Shown one piece after another: positions 1 to 64,000 of a stretch of DNA of 64,000 bases. The position numbers and the translations under genes are program-made. How positions within the stretch are numbered: position 1 is the stretch's first letter; each line of letters opens with the position of its first letter. The notes beneath the pieces are model-generated. The model was not told the origin of the DNA, made no database searches, and saw nothing but the letters and a program-made list of their open reading frames with translations. Source of the stretch: Malus domestica (Eukaryota; Streptophyta; Magnoliopsida; Rosales; Rosaceae); NCBI RefSeq assembly GCF_042453785.1, contig NC_091661.1, positions 27,209,501 through 27,273,500 on the forward strand. Direction: 5' to 3'.

Positions 1-2017
1 AGAACTCCGGCTGTTTGTAACTTCTGCTCGGCAACCCCTTGCGCTGTTACAAGCAAATGCAGAATACTGAATTAAGTCCTTGATCAATATCTCATATGAA
101 ATAAGGATAGTCGAGTACTTTATAATTACTGTAGCCAAAATGTAAATTTCAAAGTTGAACTTGGGGCATGCGTAGTTTGTACTTACACCGACCCCTTAAA
201 GGCATCCCATAAGTTGACCTATCAGCATAACTGTTCATGATGTTCTTGCTCCTCTTACCAGCTCTTGATATTTTCGAGGAACATACACTTTCAAAACTTT
301 TATAATCTTTCTCGAGGGCTTCAAACAATTCCACCGCTAGATTTTTCATATCACAAGCCTGGACAACCATAAATTGAATATAGTTAAGGAGAAAATGGAG
401 ATTTCAAGAGCATAAAATGTTGGTCAACCTTGACGATAACAACAGTGCTCAGTGGACTGACCTTTCGATTAAAGATGGAAGATGGAGCGTTGTATGACAT
501 TGCATTACTGAATACCAAAAACACATCGTGCTGTACATCAACCAAAGGAACATCAAAACTAAAGCACCAGATTTGTGTATCAGTATTAACAATACAATCA
601 CAAATGTGATGGAATGGAACACAGTTTCTTTTAATCCTACCACCATAAAGTAGAACAAAAACTAAATTTGATAAGGAAACTTATGAACCAAACCCAGCCG
701 ACCTGTTTACGCCGAAACAAATGTGTATACACATGCTGACTCAAATTTTTCAGCAAATACAGAAGGGGAGAGGAGATTAAATACAGAAGCTCAAAAACCA
801 GTTCTCTCTTCCGAGCCTTACTGAAAGGAAAAACAAGTAGAGAACTAAGGAGTATAGAAGCACACCTGAAATTCTTCCAGTGTTCTGTAGCTTCCTCCAC
901 TGAGTTTTTCTGAAATCGTGCCGAAATCCATTGGCTCTTTAATGATATCATTGTACCCTTTAACCTTTCACATCAAGAACCATATATTAGCAACTATAAA
1001 AGTATATACACTTGGAAAGACCATAAATAAAGAGGGCAAACCTCTTGTGGGTTTACTGGTTTTGCAAACATATTGTACAAGTCTTTCCTGTAGTTAAAGT
1101 TGAAGAAAGATAAAGGCATTAACTTTCTTGATGAGGAATTCACTGAAGAAGGAGCTAATCACTTATACGAGCAAAAGAAAAAAAATTTCACTTCGTAAAT
1201 ATTATAGCATGGCCAACTATATATACTCCCTAAGAAAAGATGTCATAACCCAGAGTTTACTTTTGCAGAACGCTAAGAAGCAGTTCAAGCTTCCCTGATT
1301 CTGGTAGAGGTGCCTCCGATAGTGCAGCTACTTGATTAAATACAAGAAAAATGAATTAGTGAGTCTTTTCCATCATAGCATAAATATATATAAAGTTGCA
1401 ATTTAAATCTTAAGAGGAAAAGAAGTACATACCACCACCAGAGTTTGTACAATTGTTGTTGCTCGAATTACCAACCTACAATTTATGAACAAAAGAAAAA
1501 AGAATAAAAAACAATGACACCTGTGCAAAATCCACAATAAATAAACTTGTCCTTCCATTCAAAATAAAATAACTTAAATAAAACACAAGTATTTAGAAAA
1601 GAATGCAGAGTGCCTACCAGATTTTATTACTAAGAAATTATGCTTGATTAAAAAAACTCAAAACAATAAATTAATCATCATATAGTCTGATATATTTATT
1701 TAATATCAGGTATACATACATAAATATATACTATGTTAACACAATTCAACATTTCCACCTCTTGTTCAATAACTGTTCCAGTTTTCACAGCATTATTAAG
1801 GACACACCTCTGTTTTCAAAGGATGCTCATTTCTACTTGCAGCCAGATCTTGGACAGGTCTACTCTTAACCCTTTTTCTTCTCCGTTTATGGCAGGAATC
1901 ATCTTCTTCAGAAGACACATCCTCTTCTGCATAACATATTAATGTGCCCTTACTTTCCGCCCTTGATTCAAGTTCCAACAATCTCGCACTTCTTCTTCTT
2001 TCCCCATTCGACATCAT
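1..2017 (-). CDS. Bromodomain-containing protein, 3' end outside window
   Basis: Minus-strand multi-exon gene encoding a chromatin reader that should bind acetyl-lysine on histones in the nucleus. Exons by splice sites: 1808-2017, 1433-1475, 1261-1330, 1042-1087, 866-964, 462-530, 187-358 and 1-43 (continues past the edge). The reading frame passes every junction. The N-terminus starts at tandem ATGs (2017 and 2014) with MMSNGERRRSARLLELE, followed by acidic and Lys/Arg-rich nuclear-type sequence. The bromodomain spans exons 3-6: PLPES..LLLSVLQ (helix Z), MFAKPVNPQE, IIKEPMDFGTI, then FSNAMSYN, whose last Asn is the acetyl-lysine anchor. A small exon between 1475 and 1808 cannot be excluded. 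The C-terminal part is missing, so the subfamily (a BRD7/BRD9-like plant bromodomain protein is likely) is inferred. Confidence 0.85.
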
Positions 2018-4112
2018 TGCTACTGCTATTTGTTATTTTCCAGTCTCCTGATCCATAAATCAAGTGATAAATATTAGGGATGAAGCATGGTAATTTCAAG
2101 AAGACTCTTAGATATTCATGTTATATATTCAATTTTGGAAAAGTAAAAGTGTCAGAAAAATTAAAGGCACTGAAATTCCTTGTGATTCCACAAAAGTTTA
2201 GTTTTAGTAGAAGGGTAAGGGTTACATCGGATATATTTGTTCCTAAACTAATCTGTGGGGAGGTTCTCAGACTTCACAAAACCAAGTTCATAGGTGCTCC
2301 TCTTACTACAAAACTCACTTAAGAGCATAGTTAGAAAACTCACTGAACTTTCATATTCTCTCACATCCTCTTAGATAGGAAACCATCACATCTTTCAGGC
2401 TTTTTTTAGATTGGGCCCCCTTTTCATCTCATTTAAAAAACTGATTTGCATTATAATCCACCATGAAAAATGGGGAAAAAAATGAATGAACTGATGCCAC
2501 CTGATCTTAGATTTACAATGTGATGGAACACAAATTCAGGTATTACTCAACTGAAACATTGCAAGTTTTACAATAAATGCAAACCAAAAAAATCAAACCC
2601 ACAATCGTATTTTACTCTGCAGAATGAAATATGAGTAATTATGTTAACTTTCATAAGCTAAATTTCTTATTTGCAGTGAAACATGAGTAATTATGTTAAC
2701 TTTCTTAAGCTAAATTTCTTATTCGCAGTTCAATCTCCTAAAAGGACACTTCAGGGAATTTTCTAGTCCAATTCTAGTAGAATACTTATTCCAAAAGAAC
2801 AACAGGCAACCTGTTTCTGCATCAATGAGTACTACCACCACCATATTTTGGCATTTTCCACAAAAGAAGATGCATAAAAAAAAAAATACTTACTGAATGA
2901 CAGGCTACATAATGAACAAAGCAAATGTGTTTTTTCCTTATTTATTTGTTTCTTCATTATATTGCTAATTTGATAGACCTGTTTTTTCTATGAGGAAAAT
3001 TTCTGTCTTTTGTACCTAGAAATCCCTCAACCTGCATTCTGGACCTGGATTCGAATTAGGGACATGGCAGAACACTACAATCCTTTGACATTCTAATTTA
3101 TAACCAAACTAGAGTATACAAGGTTATCTTTTCCTCCATCCATTTGACTTCTCCCCCTTGGGCATGAACTGTTTAACAATCTGATAAGCAATCAGGTGTT
3201 GGAAGTTGGAACTAAGCTCTGATGCCAAAAATAATATGACTCTGGGTTTAGCTTTATATCCAGCTAGTGTGCTTGAAGATCTGATGCCAATGCAACTGGT
3301 TCCAAGCCTACTCCAAATCTATCATTTTTTGTACCAGCCACAACAATTTTTACATCAATGAACTTCCAAGACTACTCCAAATCCATCAATTCTTACCAAT
3401 CACAACATTTTCGGCATCAGAGCTTCTCTAAGAGGCAAAATCTTAACGCATCAATATCATAAATTGATGACAACCACAACATAAATGATAGGATTGAATA
3501 CAATTAAGCCCAAAACACCACTTGATATAAAAACAATTAAAGAATCAACAAGGTACAAAGCCCTTTGGGAAGGGCTAAAAAAAAAATTCACTCTTATATT
3601 TATGATTATCAGAAATACTCTTCCTTTCTAGCAGGACTCACCTACCAGCAGATTACCTTGATTATTGTAAATCTGATATCCGTGCAACTGATCTACTCAA
3701 AACAATTCACCACTGGTAAACCTTCAATCCCTTTATATCCTGATCATGGCAGCAAAAATTATTAGTGAAAATACAAAATCATAGAAAGATTATCAAAGAG
3801 CAATCAGGATCTGCAATTGTTCTTCTTAGACTCTCCTGCGGCCATCAAAACACAATTGAAGACAAAATGCAAGACTTTCATTCAAAAGTGATAGTTACCA
3901 ATTGCTCTTCTTCAAGAAACCGACCAGAGAAAGAATTTATAAGACCTGCACCGCGATAACATCGATCCTCATTGCTCAAATAAACCCTAAGAAGGCCATT
4001 TTATAAAGCGCCTCAATAAATACCACCCCCATTTAAGGTAAGCTAGGTGGATTTTATTGGATATGAACGAATAATGACTAGCACGGGACACCCGGTGCAT
4101 GAAACACTTTAC
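2018..4112. other. Unassigned interval
   Basis: About 2.1 kb upstream of the bromodomain start. It holds the 52-bp duplication and a degenerate repeat of roughly 75 bp near 3290-3430 (variants of CTCCAAATCTATCA and CACAACA). No open frame here shows recognisable protein features, so it is probably promoter and old repeat sequence. Confidence 0.4.
2631..2734. repeat. 52-bp tandem duplication
   Basis: Two head-to-tail copies with a 52-bp period, differing at a few positions, starting with ATGAGTAATTATGTTAACTT. They lie just upstream of the bromodomain gene and contain no supported coding sequence. Confidence 0.75.
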
Positions 4113-5295
4113 CTGACAAATGCGTTCTGCTGAACAAGTGCAGTGGCATTTGTCACATCTGGCAAAACACTGATAGTGAGAATAATGCATGGTTCAAAAA
4201 CAAAACTTAACAGTTAAACTCAGATTTACTTCTCTAAACTGCAGTGATAAAAGCGATTAAAATGAACAAGAGCTTTATTTTTTTCAAAAGTCATGTAAAT
4301 GAAAATAAAATGAGGAGTTACAAATTATTACTTTGCTTCATTTCCATGTGTGATTTTGAATTCATTCCTCATAAGCCTTTACAAACCAAATCTTCACTAT
4401 TATAGCAATTTCTAAGTAACTCTCTTAATGAATGAACAAAAATGAAAAACACATATCTAGCTTAGATATGATTTCTGAAAAATGCATCATCCGTTATAGA
4501 ACTTTTGAACTAAATCAGTAAATGAAGCACTTGATAATGCCTACAAACTCCTTGTGTGTTTCCCAAATATACTTCATTCGTTAGAGACTAGAACTAATAC
4601 ACTATTGGACTTTTCGAAGCTCTTGATAAAACCACATTAGTTTCTACATCTATTTATTGATTAATGCCTTGTGCGCAATGCTTTCAAACACGAACCAATT
4701 ATGTGATAAGGCTTGTTCATATGGTACATACTACAAAGAAAAAAGTAAGTAACAATTCATGAAGCTAAAAATCAAGTCAATTATGTTAAATTTTAGATAA
4801 AAACGGCACTTAAATAAACAGGAAAATGCAGACACGGGCATACCAGCATCCATCTCCGCAACCATTGGAAACCGACTTATGGTGGTTTGAACCAATCCCA
4901 AGTACTCAAGAAGATTCTTGCAATATCTACTCTCACTGCAAAATTAATTCAATAATTGCATAAACTGCCTATGCTGAAAATTAACAAAACCCTAAGAGAG
5001 AAAGAGAGAATAGAATAAAAATTATGGGTTTTCTTACAAATACTCACTCTCAAATTTGTAAGCAATGATGAAAGCCCCAGAATTGTTGGACCCAGATGAA
5101 TGATAAGGTGTTCTTGCACACTCTGAGAGTCTGAAGATATTCCAAGCAGCTGGAGCACTCAAAAGTTGTGATCTTTTGGGGTAATTTCAGTGGTTCTTTG
5201 TATGAAGGGAGGATTGAGAGCCCAAAAGTCCATAACTTTGATGGGTTGCACTGAGCTCCTTCTTCTGGGTCGGCATCTGACACCATTATCGCCAT
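4113..5295 (-). CDS. Unrecognised minus-strand coding-like exons, possibly a gene remnant
   Basis: Three minus-strand segments join in one open frame through GT..AG borders: 5048-5149, 4844-4931 and 4113-4158. The joined product has helical, HEAT/ARM-like character (HLGPTILGLSSLLTNLR, then YCKNLLEYLGLVQTTISRF, then NATALVQQNAF). An open frame starting at ATG 5295 (MAIMVSDADPEEGAQ) lies directly upstream but is in a different phase from the first segment, and no good donor joins them. No downstream exon could be found before the bromodomain gene. I do not recognise the family. It may be a real gene with an intron I cannot place, or a decayed fragment. Confidence 0.35.
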
Positions 5296-5749
5296 TCAAG
5301 TAAAAGAAGGCGGTGCTGAATCGATGCTGCTTCTTTGGTCTCTGTGAATTTCAGGAAACATGGTGGAGGAGGAGGAATTGGATAAAGCTTGTATGGAATT
5401 GCTATTTGCAAATCGTCTAAAAAATCTCGTGATGGTTTCAATCCAAGTTACAAAGTTGCAACGGAAACAACATAGGCGCCAACTCAATCATGTTTCTCAT
5501 AAATTTGGTACGACACTACGAACCTTTCCCACAATTTTTTTTCGTGAAATTACATTAATCACCCACATATTCTTACATTACATCAATTTTCTAGGGTTAC
5601 ACCAAGGAATTTTTGCCAACAATACAAAAAATAAAATTAAAATTAGGGTTGGGTTGGGTTATTCACACATTCTTTTACCTTCCACGTACTTAAATAAATT
5701 TTTGGTCATTTGATTGAATGCATTAAAGAGAATAAAAAAAAAATTATTA

Positions 5750-5953
5750 AGGGTATGCTATCCACACACTCCATTTTACTTCGCACACATCCTTTGATAA
5801 TTTCTGTCCGTTGATCTTCTTCATTCATCTTATTCGATAGCAGAAAATTAAAAAGGTGTGTGAGAAGTAAAATAAGATGTGTGGATATCACACCCCAATT
5901 AATAAAGGATGTTGTGAAACGTAAAAAAATATGTGTGAATAGCACTACCAAAA
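5750..5953. mobile_element. MITE, TA target type
   Basis: An AT-rich insert of about 200 bp with imperfect inverted ends: TATGCTATCCACACAC on the left and the complement of GTGTGAATAGCACTA on the right. The ends match the inner MITE at 53259-53391, so both belong to one family. Confidence 0.6.
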
Positions 5954-6797
5954 ATTGTTGTGCATTCTTTTCTCTTGTATGTGATTCCATGATTTTATAA
6001 GGAGATTGTTGTTAACTCCGTGACACATTATCATGCACTTATTTTTCTCTTATTTGGTTTATTAGAGAGAAGTGCATGATGACTTTGTTTGAATGCATTC
6101 CTCTCATCCGAATGTAATGTACATATTTCTTTTAGATCCATAGATCGTTCGATTATAAAGACAATGTAAATTTGCGAATTTCATTCGGATGCATATTATC
6201 GGCCTATTGGAATGACGATGTAAATTCACTAAGTTATGTCTGAATTTGCTTTCTGTATTGTTTATTTGGTTATGAAACAATTACTATTGATTTCATGAGT
6301 TTTGACACCTTCGAGTGAGATGAAATGCGAACAAATTTCAACTCCTAATAAATAACGAGTCATTTTTTATTACAAGTAAATCAAAACTTGGCATATGTAT
6401 ACAAATACTAGATAGTAATTGAGCAACGAAATTAAAAAAAAAACAATAAATTATATAAGAAAACGTTCATCTACATTCCACCATCCCACATTTTGCAGAC
6501 ATGACATATTTTATCTATATAATTCCGATCAACAAACACCTAGCTATCTGCTTGGGGTTTGGATTCCATCTGGACCCAAATTGTGAAGATCTTATTGATC
6601 CTCACATCTTAGTTATTCATAGTGTATCGTGCTGTTAAAAGTCATTTAACTTTTTTATTTAAAATTAAACACAAATACTATCTGATGAAAAATGGCCGCA
6701 TGATATATGATAAATGGATAAGATATGAAGATCCCTAAGATCGCAGAGATGATCCTCTTCCATCTGCTTGAATCATTTTGACTTATTTTTCAATCAG
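5954..6797. other. Intergenic, downstream of the P450 gene
   Basis: AT-rich sequence with no supported gene. The right end should contain the 3'UTR and polyadenylation region of the minus-strand P450 gene. Confidence 0.4.
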
Positions 6798-9700
6798 TCA
6801 ACAGATTTTCTGGAGAATAATATGTACACCATTTCCTGGCCCCACAATCATTTTGTAGGCAGGAGAATGCTTGTATTTTGGAGATAGAGAGAAAGAAAAC
6901 TTGGAGATAACAAGTGAGAGCACAACCTTCAGTTCAACCATGGCTAAGTTTTTGCCCAAACATGTCCTAGGCCCCAACCCGAATGGGATATAAGCTTGGG
7001 GAAACTTGCATGCCTTTGAGACTCCATCGGTGAACCTCTCTGGTTTGAACTCATTTGCATCTGGTCCCCAAATTTCTGTGTCTCTGTGCAATGTTGGGAT
7101 CAATGTCCATAAGCATACGCCTTTTGGAACGGTCATGTTTCCCACTTGAGTGTCTTCGAGTGCCTCTCTCGACACAAATGCGGCTGGCGGATATAGACGC
7201 ATGACTTCTTGAATCACCATGGCCATCTGCATGGTCAAACAATCTAACATGTTATGTTTTCAGGTGGACTATTGTTTCAATGTGCAGACAATACTTAGTT
7301 GTACTGTCACACTGTCAATTTGGATCGTCAACTTAGTAAGACTTTGTTTGAATGTATAGTGACAACATAGTATGGTATCAGAACATTACTCAACATTGAA
7401 CATAATTAACTAACATAACGAGCAATGCAAACACCCGTACCGTTTTCAACTGAGGGAGGGAGTTTGCGTCCGGCAGGCCATCCGGGCAAGCTTGAACCAA
7501 CTCCGTCCTGATTCGGGCTTGCCACTCGGGATGTAAAGCGAGAAGCATCAAACACCAAGAGGCAGCAACAGCTGTGGATTCATGGCCTGCAAAATATATG
7601 TTCTTGCAGTTGTCAACTATGAAGCCCTTGGATGAACCTTTCCCTAGGGTTTGGTCATTGATGGCTCCCTCTAGTATTGTCTGCAACAAATCTTTTTGGT
7701 CACACGAGCCTTCTCTTTCTTCCACTGCCTCCCAGATCAAAGACTCAATCTCCCTCTCCAAACAGCCTATCTCGTTTGTCTTCTTCAATCCACTGCATTT
7801 TTCAGCATTTATGAATTATTTTTTCGTGTAGCGACAATCGAATGTAATCTAAACTGCCAACTACGCTCAGATCTGCAGTTTAGTGTACATTGTTAAATAA
7901 TGGAAAGTTTACGTACCCCAAATTACTAAAGAGGAAGTTTTGCTTGGATATCACTTCTTGAAGACTTCTAAGCTTTTTGAAAATCTCTTTGCCCTTTACG
8001 TAAGAGCTTCCAAAACAAGCTCTTGATATAACATCTGCAGAGAAATCTCTCAAGTCCTCATCCACCTGAATCTCCGCTCTCACACTGCCTTGTGCTTCAA
8101 TGGAGTCCTCCCATTTTCTAAGCAATGTCTGTCCAGACTCCAGCATCAGCCACACCATGCCCTGCCACATTATCTCAATGATAAGTCTGAGTTTACATAT
8201 TAATCATGGAATAAAACATTTTTTCATTGTTCGAAATTTTGATTCGGAACCGGATTTAATTACCTTGACTTTGTCTGAGAAGAACTCAGGGGCAACAATC
8301 TTCCTTTGCTGTGACCAAACAATGCCATTGGACCTCAAAATGCCATTGCCAAGCATGGGTGCAAGTCTCTTGCTTACATAAGAAGGCTTGCCTAAATCCA
8401 AACTCATACACTGGTTCATCTCCTTCACTAGCTCTGGGTTGTTCACATACAAATGTTGCCTCATTCCTGTTGAATATGTGTACACTGGACCTGCAAGCAT
8501 TTCATACTTCATGTCACTACTTTTCTTACCAACAGATAAAAGAGAGATTATAACTTGGAACATCTTTCAACGTTCGAAAGAGAAGTACAGTAAGATAAGA
8601 GCTTTTTTGATAATATTTATGCAGGAAACACTTTTGCTTGTAAGTGTTATTGCTGAAAACACTATTATTAGAAGCACATCGGAAAATTCATTAAAAATCT
8701 GAAATTTCTTCCCGTCATTCCTGACGAAACACTTTTGAATGTTAACTTTTTCTAACCAAATCATGTTAGAGCGTTTCTAGTTATGTTGAAGCGTTTATGG
8801 TAATTTGAAAGAACAGATATGAATTGATCATGAGCATATTAATACATGATTTGGAGGAGATGCCCACGTACCGAAGGAATTGAACAAGGTAATAAAGAAC
8901 AGAAATGAAGCCCATTTTGATCATTCGAGTACTTCAGATATGGCCCTCCCATGGTACAACCATTTTAGTCATTACTTAATACTCATAAACCTTCATCTAA
9001 ATCTTCAAACTTTTATAAAATAACTTTTATTTTTTGTTATATTATCAATCATGCCACATCAACAATTTTGGTTGATAATTTTGAGAATAAGAATTTTTAT
9101 AATCTAATACTATATATTAGATGTGGCCCTACCATGTTCTAATCATCCTAAATAAAATAGTAAAATTCTAGTATATTGTATTAAAAATTTGTACAAAGTG
9201 GTCACTTAAAACTACGGTCTAAAAATATTTCTCTATATTTATAAGTGAGAGGTTTTAAATTGATTCTCACCAAAGGTGAATTCGAACCAAATTATTATGG
9301 CTAATCCATTGTGAGACTTAGCTAACTCTCCCGCTCATTTGTGTAGATAATATCATATGCATTAAAAATATAAAAAATAATATTATTTTACTTAGTTTAA
9401 AAAGTTGACATCCCATATTTAATTGTATCTTAAAATAAAGAGAATATACTTAGAAAGTAACAAGATTTAATATTTCTCTATTTGTACACCTTGGATTCTA
9501 TTCATTAGTTCTTAGGTTCCGAGACATTGACATGATGTTTATTTATTAGCAAAAGAAATGTAATTTGAAAGAATGAATACGTTGTGTAAACCTTGGCTTA
9601 AGCATTTGCAGACTAGGATATTTTATTTTTACCTTCATTGTTAAGCGTGTGTTATTCACTTCAAATCCAGAAATTGATCATTGAAAAAGCTGTACTCATT

Positions 9701-10851
9701 CGGCATCTTGTACTTGCTATGTTTATATTAACAAATCTCCATTGCTTCTTGTCGGAAAAAAAAAAAAAAAAAAAACACACACACACGATATTTTTATCTA
9801 CTTTAACTTATATAAGATTTGAACATGAATTTAAAAGACACATTGTTCAGACTAATTAGCTAAAGCGTAATATAAGGAATACTAAAATTTGAATTAAATT
9901 TGCAAACCAAATAATATATCACCAATATAAAATAAACACGTTAATAAATACTAAAATAATATCCAATCATCAACAACATCAGTATGTTTTTAAAGGAATC
10001 AAATGGTGACTTCTGCCAAACAGTTCACCTTTTCAGAAGCAGAGAAAAATCACAAACAACAATATATTTATGAAATTTAATTTAAAATTTTAATTTTTCT
10101 AACATTTATGCAAAAACATATACACAACCCTAAGATGGCTTATTTTTGACATGCCCTAGTCAAACTCTGACAGGTGTGTATGGAATCCAAGCATCTTAAA
10201 AATGGTTTGCATAGGCCAGATTCCGCCAAATCCCATTGACTGAGCGGGACCATTGACTCCCCTCTTCAATCTCCAAAATTTTCACAGCAAAAATCAAATT
10301 CTTATGAACTCTATTTTCTTCTTAGCTTTATTATATCCATTCATTTGTTTGGATTTATTTCCCTAATAAATTTTCTGTTTTCATGTTTAATAAAGAAAAA
10401 AATTTACAGACATGTGTAGGAGTCATAGCCTTTGTGTTACGTATAAAAATTCATATATATAACATATATAGCAGGCCACAGATAAATGCTTAAAGAACAA
10501 ACATTGGATTGGATGGGACTAATTATAACAAGCAGAGAAGGATTAATGAATACCGTATTGTTTTCTCCAGTGTTCGAAGTATGGGAAGAGAGTGGAGGTG
10601 TAGTCATGGGCTACAAACTCAGCAGCCAGCAGGTTTGGAGGCTTCAACTCTTGCTGTTGTTGGATTTTCTGCATCTCGGGAAGATTCCCATACAGAAAAG
10701 AAGGTGCAGGGCCTTTGATGCCTTGCAGTCGGAGATTCCTTCTGACCCTCTCGGATTTTAGCCAAACAGTGCTGTAGAGGTGGAGGAAGAAGCCAACCAG
10801 TCCCACGACAGCCATGGAAGAAATTATTCTCAACAGAAGAGACACCTCCAT
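6798..10851 (-). CDS. CYP714: Cytochrome P450, CYP714 family
   Basis: Membrane-bound monooxygenase of the endoplasmic reticulum; characterised CYP714 enzymes oxidise gibberellins, usually inactivating or 13-hydroxylating them. Five exons: 10554-10851, 8264-8490, 7917-8161, 7441-7792 and 6798-7226, joining in phase to 516 residues, normal for the family. Visible: N-terminal membrane anchor, proline-rich hinge [14 protein letters not shown]-helix AGHESTA, K-helix [14 protein letters not shown], and the heme loop [10 protein letters not shown] with the ligand Cys. The exon 3/4 junction is slightly shorter than usual ([14 protein letters not shown]), probably lacking a few residues before the TNEI segment. 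Intron 1 is about 2 kb and contains dispersed repeats. The family call is strong; subfamily and exact gibberellin substrate are not determinable here. Confidence 0.92.
8491..10553. other. Intron 1 of the CYP714 gene
   Basis: A 2.06-kb intron with no coding sequence. Positions 8570-8770 resemble the dispersed AAGTGCTT-type repeat seen at 17.6 and 22.3 kb. Near 9757-9787 there is a poly(A) run followed by (CA)n. Confidence 0.55.
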
Positions 10852-10889
10852 CTCTCTCTCTTTCTCTATCTCTCTCTCTCAGTTTCAGT

Positions 10890-10902
10890 ATGATATATAT
10901 AG
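10890..10902 (-). promoter_or_regulatory. TATA box of the CYP714 gene
   Basis: On the minus strand this reads TATATATATCA, about 40 bp upstream of the start codon, with a CT-rich leader (10853-10880) between the two. The spacing implies a short 5'UTR. Confidence 0.45.
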
Positions 10903-11147
10903 GCTATGAACCAGCAGAAATGTTATTATCAAACGTTTGTCATTTTGAATTATTGATGTAAATATACTTATATTTATTTTGAATATTATAAAATATGCTA
11001 ATTGTCTAACAAAAAACTATTACCACAGTCGCTTAGCTCCATACAAGTAAAGATGTATTTATTTCTTTCTTAATTGCCAATCACATTATAAATATTTTAT
11101 TGAAGCCAAAAAAAGAAAACATGTCAATTCTAGTTTGTGTGCAATGA

Positions 11148-11197
11148 AGAACGACTTATATATTCGATAAAAAAAAAAAAAAGAACGACTTATATAT
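11148..11197. repeat. Micro-insertion: poly(A) tail between 16-bp direct repeats
   Basis: AGAACGACTTATATAT occurs at 11148-11163 and 11182-11197. Between the copies lie only TCGAT and a poly(A) run. This looks like a target-site duplication around a retroelement that kept almost only its tail. Confidence 0.6.
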
Positions 11198-11569
11198 ATA
11201 TAAAGAGTTTAATATTTTTCTATATAGAACTGAAGCATTTACCATTGTATTCGTCTATTTTCTTCACTACAAATGAATGTCTTATTGGTTTTCGATTTGT
11301 CTTTTTTTGTTGTTGCAAAAGATGATCTATAAATGATATTCTAAAAGATAGATGGTTCGGATCATTAAAATACATTACGGAGTGAGCCTCACAAAAAATA
11401 TGTGTTAAAAGTTATGTAAAAAAATTGGTACCAAGGTTCCGCCCCCCTTTTGTTTATTAAGCAAGTGATACCACCCTATCTATTCTAATTTGGATCCACT
11501 TTGAAAATAATTTATTTTTGAGAAATGATTTTTGAAGAATGCTAACTACTTTCCCTATTTACATTTTCT

Positions 11570-11737
11570 TACTTATTTATTTATAACTCATCACTTGACA
11601 CGTATATTCTACTAACAAATTGAATTACATAATTCATGTTTTTGAGGTAGAAAATTAGAGCTAAGATTTTAATATATTAATTATATAATTTAATTTGTTA
11701 GTAGAATACACATATCAAGTAATGAGTAGAAAAGATA
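11570..11737. mobile_element. AT-rich palindromic MITE
   Basis: Long imperfect inverted repeats: ATATTCTACTAACAAATTGA near 11606 pairs with the complement near 11700 (TTGTTAGTAGAATAC). Target-site duplications were not resolved. Confidence 0.6.
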
Positions 11738-12737
11738 CATAGAGTAAAGCAAATGAAAAAAAAGAGACACCATTCCTCACAATTTTATACATCATTTTTC
11801 TCCTTTTATATACCTAAATTTATTTCCGTCTCTTAATCCTTCTTGATTTTTCTTTGCTTCATTCGAATTTAAATGCAAATAGTAGCCAACTTCTCTGGTC
11901 CTTTACTTTGACAGGCAAGATATTGACATATGTACTAAATAATCAATGAGGAAAATTGTATGCAGATTTGATATGTCTGGCATTATTGATATAAAATAGG
12001 ACTCTGCCCAGTAAATCTGTACTAAATAATCTGTACGTGGAAACACATAAAAGGTTGAAGAGCTTACCATGTTTAAGAGCATGTTTAAGAGAAGGGAAGA
12101 GAAGGGAAGAGAGAGAAAAATACTAAAATGATTCTCTTAGAGTAAGATTTTTTACTATTTAATAGTTTAACGTTAATTTTCATATTAATATTATAAAATG
12201 TAAAAACATAAAAGGACTCAAAGTTCACCGAAAAGTTTGCATTTGAGAAAATCTCTTGAGCATTTATCTTATTAATATGAATGGATTAGCATTATTTGCA
12301 AGTCGGTAGGCATGAAGCCCAAAAAGGAGCTGCAAGACAAAGGCACGTTTTAACTCTTTTATCATAATGAATGATCATGTACTTGTTATGCCGATGACAA
12401 GATTGATGAAATGGACAAAATCAATTTCGTTGAATTTAATTTTATTAGGGTTAGTCGGCAATCTTATACACTGATGTCCGCAAGTTAAATACGGTGCTGA
12501 TGACATGCATTTTTACACATATAATAGGATCCAAAATTAAAAAATGGAAGTTTATGTTTTGCTACATATGAAGAGATGTCGTCTCCAAAATAATTTAGCT
12601 AAGTTAGTTAGAACAATATACTTTCCTTTTTACATCTAAATTAGAAGAATCGAAATTCATGCATGATGAAACAAAATGCTTAGAGCCTGTTACTTGCAAC
12701 CACATAAGCGGTTTTCCATTTGTTGAGCCTGATAATG

Positions 12738-12952
12738 GACAAGGATCCTCTCCTGAGCTAAGGATGAGGATCCTCCTCATCAATGAGTGTGGGCCGTTGG
12801 ATGAAAATCCAACGGCTTATTCATCCAACGGCTTCAAATAAGGAAGTCCCTTTAAAGTTATAATAATTGTAACCGTTGGATTTTTATCCAACGGCCCACA
12901 TCTCTTAATAAGGAGGATCCTCATCCTTAGCTCAGAAGAGAATCCTGGTCCC
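12738..12952. mobile_element. hAT-type MITE, strongly palindromic
   Basis: About 215 bp with terminal inverted repeats of more than 40 bp (GGACAAGGATCCTCTCCTGA against GGGACCAGGATTCTCTTCTG). Flanks TGATAATG and TTATAATG form an 8-bp target duplication with one mismatch, which fits hAT. The motif CCGTTGGAT occurs in both orientations inside. Confidence 0.75.
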
Positions 12953-13162
12953 TTATAATGGTACGGGGATCTTGCGAGGGAAAAAGGCCCACGATTTTAT
13001 TGTAAATGATTTATTATTTGTAAAAATAAAAAAAATAAAAAAAGCATCGATAACATTTTAGTAAAAATGGAGCCCAATTACAAAGTGAAACCTCTCTCAC
13101 ACCAACCATTTTAGAGTCAAACGAGAGTGGGTGAGGTTGAGTCCTATCCCAAAAAAGAAATA

Positions 13163-13305
13163 TTTTTGCTCATCGCTTTAAGGTAGTAGTGATGTCTATC
13201 ACTCCATAATTACCGTTGGATGAATTTAATTTAATTTATTTGTTACATAAATTTTAAAATTCAAATTAATCCAACGATAATTAATATAGCGGTGAGCAAA
13301 AATTA
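13163..13305. mobile_element. Small MITE
   Basis: Inverted ends TTTTTGCTCATCGCT and AGCGGTGAGCAAAAA enclose about 110 bp of AT-rich sequence. It carries the same CCGTTGGAT-type core in both orientations as the MITE at 12.7 kb. Confidence 0.6.
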
Positions 13306-13539
13306 CACTCTCCCAAAAATAAACTTCTTCAAATTTTGTTTCAAATTAGCAATAGCACATGCAAGAAAGTAAAAGTATTTGATACTTTATTTGAATCCAA
13401 TTTTTTAAATTAAAAAACACTTGTATAGTTTTAGGTCTTAAAAATTTATTTGGTATGACTATTTTACAAAAATGAACTCAAGATTAACTTAAAAACATTA
13501 AAAATAGTTTTTAAAGTCTTTAAACTTAAAATCCATTTT

Positions 13540-13765
13540 TTATATTTTCTCTCTTCCCCTCTCACTCCAAATCTCTTTCTCTTTTCTTCTCTCTCTACAC
13601 ATTTCCTTTCTTTTTCTTCTTTCTCACTCCTCTAGTCTGCTCTCTTCATTTTCTATCTTCATTTTCTATCTTCTTTATCTCTTCCCTCTTTCTTTTTATC
13701 TCTTCTGATCCTTTCTCTTTCTTTCTTTCCCTCTCTCTCTCTCGTCCTTCTCCCACTCTTGCGAC
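13540..13765. repeat. Pyrimidine-rich tract
   Basis: About 225 bp composed mainly of CTCTTT and TCTTTC variants. Low-complexity sequence, not coding. Confidence 0.7.
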
Positions 13766-14194
13766 CTTTCTCTTTGGATTGCTTTTGTTCACTCTAAGTT
13801 TTAAGATGTAAAATTTTTAAATCTTATATCAAATAAGTTTTTTAACCTTAAAGAAATTTATTTTTTTAGAAATAATGTTCTTAAGAAATATTTTTTTTAA
13901 ATTATGAATTTTTTTGAATAAGACACCGAACAGATCATAAACATCTCATCGATATTATCTTAATAAAGTATTTAAAATACATAGACTAAATAATGGATTT
14001 TAATCTTGGAATAATAGATGGCGACTCCAAAACTATGTGAATCACACGCTTCGAGTCCCTTCAACAACCATCACTGTTGTAGATGCACGCGGGATGGGCT
14101 ATAGTAATATGGGAGTGGCAACAGTGAAAGTGGCGATCCCGGGCTCCACCTAAGCTAGCTAGCTAAACCATTGGCGAGCGGAAATAGTGATTTA

Positions 14195-14350
14195 CAAAGG
14201 AGGAGGATTATTTCCCCTCTTAATCTCTTTTCTCTTCTCTTCTATTTGAACAGTCATGGTTAAATCACGTCAACATTTTATATTAATTTTTTTATAAAGA
14301 TAATAAGATAAAAAATAATGTGTGAGAGAAGGGGAGGGAAAGAGATGATA
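14195..14350. mobile_element. MITE related to those at 37.6 and 38.5 kb
   Basis: The core GTTAAATCACGTCAACATTT followed by an ATTTTTTTATAAAGATAATAAG-like stretch is shared with the elements at 37602-37817 and 38478-38683. The ends are weakly defined. Confidence 0.45.
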
Positions 14351-14390
14351 ATAGAATGAGAAAGAATCCTACTCTATTTACAAAACATTA

Positions 14391-14815
14391 AGGGGTGTAG
14401 TCAAACTAAGATTTTAAATGATTTTAAAAGTGATAAATTTGATAGGATTTAAGAGGATTAAAGACTCTTATAAAATTCATATGGATTTTAAAGAATTTGA
14501 ATCGATTGTGGTGGATTGTGGGGGAAAGATTTGAAATCCTAGGGGGTGAGGTTGAATTCTTTTTAGTTTTGGTTATACATACTTTTTGCTTTCAAATCCC
14601 ACAAAATCCACAACTTAATGAAATTCTCATGTATTCTAAAATCCTTTAAAATCTTTTAATTGACTACACCTAGATTTTAATGGATTCTAAAATCTTTTAA
14701 TTGACTACACCTAGATTTGAATGGATTCTAAAATCCTTTAAAATCTTTTAATTGACTACACTATAATTTTAAAGTCTTTTAAAATCCTCTCAAATCCAAG
14801 TTTGACTACACCCAT
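14391..14815. mobile_element. PIF/Harbinger (Tourist-like) MITE
   Basis: 425 bp between TTA target duplications (14388-14390 and 14816-14818). Terminal inverted repeats carry GGGTGTAGTCAAAC and GTTTGACTACACCC. The right half holds three short tandem-like copies of TTTTAATTGACTACACCTAG. Confidence 0.75.
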
Positions 14816-14861
14816 TTAACTACATGAGAAATGCAAGTATAATTAACTTAATTAGTTTCAG

Positions 14862-15032
14862 AGAAATACTAAAGAGACACTTTTAAAAGTGCGACTCTTT
14901 ATGGACTTTCTGTTACCTCATTTTTTTGCATAATATTTTATAATGTTAGCATGAGAATTGACGTCAAACTTTGAGGTGTCAGAGAGTCCATAAAAAGTTT
15001 TACTTTGAGAAAGTTTCCTTAGTACTTCTCTT
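14862..15032. mobile_element. MITE, family of the outer element at 53.2 kb
   Basis: Inverted ends GAGAAATACTAAAGAGACAC and the complement of GTTTCCTTAGTACTTCTC surround a GACTCTTTATGGACTTTC-type core. Similar to 15246-15427 and 53205-53466. Confidence 0.6.
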
Positions 15033-15245
15033 AGTTTGATTAGCATTACCCCAAAATTGTCTTAGTTTTTTTTTTAAAACAAAAAGTTTAGGGGAAGGGC
15101 ATGATATCTTATCTCAAGGACAAGTCATACCACAAGTCTTTTTGAAAATTTACATAAAGATCTTAGCTCCATAATTTTTTTGTTTTTATAAATTGCCCAC
15201 CACAAAAAAATTGTCTACATCGAAACTCGCTAAAGACTATCTTAA

Positions 15246-15427
15246 TTACTAAAAGAGAAATGTTAAGGAGACTCTCTCAAAAGTGAGACTCTCTATGAAC
15301 TCTATGTCAATTCGTGTTTTAGCACACTATTTTTTGTAATGTTGGCTCGAAAATTGACGTTAAACTGTGAGATGATAGAGAGTTTATGAAGAGTCTAACT
15401 TAAAAATAATATCTTAACATTTTTCTT
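15246..15427. mobile_element. MITE, second copy of the same family
   Basis: Starts GAAATGTTAAGGAGACTCTC and ends with its approximate complement near 15410-15427. The interior shares the AGTGAGACTCTCTATGAACT motif with the neighbouring copy. Confidence 0.6.
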
Positions 15428-16724
15428 ACTAGAAAATAACACATGCGTTGCAATTTGCACACACTCATATGTGAGAAATTGACAAAAGATCTTCGAGGTT
15501 CCTAATTACTTTTTAGGACCACTTTATAGTTTATACTTGAGTTATCTCATATATCTAATGGACCACTGATGTGACCAAACTTATCTTGTGAATTGATCTT
15601 GTTTGAGAGGCTTTGAAACTATCTTCTTGTTTCCAACTCTCAACTAATTATGCCCTAATCGCACTTGCGGCCGAGATTGTTTGTTATACGAACATACAGA
15701 GTGTACCGTTATATTAGCACAACTATAATGACCTAATAGTTCAAATCACTATTATTAATTACGCGAACACATTTTGAATTACTAAATTAACATAATTTAA
15801 TGATCCATGCAGCTATTGCACGAGAAAATTCCTCTCAACATTGTACAATTACGCATATCATTATTATTTTTATCCAATTACTTCTTGGATTACTAAATCA
15901 ACGTAATTTTGTTAATCTACGGTTCAAACAGTTATTGCCAGCTAATGGCTATTGGTTGTAGGGGACTATTGGAATAGTAGCACAAGTATGATGCTCCAAT
16001 AATCAGCAATGTTGTTATGCATTATTGAGTACAATAGAGAGGACGAGCTCTTACGCAATGAAAATGTTGTTTTTTTATGACCAAAAGATCATTGGTTTGA
16101 GTTGTAGAAATAGTTTATTTACAAAACAAGCTAAAATTATGTACAATAGACGTTCATCTTTCGATCATTGTAAAGCATGGGGCTTTATTAGCTTTTGAGA
16201 TCGTCTTTTGTTGGATACATGTAGAAAGTAAAGAACAGGAACAGGCGGCCCGCGCCGTCCTTGGAACATAGGATTGCCCCGTGGCTAAACAATGTGTGGG
16301 GACTGGGGGTACTCCCTGTTGTCCATCAGACAGGTTAGGGTTCTTCGTTAATCAAATAGTCCTTCACTTTAAGGACAAGAGCCAGCCACGTTCCACTTCA
16401 TCTCAACAATTTTCAACCATACAACACACACACATGGGCGTAGAGAGGAATGATGGGGATCCACCATCTTAGAGAAATTACAGAATGTGTTCAGTGAACT
16501 CAATTGTCAGTTTCACTGGTGAATTGTCGGGTGAATGAACGCGGTTGTAGCTGTTAGATTGACGAGTTCATCTTCTTTTTTGCGTTGTAATTTATCATAA
16601 GCAGTTGAGTTTATGTCAGCACGGTAGTTTTAAATGCCAAGTCTGTACATGCTAACCGTCGCTTAAGCCAACACCATTTTACATGCTAGGTTGACGAGTT
16701 CATCGTTCTTTAGTGCAATATAAT
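15428..16724. other. Intergenic, nothing recognised
   Basis: AT-rich sequence without a supportable gene. A GC-richer patch at 16220-16480 holds a 63-codon open frame without recognisable protein features. Confidence 0.4.
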
Positions 16725-17235
16725 GGCGTGTTTAAGTATCCGTAATTGGAATGAGAATGTGGAATTGAATTCAAATTACGGAATACTCCGGTATTTACTA
16801 AACATGGAGGAATAAAAAAAGCAGTGGGACCCACACAAATTTTGGAATTCAATTCCTTGTATTGGTTCCTAAATATAGATGGTAATCTCATTCCTGATTA
16901 TTTGGGTAATCGGAATGACACTTTTGTTCCCTTTATACCCTCACTTACTTTTTTTATTTCCAAGACTATCCTTTATAAACCCATTAAAGTATATAAAATA
17001 TTTGATTTGGGACAAGGGCATTTTAGTAATCATACTGGTTTATATTCCGATTCTGCTAAATTAGTAAACAGCTTTATGGAATTCTATTCCGATTCCAGAA
17101 CATTTAAATAAACAGCTTTAACAGAAATATGATTCTGATTTCTCCTCATTCCAACTCCTTAATTCAATTTATCCTCAATTCAATTCTCGCTCAATTCAAT
17201 TCCTCATATTTTCATTACCGTTACGTAAACGCGCC
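16725..17235. mobile_element. Non-autonomous DNA transposon, about 510 bp
   Basis: Imperfect terminal inverted repeats begin GGCGTGTTTAAGTATCCGTA on the left and GGCGCGTTTACGTAACGGTA on the complement of the right end; similarity continues inward through GAATTGAATT-type sequence. The flanks resemble a continuous genomic sequence. Target duplication is not clear. Confidence 0.65.
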
Positions 17236-17569
17236 ATAAGTTCGTCATAATCTATTGCATTTTGTCTAACACAACAGTTTAAACAATCACTTTTGCACGG
17301 TAGTTCTTAAGTAAGAACATAATTGTAGCCGTTAGATTGATGAGTTCATCATTATCTAACCATCCATTCGTGTTGGACTGTATGGTTCAATAATTGGTTA
17401 CACCAAGACAGAAAGAGATCTCTTGGTTGGATAAAGTGGTGATACTATCTTGTTACTTCCAAGAAGAGAGAACAAAATACTAAATAACGTTATACTGTAT
17501 TCATGTTGTACCAAACAAATCATTCTTTGCCATTTCCATACATGCAATTTCAAAGTGCCGTTTGGAATT

Positions 17570-18150
17570 TAGGTATAATGCATGACACTACAAGATACTT
17601 ACGCATTTTTTGAAACCGTCATTAGAAGAAAGCATTTTCAGATAATCAAAAAGTGTTTTGTCGCGATATGTAAGAAAATAAAAAAGTGCTTCTAAATTAT
17701 AAAAGAATTTATTTGTGCTTGCTAAAGAAATAACTCTTCTTTAGAAGTCACTTGGAATTTTAAGAAAACATTTGTTGCGCTTCCAATAAATATGTTTCTA
17801 ACAAATCACTTACGATCATTAGTAGTTCTTACACAAACACTTGCACCATGTTAGAGATTACAGACTCGTTTGTAATTACTTTTAAAATGATTGAAACCTC
17901 TCTTAGTGAAAATTTTTTTTGAATCAATTTTTATAAAAATGCAAGTAAATCTTGTAAAAACACTTGAAGTACTTTTGAAACCCAAAAACATTTTCATCTC
18001 AACATGCTTTCAGTCATTTTAAAAGTATTTCCAAGCGAGCCCTACTTATAGAAGAGCTAAAGCATCTTATGGAAACCAAAAATGCTTCTACCTCCATTTG
18101 GAAGAAAACTTGGAAGAGCTTATGAATCATAAAAATACAATTTCTGGAGT
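17570..18150. repeat. Dispersed AAGTGCTT-type repeat
   Basis: Non-coding AT-rich sequence built around variants of AAGTGCTTTT, AAAAACACTTGAAGT and CATTTTAAAAGTATTTCCAA. Related copies occur at 8570-8770 and 22310-22980, the latter on the other side of the WD40 gene. Confidence 0.55.
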
Positions 18151-18530
18151 AGCACTTGCCATGTGCTTCTTTCATTGAAGCACTAAAGACCAAAAAACCA
18201 AATTCACAGTTTGGGCTTTAAACCGGGCTTCCAAATTACAATTGGGCATCATGATAACCATCCGAAACCCAACAATGTTGGTCTAAACATTTGGATGGGC
18301 TCGTTCTGATCCAATATTTGATATAAAAGCCCACCAAACCGCCGTCGGTAATTGCCGTCTACTTTTCCAAAAAGAGAGATTTTTGAAAATGGATCAGAGC
18401 AAGACACACTGAGCATCCACAATCCGACAAACAAAAATCTCCCTCTCCGTCGCAGAGCTCGACCTCCGAGTGCTCCGCTTACAGAGAGGGATAGAGGGAG
18501 ACGACGCCGTTTTGTCTCTGAAATTAGGGT

Positions 18531-18568
18531 TGTGTGTGTATGTGTGTGTGTGTGTGTGTGTGTGGGTG
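18531..18568. repeat. (GT)n microsatellite in the WD40 gene leader
   Basis: A GT-dinucleotide run of about 38 bp with small interruptions, roughly 200 bp upstream of the start codon and probably within the transcribed leader. Confidence 0.75.
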
Positions 18569-18763
18569 TCTCTGCAGCTAAAGCCCTAGATTTTTTGTTT
18601 ATTCTCCTCCCGAATTTGCTTTCCTTGAGTTTTTAGGGTTTATGCGATGCTGCAAAAGATAAAAAATTGGGTAATTAGAGAGGAATTGGAGGAGTAGATA
18701 TGTGTTACTCTCTGGTTCTGGGTTTGAAGTGAGTTTACTGGGGTTTTTCTGTGAGAGAAATTG

Positions 18764-21576
18764 ATGGAAGGGGGAAGGAGAATCTCGGCGAGTCCTCGGC
18801 CTTGCAACGGTAGGAGAGTGGTGGCGAAGAAACGACCTCGTATTGGTGGGGTTGATGGGTTCGTCAACAGCGTTAAGAAGCTTCAGAGGCGCGAAATCAG
18901 CTCCAAGCGCGACCGTGCTTTCACTATGAGCGATGCCCAAGAGAGGTTTCGCAATATTCGCCTCCAGGTACTCTTTCTATCTTTGATGCCTTTTTACCTG
19001 TTATGCTTGGTTCGATGGTTTTCATTTAATTCGAAAACCAAAACTAAGTAATGGGTTTTTGTTGATAAGTTATTAGGATGTTAGATCCTCTCACAAAACT
19101 TGAAAAAAGGGGGTTTTGCTATGAATTTTTTGCATTTGTAGCTTAATTTTGATTGATCTTTCTGTTAGCTGTTAAGAAATGGATTTACTTTGTCAAGTTC
19201 CCTAGCAGAAAATCCTTCCTATGGCATTCAATCAACATAAACGTACTTATGCTTCTGTATTCGTGTGTGTGAATGTTTTAGTTAATACTTCCTGATTAGT
19301 TTGGGCAAATGCATCTTTTATTCATGTGAGGTTCTTACCATCAAATTTGTAGTGCCACGAGTAGTTGTTCTGGGTCGATGTCGTGTTTCTAATGCCAACA
19401 CTTGAAAGCATGCTGTATAAAGAAGTACCACGATGCAGTAAGGAAGTTTTGAGTTTCAAGATTGGTGATTTGAATTTGTGCTGTCTAGTTGTCTCATGTT
19501 ATTGTGTACACATGCATTTGAAATATGAGTGGAATTTTTTATTTTTTTACTTGCGGTGTTAGTGTGTGTCCGCAAAATCTAATTTCTGCTTGTCATGATA
19601 TTTGGATGCATAGGATGAATATGATACGCATGATCCGAAAGGTCATTGTGCCATGGTTCTGCCTTTCCTGCGAAAGAGGTCCAAAATTATTGAAATTGTA
19701 GCAGCACGTGACATTGTGTTTGCCCTCGCACAGTCTGGTGTTTGTGCAGCATTTAGCCGAGGTAGTAGCTGTATTAGCTGTATTTCTGATCTTATATTGC
19801 ATGCACTAGTCTTGTAACCTATAAATGTTTGAAAAAAAGGGAATATGTAATGTTTATATTGTTGTATGCAGAAACCAACCAGAGAATATGCTTTCTGAAT
19901 GTCAGTCCTGATGAAGTGATAAGAAGCTTGTTTTACAATAAAAACAATGACTCACTTATCACTGTCTCGGTTTATGCTTCAGACAACTTCAGTTCTTTGA
20001 AATGCCGAAGCACAAGGATTGAGTAAGTAAAATTTCTCCACGCTCCCCCCTTCCTTCTAGATACACAGAAAAGGAAAGGAAGTTCAAAAGAAATGACAGT
20101 GTAGTTGTCCCAATTTACTTCCCTCTTCTCTTATTTCTTTCTGAATATTCTGTCAAATTGTATGATCCAGATACATACGAAGGGGTAAACCAGATGCTGG
20201 ATTTGCTCTTTTTGAATCCGAGTCACTGAAATGGCCTGGTTTTGTAGAGTTCGATGATGTAAATGGGAAGGTTCTTACTTATTCTGCACAGGATAGGTAA
20301 AATATTCTGTCTTATCGGTCTTTGTTTTTAATACACTATTGTCTTCTTGATTTGATTTACCTTCCTTATGCTTCTATATTGTTACCAGTATATACAAGGT
20401 GTTTGATCTGAAAAACTATACAATGTTGTACTCCATATCGGATAAGCATGTCCAAGAGATTAAGATCAGGTAAGCTTAGTTCGGACGCCTCTTCCTTCTT
20501 AAACATGTCTCTGTGTGTGGCCACACACTCGCACTAGTGGTGGTTTATGCGTTTGGTACTCCTTTTGTTATTGCTTAGTGGACATTTATGTTGCTTCTGT
20601 TTTCCAATTTTTCTTTTGTTTCTGTTACAGTCCTGGGATCATGCTGTTGATTTTTACTAAAGCTAGCAGTCATGTTCCTCTTAAGATTCTGTCTATAGAG
20701 GATGGTACTGTTCTCAAATCCTTTAACCATCTCCTTCATCGGAATAAGAAGGTGGATTTCATCGAACAGTTCAACGAGAAGCTTCTTGTAAAGCAAGAAA
20801 ATGAGAACCTTCAAATTCTTGATGTGAGGACTTTCTTGATATCTTGCAGAAGTACTATAATCTATTCATTTGGATTTACACGTCTGACTGCTATCATCTG
20901 TAGGTTCGCAATTTTGAGATGACAGAAGTAAGCAGAACTCAATTCATGACCCCATCAGCCTTCATATTTCTATATGAGAATCAGTTATTCTTGACGTTTC
21001 GGAATCGAACAGTGGCTGTTTGGAACTTTAGAGGAGAACTTGTGACTTCATTTGAGGATCATCTTTTGTGGCATCCCGACTGCAATACCAATAACATATA
21101 TATTACTAGTGACCAGGATCTTATTATTTCTTACTGCAAGGCTGATTCTGATGATCCATTGTCGGAAGGAAATGGTAAAGTTGTTTTTTGCCTTACTACC
21201 ACTATCTGATCTGATCTTTGACTATCCACCACTGGATCACCATTGGAGATCTAATTGGATGGAGGGTCCATTACGTCTTTGAATCTCTAACGCTGTTTAA
21301 ATCTCTTTTGCAGCCGGATCCATCAATATCAGCAATATCTTGACTGGAAAATGCCTTGCTAAGATAAGAGCTACCAACAACGCTGAAAAAGAATGCATTT
21401 GTAGTGGTGAGGCTTGTGGCAGCAGTTGCAATTCAAAGAAGCGGTCCCTTTCCTCCCGAATTAGGAGTACAGTTGCAGAAGCCTTGGAAGACATTACTGC
21501 CCTCTTCTACGACGAAGAGCGCAACGAGATCTACACGGGCAATAGGCTCGGTCTAGTTCACGTATGGTCTAACTAA
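18764..21576 (+). CDS. Conserved plant Transducin/WD40 repeat-like protein
   Basis: Eight exons: 18764-18967, 19614-19761, 19872-20022, 20171-20296, 20389-20469, 20631-20823, 20904-21174 and 21314-21576. They sum to 1437 nt in phase, giving 478 residues. The N-terminus MEGGRRISASPRP is followed by a basic KKRPRIGG segment typical of nuclear targeting. The rest reads as degenerate WD/beta-propeller blades, for example VFALAQSGVCAAFSRE, VLTYSAQDSIYKVFD, TVAVWNFRGELV and, at the end, EIYTGNRLGLVHVWSN. This family is strongly conserved among land plants and annotated only as WD40-like; I know of no established biochemical role. All introns have GT..AG borders and the gene looks intact. Confidence 0.9.
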
Positions 21577-22309
21577 TAGTTTCTCCAAGTTTATTCTCCA
21601 TGTCCATTAGATTCTTTCTTGGTCATCTAGATGTTTGATTTGATCTCGCTGCCCCCCACCGCAACAACTCCCTAGAACTGTACCATTAATTCCCTCTTGT
21701 ACCCTTAATCCCTTTGTTTTACCTTAAATCCGATTTCGTTCCTCGTGTCTGTTGAGCTTGAGAACTTCTTGTACCATTAGTCTCTTCGTTTTACCTGAAT
21801 TCCGATTTCTTTCATGGTGGTGTAATATAAATGTAGAATTGAGTTTGCCTCGGTCCTTCGGACGCTCTTTTTATCTAATTTTTGGCACTCTTTTAACTCT
21901 ACTTTCCTTTTGATTTGAAAAGTACCATGAGTGATTTTTTAGAATAGAAATGTTCTTAACGTTAAAAGTGAACAGTATCAGAAGTGTTTCGTTAATGATC
22001 TTTACTATAATTGGAGCTGGAAATGTTAGGAAGTGGAATTGGTGTGACCACACGAACATGGCGCAGCTACCTCACTTTTTCCTACCTTTTTCTGAGAGGG
22101 ATAGGCTTTGTGTTGAGAAGTGGAGTTGGTGTGAAAACTTTACATGGATTAGAAGGCTCGCAATAACCAATCAAGCGTCATATGGAAATACCAAGGCATG
22201 TGTATGAGTGGATCGGCAGCTTTACGATTTGCCAACCGAAGGTCCCTTTGAGAGGCTCGTGCTACTTCTGCAGCACCACCACTCATTTACAACAAGATAT
22301 ATGGTCCCG
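21577..22309 (+). other. 3' flank of the WD40 gene
   Basis: Probable 3'UTR and downstream sequence. A partial duplication of about 55 bp occurs at 21690-21745 and 21766-21815 (TTCTTGTACC..CTTTGTTTTACCT..TCCGATTTC). Confidence 0.5.
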
Positions 22310-22980
22310 TTTGCGATTACTTTTGTAGAAGCACTTCCAAGCAGCTTTTGATGAAAGCATGTTGATATTTTACAAAAACTCGATTATTTTTTATAAACAC
22401 TTGAAAATGTTTTTTGAAGGTGTCAGACCTGTTTGAAAGTGCTTCTCTAATAATATTTTTGTTCATAAGTGATTCGAGTGATAACGCGTTTATTAAAAGA
22501 ATATTTTATAAAAATGTAAATACTTTATGGATAAGCGCCTAACACATAAATCAATTCAAGTATTTTTTACAACCGAAAATACTTCTTTTTTTCATGTCAA
22601 ACATCGTCAAAAATGTTTCTGGTAGTTTAAGTTTATGAACTCTTTTGAAAGTGCTTTTAAAATGACTAGTAGTTTTTTTAGAAAGTGTTTTTGGGTTCCA
22701 AAAGTATTTTAGTGAAATGTTTGTAGGCCCCAAAAATATTTGAAGTGCTTCATAGAAGAAGCACATAAACCCGTTATATGCTTCACTTTAAGTGCTTTTC
22801 AAGAATTAACTATCATTTTTACTAAGAATTGATTTAAAAAATATTTTCATTAAAAACGCTTTCTGTCATTTTAAAAATAATTTTAAAAGTAATTTCAAAG
22901 AGTACTTAATTATTTTAAAAACACCTCTAAATAATTTGGTTGTGGCAATTAATATTTTTGTTCAATAACACTTTTAAATT
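22310..22980. repeat. Dispersed AAGTGCTT-type repeat, second large copy
   Basis: Same family as 17570-18150: GCTTTTGATGAAAGCATGTT, AAGTGCTTCTCTAATAATAT, and AAAGTGCTTTTAAAATGACT. No coding content. Confidence 0.55.
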
Positions 22981-23362
22981 TTTATGTCCAAACAGTGGTG
23001 GCCCTATGTACGTGTCTTCTTCGTGCCGGCTGTTGTGCGTGACAACATATGCAACATTTTTCAAGAGGTGATAACAATACAGGACGAGAGAGAATTCGAG
23101 TTGTTAGTGACATGGGAAACGGAGTCGTTTCGTCTTGTATGTTGGATCTTAATTGCAGCAAATCGAATTCTGAAAGATTGCTTTCCTTTTGGAAACAAGT
23201 TCCTCTCTTTATTCTTGTCCTTGAATTTTCTAATCAACACGACACGAGCTGCATGTGAAATTGGGAATAACAAACCAAACGGCGGTCGCTTTTGGAATTT
23301 CCAACCCCAAAACATGGAAAGAAAAAGTTAAAAATAAATTAAATTAAATAAAACAATTACAT

Positions 23363-23412
23363 TACTTGATTTTCACCTTTTTTTTTTTTTTTGAGAAATA
23401 CTCGATTTTCAC
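23363..23412. repeat. Micro-insertion: poly(T) between 14-bp direct repeats
   Basis: TACTTGATTTTCAC (23363-23376) and TACTCGATTTTCAC (23399-23412), one mismatch, flank a poly(T) run ending in GAGAAA. Confidence 0.6.
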
Positions 23413-23964
23413 TTTGATTCTTTGTGATCTTGTTAATTATTACATTTTCATTAAATACTGTTTAGTTTGGGTTTGAAATCAAAGTCCTAATCATAAATAA
23501 ACAGATAAATCAATTTAATACATGGAATCCAATGGGGGTAAAGTAATATGCAACTACCACCATGCCATTTAATTTTCTTTTAACAATTTTAGACATGCAG
23601 CGGCATTTGGTAGATTGGATGAGATATGTTGTAATCAATTAAAATTGATTTGAGTTATGTTATTTGTTGTGTGAAATGTGAGATGGAAATGAATGAACAT
23701 GATGAGTTACGAGTTCAAAATAGAGTGAGTTATCTAACATATTCTTATACTTAAGTTACAAGTCACTGCCAATCTAATCCTATCTCTAAGGCTAAACCAC
23801 ATTCAGCCCATCAAACGGGGCCGTAGGACTTCGCTTGCTAAATAAACAAGACTACAAGACTAAAAATGAGTACTCCTATCTGAATCATATCTACAAATCA
23901 CATGATTCACATCTCGTTTTCAATATATACGTAGTTCACATCTCTTTAAGTATTAAACAAATTT

Positions 23965-24545
23965 ACGTGGCACAACCGGTGTTTGTGTCAATGATGCAAC
24001 GATATATGAAAAGAAAGTTATACATGTCAATCGTATCTGTGATATCGAACGTCTCAATGACATTGACAATAAACGCATGTCAAATGGAAGATAAACTCTT
24101 TCAAAAAATCGATATGTGTTATAAGTTATAACACAAGTAGAAAGACATCAAAAAACATATTCCCCCTCTACTTATATGATGACAAGTGAAATACCGACTT
24201 TGAATACCAAGTACTTGAAAAATCTGTCGGCACAAAAGTGCTACAACTAACATTATTCTCAAAAAAAAAAAACAAACATGCTAACATTTATGTATCACAC
24301 GTTGTGTCTGTGTTAATGATACAACAATATATGATAAGAAAGTTATACATATCAATCGTATCAGTGATATCAAACGTTTTAATGACAGTAAACATGTGTT
24401 ATGAAAGCTAAACTCTTTCAAAAAACATATCATCTCACTACTTATACGATGAGACGTGAAATACCGACTTTCAATACCCAGTACATGAAAAAATCTGTCG
24501 GCACGAAAGTGCCACAACTAACATTATTCTCAGAAAAAAATCAAA
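23965..24545. repeat. Diverged tandem duplication
   Basis: Two copies of about 270-325 bp. Shared landmarks are GAAAGTTATACAT (about 24011 and 24338), ATAAACTCTTTCAAAAA-like and AAATCTGTCGGCAC (about 24218 and 24489). The changing offset shows a deletion in one copy. Non-coding. Confidence 0.65.
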
Positions 24546-24639
24546 CATGCTAGCAATTGAAATGAAAGTGACTAAAGTGGAAAAAGTAAAGTTAAGGAAG
24601 GAAAAAAGCCCGCAGGAAAACGAAGGTGTAGGGAGAGCG

Positions 24640-24938
24640 TGAGAGGTACGCGAGCGGAGGACAAGTGGTACCATCCAATTCCAATCCGCCACAAAGATGC
24701 GTTGGATTTTTGGTTCAACAAGCAACAGCAATCATGGCGGTGTCTTTATTTCTACAAGTCTTGTGCGTTGCATTGCAGCTGCGAGCTGGCTACCTACACT
24801 GACAGAGAGTGTGAAAGAGACGACTGGGAGATTCAGACGCTCCTCCTCCTCCTCCTCCTCCTCCTCCTGCATTCGCCGTTTGAGCTCACAGTCTCTCACT
24901 CGCGGTCCTGCCCGCTCTCGGATCTCTCAGCCTGAAAG
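24640..24938 (+). other. Probable 5' leader exon of the CIP7-like gene
   Basis: GC-richer sequence ending at a donor (CCTGAAAG|GTAGAC) and containing a CTC trinucleotide repeat near 24839-24868. The next plausible acceptor (TTTTTAGCAG, ending 25434) opens an exon that reaches the main start codon at 25473. The leader contains an upstream ATG at 24697. Confidence 0.5.
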
Positions 24939-25472
24939 GTAGACATTGGCTGTTATGTTTTGCAGTTACTATTTTAGTTTTCGATTTCGATTTTTTTTGA
25001 ATTTTTGGTTTGATTTGGTTTCGACATCAATGAAGTGCGGATGAAATGAATTGAATCGGATTTATTTGATATTGCGATGTATTGTTCTTGAGATGTTTGG
25101 TGAGATTAGGAGTGATTGGTTTGGTTTGTGAGTTTTCTAGATCTGCATTTCAACTGCGGAAATTTATAGTATACGAAATGAAATGCTCAAGTTTCAGCTG
25201 AGTTTCGATCGAAAAAGAAATATGTTTCAAGTGAATTTTGGTATTTTTGAGCAATGGTTTTGATATGGAGAAGCAATGTACGACTGTGATTGCATTTCTC
25301 AGTCTGAGAAGGATATTTTCATTGTGTTTTTATTCCTTTTCAAGTACAATTAGTTTGAATTTTGGGTTGTCGGTGCGCCTACGCCTTACCAGAATCTGCA
25401 CTTGTGCAGCATAAAAATTTCTACTTTTTAGCAGCCTCGGCACACACTCTCTTTGTCTCTGCTCAGTTGAAA

Positions 25473-29594
<4,122 letters not shown>

Positions 29595-30711
29595 TCCTAG
29601 AGACTCGTAGAGTACTGGAGTCAGATTCTGCAAAACTTTCTATTCTTCCTTCACTGTCGTTGTAGCATGCATGATGCATTCATCCACACGCAGAGACGAT
29701 GGACCGTCCCTATACTTCTGGCATTTCTTTTTTCTTCTTTCCTGTCGTAAAACTCTGTTTCGGGGTCTTTTGTACATGCAATATATGCCCTTGTTCTGTT
29801 CTTAACCCTTATGCTTAGGATGTCAAGTAACTACAGATCGGTACATGTCGAGTCGGGTTGATTTTATTTATTCTAGGAACAAAGTTGCTTCATAACGTAT
29901 CCAGTTTCAAGTCTGTAAACTTTGCGTATATTGGCATCAATACGAATGCTTTGTGACAGAGAATGCCTCTAAATAACATAGGAATATGCTAACTCCGTCG
30001 TCACCATTTTGCTTGCTCCACGAGCATTTCACAGCTGCATAGCAATTGGGTTTTCTCGTAGAAGAGAGAGAGGTGTCACGTGACTAAGTACGAAGAAGAA
30101 AGAAGAGAGAGAAGTACTGCGAAGAAGGGGAGAGAGGAGACAGAACAAAAGAAAGATCGATGGGGTAAAATTGTAAATGAAAAATAATTAAAATTACAGC
30201 CACGAAATCATGTGAATAATGTGAGTTTGCTGATAATTAATTAATAGGTAACTAATCCCTAAACCATTTTCACACATTTCTCATGTCATTCAATTTACTT
30301 CTGCTGAACTAAGAGCTACTTGTTCAGAAAACAAGTCTTTTAATTTTATATGGGATATTTTTTTTCTATTTTTTGTATTTTAAGAAAACCTCGACGGTAC
30401 GAGGGATATTTTATTGATAACGAAAAAAAAGTTACACCTAGTTAGGGGAGACATAGACCTTACCCCTCATAATGCTAAGAAAAGGAGAAAAACAACATTG
30501 AGTAAGAAAAGGGACATAAACCTTACCTCTCTTGAAATGAAAACAAAAACGATACAAGGGAGGGGGGAATGAAACCTAACCCCTCTAAAGCTAAACCTGA
30601 AAGAAAAATACAAGAGGATGCAGTTTGACAAAATCATACAACACAACCACACTGGCATATTCGTCACAGCAAGGAAAATGCCAACAAACTTACTCAAAGT
30701 ACAAAACAAAG
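29595..30711. other. Tail-to-tail spacer between the CIP7-like and receptor-like genes
   Basis: Contains the CIP7-like 3'UTR and, from about 30050, purine-rich sequence and the 3' flank of the minus-strand receptor gene. Most of it recurs around 39.3-39.7 kb and 42.25-42.73 kb, which identifies the segmental duplication. Confidence 0.6.
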
Positions 30712-33660
30712 CTAAACATATTCAACAATTACATGATACATTTTAAGCACTATCCTATTCAGCAACTGTGAAAGAAGAATGCTCCATGGCATGTTTACTA
30801 GCAAAGAACCAAGCACAATCCAAAACCCCGTGAAGAATCCAACTCCCAAGCTCATGTAGAACCACTTGTCTTCGAGTAAACTGTATCCTCCTCCTCCGTC
30901 TTGCTCAACTGTTGGTGGCGGTATCACCCCATTTGGGCTGCAATTCTTGTGGAGTGGAGCTCCGCATAGTTCGTTGCCGACGAAGCTAGACTGATCAAGG
31001 AGCTGCAGCTGAGTGCTTTTCGGAATTCGTCCCGTCAAATTGTTGTAGGACAAGTTTAAGTGACTCAGAAATGTCAAATTCGTCATGCTTTGAGGAATTT
31101 CACCATCAAGTTGGTTCATGGAAAAATCGAGAGATTCTAACTGTGCCATATTACCAATCTTTGAAGGAATTCTTCCGGTGAAGCGGTTATTCGATAAATT
31201 GAGTGACTGCAATGCGAGGAGGTCGGTAAGTTCTTCAGGGATCTCTCCATACATAAAGTTGCATGAAAGGTCCATGAATTTTACGAATTCCAGAATCTTG
31301 TTATATTCCATTTCTCTCCCTTTCGTTACCAAGACTGCATTCTCTACATTTGTAAATTCCATAATACCATCACTTTGCGAAAACATTGTTGGCCAAACGG
31401 ATTCTGACAAATCAGCCATGGCGCTCAAATTGTGGAAGCATCTCGGTATCGTTCCAGAGAGTTTATTACGTGCAAGGTCCAATATCTGGAGACTTTTCAA
31501 ATAACAAATTTCAGAAGGAATGTCTCCCTCAAACTCATTCGAACGAAGGTTAAGAACCTGCAACTCTGAAAGGCTTTTACCCATCCATATTGGTATGCTT
31601 CCGACAAACCCATTTCCACTAAGGTCAACAACTGACAACATGGTACAGTTTTCTAGGGAATGTGGCAATTCTCCGTACAGGTGATTATTGCGCAAGTGCA
31701 GCGATTGTAGATTTAGCAAGTATCCCATGGACATTGGGACATTCCCAGTTAGGTTGTTGTTTTCTAAATGTAGGAATCCCAATGATGTCCAATTCATCCA
31801 ACAGTCGGGTACTTTTCCAGTGAGATGATTGTTCTCGAGATGAAGAATAGAAAGTTGGTAAGGTTCATCCCTCCTACCACAGAAGAAGTGGAAAACAGAT
31901 CCAGAAAATGATGAATTGGAAAGATCAAGCCGATCTAATGAGGTGGGAACAATAGGCAATGCACCAGTGAATTGGTTGGAACCAAGATCAACTACTGAAA
32001 CAGGAGCAGCAACTATATTTTGAATCTCCCCGTACAATTGATTGTGAGAGAGATTCAGATAATCTAATTGGAATGTTAAGTTCCAAAACCAAGTTGGAAT
32101 AGTACTTGAAATTCTTGTACCAGACAAGCTTAGTTTTTTTAATTGCGTTTGTTTCTGAAGCCACATTGGCCATTCAGGTCCCAGGCGCCATGAATCCAAT
32201 TGCAAACTTTCAAGTTGAAAGGGAGGAAGCCAACCTCGACTAGTTTTCAAAGTCAATGAATTATCTTGTGCACTGAAACGCTTCAACTTTTTAAGGTTGC
32301 TAAAAATAACTTCCGACACTACACCTTCTAACGAATTATAAGATATATCCAAATCTGTTAGCATTTTGAGTTCACCAATAACTTCTATTAAAGTTCCATT
32401 AAACTGATTTCCAGATATGTCTAGTTCTACTAAGCTTGACAGATTTCCTAGGGACATTGGAATGGGACCTGATATTGAATTACCTGAAAGATCAAAGTGC
32501 CTTAAACTCTTAAGGTTTCCAATGGAACTCGATATTTCACCACGTAAGGCATTGCCATAAAGAATTAAGGACTCGAGATTGTTCAAGCTATACAACCATT
32601 CAGGTATGGTAGAATTGAATTCGTTCCCCCCAAGATTAAGAGATGTAAGACTAGTCATATTCTGAATACTGCTTGGAAGTTGTCCTGTAAGTTGATTGGC
32701 TTCTAGACTCAATTCAAGGAATTTTTGGTTAAACCACCATTTGGGCATCGGATCAAGACTAATAGAATTGTGTGACAAATCGATTTCCCTCAAAGATGTG
32801 ATATTTTGTGAACTGCCCGGAATTGGACCGTGGAAACCACAAAAACTGAGATGAAGAGAAACTAGATTTTTAATACTGAAAACCCACCTCGGCATCAAAG
32901 AATTAAAACTGTTTCCAGAAAGATCAAGGACGACCAGGGAAGTAAAATTTGTGGTGGGTAGAGGGGGAATTTGATCAAGTTCACAATCGGACATAATTAA
33001 CTCTACTAAAGAAGGGAGCGTGTTTGTAACTTGCAACCAGTCAGATGCTTTGCTAAGATTTACATAACCCAAGTCCAAGTGTTTTAGCAAAGAAAGACCA
33101 GAAATCCACTGAAGGTTCTCTACCTTCAGATTGGAATGGAAAGTACTGAGATTGAGATAGCGTAGACTGGAGAGATTTCCCAGTTTATGAGGAATTACTC
33201 CACCAAACGCTGAGTTTCCAAGATTAAGGTGTGTTAAACTTGTCATAGAACCAAAGAAACTAGGAATTCGTGTTGTACTGAAATCATTGTTGCTTAGGTC
33301 CAAGAAGTTGAGATGCTTTAAACTGAGCAAAGAAGGATTTATCTTACCACCGAAAGAAGCGTAGAAAACCCCATCAGAGTAGGAACTATTAAGGTGCAGC
33401 TCATGGATGTGGCCGGTTATGTGATCACAGACAACTCCTGTCCAACTGCAACAGTCTGAACCTTCTTCTGCAACCCATGACGAAAGCCGATTGGCAGGGT
33501 CCTCGAGATCTTGCTTGAACATCATAAGTGCTTGTCTTTCGCTTTCTTTGCAAAGCGGAGGCCAACCGGGAATTCCATTGCATAAACCAATACCGAAAGT
33601 AATGGTTGCAATAGCTAGAACCCTGATTAGTAGTAAAACAACTCTCATGCTTCTCTCCAT
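30712..33660 (-). CDS. HcrVf-like LRR receptor-like protein
   Basis: A single uninterrupted 982-residue frame, as usual for plant receptor-like proteins. Order: signal peptide (about 1-28, ending GLCNG), LRR N-terminal cap with PPLCKESERQALMMFKQDL and the DCCSWTGVVCD cysteine pair, a long array of 24-residue extracellular LRRs of the LxxLxLSxNxxxGxIP type with many N-glycosylation sites, then an acidic/Gly spacer (VEQDGGGGYSLLEDKWF), one membrane span (about 934-955, LGVGFFTGFWIVLGSLLV) and a 27-residue cytoplasmic tail without a kinase. It would sit in the plasma membrane and signal through adaptor kinases such as SOBIR1. Start, LRR cap and tail match the apple HcrVf family, whose member HcrVf2 confers scab resistance. 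Recognition specificity cannot be read from the sequence. No frame damage is visible. Confidence 0.93.
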   Translation of the reverse strand: MERSMRVVLLLIRVLAIATITFGIGLCNGIPGWPPLCKESERQALMMFKQDLEDPANRLSSWVAEEGSDCCSWTGVVCDHITGHIHELHLNSSYSDGVFYASFGGKINPSLLSLKHLNFLDLSNNDFSTTRIPSFFGSMTSLTHLNLGNSAFGGVIPHKLGNLSSLRYLNLSTFHSNLKVENLQWISGLSLLKHLDLGYVNLSKASDWLQVTNTLPSLVELIMSDCELDQIPPLPTTNFTSLVVLDLSGNSFNSLMPRWVFSIKNLVSLHLSFCGFHGPIPGSSQNITSLREIDLSHNSISLDPMPKWWFNQKFLELSLEANQLTGQLPSSIQNMTSLTSLNLGGNEFNSTIPEWLYSLNNLESLILYGNALRGEISSSIGNLKSLRHFDLSGNSISGPIPMSLGNLSSLVELDISGNQFNGTLIEVIGELKMLTDLDISYNSLEGVVSEVIFSNLKKLKRFSAQDNSLTLKTSRGWLPPFQLESLQLDSWRLGPEWPMWLQKQTQLKKLSLSGTRISSTIPTWFWNLTFQLDYLNLSHNQLYGEIQNIVAAPVSVVDLGSNQFTGALPIVPTSLDRLDLSNSSFSGSVFHFFCGRRDEPYQLSILHLENNHLTGKVPDCWMNWTSLGFLHLENNNLTGNVPMSMGYLLNLQSLHLRNNHLYGELPHSLENCTMLSVVDLSGNGFVGSIPIWMGKSLSELQVLNLRSNEFEGDIPSEICYLKSLQILDLARNKLSGTIPRCFHNLSAMADLSESVWPTMFSQSDGIMEFTNVENAVLVTKGREMEYNKILEFVKFMDLSCNFMYGEIPEELTDLLALQSLNLSNNRFTGRIPSKIGNMAQLESLDFSMNQLDGEIPQSMTNLTFLSHLNLSYNNLTGRIPKSTQLQLLDQSSFVGNELCGAPLHKNCSPNGVIPPPTVEQDGGGGYSLLEDKWFYMSLGVGFFTGFWIVLGSLLVNMPWSILLSQLLNRIVLKMYHVIVEYV

Positions 33661-33720
33661 AAAGTTCTAGTGTATGAAGTAGGTGATGTGTATGTGAATG
33701 AAGGATCCAGAGTAGTGCTA

Positions 33721-33735
33721 CCTATATATATACAC
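33721..33735 (-). promoter_or_regulatory. TATA box of the receptor-like protein gene
   Basis: On the minus strand GTGTATATATATAGG lies about 65-75 bp upstream of the start codon. The truncated paralogue has TTTATATAG at the matching place (near 43431). Confidence 0.55.
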
Positions 33736-33736
33736 T

Positions 33737-33915
33737 AGGCAGCCTCACTTTTTTTCTGAACCATCCACTACGGCATGAGCAGTTTTTCTAAACCATCCTC
33801 TACGGCATGAGACCGCATTTTCAAAATCGATGCACATCAATGACTGTAGTGGTTGGACGGACTCTTGGAATCTTTGACAAAAATCTCACAAGTGATAAGA
33901 TAAGATGGATTTTAT
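33737..33915. repeat. Receptor-gene promoter repeat, copy 1
   Basis: Part of the 5' flank of the full-length receptor-like gene. It contains the landmarks AGCCTCACTTTTTT, AACCATCCTCTACGGCATGAG, GACCGCATTTTC and GATAAGATGGA. Further copies lie at 34922-35110, 35155-35310, 35393-35545 and 43438-43628. Confidence 0.7.
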
Positions 33916-34469
33916 TTATTTATTTATTTTAGAATTTAACAACTAGCTAGTCCATCTATAGAAACAGAAGTTAATCTAGGGTCCCCCTCGGAATTGGGAA
34001 TAATAGGTCCTTCAAATACGTTGTATTAATTTAATGAGTAAATTATATTTTAACATCTCAACTTAAAGCCATATAACGAACGCATACCTCATTTTTTGAA
34101 CATTTTAATGTCATACATTAATTTACAAATTTGTTTTAGTTTTAGATCTCCGTTAGCCAATCTATCGACTTGGCTGTTAAGTGATGATGTGACAAATGTG
34201 AGACACATAATTTTGCTGATGTGGCAATGTCATGTCGATAAAAAATAAATTACATTGTGCCATGTAGGACACAATTTGCTAACTTGAAGAAGTAGCAACT
34301 TTAAGGCCAGTCGTATTCGCGGCCCCACCTGGAACTGGGAACAGCCCCTCGTACAAGCTAAAGACCCTCCTTGCAAGCTAGGCACATCAAACAAGTAAAT
34401 GATTTAATCCACAACTCTAACAATCATACGCTCTTCTAGTATCTACAAAATTCATATCAACCGAGGTGC

Positions 34470-34535
34470 ACAACACTTAGACTTGAGAGATTTCCAAGTT
34501 CACGAGGAATTATTCACTCAAACTGATCAGAAAGT
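34470..34535 (-). pseudogene. Short remnant of a receptor-like LRR coding region
   Basis: About 50 bp around GAGAGATTTCCAAGTTCACG resemble the early LRR region of the receptor gene near 33160-33225. It is followed within 400 bp by promoter-repeat copies, suggesting a third, almost deleted gene copy. Confidence 0.4.
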
Positions 34536-34921
34536 AAAACAGATCTCTTTAAGTGAATAAAAATGCTATGTAATAACCCCAAAGTCGGCAGAACATTCCG
34601 TTGGTGAAAAAGTTGGATCTTAACTCAAGATTGTGAAAACGTTAGATCTTAGCTCAAAACAGTGGCAAACTGGCAATAACAAAGTAGCATAGAAAGGAAC
34701 ATCAAATTGCCTTCTGAAGGCAAATGCGCATTCACGGCAATAAATCCAATATCGTGGTCGGCAGAACTATTAGATAAACGCGCCATTTCAGATAATAATT
34801 GTTAAAGAAGCAATATCCTAGTAAATAATGAGAAGAAAAGGCTGAGTTTGAAGAAAGTACCTTCTGTAGGCGGAAAACAACAACGAATGATACAAACGTC
34901 AAAGAAAAGTAAAGTGGAAAC

Positions 34922-35110
34922 TTTTTCCTATATACCAGGGAGCCTCACTTTTTTCTAAACCATCCTCTACGACATGAGCACTTTTTCTAAACCACCCTCT
35001 ACGGCATGAGATTGAGACCGCATTTTCTAACACATCAATGAGAGTAGCAGTCGGACAGACCCTAGGAATCTTTGACAAAAGTTTCATGGATGATAAGATG
35101 GAATAATTAC
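34922..35110. repeat. Receptor-gene promoter repeat, copy 2
   Basis: Begins CCTATATACCAGGGAGCCTC, so it includes the TATA-proximal part, and continues through the AACCATCCTCTACG..GATAAGATGGAATAATTAC landmarks. Confidence 0.7.
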
Positions 35111-35154
35111 TTTCTTTGAATGGTTGGTCCTTCAAATTTAATCTCTAAATTTAA

Positions 35155-35310
35155 TCCCATCCTCTACGGCATGAGCACTTTTTCTAAACCATCCTCTACG
35201 GTATCAGACCGCATTTTCTAAACAGATGCACATCAATGAGAGTAGCAGTCGGACAGAGTCTCGGAATTTTTGACAAAAAGTTCCATAGATGATAAGATGG
35301 AATAATTACA
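35155..35310. repeat. Receptor-gene promoter repeat, copy 3
   Basis: Starts at CCCATCCTCTACGGCATGAG without the TATA-proximal part; otherwise the same landmarks in the same order. Confidence 0.7.
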
Positions 35311-35392
35311 TTCTTTGAATGGTCGGTCCTTCAAATACGTTGCATTTTCTAACACATCAATGGTCGGTCCTTCAAATTTAATCTCTAAATTT

Positions 35393-35545
35393 AATCCCAT
35401 CCTCTACAGCATGAGCACTTTTTCTAAACCATCCTCTACGGCATCAGACCGCATTTTCTAAACAAATGCACATCAATGAGAGTAGCAGTCGGACACTCTA
35501 GGAATCTTTGACAAAAGTTTCATAGCTGATAAGATGGAATAATTA
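35393..35545. repeat. Receptor-gene promoter repeat, copy 4
   Basis: A close direct duplicate of copy 3. The spacer AATGGTCGGTCCTTCAAATT also recurs between the copies. Confidence 0.7.
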
Positions 35546-35997
35546 CGTTCTTTGAATGGTCGGTCCTTCAAATACGTTGTCTTGAGCATCTCGCCCGAAC
35601 ACGAATAGTAAGGATTTTAAAGATTCGGAATGTAATGAAGAGAGGAAAACATGCTTATATGGCTAACAAGATCAAAGAAATTGCAAAAAACAACAAATGG
35701 GGAAAACTACAGAACATGGGTATTTCCTAAAACTCCATCACGTTTTCAATTCAAAATTTTCTGGGCATACAAAATGAAGCTTAGGGAATGAAGAGTAGAA
35801 TTATTACCTTTGCCAGACCCGAAGTGGTTGCAAAAGCTTGAAAAACCACATGCCAATCCTAACAAAATCGAATCGACAAACGAAAGGAAACCCATTAAAC
35901 CCACATTCCAATTCAACCAAAATTCAAACTTCACCTCAAATTAGATCACAGAAAGAGAAACAGGGGAAAACCCAAATGCAACAGGATAGAAAAACAG

Positions 35998-36028
35998 GGG
36001 GGGGGGAGAGAGAGAGAGAGAGAGAGAG
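35998..36028. repeat. (G)n(AG)n tract
   Basis: A poly(G) run passing into an AG dinucleotide repeat, directly next to the SINE target duplication. Confidence 0.8.
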
Positions 36029-36040
36029 ATTACAATGAGT

Positions 36041-36200
36041 CGTACCCAGTGCACAAGGCTCCCGCTTTACCCAGGGTCTGGGAGAGGTAAATGTCGACTA
36101 GCCTTACCCCCATTTATGGAGAGGCTGCTCCCAAGTCTCGAACCCGAGACCTACCGCTCATGGGCGAAGGCACTTGCCATCGCACCAAGTGCGACCTCCA
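36041..36200 (-). mobile_element. Au-like tRNA-derived SINE
   Basis: About 160 bp on the minus strand with a tRNA-like 5' part and the B-box motif GGTTCGAGACT, ending AGCCTTGTGCACTGGGTACG. It is flanked by perfect 15-bp target duplications GAGATTACAATGAGT (36026-36040 and 36201-36215). The 3' end matches what I know of the angiosperm Au SINE family. Confidence 0.85.
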
Positions 36201-36454
36201 GAGATTACAATGAGTGAGTCGGCAAAATTTGAAAGCTTCGGTGAACTCGCGGCTCCCCTTCGACTCGTTGCATCAAGAGGATTAGAAGATTCTGGAAATA
36301 AACAAAATTACTGAACGGCTATAAACTGAATTAAATAAAATTCTCAGAATTTCGTAAAATCAAAATCAAATACCAACATACTTCCTCATGTGTTATGTTT
36401 TGCGAAAACTCAAATGAAAATGTACAAAAAAAAAACATAATTATACAGTAGCAA

Positions 36455-37212
36455 CTCTTCATAGAATTCTTCCTCTATCTCCTCCACTTTTTGACCATGA
36501 TGTCTGCTTCCATATATTGAGCTCAATTCTTCAGAGCTTGAAGAGAGACTAAACCTTTGATGTGGAGGCAGTCCAGCAATAGCATATGCAACCGCTGCAG
36601 CAGCCGCATCTTGCGTGGGAACCTGTTCGAGAAGGTAAACAACGCATGAATACATTTATGACAGAAAATAAACGTTTATTTTAACCCTGTACCAATCAGC
36701 TAAATTTCGCAGTAAGCACAACATTTTCATTCCCTACTTAACAATGAATTAACTACGACTGCCAGATTAATAAGCATTGTTCTTAACCAAACTGTTATTC
36801 AGTATATAATGCAAAATACACATGAAACCGCAGATAATCTACCAAACCAAAATACAAATGAATTAACTACGATACTTATTAAATTTAACCTTCTTAATTA
36901 ACACGAAACCGCAGATAATCTACCAAACCAAACTGTTATTCAGTATATAAAGCAAAATACACACGCTTGGAACAAACATTTCAAATTATATGATCTAATG
37001 AAACGATTTCAACTCGCTTTTACTCCGAAACAATCGACTTTCACACAACTAAACACTAAACGCATCGAATTGGAGGCCTTAAAAGCTGCATTACGTGCAA
37101 AAACTGAAATTTCAATCACCTCGGGGCGATCAGAAGCAGAAGGAAGAAGGCCGAGCGACCTGGCACACCTAATGGAGCTCAGAATCTTCTCGCTGACCTT
37201 TGACAAATCCAT
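36455..37212 (-). pseudogene. VPS50: 5' fragment of a VPS50/syndetin gene
   Basis: Two exons are well preserved: 37120-37212 (start MDLSKVSEKILSS, ending SDRPE) and 36455-36622 (GLPPHQRFSLSSSSEELSSI to EEEFYEE). They match the N-terminus of the plant syndetin/VPS50 coiled-coil protein, a vesicle-tethering subunit of the endosomal recycling complex EARP. After EEEFYEE the sequence turns into unrelated AT-rich DNA without a clear donor. Nothing like the remaining several hundred residues was found to the left as far as the receptor-like gene. It is therefore most likely a truncated duplicate. In exon 2, an Ala-rich segment reads AAAAAVAYAIAGLP. The alternative, a gene with a very long intron, is unlikely. 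Confidence 0.65.
36623..37119. other. Intron of the VPS50 fragment
   Basis: AT-rich. It holds a direct duplication of about 60 bp: AACCGCAGATAATCTACC-type blocks near 36826-36852 and 36904-36930, with CAGTATATAA(T/A)GCAAAATACAC at 36798 and 36941. Confidence 0.6.
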
Positions 37213-37601
37213 CGCACCACCTTGAAACAGCAAAAAGGGGACCAAGAACGAAACCCCAGAGCTCTCAGTGCCCTCGCTCAAATAGCCATTGAACACAAAC
37301 GGATTCGCCAAAACGCTGCCGAAGGAAGATAGATTCAGCTGCATTTCAATTCGAACCATGGAAAATGACTAAATTAAAAAAAAAAAAAAATCAAGCAATC
37401 ACGATTTTCTATCAGAGCAACCAGGAAGAGAATAAAATCCCCAGGAGCATAGAAAGAAGTCACCGAAATTGAATGGAATGGAGAGAGCCAACCACCGGGA
37501 GATGAGGAAAGTGGCAAGCCAAGGAGAGGGGCGAAGTATGAGTGAGTTTTGGGCTGTGGGTTTCGGATTTCTTGTTCAGGGGGAAGAGGGAGGATCCTAA
37601 A

Positions 37602-37817
37602 AAAGGATATGGATTGTCTGCCTCCCCATTTCATACACTTCTATTTCTATGGTCTTCTGCCCCCACCATCACAGTTAAGTCACGTCAATATTTTATATTA
37701 ATTTTTTTTTATAAAAATAATAAGATAAAAAGTAATTAGAATATAAAATGTTAACGTGGCTTAATCCTGATCACATAAATAAGAGGGCATAGAGAAGGTA
37801 GACAATCCATATCCTTT
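37602..37817. mobile_element. MITE upstream of the VPS50 fragment
   Basis: Inverted ends AAAGGATATGGATTGTCTGC and GTAGACAATCCATATCCTTT; the interior has AAGTCACGTCAATATTTTAT pairing with its complement. Confidence 0.7.
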
Positions 37818-38477
37818 AGCATAAAATATATAACCTTTCAAAAATAATCAAAAGCTTACAAATGTCAATTAACAACATACTCAAAATAATAAATTAGTAC
37901 ATATTTCAATTAACAAATCACAAATAAAGTGGAATTCAAATTGATAAACTGGCAAGGGAAAATGCATTAACATTTTCATGCCATCCGCCTTGATGACAAT
38001 ATTCATGAGTATGAGATTTTATAGAAATAGATAGTGAAATGAGAGAAAAAAATAACAAAGAATGCTCATTTTTTTCAACCAGAAGAGCAATCCAAAAACA
38101 AAAACAAAAAATAGAACAAAAAACGAACCCGTCTTTCAATTTTAGCTTCTTTTGTTTTTTTTGAACTGTTCAATTTTAGCTCTTTTACACCATTGAAAAA
38201 ACATTTCAATAAAATTTTGGAAATTGTTACTTATCATTCTTCAGAAGCATCTTTATGATTTGTAGACATACTTAAAAATAAAATAAAAAGTAGAGATATA
38301 AATCTAAACAACCTCCAATGGATACACTAATAGGATTGTCCAGTTGATCACCAAATACTTCCAAAGATTATAATCTTTGTTACATGCTTGTCCGACCCAC
38401 CCCCCAAAGGAAGGCAAAAATCAAAATTTGCCTCTGCCTTGGGTTACTGAAAGTTTAAACTAAAATGGACCTGGCAT
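37818..38477. other. Intergenic, nothing recognised
   Basis: AT-rich sequence with one micro-insertion (38135-38181, listed separately) and no credible coding region. Confidence 0.45.
38135..38181. repeat. Micro-insertion: T-rich tail between 13-bp direct repeats
   Basis: TTCAATTTTAGCT is perfectly repeated at 38135-38147 and 38169-38181, flanking TCTTTTGTTTTTTTTGAACTG-type sequence of 21 bp. Confidence 0.6.
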
Positions 38478-38683
38478 CTTTGCCCTCCCACTTTTCATAC
38501 ACTCTCATCATCTCCTATTTGTGTGATTACGGTTAAGCCACGTCAACATTTTATATTACTATTGTTTTTTGTCTTATTATCTCTATAAAAAAATCAATAT
38601 AAAATTTTAATGTGGCTTAACCATGACCGTACAAAATAGAAAGGGATAAGAGTGTATGGGAAGTGAGAGGGCAGAGAAGCCTT
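38478..38683. mobile_element. MITE of the same family as 37602-37817
   Basis: Imperfect inverted ends (TGCCCTCCCACTTTTCATAC against GTATGGGAAGTGAGAGGGCA) and the core GGTTAAGCCACGTCAACATT with its complement. Confidence 0.7.
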
Positions 38684-39225
38684 TATCAGCAACGTCGAAA
38701 ACCACTAAACAACCACCATTCCAATAAATCTCACATAAAACTCAAGAAAGAACAATGCAAAGAATAATAGAAAAATATTGAAAGACAAGATTTACCAAAA
38801 TGTTCACAATGAAGAAGAATTCTCGCCTATCATGCACCGCATATTTCTGCAGAACAAAAAAATTGCAAAAAATATGAGTCGTTTTAATCACCATTTCTTA
38901 ACAACTATTCAGTAAAGGATCAAACAATCATGCCACAAAACAAATTTGAGAAAAAAAGGGAACTAAATTAAGTTGAGTAGGGTAAATAATTGAAGTGACT
39001 TTGAGGCATTTAAGTTAAGATTTTTGTTTAGTGTTGTCAACCCAGATTTGTAACATAATTTTGTTCTGTTACACATTATCCAAATAGCAGATATGTACTA
39101 TTTTAACACAACAGCAACACATTGCTTACAACAACAAAAAGACAGATTAGACAAATATACAGGTACACCATCATGTAATTTAAAATCAAAATAAACAGAA
39201 CTTGAATTACATCACTAAAAACACA
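38684..39225. other. Intergenic, nothing recognised
   Basis: AT-rich, no supported gene or clear repeat. The segmental duplication begins at its right end. Confidence 0.4.
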
Positions 39226-39714
39226 GTATCGTTCTCTGTGATTTATTTATTTTCTTGCAAATTTTCTACACCTGCATACAGTATCGTTCTCTCTTTCCGC
39301 GTTTAGGGGCAGCAAACCAAATGAGATGAAGTTTCGGTAATACTTTATATTCTTCCTTCACTGTCGTTGTAGCATGCATGATGCATTCATCCACATGCAG
39401 AGACGAGGGACCGGTCCCTATACTTCTGGCATTTCTTTTTACTTCTTTTCCTGCCGTAATACTTTGTTTCCAGGTCTTTTGTACGTGCAATTTATGCCCT
39501 TGTCCTGCACTTCTCAGAGATTTAAACAGAGCCCTCTTCTTAACCCTTATGCTTAGGATGTCAAGCAACTACAGATCGGTACATGTCGAGTCGAGTAGTT
39601 TTTATTTATTCTAGGAACAACAAAGCTGCTTCATAATGTATCCAATTTCAAATCTACAAACTTTACGTATATTGGCATCAATATGAATGCTTTGTGACAG
39701 AGAATGCCTCTCTA
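39226..39714 (+). pseudogene. Duplicated 3' end of the CIP7-like gene
   Basis: Matches 29398-29975 with small differences: intron-8 sequence (ACACAGTATCGTT), a jump past about 85 bp including the original acceptor, then the last coding block [18 protein letters not shown] with its stop codon at 39338-39340, and the 3'UTR landmarks GTAGCATGCATGATGCATTC and CTACAGATCGGTACATGTCG. The upstream gene body is absent. Confidence 0.85.
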
Positions 39715-39715
39715 A

Positions 39716-42147
39716 CAACCCGTCCCGAAATTTACTGTACATAAATGGTATTTTTGTATTTTCATCAAGTTTGGAAATTTATCTTCCTTTTAAAATTTGT
39801 TTTTGGTCTTAAATGGTGAGCCAAGGGGACCCACCCCCCCTGATTTTGTCCCCGAGCCCTCTTCTCTCTTTCTTCCTCTCCTTCTTCCCTTTCCCGTATA
39901 CTTCTATTCCTCTCTTCTCTATGATCACACTCACACCCAGCTGCACTCCCTGCTCGAGGAAGACACAATCACCATCTAAACCTCGTCCCTTTCCTCTTCC
40001 TCTTGCCTCTGCGCAACTCAGCGAAACCAAGAAAATAACCTCCGGCGAGTCCGACGGCTTTCGAGGCCATTACCGGCCAAACCACGGCGAGTTGGCCGGC
40101 GTGAAAGGTATCAATCTCTTCGTCTCGTCGAGTACTATAACTTTCCTTTTTGTTTCACTCAATTTCATTGAGTATTGAAGACGTTATACGCATTTGAATC
40201 TTACCCAGTTTCTGGCGACCTCCGAGGCTTTCGAGGAAATTTCCGGCCAAACCACGGCGTGTTAGATGTCGTGTGAGGTATGATTCTCTTCGTCTCTTCC
40301 AGGGCTACAACTTTTGTTTTTGTCTCGCTTGATTTCATTGAGTAGTGACAAAATTATGGCCGTTTAAAGTGGGGTGGTTTTCCGGGCGAATTTCCGGCCT
40401 TCTTCTTCCTTGGCAACAGGCCACCCGGCCTTTCCCTCTCCCTCGGGCCTTAGGCCCGTGTTGTCTTAAGCCCAAAACCCTAGCCCCTTTAGTTTTTAAG
40501 TTTTGTTAATTGGTTTTAAAACCCAAAAAGGGCTCGGGCCTTATATAAATGGCCTTGGGCCGGTTTTGATTTAAAGGGGGCTTAAAGCCCTGCCCTTGTG
40601 AGGCCTTAGGGCCTTGTGCCTGTGTGTGTGTGTGTTTTTGGTGTGTGTGTTTGGGCTAAAGCCCAAACCCCAATTTTTCCACCCTAAACCCTTTTAACCC
40701 AAAAGCCCTAGGTTCCTAAAATCTATTAGGGCCTAACCCATCCAACCCAATTCCCTTATTTTATTTAGTTCAAAACCCAATAGGTCCTAACCCTATTTAA
40801 CCTAAACCTAAACCCTAATCCGGATTTCAAGCCTAAAACCCGTTTGACCTAATTTGACCGTTGACCCCCGGTCAACGTTGACTTTAGGATTGACTTTTTG
40901 GGTTTTCGTCCGGGACCCTTCTTAGGGTAATTCGATGTTCTGAATCCGTTTCCAATGTCCATTTTCCCAAATTCAATTGCTATTATATAGTTTAATTTAT
41001 TGGACTCTTTAATGTGCTTAGGGGCAATTATTGTGACGTTTCCGTCTTTGCTAGTGGCGCAGCTTTTGACGGCGAAGTACTGTGAGTGGACCATTTCTAA
41101 AATTACATGATTTTATAGTAATTGCATAAATGATTAGCATGCCTACGGATTTATGATTTGATTTATGTGAAGCCTGATGATTTAAGATATTGATTATTGT
41201 CTCGTGTTTTGGTGAGGAATTAATTGTTAGCCTATTTTGAACTATATTTTAATATATCATATTTTCTATAAAAATCATGAACTGGTAGACTATCTGACAG
41301 ATGACGATAGGATGCTAGAACATGTTTTTGAACCCCTCTTTATAGTGTAGACGATGATCGGTAACCTATGCTATGAAGTGGTTATTTAAGAGAGGCGTAA
41401 CTATTTGTGCGTACCTGGTGGATACTATGCCGCCTGGGGCGAGGATCTGGTGTTGGCATTTAGGCCGGGAGAAATAATCCCTAGCAAAAGGCTGAGGGAC
41501 ACGGTGACAGGCATTGGGCCGGGAGGGAGTTATCTCTGGCTACGGGCACAGAGACTTAGGTGCAGGCATTGGGCCGGGAGTTATATTTATTCGGTGATCT
41601 TACTAGCAGCACACCGCGCTTACGAGACGATTTATGAGACGTTTACTGTTTTGATTTATGCGATGAGATTCCGCAATATGGCTTTTGAGATATTTTTGGC
41701 ATGCTAGGATTTTTATTAAATCCATCACTTATTATGCTAGTAGTTTTCATTTATATAAACTTTGGGGGTTAGTATGTTAATAACTGTTTTATTATTATTG
41801 TATATATAAACTTGGTCCACTCACCTTTGTTTTGCGCCCCTATTCAGGACTTAGAATCAAGGCACCTAATCCCGGCGTGAAGACACTTCCACAGTAGCAT
41901 CTTCGGATCCTCTCGATGTAGGACCCACTTCCTTATTCATCCAATTTTATCTTAATTATTTTTAGTGATTAGATTTAGTTGTATGTTCTGAGAACGTTCC
42001 TGAAATTATTAATTCTTCGTATTTTTAAATTTCTAACCCTTATTTATTTCTTATTCTTAGCTTTTGTATCAATTAATGGCTTCCGTCACCCTTGGGTGTC
42101 AGCCAGCAAGTGTCTATCATGGTATTCAGGGAATATCAGGGTCGGGG
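39716..42147 (-). mobile_element. LTR-like insertion, probably a solo LTR
   Basis: About 2.4 kb that interrupts the duplicated block after GAGAATGCCTCT. On the minus strand it starts TGACACGCCCCGACCC and ends TTTCGGGACGGGTTGTTA, which resembles long LTRs of plant Gypsy elements. There is no coding region and no second LTR in the window. Repeated CAGGCATTGGGCCGGGAG motifs lie near 41510-41585. Target duplications could not be identified, so solo-LTR status is an inference. Confidence 0.5.
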
Positions 42148-42245
42148 CGTGTCAAAATGGCAGAAAAAATAAAATAAAAGAAAGGATGAACAAAGTTCGA
42201 TCAATGAAAAGAGCAAGAAAGAAGATATTGAGTAGAAAAAAGCCG

Positions 42246-42733
42246 AAAGGTGTCACGTGAATTTGTACGAATAAGAAAGAGAAGTACTACGAAAAGAAGG
42301 GGAGAGAGAATAGAGAGAATGGAAAGAATAGACAGAACAAAAGAAAGATTGAGAGGTAAAACTGTAAATAAAAAACCAATTGAAAATACAACCATGAAAT
42401 AATGCGAGTTTGCTAATAATTAATTAACAAATAACTATTCTCTAAACCATTTTCACACATTTCCATGTCATTCAATTTACGTTTGCTAAATGAAGGGGTA
42501 CTTGTTACGAGAACAAGTCTTTTTAATTTTATAAGGGATAATATTTTTATAAAACAAAGTGAAAAAGAACTACAATCAAACAAAGGGACGAAATTTGAAA
42601 AAAAAAACATACAATTCAACCATACTGGCTTATTCGTTGTAGCAAAGGAAATGCCAACAACAAGAAGCTCATTCAAAGTACAAAACAAAGCTAAACATAT
42701 TCAACAATTATATGATATAGTTTAAGCACTATC
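42246..42733. repeat. Duplicated 3' flank of the receptor-like gene
   Basis: Matches 30073-30740: AGGTGTCACGTGA, GAAGGGGAGAGAG, CTAAACCATTTTCACACATTTC, then GCTAAACATATTCAACAATT next to the coding end. The right part of the segmental duplication. Confidence 0.8.
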
Positions 42734-43366
42734 CTATCCTGAAAGAAGAATGCCCCATGGCATGTTTACTAGCAAAGAACCAAGCACAATCCAAAACCCC
42801 GTGGAGAATCTAAGTCCCAAGGTCATGTAGAACAACTTGTCTTCGAGTAAATGGTATCCTCCTCCTCTGTCCTGCTCAACTGTTTGTGGCGGTATCACCC
42901 CATTCACTTTGCAAATCTTGTAGAGCAGAGGTCCGCAAAGTTTGTTGTTGACGAAGCTAGATTGATCAAGGCTCTGCAGTTGAGTGTTTTCCGGAATTTG
43001 TCCCGTCAAATTGTTGTAGGTCAAATTCAAGTGACTTAGAAATGTCAAATTTGTCATGCTCGAAGGAATTTCACCATGGAGTTTGTTCGTGGACAAATTG
43101 AGAGATTCTAACCATCTCATATTACCAATCTTTGAGGGAATTATTCCGGTGAAGCGATATTTTGATAAGTTGAATGACTGCAATGCGAGGAGGCCTGTAA
43201 GTTCTTCATTGAAATCTTGCTTGAACATTAGAAGTGCTTGTCTTTCGCTTTCTTTCCAAAGTGGAGGCCAACGGAGATTTCCATTGCATAAACCAATACG
43301 GATAGTAATGGTTGCAATAGCTAGAAACCTGATTAGTAGTAAAACAACTCTCGTGCTTCTCTCCAT
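42734..43366 (-). CDS. Internally deleted HcrVf-like receptor protein, 210 residues
   Basis: Paralogue of the 982-residue gene. Signal peptide and start of the LRR cap (to KQDF, about residue 50) are fused in frame to the last LRRs (EELTGLLALQS), the acidic spacer and the membrane span. About 755 residues, including nearly the whole LRR array, are gone. The cap Cys is replaced (PPLW instead of PPLC), and a small 3' deletion removes most of the cytoplasmic tail (ends MPWGILLSG). The frame is open from ATG to stop and the promoter is kept. It could be expressed as a small membrane protein or be a non-functional remnant; neither is shown. Confidence 0.8.
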   Translation of the reverse strand: MERSTRVVLLLIRFLAIATITIRIGLCNGNLRWPPLWKESERQALLMFKQDFNEELTGLLALQSFNLSKYRFTGIIPSKIGNMRWLESLNLSTNKLHGEIPSSMTNLTFLSHLNLTYNNLTGQIPENTQLQSLDQSSFVNNKLCGPLLYKICKVNGVIPPQTVEQDRGGGYHLLEDKLFYMTLGLRFSTGFWIVLGSLLVNMPWGILLSG

Positions 43367-43437
43367 ATAGTTTTAGTGTATGAAGTAGGTGATGTGCATG
43401 AGCAATGAGCTATCCAGAGTAGTGCCAGCTATATAAA

Positions 43438-43628
43438 CTAGGGAGCCTCACTTTTTTCTAAACCATCCTTTACGGATGAGCACTTTCTACGGCATGAGCA
43501 GTTTGTCTAAACCATCCTATACGGCATGAGACCGTATTTTCAAAATCGATGCACATCAATAACAGTAGCTGTCGGACGGACTCTTGGAATCTTTGACAAA
43601 AGTTTCATAGATGATAAGATGGATTAAA
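43438..43628. repeat. Receptor-gene promoter repeat, copy 5
   Basis: 5' flank of the truncated receptor gene, with the same order of landmarks as copy 1 (AGCCTCACTTTTTTC to AGATGATAAGATGGA). Confidence 0.75.
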
Positions 43629-43893
43629 CTAGTTATTTTGATTCTCAGACACAACACACTTTAATCTTTTTGCTGTTGAGTGACAAATAATTAAAAATAT
43701 AAAAAAAACTTAAAATATTTGGTTCTCAATCTAAATCCCAAACAACGCTTGAAAAGATTTGAAATTTAGCCGCTGAGCTCGTATTCCTCGTCATATTGCT
43801 CGAAAGTATTGACAAATTTGCCAATTAGATGCTTACAGCTTCAACTTTTCATCGAATTGGCATGGAAAGGCCCATAGTTTGAAAAATAGAATG
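43629..43893. other. Spacer between the duplication and the foldback element
   Basis: AT-rich sequence, no recognised feature. Confidence 0.4.
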
Positions 43894-45732
43894 AAGGGTA
43901 AATCACCAAAATGGTCCCTGAGATTTGCATAACTCATCACTTTAGTCCATGAGATTCCAAATCGATAGAAGTGGTCCCTGAGATTATCCATCATCCATCA
44001 TTTTGGTCATTCCGTTAAAAACTCTGTTAAGTGTCCCGGAACTCTTGGCCGGAAGTTTTGGCAATTTTCAAAGCTTCGTAACGCAATCGTTTCTTAACCA
44101 AATTCGACCCATACTATATCAAAATGAAGATAGGAAAGTGTAGAATAAGATTATACCTATTTAGAAGCCCAATGGTTGCCGGAGATTGCCGGAAAATAGC
44201 CTCAAAGTTGACTGTTCCGAGTGAAAACTTGAAAACTCGCCGGAAACTAGGTAAACTTTAAGGCCCTGTTTGGCACACCGTATAAAGCACCAAATAGTAC
44301 TAATAATACGGTGTACGGTGTTTGGTGCCGTTTGGATAATAAGCACCGGATTAAATAATCTGGGCCCACCTTTTTTACTCGGTGTATACCTGCTTCCTAA
44401 TCCCGTCCAATTTCTCCGTATAACTTAGTCGGCCTCTTGCTCGTTCTCGCTCTCGCTCTCTGCTCGCTCTCCGCTCGTTCTCACTCTCGCTCTCCGCTCC
44501 TTCTCACTCTCGCTCTCCGCTCATTCTGCCATCACCTGCAACTGGCAGGTGAGGAACCTGGGAACTTCCGCTCGTTCTCACTCTCGCTCTCCGCTCCTTT
44601 TACCATCGCCTACAACTGGCAGGTGAGGAACCTGGGAACTTTGAATCAGGAGATTGTGAAGGTAGCAAGAAATTTGGACTTAGAATTGCAGGGCTTTGCC
44701 CCGAAGGGAGCCCTTCCAAAAATTCTCAGAGGCCAAGGCTGAGCCCAGGCCAGTAAGGGGGTTTGGGATTCTTTTGCAGTCGGGGAAAGAGAAGAAGAAG
44801 AGAGAAAGGGAAGGAGTTTGGGGGTGCAGCGGAGAGATCTGGGTTTCATTATTTGGGATTCTTCTATTATGTAGTCGGGGAAGAAGAATGGAGAGAGGGA
44901 GGGAGTTTGGAGGTGCGGCGGAGAGATATGGGTTTCATTTTTTTTTTTTAAGTTTAATTTTATTTTAAGTTTTCCTCCTATCCGATATAATACCAAACAC
45001 TGTATAAATAATACGGTCATTAATCTGATACTGCACCAAACGCCCGACTAATTTAGTCAGTACTGTCCGGTGACTATTTATCCTATCCGACAAATATAGT
45101 CAGTACAGTCCGAGCTGCCAAACAAGGCCTAAATGTTCATAACTTCTTCAATACTCAACGAAATCAAGTGATTCAAAAACAAAAATCATACTTCTCGACG
45201 ATAAAAAGAGAATGGTACCTTTTTTGATGGCTAACTCGTCGTGTTTTGGCCGGAAAATGGCTCGAAAGTGGCTGTCTTGGTTTCGAGTTAGCCACTTTCG
45301 AGCTGTTTTCCGGCCAAACCACGGCAATTTAGCCGTCAAAAAAGGTACAATTCTCTTTGTATTGTCGAGAAGTATGATTTTCATTTTGAATCACTTGATT
45401 TCGTTGAGTATTGAAGAAGTTATGAACGTTTAAAGTTTACCCAGTTTTCGGCGAGTTTTCAAGTTTTCACTCGGACCAGGCAACTTTGAGGCTATTTTTC
45501 GGCCATCTCTGGCAACCATTGGACTTTGAAATAGGTATAATCTTATTCTACACTTTCCTATCTTCATTTTGATATATTATGGGTCGAATTTGGTTAAGAA
45601 ACGATTGAGTTACGAAGCTTTGAAAATTGCCTAAACTTCCGGCCAAGAGCTCCGGGACACTTAATGGAGTTTTTAATGGAATGACCAAAATGATGGATGG
45701 TGGACAATCTCAGGAACCATTTTGGCGATTTA
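43894..45732. mobile_element. Long foldback (MULE-like) element
   Basis: Two long arms in inverted orientation meet near 45285. The left end is GGTAAATCACCAAAATGGTC and the right end is the complement of GGTAAATCGCCAAAATGGTT. Arm similarity runs over more than 450 bp with few mismatches (for example GAAGATAGGAAAGTGTAGAA in both). The left arm holds an extra duplicated block of about 65 bp near its tip and is split by another transposon at 44262-45129. Flanks ATGAAG and ATGAAAGG may be a target duplication. No transposase is present. Confidence 0.75.
44262..45129. mobile_element. PIF/Harbinger-type non-autonomous element inside the foldback arm
   Basis: 868 bp between TAA target duplications (44259-44261 and 45130-45132). 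Terminal inverted repeats are GGCCCTGTTTGGCA and TGCCAAACAAGGCC. Removing it restores the arm sequence seen in the right arm. The interior has CTCGCTCTCCGCTCNTTCTC tandem repeats and two copies of CAACTGGCAGGTGAGGAACC. Confidence 0.8.
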
Positions 45733-45771
45733 CCATGAAAGGGAAAATGGAAAGTTCCAAATATTCATGAC

Positions 45772-45905
45772 ATTTTTTTTTGTCAAACAATAGATTTGTT
45801 AGATTAGATTTTAGATTAGGGAGCCGACGGAGTTCGAACCCACGCCGTGGTTTAAGAGCCACATTCCTCCCCACCACTGTGGTAGATTGCCACTCGTATG
45901 ACAAT
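45772..45905 (-). mobile_element. tRNA-derived SINE
   Basis: Minus strand: A-box-like TGGCAATCTACCACAGTGG, B-box GGGTTCGAACTCC, and a 3' poly(A) run after TTTGAC. Flanking ATGACA on both sides (45762-45770 region and 45897-45905 region) is the likely target duplication. It is not a functional tRNA: no cloverleaf can be completed. Confidence 0.7.
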
Positions 45906-46055
45906 TTGTTATATTTAATCAGTCTCGAAACAACTAGACAAGTTGTTTCTGAGGTGTAAGAATAGTAAAAGAAAAATCAATTTCTTGAGACAGAAAGAAA
46001 AGAAAAAAACACAGAAGAAAGGAATAAGGAGAAACATAACAAGTGTTTACAACAG

Positions 46056-46103
46056 TTAAGTGTTTTTTTTTTTTTTTTTTTGTCAAAACAACACTTAAGT
46101 GTT
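46056..46103. repeat. Micro-insertion: poly(T) between 9-bp direct repeats
   Basis: TTAAGTGTT at 46056-46064 and 46095-46103 flanks a poly(T) run plus TGTCAAAACAACAC. The end TGTCAAA resembles the 3' tail of the SINE at 45772, so it may be a 5'-truncated copy of that family. Confidence 0.6.
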
Positions 46104-47141
46104 GGCCGACCCAATATGTAGGAGAAAAACTAGATTTTGAAGTCTGAAAATCCACCTAGCTAGGCATTGAAGAAGTAAATGTGTTCTCAGAACGATCACT
46201 GATGTCAAGTGAAGTAAGATTTGTGATGCTTTTCTAATATCTTCAAAGTTCATATCTGTGACCATATTTTCTACCTTTTCGGGACAGTGATTCGCGTGGC
46301 AGTCTAATTCTCGCCTCAATTCAGATCATGTTCATTCCGACGATCCATATGAATAGAGAGATCTGAAATGCACAACAGCAATCCGCCAACTTTGGGTGGT
46401 AACCGAAAGGAGTCCTAAGCGGATATATTGACCAAGGCCGGCCCTGAGAATTTCGGAGTTCTAAGCGAGCTCCGAGCCTCGAGTGGGGTCCTAGAATTCT
46501 CTGACCGCCAACTCTTTGTACATTGATATGTATAAAAAAAAATCCGCTAAATACATGAAAAATATCTATTTCTACATCAAGTATCTTAATTTAAAAATTA
46601 ATATCAAATACTAAAAAGGCCCCTATCTTTTATTACGTACCTAAAAATTCTTCAGGGTTAGGTTTAGACTTTTATGTTTGACATTAGAGAGGTTAAGTTT
46701 CATATCCCTAACTTTTATTTGTATTTTTCTTATTTTCATTTTTAGAGGCATAAAATTTATGTCCCTCCTTTTTTTTTTGGTATTCTTTTTCTTGTATTAT
46801 GAGAGATAATGCTTTTAGCTCATGACTAGGCGTAACTTGTTTCTCAATATCAATAAAATTCTCTTTATACAGCCGAGGTTTTAATAAATAAATAAAAAAT
46901 AAAATAAAAGACAATGTCTTGAAGGGGAAAGGAAGGAGTGGGTGGGGTTGGCTGGTTAATTAGTGTCTTATAATTAATAATTTGATTCCAGATTTACAAG
47001 TCACTGATTACAAATTTACACTCTTTTTTTTCAAACACATATCAATGTGTTACATGTAATTCTGTACGTAATACATAGGCTTTCTCAGTTAACCTCATCT
47101 AAATAGGTAAAAAATAATTTCCTATATATTTTCAAATAATG
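46104..47141. other. Intergenic, nothing recognised
   Basis: AT-rich sequence downstream of the first pectinesterase gene. No credible coding sequence. Confidence 0.4.
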
Positions 47142-50100
47142 CTACTGAGGAAGAAGCCATTTGGAACCCTGAATATTGCCAAGGCTGATGAAAGGTTTTG
47201 CTTCTGCATCGCTTAGTTTTCTGGTGTAGCGAGCTTGACTGGTTATATTTGACCCTTGACCCCAATTGTTGTACTCTCCATAGAACAAATTGCTGCAAAA
47301 ATACCACATAAATCAAATTAATATACATGGATTCCAAGAATAATAAAGCACTTTAAAAAAAAATGGGCAAAACAATAGGAAAGAATTTGCTTACGATTCA
47401 CGTTCAGGGTGGCCAAAATCACTCCACCGTTCAGGGTGGACAATATCCGCTATGTCGGTGTAGGCAACCACCACGTTAGGGCTGCTTCCCCAAGCCCTAC
47501 CCAAATATGTCCGACGAGCATACGTGGTGCCAGTTATTTTGCAATGCACAAACGAAAATCCACTATCCTCCGAAGCACTGTCCCTTTGTTGTGCCGTTAT
47601 CACTGTCAAATTCCGTTCTACGACATGTATCTCAGTGTTCTGCACCAAATTATCACACTATACATGAGAAGAGGATAAAAAATATAACATGGTGTTGGGG
47701 CTTAAAAAGACTTCTCTACTTTGGAGACGTTTATCTGACAAAGAAGAATGTAATGCAGTGGAATTGATAGGCAAGAGAAAGAAAGAATACTCAAAGTATT
47801 ACACAAGATTTTTTATTCACTCACAAACTTAGCACAAGAGGAAACACTCAAACACTCCTAGAAGCTTTGTTGCTTCTTCTCACTTCTCACTTCTTGCTCT
47901 CTTGGTTGTTACAAATGGTGTGGATGCCTTCTCCTTTTATAGGCATGGATGGAACCTTGGAGAAGCATGGAAGCATCATGCTAGAGATATCTAGATAATT
48001 CCACTACCTTCCTAAATTAGAATTATCTACATTAATCTTGTATGTTGGTGGAATCCTCACCATTCTTCTAGACTCTTCCACCAACTTGAACTTTGCTAGA
48101 ATTCTCTAGCATGTGCATGGATCTTTCTTTGTGTATGGGCCGGATCAATTGTCTTGGGACAAGACAAGATTACATTTCAACATCCCCCCTTAATATTGTC
48201 TTGTGATGCCAATTGATTTCCTCAATCTAACAAAGTCTTCTTGTTTGAGTGGCTTGGTGAATATGTTGGCGACTTGGTCTTGTGACTTCACATATTCCAC
48301 TTGCACATCCTTTCTTGCAATGTACTCTCTTATGTAGTGATAGCGGGTATCTATGTGTTTGCTCCTATCATGGAATACTGGATTCTTTGCTAGAGCTATT
48401 GCAGACTTGTTGTCAACATAGATCTCTGTTGGCTCTTCTTGTGGCATGTTTAATTCTTTTAGCAAGTTTCTCAGCCATATTGCATGATAGACACATGAGG
48501 TAGCAGCTACGTATTCAGCTTCGCAGGTAGAAAGAGTGACAATCGGTTGTTTCTTCGACATCCATGTGAATGCAATGTCTCCCATGAAGAACACAAATCA
48601 GTAGTGTTTTTTCTATCGTCGGAATCTCCTGCCCAATCATTGTAGCTATATCCAGCAAGTTTGCAGTTATCAGAACTTGAATAGAACAAGCCAAAGTTAA
48701 TAGTACCTTTAAGATATCGAAGAATTCTTTTGGCAGTCTTCAAATGTGTAGTTGTGGGATTCTCCATGTAGCGACTGACTAATCCAACGACATAGAGAAT
48801 GTCTGGTCTTGTGCATGTCAAGTAGCGCAAGCTTCTAACTAAACTCTTGAAAAATGTTGGATCTACACTTTCTCCTTCGTCATGCTTGGTTAGTTTGACT
48901 TCGTACTCCATTGGCGTGCTTATGGGCTTGCAGTCTTCCATTTTGAACTTTTTCAGTATCTCCTTTGTGTAGCTTTCTTGGGAGATGAAAATGCCTTCTT
49001 TGTTCTGCTTGACTTCAATGCCTAGGTAGTATGCCATCAACCCAATGTCGGTCATCTCGAATTCTTTGGTCATCACTCTCTTGAACTCTTCATACATGCT
49101 TGGATTACTTCCGGTGAAGATTAGATCATCCACATATAAGCACACAATTAAAATATCTCAATCTTTGACTTTGACGTAGAGAGCATGTTCATGAGGGCAC
49201 TTGATGAAGTTGTTCTCTTGAAAGTACTTGTCGATGAGACTATTACATGCTCGTGGCGCTTGTTTTAACCCATAGAGGGCTTTCTTCAGCTTTAGAACTT
49301 TATTTTCATGCCTTTTGATTTCATAGCCTGTCGGTTGCTGAATGTAGACTTCTTCTTCAAGGACTCCATTTAGGAAAGCGGACTTCACATCCATTTGTTG
49401 AATCTTCCATTTGTTTTGAGCTGCCAAAGAAATTAGTAATCGTATAGTTTCCAACCGAGCTACAGGTGCAAATACCTCATCATAGTCGATTCCGGCTCTT
49501 TGACTATAACCCTTCGCCACTAATCTCGCCTTGTATCTTTCGACCTCTCCGTTGGCATTTTTCTTTGTCTTGTACACCCACTTGACTCCGATGGCTTTGT
49601 GTCTTTTCGGAAGAATAGCGAGTTCCCATGTATCATTCTTCTGGATTGCTTCAATTTCTTCATCCATTGCTTTCCTCCACTTAGTATCTTGTATTGTTTC
49701 TTGGAAGTCAACTGGTTCACAATCAGCAAAGAGACAGAAAAGTGTAGGATTATCAAGTCTTTCAGCTAACTCATAGAGATCTCGTAGACTTCTTGTGTGT
49801 GGTACTTCTCTTTCATTTAGACTCTCACTTGATGATGTTGATGCTGGTGAATTGCCATGATTGGTTGATATTGGTGAAGCAGGTGGAGTGGTGGATTCTT
49901 GTTGAACCTCTCTTGCTTGCTTCATCATCCCTTGTTCATTATCTTCTTCAAACTGAGGAAAGAAATGAAGATCACCTACATGGGAGCCAAAATCCCATTC
50001 TCCTTCTTCATCGAACGTCACGTCTCGACTGATCACCGTTTTCCCATTGTTTGGATTATACAGCTTATAGCCTTTTGAATTTGAGTCATAGCCGATGAAG

Positions 50101-53100
50101 ATGAACTTCTCACTTTTGTCGTCGAGTTTGGTTCTCCTCTCGTCTTGTACATGTACATGGGCTATGCTTCCAAAAACTCTTAGATGGGAGATACCTGGTT
50201 TTCTTCCACTCCATGCTTCTTGCGGAGTCTTTCCCCACACACTTCTTGTTGGAGACCGATTTGATAGGTAGACAGCACATGCTACCGCTTCTGCCCACAT
50301 CTCCTTAGGCAATCTCTTACTTTTGAGCATGCTTCGAGCCATGTCGATGATGGTTCGATTTTTTCTTTCCGCCACACCATTTTGTTGAGGGGATCTTGGA
50401 ACTGTCAAAGGTCGACGAATTCCATTGGCTTCACAGAATTCTTGAAATTCCTTTGAAGTGAATTCTCCTCCTCGATCAGATCTCATGGCTTTGATCTTGC
50501 AACCACTCTCCTTTTCTACAACGGCTTTGAATTTCTTGAATGCTCCAAAGACTTCTAATTTCTGCTTCAAGAAATACACCCAGGTTTTCCTTGAAAAATC
50601 ATCAATGAAGAGAAGGAAATAATTATTTTTACCCAAAGAGCTTGGTTTTATTGGACCGCACACATCGGTATGAATGAGCTCGAGTGGCTTCTGGGCTCTT
50701 GTGGTCGACTTCTTTAGAAAGCTTTTCCTGAACTGTTTCCCAAGTAAACATCATTCGCAAACTTGATCAGGGGGCTGATACACGGTAAGCCTCTCACCAT
50801 CTCCTTCTTGGATAATAACTTCAATCCCCCAAAATTAAGATGCCCAAAACGAAGATGTCAAAGCCATGATGTGTCTTTGTAACATGTTTTGAGGCACTTT
50901 GCAACATCATTTTGAATATTCATAGGAAACATCCTATTCTTTGACATTTTCACCTTGGCAATTAATCTTCCTTTGTCATCTCTAAGAAAAAGGCTATAAT
51001 TTTTCATGTGAATATCATAACATTTTTCTAAGAGTTGACCCAAGCTCAAAATGTTGCTTTTCATATTGCGCACGTAGTAGACATTTGAAATTAATTGGTG
51101 ACCGCCATTTTTCAGGGGAATAAGGATGTTACCTTTTCCTTTTACGGGTATTTTGGATTCGTCTCCAAAAGAAACGTTGTCACTCACCGATTCATTGAGC
51201 TCAACGAACATGCTTCTTCTTTCGCACATGTGGTTGCTGGCGCCGGTGTCAAGGTACTATGTATAGTCTTGGTCTCCATCATTGTTCTTGCATGCTAGTA
51301 GCACAATGTCATTATCTTCTTCCTCTTCTTTCACATAATTGACCTTCTCATCAAGTCTGTTGCTTAGAGCTCTACATTCCCAAGCATAATGCCCAAACTT
51401 TTGACAGTTGTAGCATTGAACTTGAGATTTTTCATACCTCAAGTTTGAGCGCCCTCTTCTACGACCTTTTGTTGAGCTTCCTCCTCTTTCATAGTTGATA
51501 TGGTTGTTGAAGTTCCAACCACGTCTGCGTCCTCGACCACCACTTCTTTCGTACTGGCTTTTCTCGTTATCGAAGCTTTCTTCTTTCTTCTTTGGCTGAA
51601 CATGCGTCTTGAGGAGCTGCTCATCATTCCCTTGCCTCTTTTTATGTTTCTCTTCATATGCTTGTAGCGAACCCATTAATTGCTCTATACTAATTTCTTC
51701 CAAGTTTTTAGTTTCTTCAATCGTCACGACAATGTGCTCGAACTTGGGGTCCAACGAGCATAGTATATTCTCCATAATTTTAACATCTTCTAACTTTTCT
51801 CCGTTTCTTTTTAATTGATTGGAAACGGCTAAGACTCTTGAAAATTAATCAGAGATTGATTCAGACCCTTTCATTTGTAGAGATTCAAACTCACCTCTTA
51901 ATACTTGAAGACGAACATTTTTCACTTGTTTGGCTCCTTTGTAAGAGGTTTGAAGCTTCTCCCATGCTTGCTTGGCAGAAGTTGCACTGGAGACCTTCTC
52001 AAAGCCATTGTCATCTAATGCTTGGTAGATGAGGTAGAGAGCCTTCTTGTCTCTCTTTCTTGAATCTTTCAAACTCTCTTTCTGGGGTTGAGACAGGGTA
52101 GCTTCATCTTCTGGCTCAGTGTAGCCTTTCTCCACGACTTCCCATGCATCGTGTGCTCCCAAAAGGGCCTTCATTTTGATACTCAAATTATCGAAGTTGT
52201 TGTTGTCGAGCACTGGAACTTGGAAGGCTGCCATAGCGTTGCTAGCCATAGCTCTGGTACCACTTTGTTGGGGCTTAAAAAGACTTCTCTACTTTGGAGA
52301 CGTTTATCTCACAAAGAAGAATGTAATGCAGCGGAATTGATAGGCAAGAGAAAGAAGGAATACTCAAAGTATTACACAAGATTTTTATTCACTCACAAAC
52401 TTAGTACAAGAAGAAACACTCAAACACTCTTAGAAGCTTTGTTGCTTCTTCTCACTTCTCACTACTTGCTCTCTTGGTTGTTACAAATGGTGTGGATGCC
52501 TTCTCCTTTTATAGGCATGGATGGAACCTTGGAGAAGCATGGAAGTATCATGCTAGAGATATCTAGATAATTCCACTACCTTCCTAAGCTAGAATTATCT
52601 ACATTAATCTTGTATGTTGGTGGAATCCTCACCATTCTTCTAGACTCTTCCACCAACTTGAACTTTGCTAGAATTCTCTAGCATGTGCATGGATTTTTCT
52701 TTGTGTATGGGCCGGATCAATTGTCTTGGGCCAAGATAAGATTACATTTCAACACATGGGTGGGTCGACTATAAACTTATACTTCTAAATATAACATTAG
52801 CAAATAAAAGACACTTCATAATTATTTAAGTTGATTATGTAACTCTACGTTGCAATGTGACGTTCAACCTAAAAAAATTCTCACGGACCTTAATTACGTA
52901 CCAAGTAGAGGGGTTTTCCTTTTCTAAATATGAAATCTACAGTGCCTTGAATGAAGCAGTCTTTGAACAAATGTAACCCCTTGTAATCATAAAGGGTGTC
53001 CTGATATCCAATCATTTTGCAATTGTAGAAGGCTGCCTTGTTCCCGGATATCTGCACTGCAACTGCCTGTGCACCCTCTCTTATTCCATCCGGCTCCGGC

Positions 53101-54001
53101 GCTGAATTCTACAACAAAACAAAAAAATCCCTACATTAATCTATTAATTTTTAATTACCATCAAAATGACGCTCTAAGTGTGAGTTTGGAGAAGATGAAT
53201 TCTAAGGGGACTCTCTCAAAAGTAAGACTTTCAATGCCCAACACTATAAAATAGGATAGTGCTATTCATACACCCTCTTTTATCTCCCACACATCCTTAT
53301 TAATATTTTTTCATTGATATTTTCAATTCATTTGATCCGATGGTCAAAAATTAAGAGGGGTATGAAGTAAAAATAGGTATGTAGATAGCACTACCGTAAA
53401 ACATTGTGCGGAAAACATGAGGTGACAAAAAGTCTACGAAGAACTTCACTTTTAAGAGAGTCCCCTTATATAGTACTTTCCTTGGAGAATTACATACTAT
53501 AATAACAAGATTAACAGCCCTAAAATAGTCTGATTCCACAATCAATGTGCCACTATACACAGTCCCATACTTCTGCGCGGTGCCATCAAATGTAATATTT
53601 GGCATACTTTTTGGCGATCCATAAAATGTAACAAAGGGTTTGTTATGTGGAATTGTGATTTTCTCGTTGTACACTCCCCCTTTGATGTACACAAACATGC
53701 GTTTTGTGTTCCCGGCTGGAATGCTATTGATGGCGTCGGTGATGGTCTTGAAGTTTCCACCTCCATATTGCATGACCTTGATGACCTGGGGAGCATGCTC
53801 AGCCGCAACAAGGGCAGGGTCAAGCGTTGACTTTCGTTCATTGTAGGTTTTCACATTATTATCGAACCAGCTAGCTACTTGGGAACTATCGGAAGGTATC
53901 GGTATCGTATCATCGGCGATGGCAGCGGTACTTGAAGTGAGCAGAATTGTTATTATCATCAGAGATGCATTAATGAACATGCATGGCGTTTTTCCGGCCA
54001 T
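47142..54001 (-). CDS. Pectin methylesterase A, PPME1-like, with transposons in its introns
   Basis: Secreted cell-wall enzyme that removes methyl groups from homogalacturonan. Four exons: 53498-54001, 52902-53108, 47395-47639 and 47142-47292, totalling 1107 nt in phase, 368 residues. A signal peptide is present and there is no PRO inhibitor domain, as in pollen-type PPME1 enzymes. Motifs: [23 protein letters not shown] (first catalytic Asp), TVDFIF (second catalytic Asp), YLGRAW (Arg), ending [10 protein letters not shown]. Odd: the usual Gly after DFIF is Arg (DFIFRKGK). Intron 2 contains a complete copia element (47693-52754) and intron 1 a nested MITE pair (53205-53466). Splice sites are all intact. 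Tandem paralogue of the gene at 57.4 kb; function with these introns and the changed motif is uncertain. Confidence 0.87.
47693..48182 (-). repeat. 3' LTR of the copia element
   Basis: 490 bp, downstream LTR in element orientation. Differs from the other by one extra T in a T run and 13 substitutions. Confidence 0.93.
48183..48191 (-). other. Polypurine tract of the copia element
   Basis: AAGGGGGGA on the minus strand directly before the 3' LTR. Confidence 0.85.
48190..51256 (-). pseudogene. Copia POL region, broken
   Basis: Order: protease LDTGAS (about 51250), integrase zinc-binding start HLRFGHL, integrase core (DDFSR.., [16 protein letters not shown]), reverse transcriptase ([18 protein letters not shown] near 49140) and RNase H (TLSTCEAEY near 48540). 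Stops at 50858-50860, 50751-50753 and 49158-49160, and a frameshift near 48595-48605, interrupt it. No single product can be made. Confidence 0.88.
51257..52249 (-). pseudogene. Copia GAG region, broken
   Basis: Starts at ATG 52249. The capsid-like part continues to a premature TAA at 51845-51847. Reading on in the same frame reaches the zinc knuckle [14 protein letters not shown] (near 51385), then a second stop (TAG, 51257-51259) just before the protease motif. Both stops lie where related elements read through. Confidence 0.85.
52251..52262 (-). other. Primer-binding site of the copia element
   Basis: TGGTACCAGAGC on the minus strand, three bases after the 5' LTR; close to the initiator-tRNA-Met complement TGGTATCAGAGC used by plant copia elements. 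Confidence 0.85.
52266..52754 (-). repeat. 5' LTR of the copia element
   Basis: 489 bp, upstream LTR in element orientation. Should contain promoter and transcription start. Confidence 0.93.
53205..53466. mobile_element. Outer MITE in intron 1 of pectinesterase A
   Basis: Inverted ends AGGGGACTCTCTCAAAAGT and ACTTTTAAGAGAGTCCCCT with TA on both sides. Its interior is interrupted by a second MITE (53259-53391). Relatives at 14862-15032 and 15246-15427. Confidence 0.75.
53259..53391. mobile_element. Inner MITE nested in the outer MITE
   Basis: 133 bp, ends GTGCTATTCATACACCC and its near complement ending GTAGATAGCAC, with TA target duplications (53257-53258 and 53392-53393). Same family as 5750-5953. 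Confidence 0.75.
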
Positions 54002-54776
54002 CTTTCTCCTTCTTGACGCACGATAAATTAAAAAAAGTTAAGTTTTGCTCGAAAACTATACAAAAACAATCTAAACTTTTGTGAAATCTCAAATCTACGT
54101 TTTTCAGCTTTATTCTACTGATTAGCTAGAGCAGTAGGTTGATGGTTGTTCATGAATGAATAATACCACAATCCATGATTATAGGATTGACCCAAAATAT
54201 GTGAGGTTAGAGAGCTCTAGCTCTCGCGCATGTTGATTTTTAATGGCAATAATACGTCTCAGATTCTAAGGCTTTCTCCCTAATATTTTAGGGCTCTCTT
54301 GAGAGCTAATTATATTACCTACTAAAAAATGCATAGCCAAAATTAAAAGTAGCTAAAGACAGTAATAATCCATAACATTGTTGCACCATAGGGAGGGGAG
54401 CGAGAAACATTTTTAGCGGGGGCAACCTTAATCTCCAGTTATACTTGAGAAAAAAAAAATTAAGATAGTAGAATATCTTCTATAATCTCATTGCTTTTTT
54501 TTTTCCTCAAATTTTATTAGGCCAACTTGTATGCATTTTTTTCACAATGATAGCTTATTATTATACTTATTATTTGGAAATCTCAACTGATCAATTAAAG
54601 TACTTAAATATAATAAATTCAAGTTTTTTTTTTTGTTTTGAAATTCAAGTACAATATTCATTTCATAACTGGAACAACGTACAATCAGAGAAATGATGCT
54701 AACAGTGGGTCTCAATAAAAACCTTCCCAGGAATCAACCCGAATGAAGGGAAAAAGAGTGTCCCGCACCAACAAAC
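54002..54776. other. 5' flank of pectinesterase A
   Basis: AT-rich promoter-side sequence, no clear motif assigned. It includes the micro-insertion at 54615-54650. Confidence 0.45.
54615..54650. repeat. Micro-insertion: poly(T) between 10-bp direct repeats
   Basis: AAATTCAAGT at 54615-54624 and 54641-54650 flanks 16 bp of T-rich sequence. Confidence 0.55.
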
Positions 54777-55286
54777 TTAATAATTAAAACTATCCTCCAA
54801 AATAAGATCAAAAATTATATCAAGAGGGTCCTCAAACCAAGAGACGGGATGCTCCAAAGTTAAACTAAATCTAGCTAACCGATGAGCCACTGTATTGGCA
54901 TCTCTTAGCACAAAGTTAGCTTTCCACAGTTGGAAAGATTGCAGGATCCGTCTTGTGTCATCCATCAAATGCCCAAATGGCCCAAAGTTAGCTTTCCACA
55001 GTTGGAAAGATTGTAGGATCCGTCTTGTGTCATCCATCAAATGCCCAAATGGCCCATGATTAGCCGCCAAATTATTTTGAATTGCAGCTATCACCAATAG
55101 TGCATCACCTTCCAATATCACCTGTTCATTCTGCCATTGGTGAGCAAATAAAGCAGCTTCACAAGCAGCTGCAATCTCCGCAAGCACAAGTGATGTAATA
55201 CCAGTCAACTTCAAAGCCGTAGCTGCTATAAAATCCCCAACCGCATTCCAGATGATCACGCCAACGCCTCCCACTGCATCTAACAC
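54777..55286 (-). pseudogene. RNase H-like (RVT_3) domain fragment
   Basis: A 169-codon open frame resembling the plant RNase H-like domain found at the end of many LINE-type elements and in genomic remnants: GVGVIIWN, LAEIAAACEAALFA, EGDALLVIAAIQN and RDANTVAHRLARFSL. A block of 24 residues (GPFGHLMDDTRRILQSFQLW and the next four) is present twice in tandem because of a 72-bp duplication. No reverse transcriptase lies next to it and the start is not a convincing gene start, so it is probably a retroelement remnant. Confidence 0.6.
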
Positions 55287-56413
55287 ACTAAATTGTCCCT
55301 AACTTTATAATTATCACTTATCAAATTCATCAGTGTGGAGATTTCTCAAAAAAAAGCCTCGATATTAGTTAGAGTGGGTTCATCATATTTAAAGTCATTA
55401 TGTTTACTTTCCCCCACCGATTTTGTTTGTACCTTGTAGGAAATTAGCGCATTAACATCGGCCATTTCTTTTCCTTCCATATTTTAAAAGTTCTTCGCCA
55501 ACTCCGCTCTTCCTTTCCGTATCCTCTCTCTCTACAATTCCTTTTTTATTCTCCTAAGAACCCTAATAATATTTCTTCCTCAATTTTCGTCTCCATTTGT
55601 TTTTCGAGCAAGAGCTAGCATGCTTTGGAGCTCACTTAATATATATATACACTCACTTAATATATATATACACTCATGCTCCGAATGTGAAGTATTTTCT
55701 CTTATCTCATAAATCTTATACTTCTTATTAGTCACTCTTTTTACATTAATTTGCAAAACACAGTAACTAATGCAGAATCAAACATTTAAGTAGAAGAATT
55801 AATTGTTGTCTTTCACTTTATATTTATTTGAAGAAGCATGAATAATATGATACATATATTCTCTGCCCTTATGTAAGCATCATATTTTTTTTACTTCGCA
55901 CAAAACTTTAATAAGTAGGGAGCCGTCTCATTGTGCCTTAGCTGCCTCCATTCCTATGCACCATTATAGTGTGCTGAGAGGTAGCAACATTTATAAAATA
56001 ATAAAATAATAATAAAAAGTATGATTCTCTTTAATTTATTGTGTCCTATGCTCAAATTCTCCTATGTTTTTTTAGTGTAATTTAGAGTAATAATATCGCT
56101 TGTAATAACTAAAGAAATATATAATTATCGTGTACTAATTCTGAAGTAATTCCTTAATAATTAATCTTTTTGGAAATATATAGGTTTGTTGTCTCTGTTG
56201 GTATTAATTTCTTTTGTCTCAGCCTTTACAATGATGCCAAAAACAAAATCCAGAACTCTAACTTGTTATAGATTTGTTTTGGTTTAGCTATATATGATAT
56301 GCATAATACACATAGGGAGTTGATTATTTCACACTATTTCAACTTCTTACACACACCTTTAATTTTAATTATCAGATTGAATAAATCAACCCGAAACAAG
56401 GGTTATTAAATAA
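55287..56413. other. Intergenic, nothing recognised
   Basis: AT-rich. Includes a short direct repeat CACTTAATATATATATACACT at 55635-55675. Confidence 0.4.
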
Positions 56414-56565
56414 GGAAAACTAATGAAAAGGGCTTGAAAACTTTGAGTTTTAATGATAAGGACAAAATAAAGGGTAAAGTGAATAGTACCAGGATTGACT
56501 TTTTAGTGTAAAAATGTGGTTTTTCGTTAAAGTGAACAGTACCGGGTGCTTTTCGTTAAAGTTCC
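56414..56565. mobile_element. Short palindromic MITE-like repeat
   Basis: 152 bp with imperfect inverted ends GGAAAACTAATGAAAAG and CTTTTCGTTAAAGTTCC; internal AAAGTGAATAGTACC and AAAGTGAACAGTACC are direct repeats. The sequence is of a type common in Rosaceae intergenic DNA. Confidence 0.55.
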
Positions 56566-57415
56566 ATATTAAATAGTGTGTGTAAAAGCTAAAAATAGTG
56601 TATTTATCATTTCTTTATGTATTTACCGTCCCCTTGTATTGAGGGATGCCTTGTGCCCCCATTATATAAATTTTTTCAACAATTCATACCGTCTATATTT
56701 TGATCTATCATTAATAGGTCATCTTTGCAAAAATTAGACAATCCAAAATCATTAACATATATATCCAATTGTAGTGAAGAAAATCGACAAATTTGATGCT
56801 TCAAAGAAACACTAAAATAACTACTATTTAACGAACGGTCATATGTGTTCCGACTTATGTAACTTTTGGTAGAAATGATCATTAAGAGAATAATTAAAAG
56901 ATAAATGGTTTGATCATTGAAATACAATGTAGAGTGGCCTAAGCTAATTGATGCCTCATTTGATATAAGTTGCGGATTATTTACCTACCTAATTTCTTGA
57001 AAATGGATATTTTCAAGGAGGATGGATATATTACTCTAGAATCTGAACCAGTATTTGATACTATCATTTCTCTTTCGTGTAGGTATTAAAAAGTTCAAGC
57101 TTTTTAGGAGATACATCGATAACACTTTGAAAATGCAAGAAATTCTTATTTTCTGCAAATTGAAAGGTAGTTATAAGAATGCTAACCGGTCCACAAAGTC
57201 GAATATATGTGCATATATAAGCGGATTCTATACAAAGTAAGGCACGATATTAGTTTTATACACTGCTAGCTCAATATGATATAAGTACATTTTGCATGAG
57301 GCATGCATGCGTGTGGCTTGCTCAATGGCACCCAAATATATACATAGAAAAATCAACTATTTCCCTAGCCCTAACAGTATTATTAGTAGTGTATATACGT
57401 ATACTATATATAAAA
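56566..57415. other. Intergenic, 3' flank of pectinesterase B
   Basis: AT-rich, no supported gene. Confidence 0.4.
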
Positions 57416-59083
57416 CTACACTTTTGGATTTGGAGGAGGAAGCAGCCATTTGGAACCCTGAATATAGCCAAGGCTAATGAAACGCTTGGCTTGTTCGTCA
57501 GTCAGCTCTTTGCTCAAATTTCTCTTATTATTCTTACTTGAACCTGGACCCATGCACTTGTACTCTCCGTAGGACACAGTTCTGCAATATCAAATTACTT
57601 ATTAATTAATTTCAAAAATTAATTATACGAAAATGCTTAATTTTGTTTTAATTAACATAATCCTGCTTACTTGTCGCGTTCAGAGTGGTTATCGTTGCTC
57701 CATCCGGCAGGGTTTACCACCTTGGTCATGTTGGTGTATGCATACACCACCTGGGGTCTGGCCCTCCAAGCCCTTCCCAAGTATGTGCCAATGCCTGTCC
57801 CAGTTATCTTGCAGTGAACAAATGAGTATCCAGTGTCCTCCGAATCTGAGTCCCTTGCCTGTGCTGTTATCACCGTTATTCCATTATCCCCCAGCACATG
57901 CAACTCAGTGTTCTGCACCCATTAATTATATGTTGCATTATTAATCACCAACCATCAAAAGTTCAAAACCATGACTTGACAAACAAAAAGATTAACTATA
58001 TGTTTACCCACCCAAATAATGTTTTGGGAGGGGGACGGGGAACAATCATGTGGATTCCACTGTTAATATGATGAGACTCAAATAATCCCCACTTGACTAA
58101 TGTTGTTCCTATATATGACATGATCTCATACATAATTTTTTAATGGAAGAAAAAGATAATTGTATAAGTCAATCATATGTAACTTTTTTCTCACATGTAC
58201 TTGAAATACATTGCTACGGTCAGACTCTGCCATGTAAGGTTAAAATCACCGGCTTTATTTAGGAATTATGGGTTAGATTGGGAGGCATTAATTACCAAAT
58301 AGAGAGACTTTCCACTTCCCCAAATGAAATCCACAGTGCCTTCAATGTAGCAGTCCTTGAACAAATGATTGCCCCTGTCATCACAAAGGGTGTCCTGAAA
58401 CCCAAACAGCTTGCAATTGTACAAGGCTGCTTTGTTCCCCGACACCCTCAATGCCACTGCCTGCGCTCCCACTCTTTTCCCATCTGGCCTTGGTGAAGAG
58501 TTCTACACAAACCAATCCACCAAAAATGTTAACCAAAAATAATTATATAACGGTAATATCACGTGATATGACGTAAACAACTTACTTTAATAATAAGATT
58601 AGCAGCAACAAAGTAATCGGATTCTGCGATCACTGTAGCACTGTTTACAGTTCCATACTTCTGGGCCGTGCCATCAAATGTCAAAATTGGCATATTCGTT
58701 GGAGAACCATATAATGTGACAAATGGTTTATTTCGCGGAATCGTAATTTTTTCTTTGTACTCTCCTGATCCAATGTACACAATGACACGTTTGGTATTCC
58801 CGGCCGGAATGCTATTAATGGCGTCGGTGACGGTCTTGAAGTTTCCTTTTCCATCTTGCATGACCTTGATGACTTTTTGACCAGCCTCGGCCGTCACAAC
58901 GGCAGGGTCAAGCGTTTTCTGCCGCTGTGTGTACGGCTTCACATTGTTATTGAACCACGTGTTGACTTGGGAAAGGGCGGCTGGTACCGGTGTATTGTCG
59001 TCCGCCATGGCAATGGTGGCAGAGAGGAGAATTGTCATGATTAAAGCTGCATGGACGACCATGCATTTGTTTTTTCCGGCCAT
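57416..59083 (-). CDS. Pectin methylesterase B, PPME1-like
   Basis: Four exons: 58586-59083, 58296-58502, 57671-57912 and 57416-57581, 1113 nt in phase, 370 residues. Signal peptide (to about IAMADD), no PRO domain, and a short N-terminal region before the pectinesterase fold. Motifs: [35 protein letters not shown] and YLGRAW; ends [19 protein letters not shown]. Catalytic Asp pair and Arg are present. Exon structure is the same as in pectinesterase A, with compact introns, and so shows what that gene looked like before its insertions. Likely role: pectin demethylesterification in pollen or pollen-tube walls, by similarity to PPME1; tissue is inferred. Confidence 0.92.
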
Positions 59084-59136
59084 TTTATTTTTATTTTGTT
59101 TTTTTGGTGCTATTGATTAGAGTGGTGGAAGGTTTT

Positions 59137-59146
59137 GATTTTATAG
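59137..59146 (-). promoter_or_regulatory. TATA box of pectinesterase B
   Basis: CTATAAAATC on the minus strand, about 55-60 bp upstream of the start codon. Confidence 0.5.
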
Positions 59147-59455
59147 TCCACAAAGCATGAGGTGCTTTAAGGCAAAGTGTAAGATTAGAGGGGTTATTAA
59201 CCCAAAATATGGGAGACTTGGATAACTTTTCGGATAGTTTGATTCGTCATTTGGGGTTTATGTTTGTTTGGATTTCAAATCCACCCTTTGTATTAACGAA
59301 ATAAAAAACCACTAGCTATAGAAGCAACAGCTTAATTTGGGAAGGAACATGGATAGCCTAATTATGGTTCTATGATTGATATATTTACTGCAACACTCTT
59401 AAACTCGACTCACTTTACATCTTAAAATTCTTTTTATTCACTCAACCCTCTTGAA

Positions 59456-59458
<3 letters not shown>

Positions 59459-59522
<64 letters not shown>
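59459..59522. repeat. (CT)32 microsatellite
   Basis: A perfect 64-bp CT repeat about 375 bp upstream of the pectinesterase B start. Confidence 0.97.
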
Positions 59523-59526
<4 letters not shown>

Positions 59527-60859
59527 CAAAGAAAACATTAGAATAACCTATATGCCTATATGGCACTATATATATCGTCCATATTATAGAGGATTAAAAT
59601 TCAATTAGTCATACACTTCTCTATTTTCAGAGTTGGTGTGCTGAAAACGGAGGGATGGAGGAATTCGTGGGTCTTAAATTGATTCTTTTACGACTCAATT
59701 ATTATTATTATTATTTTTTTGTTTCTACATATTAGTAGAGATTATGATTCTATTAATTTGGTGCCGAAAAAGCATTAGCCATTCAGCCATGTATTACTTG
59801 GCAACAGGCACACTTCTAACAGAGCCAATTGTTTAGAATTCTAGAAATAGGTAAACCGCAAATCCATATAATTTGAATACAAGAAATTGATCCACCTGTC
59901 TAGCCCATTAATATGGTTAGTCCAATGTGAGACTTAACACATCTTCCACATGTAGTCAATATTGTTTGTTAAAAAAAAATTAATCTTATCTTAAATTGGG
60001 TATGATCTAACATTGAATCTATGTTGGAACCTAAATTGGTTTCTTGGTTTGTGAGAAGTCCCTCAAAGAATTGCAAGGGCTAGTTTGTTTCAAATTGTAA
60101 CGGCTAGTTCTTATTTAAGTTAATAAGATGACAGGTGTAGGGTGTTCAAATGCCTCAACGGAAGTCTGTGATTGTAACACTGCAACTGGAACTGGTAAGA
60201 CCTTTGTCTTCCAGCTGCGTTGCAGATAAGAATCAATGGGCAAGGACCAAAAATCCTATCATTGACATACATACATATATATATATATATATATTTGCTT
60301 TCCTGTATAGCCGTCATCTTCTCTGAAATTCCTAGCAATGTGCATTTCTCAATTTTATGTTACCAAATTAGTCATAAATATTAACCGTCTATACTTTGTT
60401 GGAGGAGCTTATGAGTTTTTTTTTTTGGTTGGAGGAGCTTATGAGTTCAAACGTGACGAATACAAGACAAAAATTGTTACTTAATAATATTAAAAAAAAG
60501 ATTTATTTTATCATTAAATGACTTAGTGGCAAACAATACTATCCTTAATGAGTTTATCAACATTGCATAAATAATTTTAAAATAAATTTTATTCAGAAAT
60601 TAAAATAGTATTTCTTTATTATTTATTTAGAAATTAAAAGAGTATTTCTTTATTATTCTAAACTTTTTTTATTTTCCCGAGAACAAAAAAGACATCAAGT
60701 ATTTCATCAAAATAAAAAATTAAAATTAAAATTATTTTCCCCTTTGATTGCCACTTCCAGATCCAAATGTACGTTGAAATAGCCGTCGATACAGAAACCG
60801 GAATTGCACATTGCTTCCAGGTCCAGACAGATCAAGGGAGAGACTGAGTATATATTATT
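59523..60859. other. Intergenic between pectinesterase B and the CK2-beta gene
   Basis: AT-rich, divergent spacer. Contains a (TA)n run near 60269-60293 and the micro-insertion at 60398-60447. No coding sequence supported. Confidence 0.45.
60398..60447. repeat. Micro-insertion: poly(T) between 20-bp direct repeats
   Basis: GTTGGAGGAGCTTATGAGTT is perfectly repeated at 60398-60417 and 60428-60447; the ten bases between are TTTTTTTTTG. Confidence 0.65.
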
Positions 60860-63145
60860 ATGCCTAAAAATCACAGAGGTGTAATTAGATCACGTTCTGA
60901 ACCGGCTTTGAATCCTAATCGACTCAGAGACAAATCTTTGGCTCCTTCGACGTCACTTGCCGCCAACCCCAATGACATAGATACATTCTATGATCAGGGT
61001 AAGTTTCAGTTCCACACACATTATTCAACGTTCATGCATGCATGCATGCATGCATAATCCCACAATATTCACGTACACATTTTTCAAAATTAATTTCCTT
61101 GTTATTTTCCCAGTACTAGGTTTTGCAGTAATTCATATTATGTTCATCACAGAATGGTTAACGAAACTTACATGTCATGGCATTTTCGTTTTTTATCACT
61201 GGGGCTGGGAAATTCAAACTTAAAACATCTTCCAATGTTAATTGTGGAAGATAAATACAACTAGATCAACGTTTGCTTAAGGATTCATATTTGTATCATT
61301 TGAATAGATCGACTAATTCATGTTAAAAGGTTTTTGAATTTGGTTTTAAGCTATAGTAACTTTTTCCCATCTATTGACAGTGAATCTCACATTGGGAAAA
61401 GAAGGGACAAAGTATATATATGCTCATAAGTACTTGGACTACTTCTCATATTGCCAATTGGTTTTATGGTGAAATCTCAACTTTCTTTTTAGTATCAGGG
61501 CAGGTTGGCCAACTCTAAAGCTCAACAGCCACACATACGTCACCCGATTTGTGTTATCCACGTTCTAAGTTTAAAAGTTCATCACACGTGAGAGTGCGTG
61601 TTTAGGGTATCCATTCTACATTAATTGGAGAAATAATGGACATTAAATGTGCTTATAAGTAATTGGGTTACTCTCATATTACCATTTAATTTTATGGTGG
61701 AACCAACTTTCTTCACCATTCATCATGTGTTTGGCACGAATTTTTATTGAGTAAGTCGGAATGGGCAATTAATTAGGAAAAAAACTTCTTCCAAAACACC
61801 ATGATAGCATACATAAGATTAGCCGTGGCTAATCAAAATCCACGGTTGGTGAACCGTGAGCATGAACCCGAGGCTACTGCCCCTTTTTGTAGTAGTGTCT
61901 CTAGCTCATTTTTGTTCAACAATTTGGTTTTGATTTAATTCTATAAACCCCAGGTTGCATTCTTTCTGATGTGTTTATAATTAATCTTTTGAATGTATGT
62001 TTCCCCACTACAAATGTGCAGCGGAATCAGCTGATACAAGTTGCAAAGATTCAGAAGTTAGATGCTATGATGATGAAAATGCATCCTGGATATCATGGTT
62101 CTGAAATCAGAAAGGAAATGAATTCTTTTGTGAAGTCGAGGACGATTACATCCTCGATGATTTCAACCGTTCAGGTTTAAGAAATCATGTACCGTTCTAT
62201 GATTATGCACTGGATTTAATTTTGGACGTTGAGTCTTCCAATGGTAAGAATCAGATAAGTCCATCAACCAAAATTACTTTGATGAAGATTTCAGCTGCCA
62301 TTGCGGTACGAAGCTATTAAGTTATTATGTAATTTCCAATGAGATCAACAGATGGCTTAACTGATGAGGAACAGAACAATCTGATCGAATCCGCGGCGGA
62401 GATGCTCTATGGTTTAATACATGCCAGATACATAGCAACTAACAAAGGATTGTCTGCAATGGTAAGGTGTTTACAAAATACATATTAATTGCTTTATTTT
62501 CTTTCAAAATATTAGGTGTCACACCCCGAAATACTGTTCATGTTTCGGAGTGTGGCATTAGATTTGAGGCTTCCTAATTTAACAGTGCAATTCAGTTGGA
62601 GAAGTACAGGAACTATGATTTTGGCAGATGTCCAAGAGTTAACTGCAATAAACAACGTTGTTTGCCTGTTGGTCAGTCAGACATCCCAAGATTAAGCACC
62701 GTACAAATCTACTGTCCCAAGTGTGAAGACATTTATTCCCCACAATCCAGACACCAAGAACGTATCCTTATGTATGACTTTGTAAATGACATGACGAGTG
62801 CTTCTACTATACATCTATAAATACCTAAGAATAGTATACATTGTCTTTTAAGTAGCTCATATCCACCTGTTAAATTTCATGCGATTCTTAAGTGCATATT
62901 CAGTTCTTAAATTCAGATGTCTGCCATACATGGCATAAACTAGAATTTTCGATTCCGCCAATTTTGTTTTGTTCCGGAGCAGTTTTTCAATGTTTGCCTT
63001 GACAACAATCTCAGAAATTGATGGAGCTTACTTTGGAACCACATTTCCTCACCTTTTCTTCTTGACCTACGGGCATCTTAAGCCGCAGAAGGCGATTCAG
63101 AACTTTGTTCCGAGAATATACGGCTTCAAAGTCTGCAACGAATAA
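60860..63145 (+). pseudogene. CKB: Casein kinase II subunit beta, one in-frame stop
   Basis: CK2 beta is the regulatory subunit of the CK2 tetramer in nucleus and cytosol. Five exons join in phase: 60860-60998, 62022-62243, 62352-62461, 62596-62761 and 63015-63145. The product starts with a plant-type Ser/Asn-rich extension, then ASWISWF, the acidic loop [25 protein letters not shown], the zinc finger CPRVNC..YCPKC (four Cys kept), [12 protein letters not shown] and [12 protein letters not shown]. In exon 2 the codon after WISWF is TGA, where the family normally has Cys before the NEFFCEV block. Everything else, including splice sites and phase, is intact. So this is a young pseudogene, a sequence error, or a gene using a later start. 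Intron 3 holds a TGTCACACCCCGAAAT stretch like an LTR end. Confidence 0.8.
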
Positions 63146-63634
63146 TGAATCTTGCTTCTCTTGGTGAAGAAAATATAAAGGGGTCCAAGCAAGCAGTGTT
63201 GTTGCCTTGTAGGAAAAGAAACAGGGGCAGTTCACTAGTTTTACTTGGTTTTAGGTTGTGGATCAATGATTCTTTTGCAATTATGTGTAAAATTTCATTT
63301 CTTCAGTTTTAAGTTTAACTAGACGCCAAGATAGCAATATCTTAAACTAATCGAGAGATGTCACGTGAAAAAGTTAAAACACAAGAACTGGGCATGACAT
63401 CAAAATTGTACAAGTTTCTCTCCATCAATCATGGGTTCTTGCCCAAAATTTGCTGAAAGGAAACTAGAGGCTAAATATACACCAGAAAGAGGTTAACTTA
63501 ATTACTGGCTGACGACACTGCAGTACAGATACCTGTTGCCACCATTTGTAGGGCTAATAGCTGTTACAAAATAAACTACAGACTAGCTTGGTATCACTTT
63601 CACCATTACAGTCAAACGAATGTTATCACAAGGA
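63146..63634. other. Convergent 3' spacer
   Basis: Contains the 3' ends of the plus-strand CK2-beta gene and of the minus-strand gene at the right edge. No further gene seen. Confidence 0.5.
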
Positions 63635-64000
63635 TCACCATGCTTCGCTCAGTTTCTCAAAGTTACGACGGGTGCTCAGAATGCTTTCAGTGATTGCGTT
63701 TTCTTCGGATTGCAACCTGCTAATTTCAGTACCTTTGGCCGCGTCCTCTGACATCAGCACCACCAGTTGATCCTGCAAGTCCTTAATCTGCTTAGCAACC
63801 CCACTGATTTTTTCATTATGTTTCTTTCTTTCTTGAGTTTGCACAGCAATCTGAATTTCAACTTCCTTTGACTTGTCCTGAAGCTGCCCCAACTGAACTT
63901 TCATTTCTAGCAAAGAGTTCAGACGGTCACGTACTGCCTTGACATCAAATCCAAACGTTTCTAAATCACCTATTTCTTGGAAGCTGCTATCAAAGAAGTC
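63635..64000 (-). CDS. C-terminal coiled-coil exon, probable DUF724-type protein
   Basis: The open frame runs from beyond the right edge (earliest visible residues DFFDSSFQEIGDLETFGFDV) to a stop at 63635-63637. The pattern LETFGFDVKAVRDRLNSLLEMK followed by long heptad-type coiled coil and a short end KLSEAW resembles the C-terminus of plant Agenet/DUF724 proteins. This identification is from the C-terminal pattern only, since the Agenet domains would lie outside the window. Other coiled-coil families cannot be excluded. Confidence 0.5.
   Translation of the reverse strand, partial: DFFDSSFQEIGDLETFGFDVKAVRDRLNSLLEMKVQLGQLQDKSKEVEIQIAVQTQERKKHNEKISGVAKQIKDLQDQLVVLMSEDAAKGTEISRLQSEENAITESILSTRRNFEKLSEAW

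Follow-up and report, generated by a model that had tools for sequence, protein, structure and literature searches.

A 210-codon remnant of an LRR receptor-like protein gene in the apple genome, very probably a truncated pseudogene

Analysis of a 64,000-nucleotide stretch of Malus domestica DNA (the window; contig NC_091661.1, positions 27,209,501 to 27,273,500) suggests that a 210-codon open frame on its minus strand is very probably an ordinary truncated pseudogene of an HcrVf-type LRR receptor-like protein, in a Vf/Rvi6-type cluster. The frame (the stub) is homologous to intact relatives, has lost essential parts and, on small counts, carries a neutral substitution pattern. The family name HcrVf is our presumption, and no named HcrVf sequence was among those compared. 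The features concerned are listed below in window coordinates.

42734–43366, minus strand: truncated receptor-like protein frame, 210 aa, with signal-peptide end, three LRRs, C-cap and membrane span (ORF list; blastn to the paralogue; Pfam LRR_1, E 6.5e-9).
43211–43366, minus strand: 5' block, 52 codons, homologue of family residues 1-52, with M5T, F22I, P31L, G32R and C37W private relative to six relatives.
43202–43216, minus strand: deletion junction, residues 51-55 (DFNEE); a GA/TGA overlap fits the frame, AGAT does not.
42740–43207, minus strand: 3' block, 156 codons, with the last three C3 LRRs, LRR C-cap, acidic juxtamembrane stretch and a membrane span in which GxxxG is lost (R186).
42691–42738, minus strand: cytoplasmic-tail remnant, out of frame after an 8-nt deletion, reading RIVLKLYHIIVEYV in the next frame up to the old stop.
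43367–43620, minus strand: conserved proximal promoter and 5' leader, 254 nt, with TATA-like TTTATATAG.
30712–33660, minus strand: full-length paralogue, 982 aa, the comparison reference (ORF list; Pfam; solved-structure match).

According to the ORF list, the stub runs from ATG to stop over exactly 42734-43366. It was aligned by blastn with the paralogue 10 kb away in two colinear blocks of ~85% identity, gaps counted, which paired 43211-43620 with 33505-33901 and 42603-43208 with 30630-31237; the homology extends into the flank on the promoter side and on the 3' side. The two colinear blocks, the kept upstream sequence and the Pfam LRR matches indicate homology and not a chance frame. A preliminary description of this DNA had the start of an HcrVf-like protein fused in one frame to the last LRRs and membrane span, with about 755 residues missing and the promoter and start kept, and all of this was borne out. 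The first 52 residues are joined to the last three LRRs and the span, a single residue, N53, replaces paralogue residues 53-808 (756 residues) for a net loss of 755 codons in frame, and the ATG is retained with the 254 nt upstream of it.

Most of what defines the receptor ectodomain is missing. The paralogue has a clear N-cap (LRRNT_2, E 4.6e-14) and many LRRs by Pfam, whereas no LRRNT domain was found in the stub at E values up to 0.1, and its LRR matches are confined to residues 54-137. Of the N-cap cysteines, Cys37 is changed to Trp, and those at paralogue positions 70, 71 and 78 are deleted. The long C1 LRR domain and the island domain are lacking, and three C3 LRRs remain in place of four. 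Both C-cap cysteines are present, as is the acidic juxtamembrane stretch, VEQDRGGGYHLLEDK, which has a net charge of -2 compared with -3 in the paralogue, as counted from the sequence. The N-terminal hydrophobic segment, residues 4-28, is also kept (maximum 19-residue KD 2.19, against 2.39 in the paralogue), with an arginine at position 23 that occurs in none of the six relatives aligned. AlphaFold2 prediction from a two-sequence alignment (mean pLDDT 42.5, pTM 0.24) was uninformative either way. For the 156-residue block, the stub scored below the paralogue in all 55 solved LRR chains common to both lists of 60, though these chains are interrelated and do not count as independent.

Relatives were sought with the stub frame in its own genome (651 Mb, 19 contigs), giving 41 matches including the stub itself, with 40 of 42 candidates scored; both stub blocks together were covered by no match other than the stub itself. 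The best of these lie on contig C1 at 27.2-27.7 Mb, plus one on C6, and the copies are clustered in both orientations. A scan of viral contigs found no relatives. Fourteen stretches were aligned; they represent 13 paralogous loci when L010 and L011 are counted as a single split gene, and 15 loci with the stub and its neighbour added. This sample excludes the matches on C4, C8, C11 and C15, as well as a C1 match at 3.03 Mb. A single long frame is present in six of the 15 loci, namely the neighbour (982 aa), L012 (974 aa), L013 (1045 aa), L014 (967 aa, with a shortened signal peptide), L016 (1017 aa) and L019 (939 aa). The other nine (the stub, L009, L010/L011, L015, L017, L018, L020, L021 and L022) have no full-length frame. 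L010 and L011 probably represent a single receptor gene, interrupted near residue 740-773 by an insertion of ~5 kb. In L015, a 2-nt deletion around position 3563-3576 shifts the frame of a near-complete copy just before the last LRRs, leaving a 790-aa frame without a membrane span.

When the 3' block was analysed together with its flank, the tree made the stub sister to L016/L017 (97% ultrafast bootstrap), with L015 joining next, and the neighbour 10 kb away was more distant; support for this placement fell to 48% for the 3' block without flank. Raw identity over the 3' block was 82.9-87.4% to the nine closest copies and does not single out L016, L017 or L015. The promoter was closest to those of L015 (91.6%) and L016 (90.6%), while the value of 0.738 for L013 comes from a misaligned promoter and carries no meaning. 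The 5' coding block was 91-93% identical to six genes and was unresolving alone; a seven-gene 5' tree did not group the stub with L016/L017. One parental gene and an internal deletion would suffice to produce the arrangement, judging from the aligned sequences. Fusion of two different paralogues was considered and, though conceivable, is not needed, the promoter being nearest L015/L016 and the 3' block with flank sister to L016/L017.

Microhomology-mediated deletion through a shared AGAT had been proposed for the break points, and this part of the preliminary description did not hold. AGAT is not workable as a simple junction, because its codon phase differs between the two break points and joining the sides at it would give CAA GAT CCC TGA, which ends in a stop codon. 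In the stub, two nucleotides are present beyond what an AGAT join would leave. An AGAT junction is possible given an insertion of two nucleotides there. An overlap of GA or TGA (2-3 nt), in phase on both sides, would be simpler, because the TCAA of the stub agrees with the 5' family sequence (CTCAAG/CTCAAC). Read from its relatives, the exact parent being absent from the sequences compared, the junction would most simply be such an overlap.

The membrane end of the protein is also altered. The only GxxxG of the span is lost through a G-to-R change (GFFTG to RFSTG); among the 14 other sequences aligned, 13 have a readable frame at this point and 12 of those retain a GxxxG, while the exception, L020, is itself broken. 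The span is still hydrophobic but weaker than in the paralogue (maximum KD 1.69 versus 1.89). An 8-nt deletion removes the cytoplasmic tail, so that the frame ends in LLSG-stop, where the tails of L016 and L017 begin SGLLNRIV. The tail is present in all nine close relatives aligned.

A dN/dS comparison, put forward earlier as a check, was too blunt to decide as a pairwise measure of stub against paralogue (0.81, bootstrap 0.44-1.34), and private changes among the paralogues were therefore counted. In the 3' block, across ten genes, the stub had 24 private replacements to 9 silent changes and the nine others pooled had 30:25 (Fisher p = 0.115). In the 5' block (51 codons), the counts were 5:1 for the stub and 5:8 for six other genes. 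Both blocks together gave 29:10 for the stub versus 35:33 for the others (Fisher p = 0.025), on counts that are small and that combine changes from before the deletion with later ones. The stub proportion, 29/39, matched the neutral expectation of 0.70-0.77 (0.735 at kappa 2; binomial p 0.71-1.0, 1.0 at kappa 2), whereas that of the other genes, 35/68, was below it (p 8e-6 to 1e-3; 1.5e-4 at kappa 2). This contrast should be conservative, because some comparison genes are themselves broken: four of nine for the 3' block (L009, L010, L015, L017) and two of six for the 5' block (L011, L015).

Some of the changes counted as private in the 3' block (6/24 replacements and 3/9 silent) share their base with at least one of the distant copies L018-L021. 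With these dropped, the ratios were 18:6 versus 22:19 for the 3' block (p = 0.116) and 23:7 versus 27:27 with the 5' block included (p = 0.021), and the pseudogene conclusion is unchanged. The stub differs at 16 of 102 positions invariant in nine relatives, compared with 0-9 for each other gene under the same test, and at 9 of 61 positions invariant in 13 others, including N17Y, G87N and G133R (block numbering). At block position 38 it has leucine, as do L018-L020, where the nine close relatives have phenylalanine. The terminal branch of the stub is 0.128, against 0.011-0.069 for the nine close relatives.

That the frame has stayed open speaks at most mildly for use, because neutral simulations from the present sequence, with substitutions only and run at 0.065 and 0.1 substitutions per site in place of the branch value of 0.128, stayed stop-free in 21% and 10% of runs, respectively. 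It points mildly to some constraint, or to a loss younger than the branch as a whole. Between stub and paralogue, no gaps occurred in 624 aligned coding nucleotides, against 18 events in ~650 aligned flank nucleotides, one of them the tail deletion. By eye against other paralogues, many of the flank gaps are not the stub's own, and the contrast is therefore weak evidence of constraint.

The stub may still be transcribed. According to a review (PMC10873587), expression is generally obtained from HcrVf2 promoters above 115 bp in length while shorter ones failed, and a transcript is plausible because the kept 254-nt proximal promoter exceeds that length. Just upstream of this promoter is an inverted repeat (43959-44261 and 45430-45731) with arms 92-93% identical and ~1.17 kb apart, which looks like a transposable element. 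In the 3' flank, 39712-42244 is an insertion-like stretch; the matching gap in the paralogue flank (29971-30067) is only ~100 nt. Upstream of the paralogue, three tandem copies of ~200 nt of its promoter segment (33729-33901) lie at 34929-35579 with no attached gene seen, and a related unit looks expanded in the promoter of the C6 copy (L012). Elsewhere in the window, translated frames at 48507-51775 resemble, on reading alone, a Copia-type retroelement (integrase, reverse transcriptase and a gag-like zinc knuckle), and two similar short frames at 53351-54001 and 58559-59083 resemble by eye the N-terminal parts of pectinesterases.

Several other accounts of the stub were weighed. The locus might act not through a protein, but as a gene-conversion donor or by giving rise to small RNAs that target its paralogues, which appears quite improbable. 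Identity to close paralogues of 83-93% over ~0.8 kb of promoter and coding blocks (L013 promoter left out) and the clustered copies in both orientations are consistent with such a role; so are the replacements shared with L018-L021, which would also fit an old exchange. The long private branch, however, argues against recent exchange with close copies. Least likely of all would be an assembly artefact concealing a full-length gene at the site. Clustered similar repeats misassemble easily, but the stub is not a collapse of the 14 other sequences aligned because its 3' block is no closer than 87.4% to any of them; the tail deletion and the private changes are its own, and the window contains no N.

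It had also been suggested that the protein could compete for a SOBIR1-type adaptor without recognizing a ligand. Such a dominant-negative or decoy mini-receptor, occupying SOBIR1 or BAK1 at the plasma membrane through its span and last three LRRs, would have several parts in place: the start and proximal promoter, of a length generally active for HcrVf2 (PMC10873587), a hydrophobic segment at the N-terminus, three C3 LRRs with the two cysteines of the C-cap, and a span that is still hydrophobic. RLP23 chimeras described in PMC10834447 point to the TM region as recruiting SOBIR1 and the eJM region as recruiting BAK1; a foreign cytosolic part was tolerated, with SOBIR1 still bound, but a foreign TM abolished SOBIR1 binding. 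Ve1 is reported to work with its GxxxG residues changed to alanine, although the same paper (PMC4049777) cites other work in which a second-glycine change abolished Cf-9 function. For Cf proteins, PMC13425104 describes the membrane span and basic cytoplasmic tail as together setting SOBIR1 affinity, and Cf-4 with a shortened tail as still binding. Loss of the tail may not be fatal by itself, because in PMC10755186 InterPro is reported to have detected no cytoplasmic domain in several of the apple homologues studied. None of the Ve1, Cf-4 and RLP23 cases combines an arginine in the span with loss of the tail, as the stub does. The competitor idea is weakened by the G-to-R change, the deletion of the basic tail and the neutral ratio of private changes, as well as by the reduced juxtamembrane charge and the loss of most of the N-cap, and we regard it as very improbable. 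A search of one open-access collection returned no paper pairing the phrase 'truncated receptor-like protein' with SOBIR1. Slimmer still are the chances of a narrower version, a putative 210-aa membrane-anchored protein under an HcrVf-type promoter that would dampen neighbouring receptors by holding BAK1 rather than SOBIR1; BAK1 would be the target because GxxxG and tail are lost and the last LRRs and juxtamembrane stretch are kept.

The other outcome allowed by the preliminary description, an inert product, is favoured by the neutral ratio, the lost GxxxG and the deleted tail. On the pseudogene reading, we infer that a single relative of L016/L017 underwent an in-frame internal deletion, net 755 codons, that took out most of the N-cap, the island domain and all LRRs except the last three; the ends were probably joined at the 2-3 nt overlap. 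A further 8-nt deletion would have taken the cytoplasmic tail, and the remaining sequence would have drifted at a neutral replacement ratio. Function would be absent, and any protein still made would most likely misfold or do nothing.

The case matters mostly for annotation hygiene: with its kept promoter, an open frame of 210 codons invites annotation as a receptor-like protein gene, yet the changes it carries are at the neutral ratio. With nine of 15 sampled loci damaged, it also shows how many copies in a Vf-type cluster are broken. If transcribed, the stub would be a natural test of the effect of a minimal C3-TM fragment on receptor-like protein signalling.

The best solved relative of the full-length paralogue is PDB 7drb (E 1.2e-170), a membrane-localized LRR receptor-like protein by its entry title, which we take to be RXEG1; of that fold, the stub retains no more than the final three C3 LRRs. 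The family resembles the HcrVf/Vfa genes of the apple Vf (Rvi6) locus in encoding Cf-like LRR receptor-like proteins, the paralogue doing so in one continuous frame. Copies lie at 27.2-27.7 Mb of C1, with one on C6, a layout also like that of the HcrVf homologues placed on LG 1 and 6 in PMC10755186. Unlike those genes, the stub has neither tail nor island domain, has lost most of the N-cap and retains just the last three LRRs. The nearest parallel in kind may well be Vfa3/HcrVf3, described as truncated and regarded as a pseudogene or non-functional (PMC5452129, PMC10873587), and likewise a truncated member of the same kind of cluster. The damage there is given as a premature stop (PMC10755186) or a transposon-like insertion (PMC10873587), whereas that in the stub is an in-frame internal deletion together with an 8-nt deletion of the tail.
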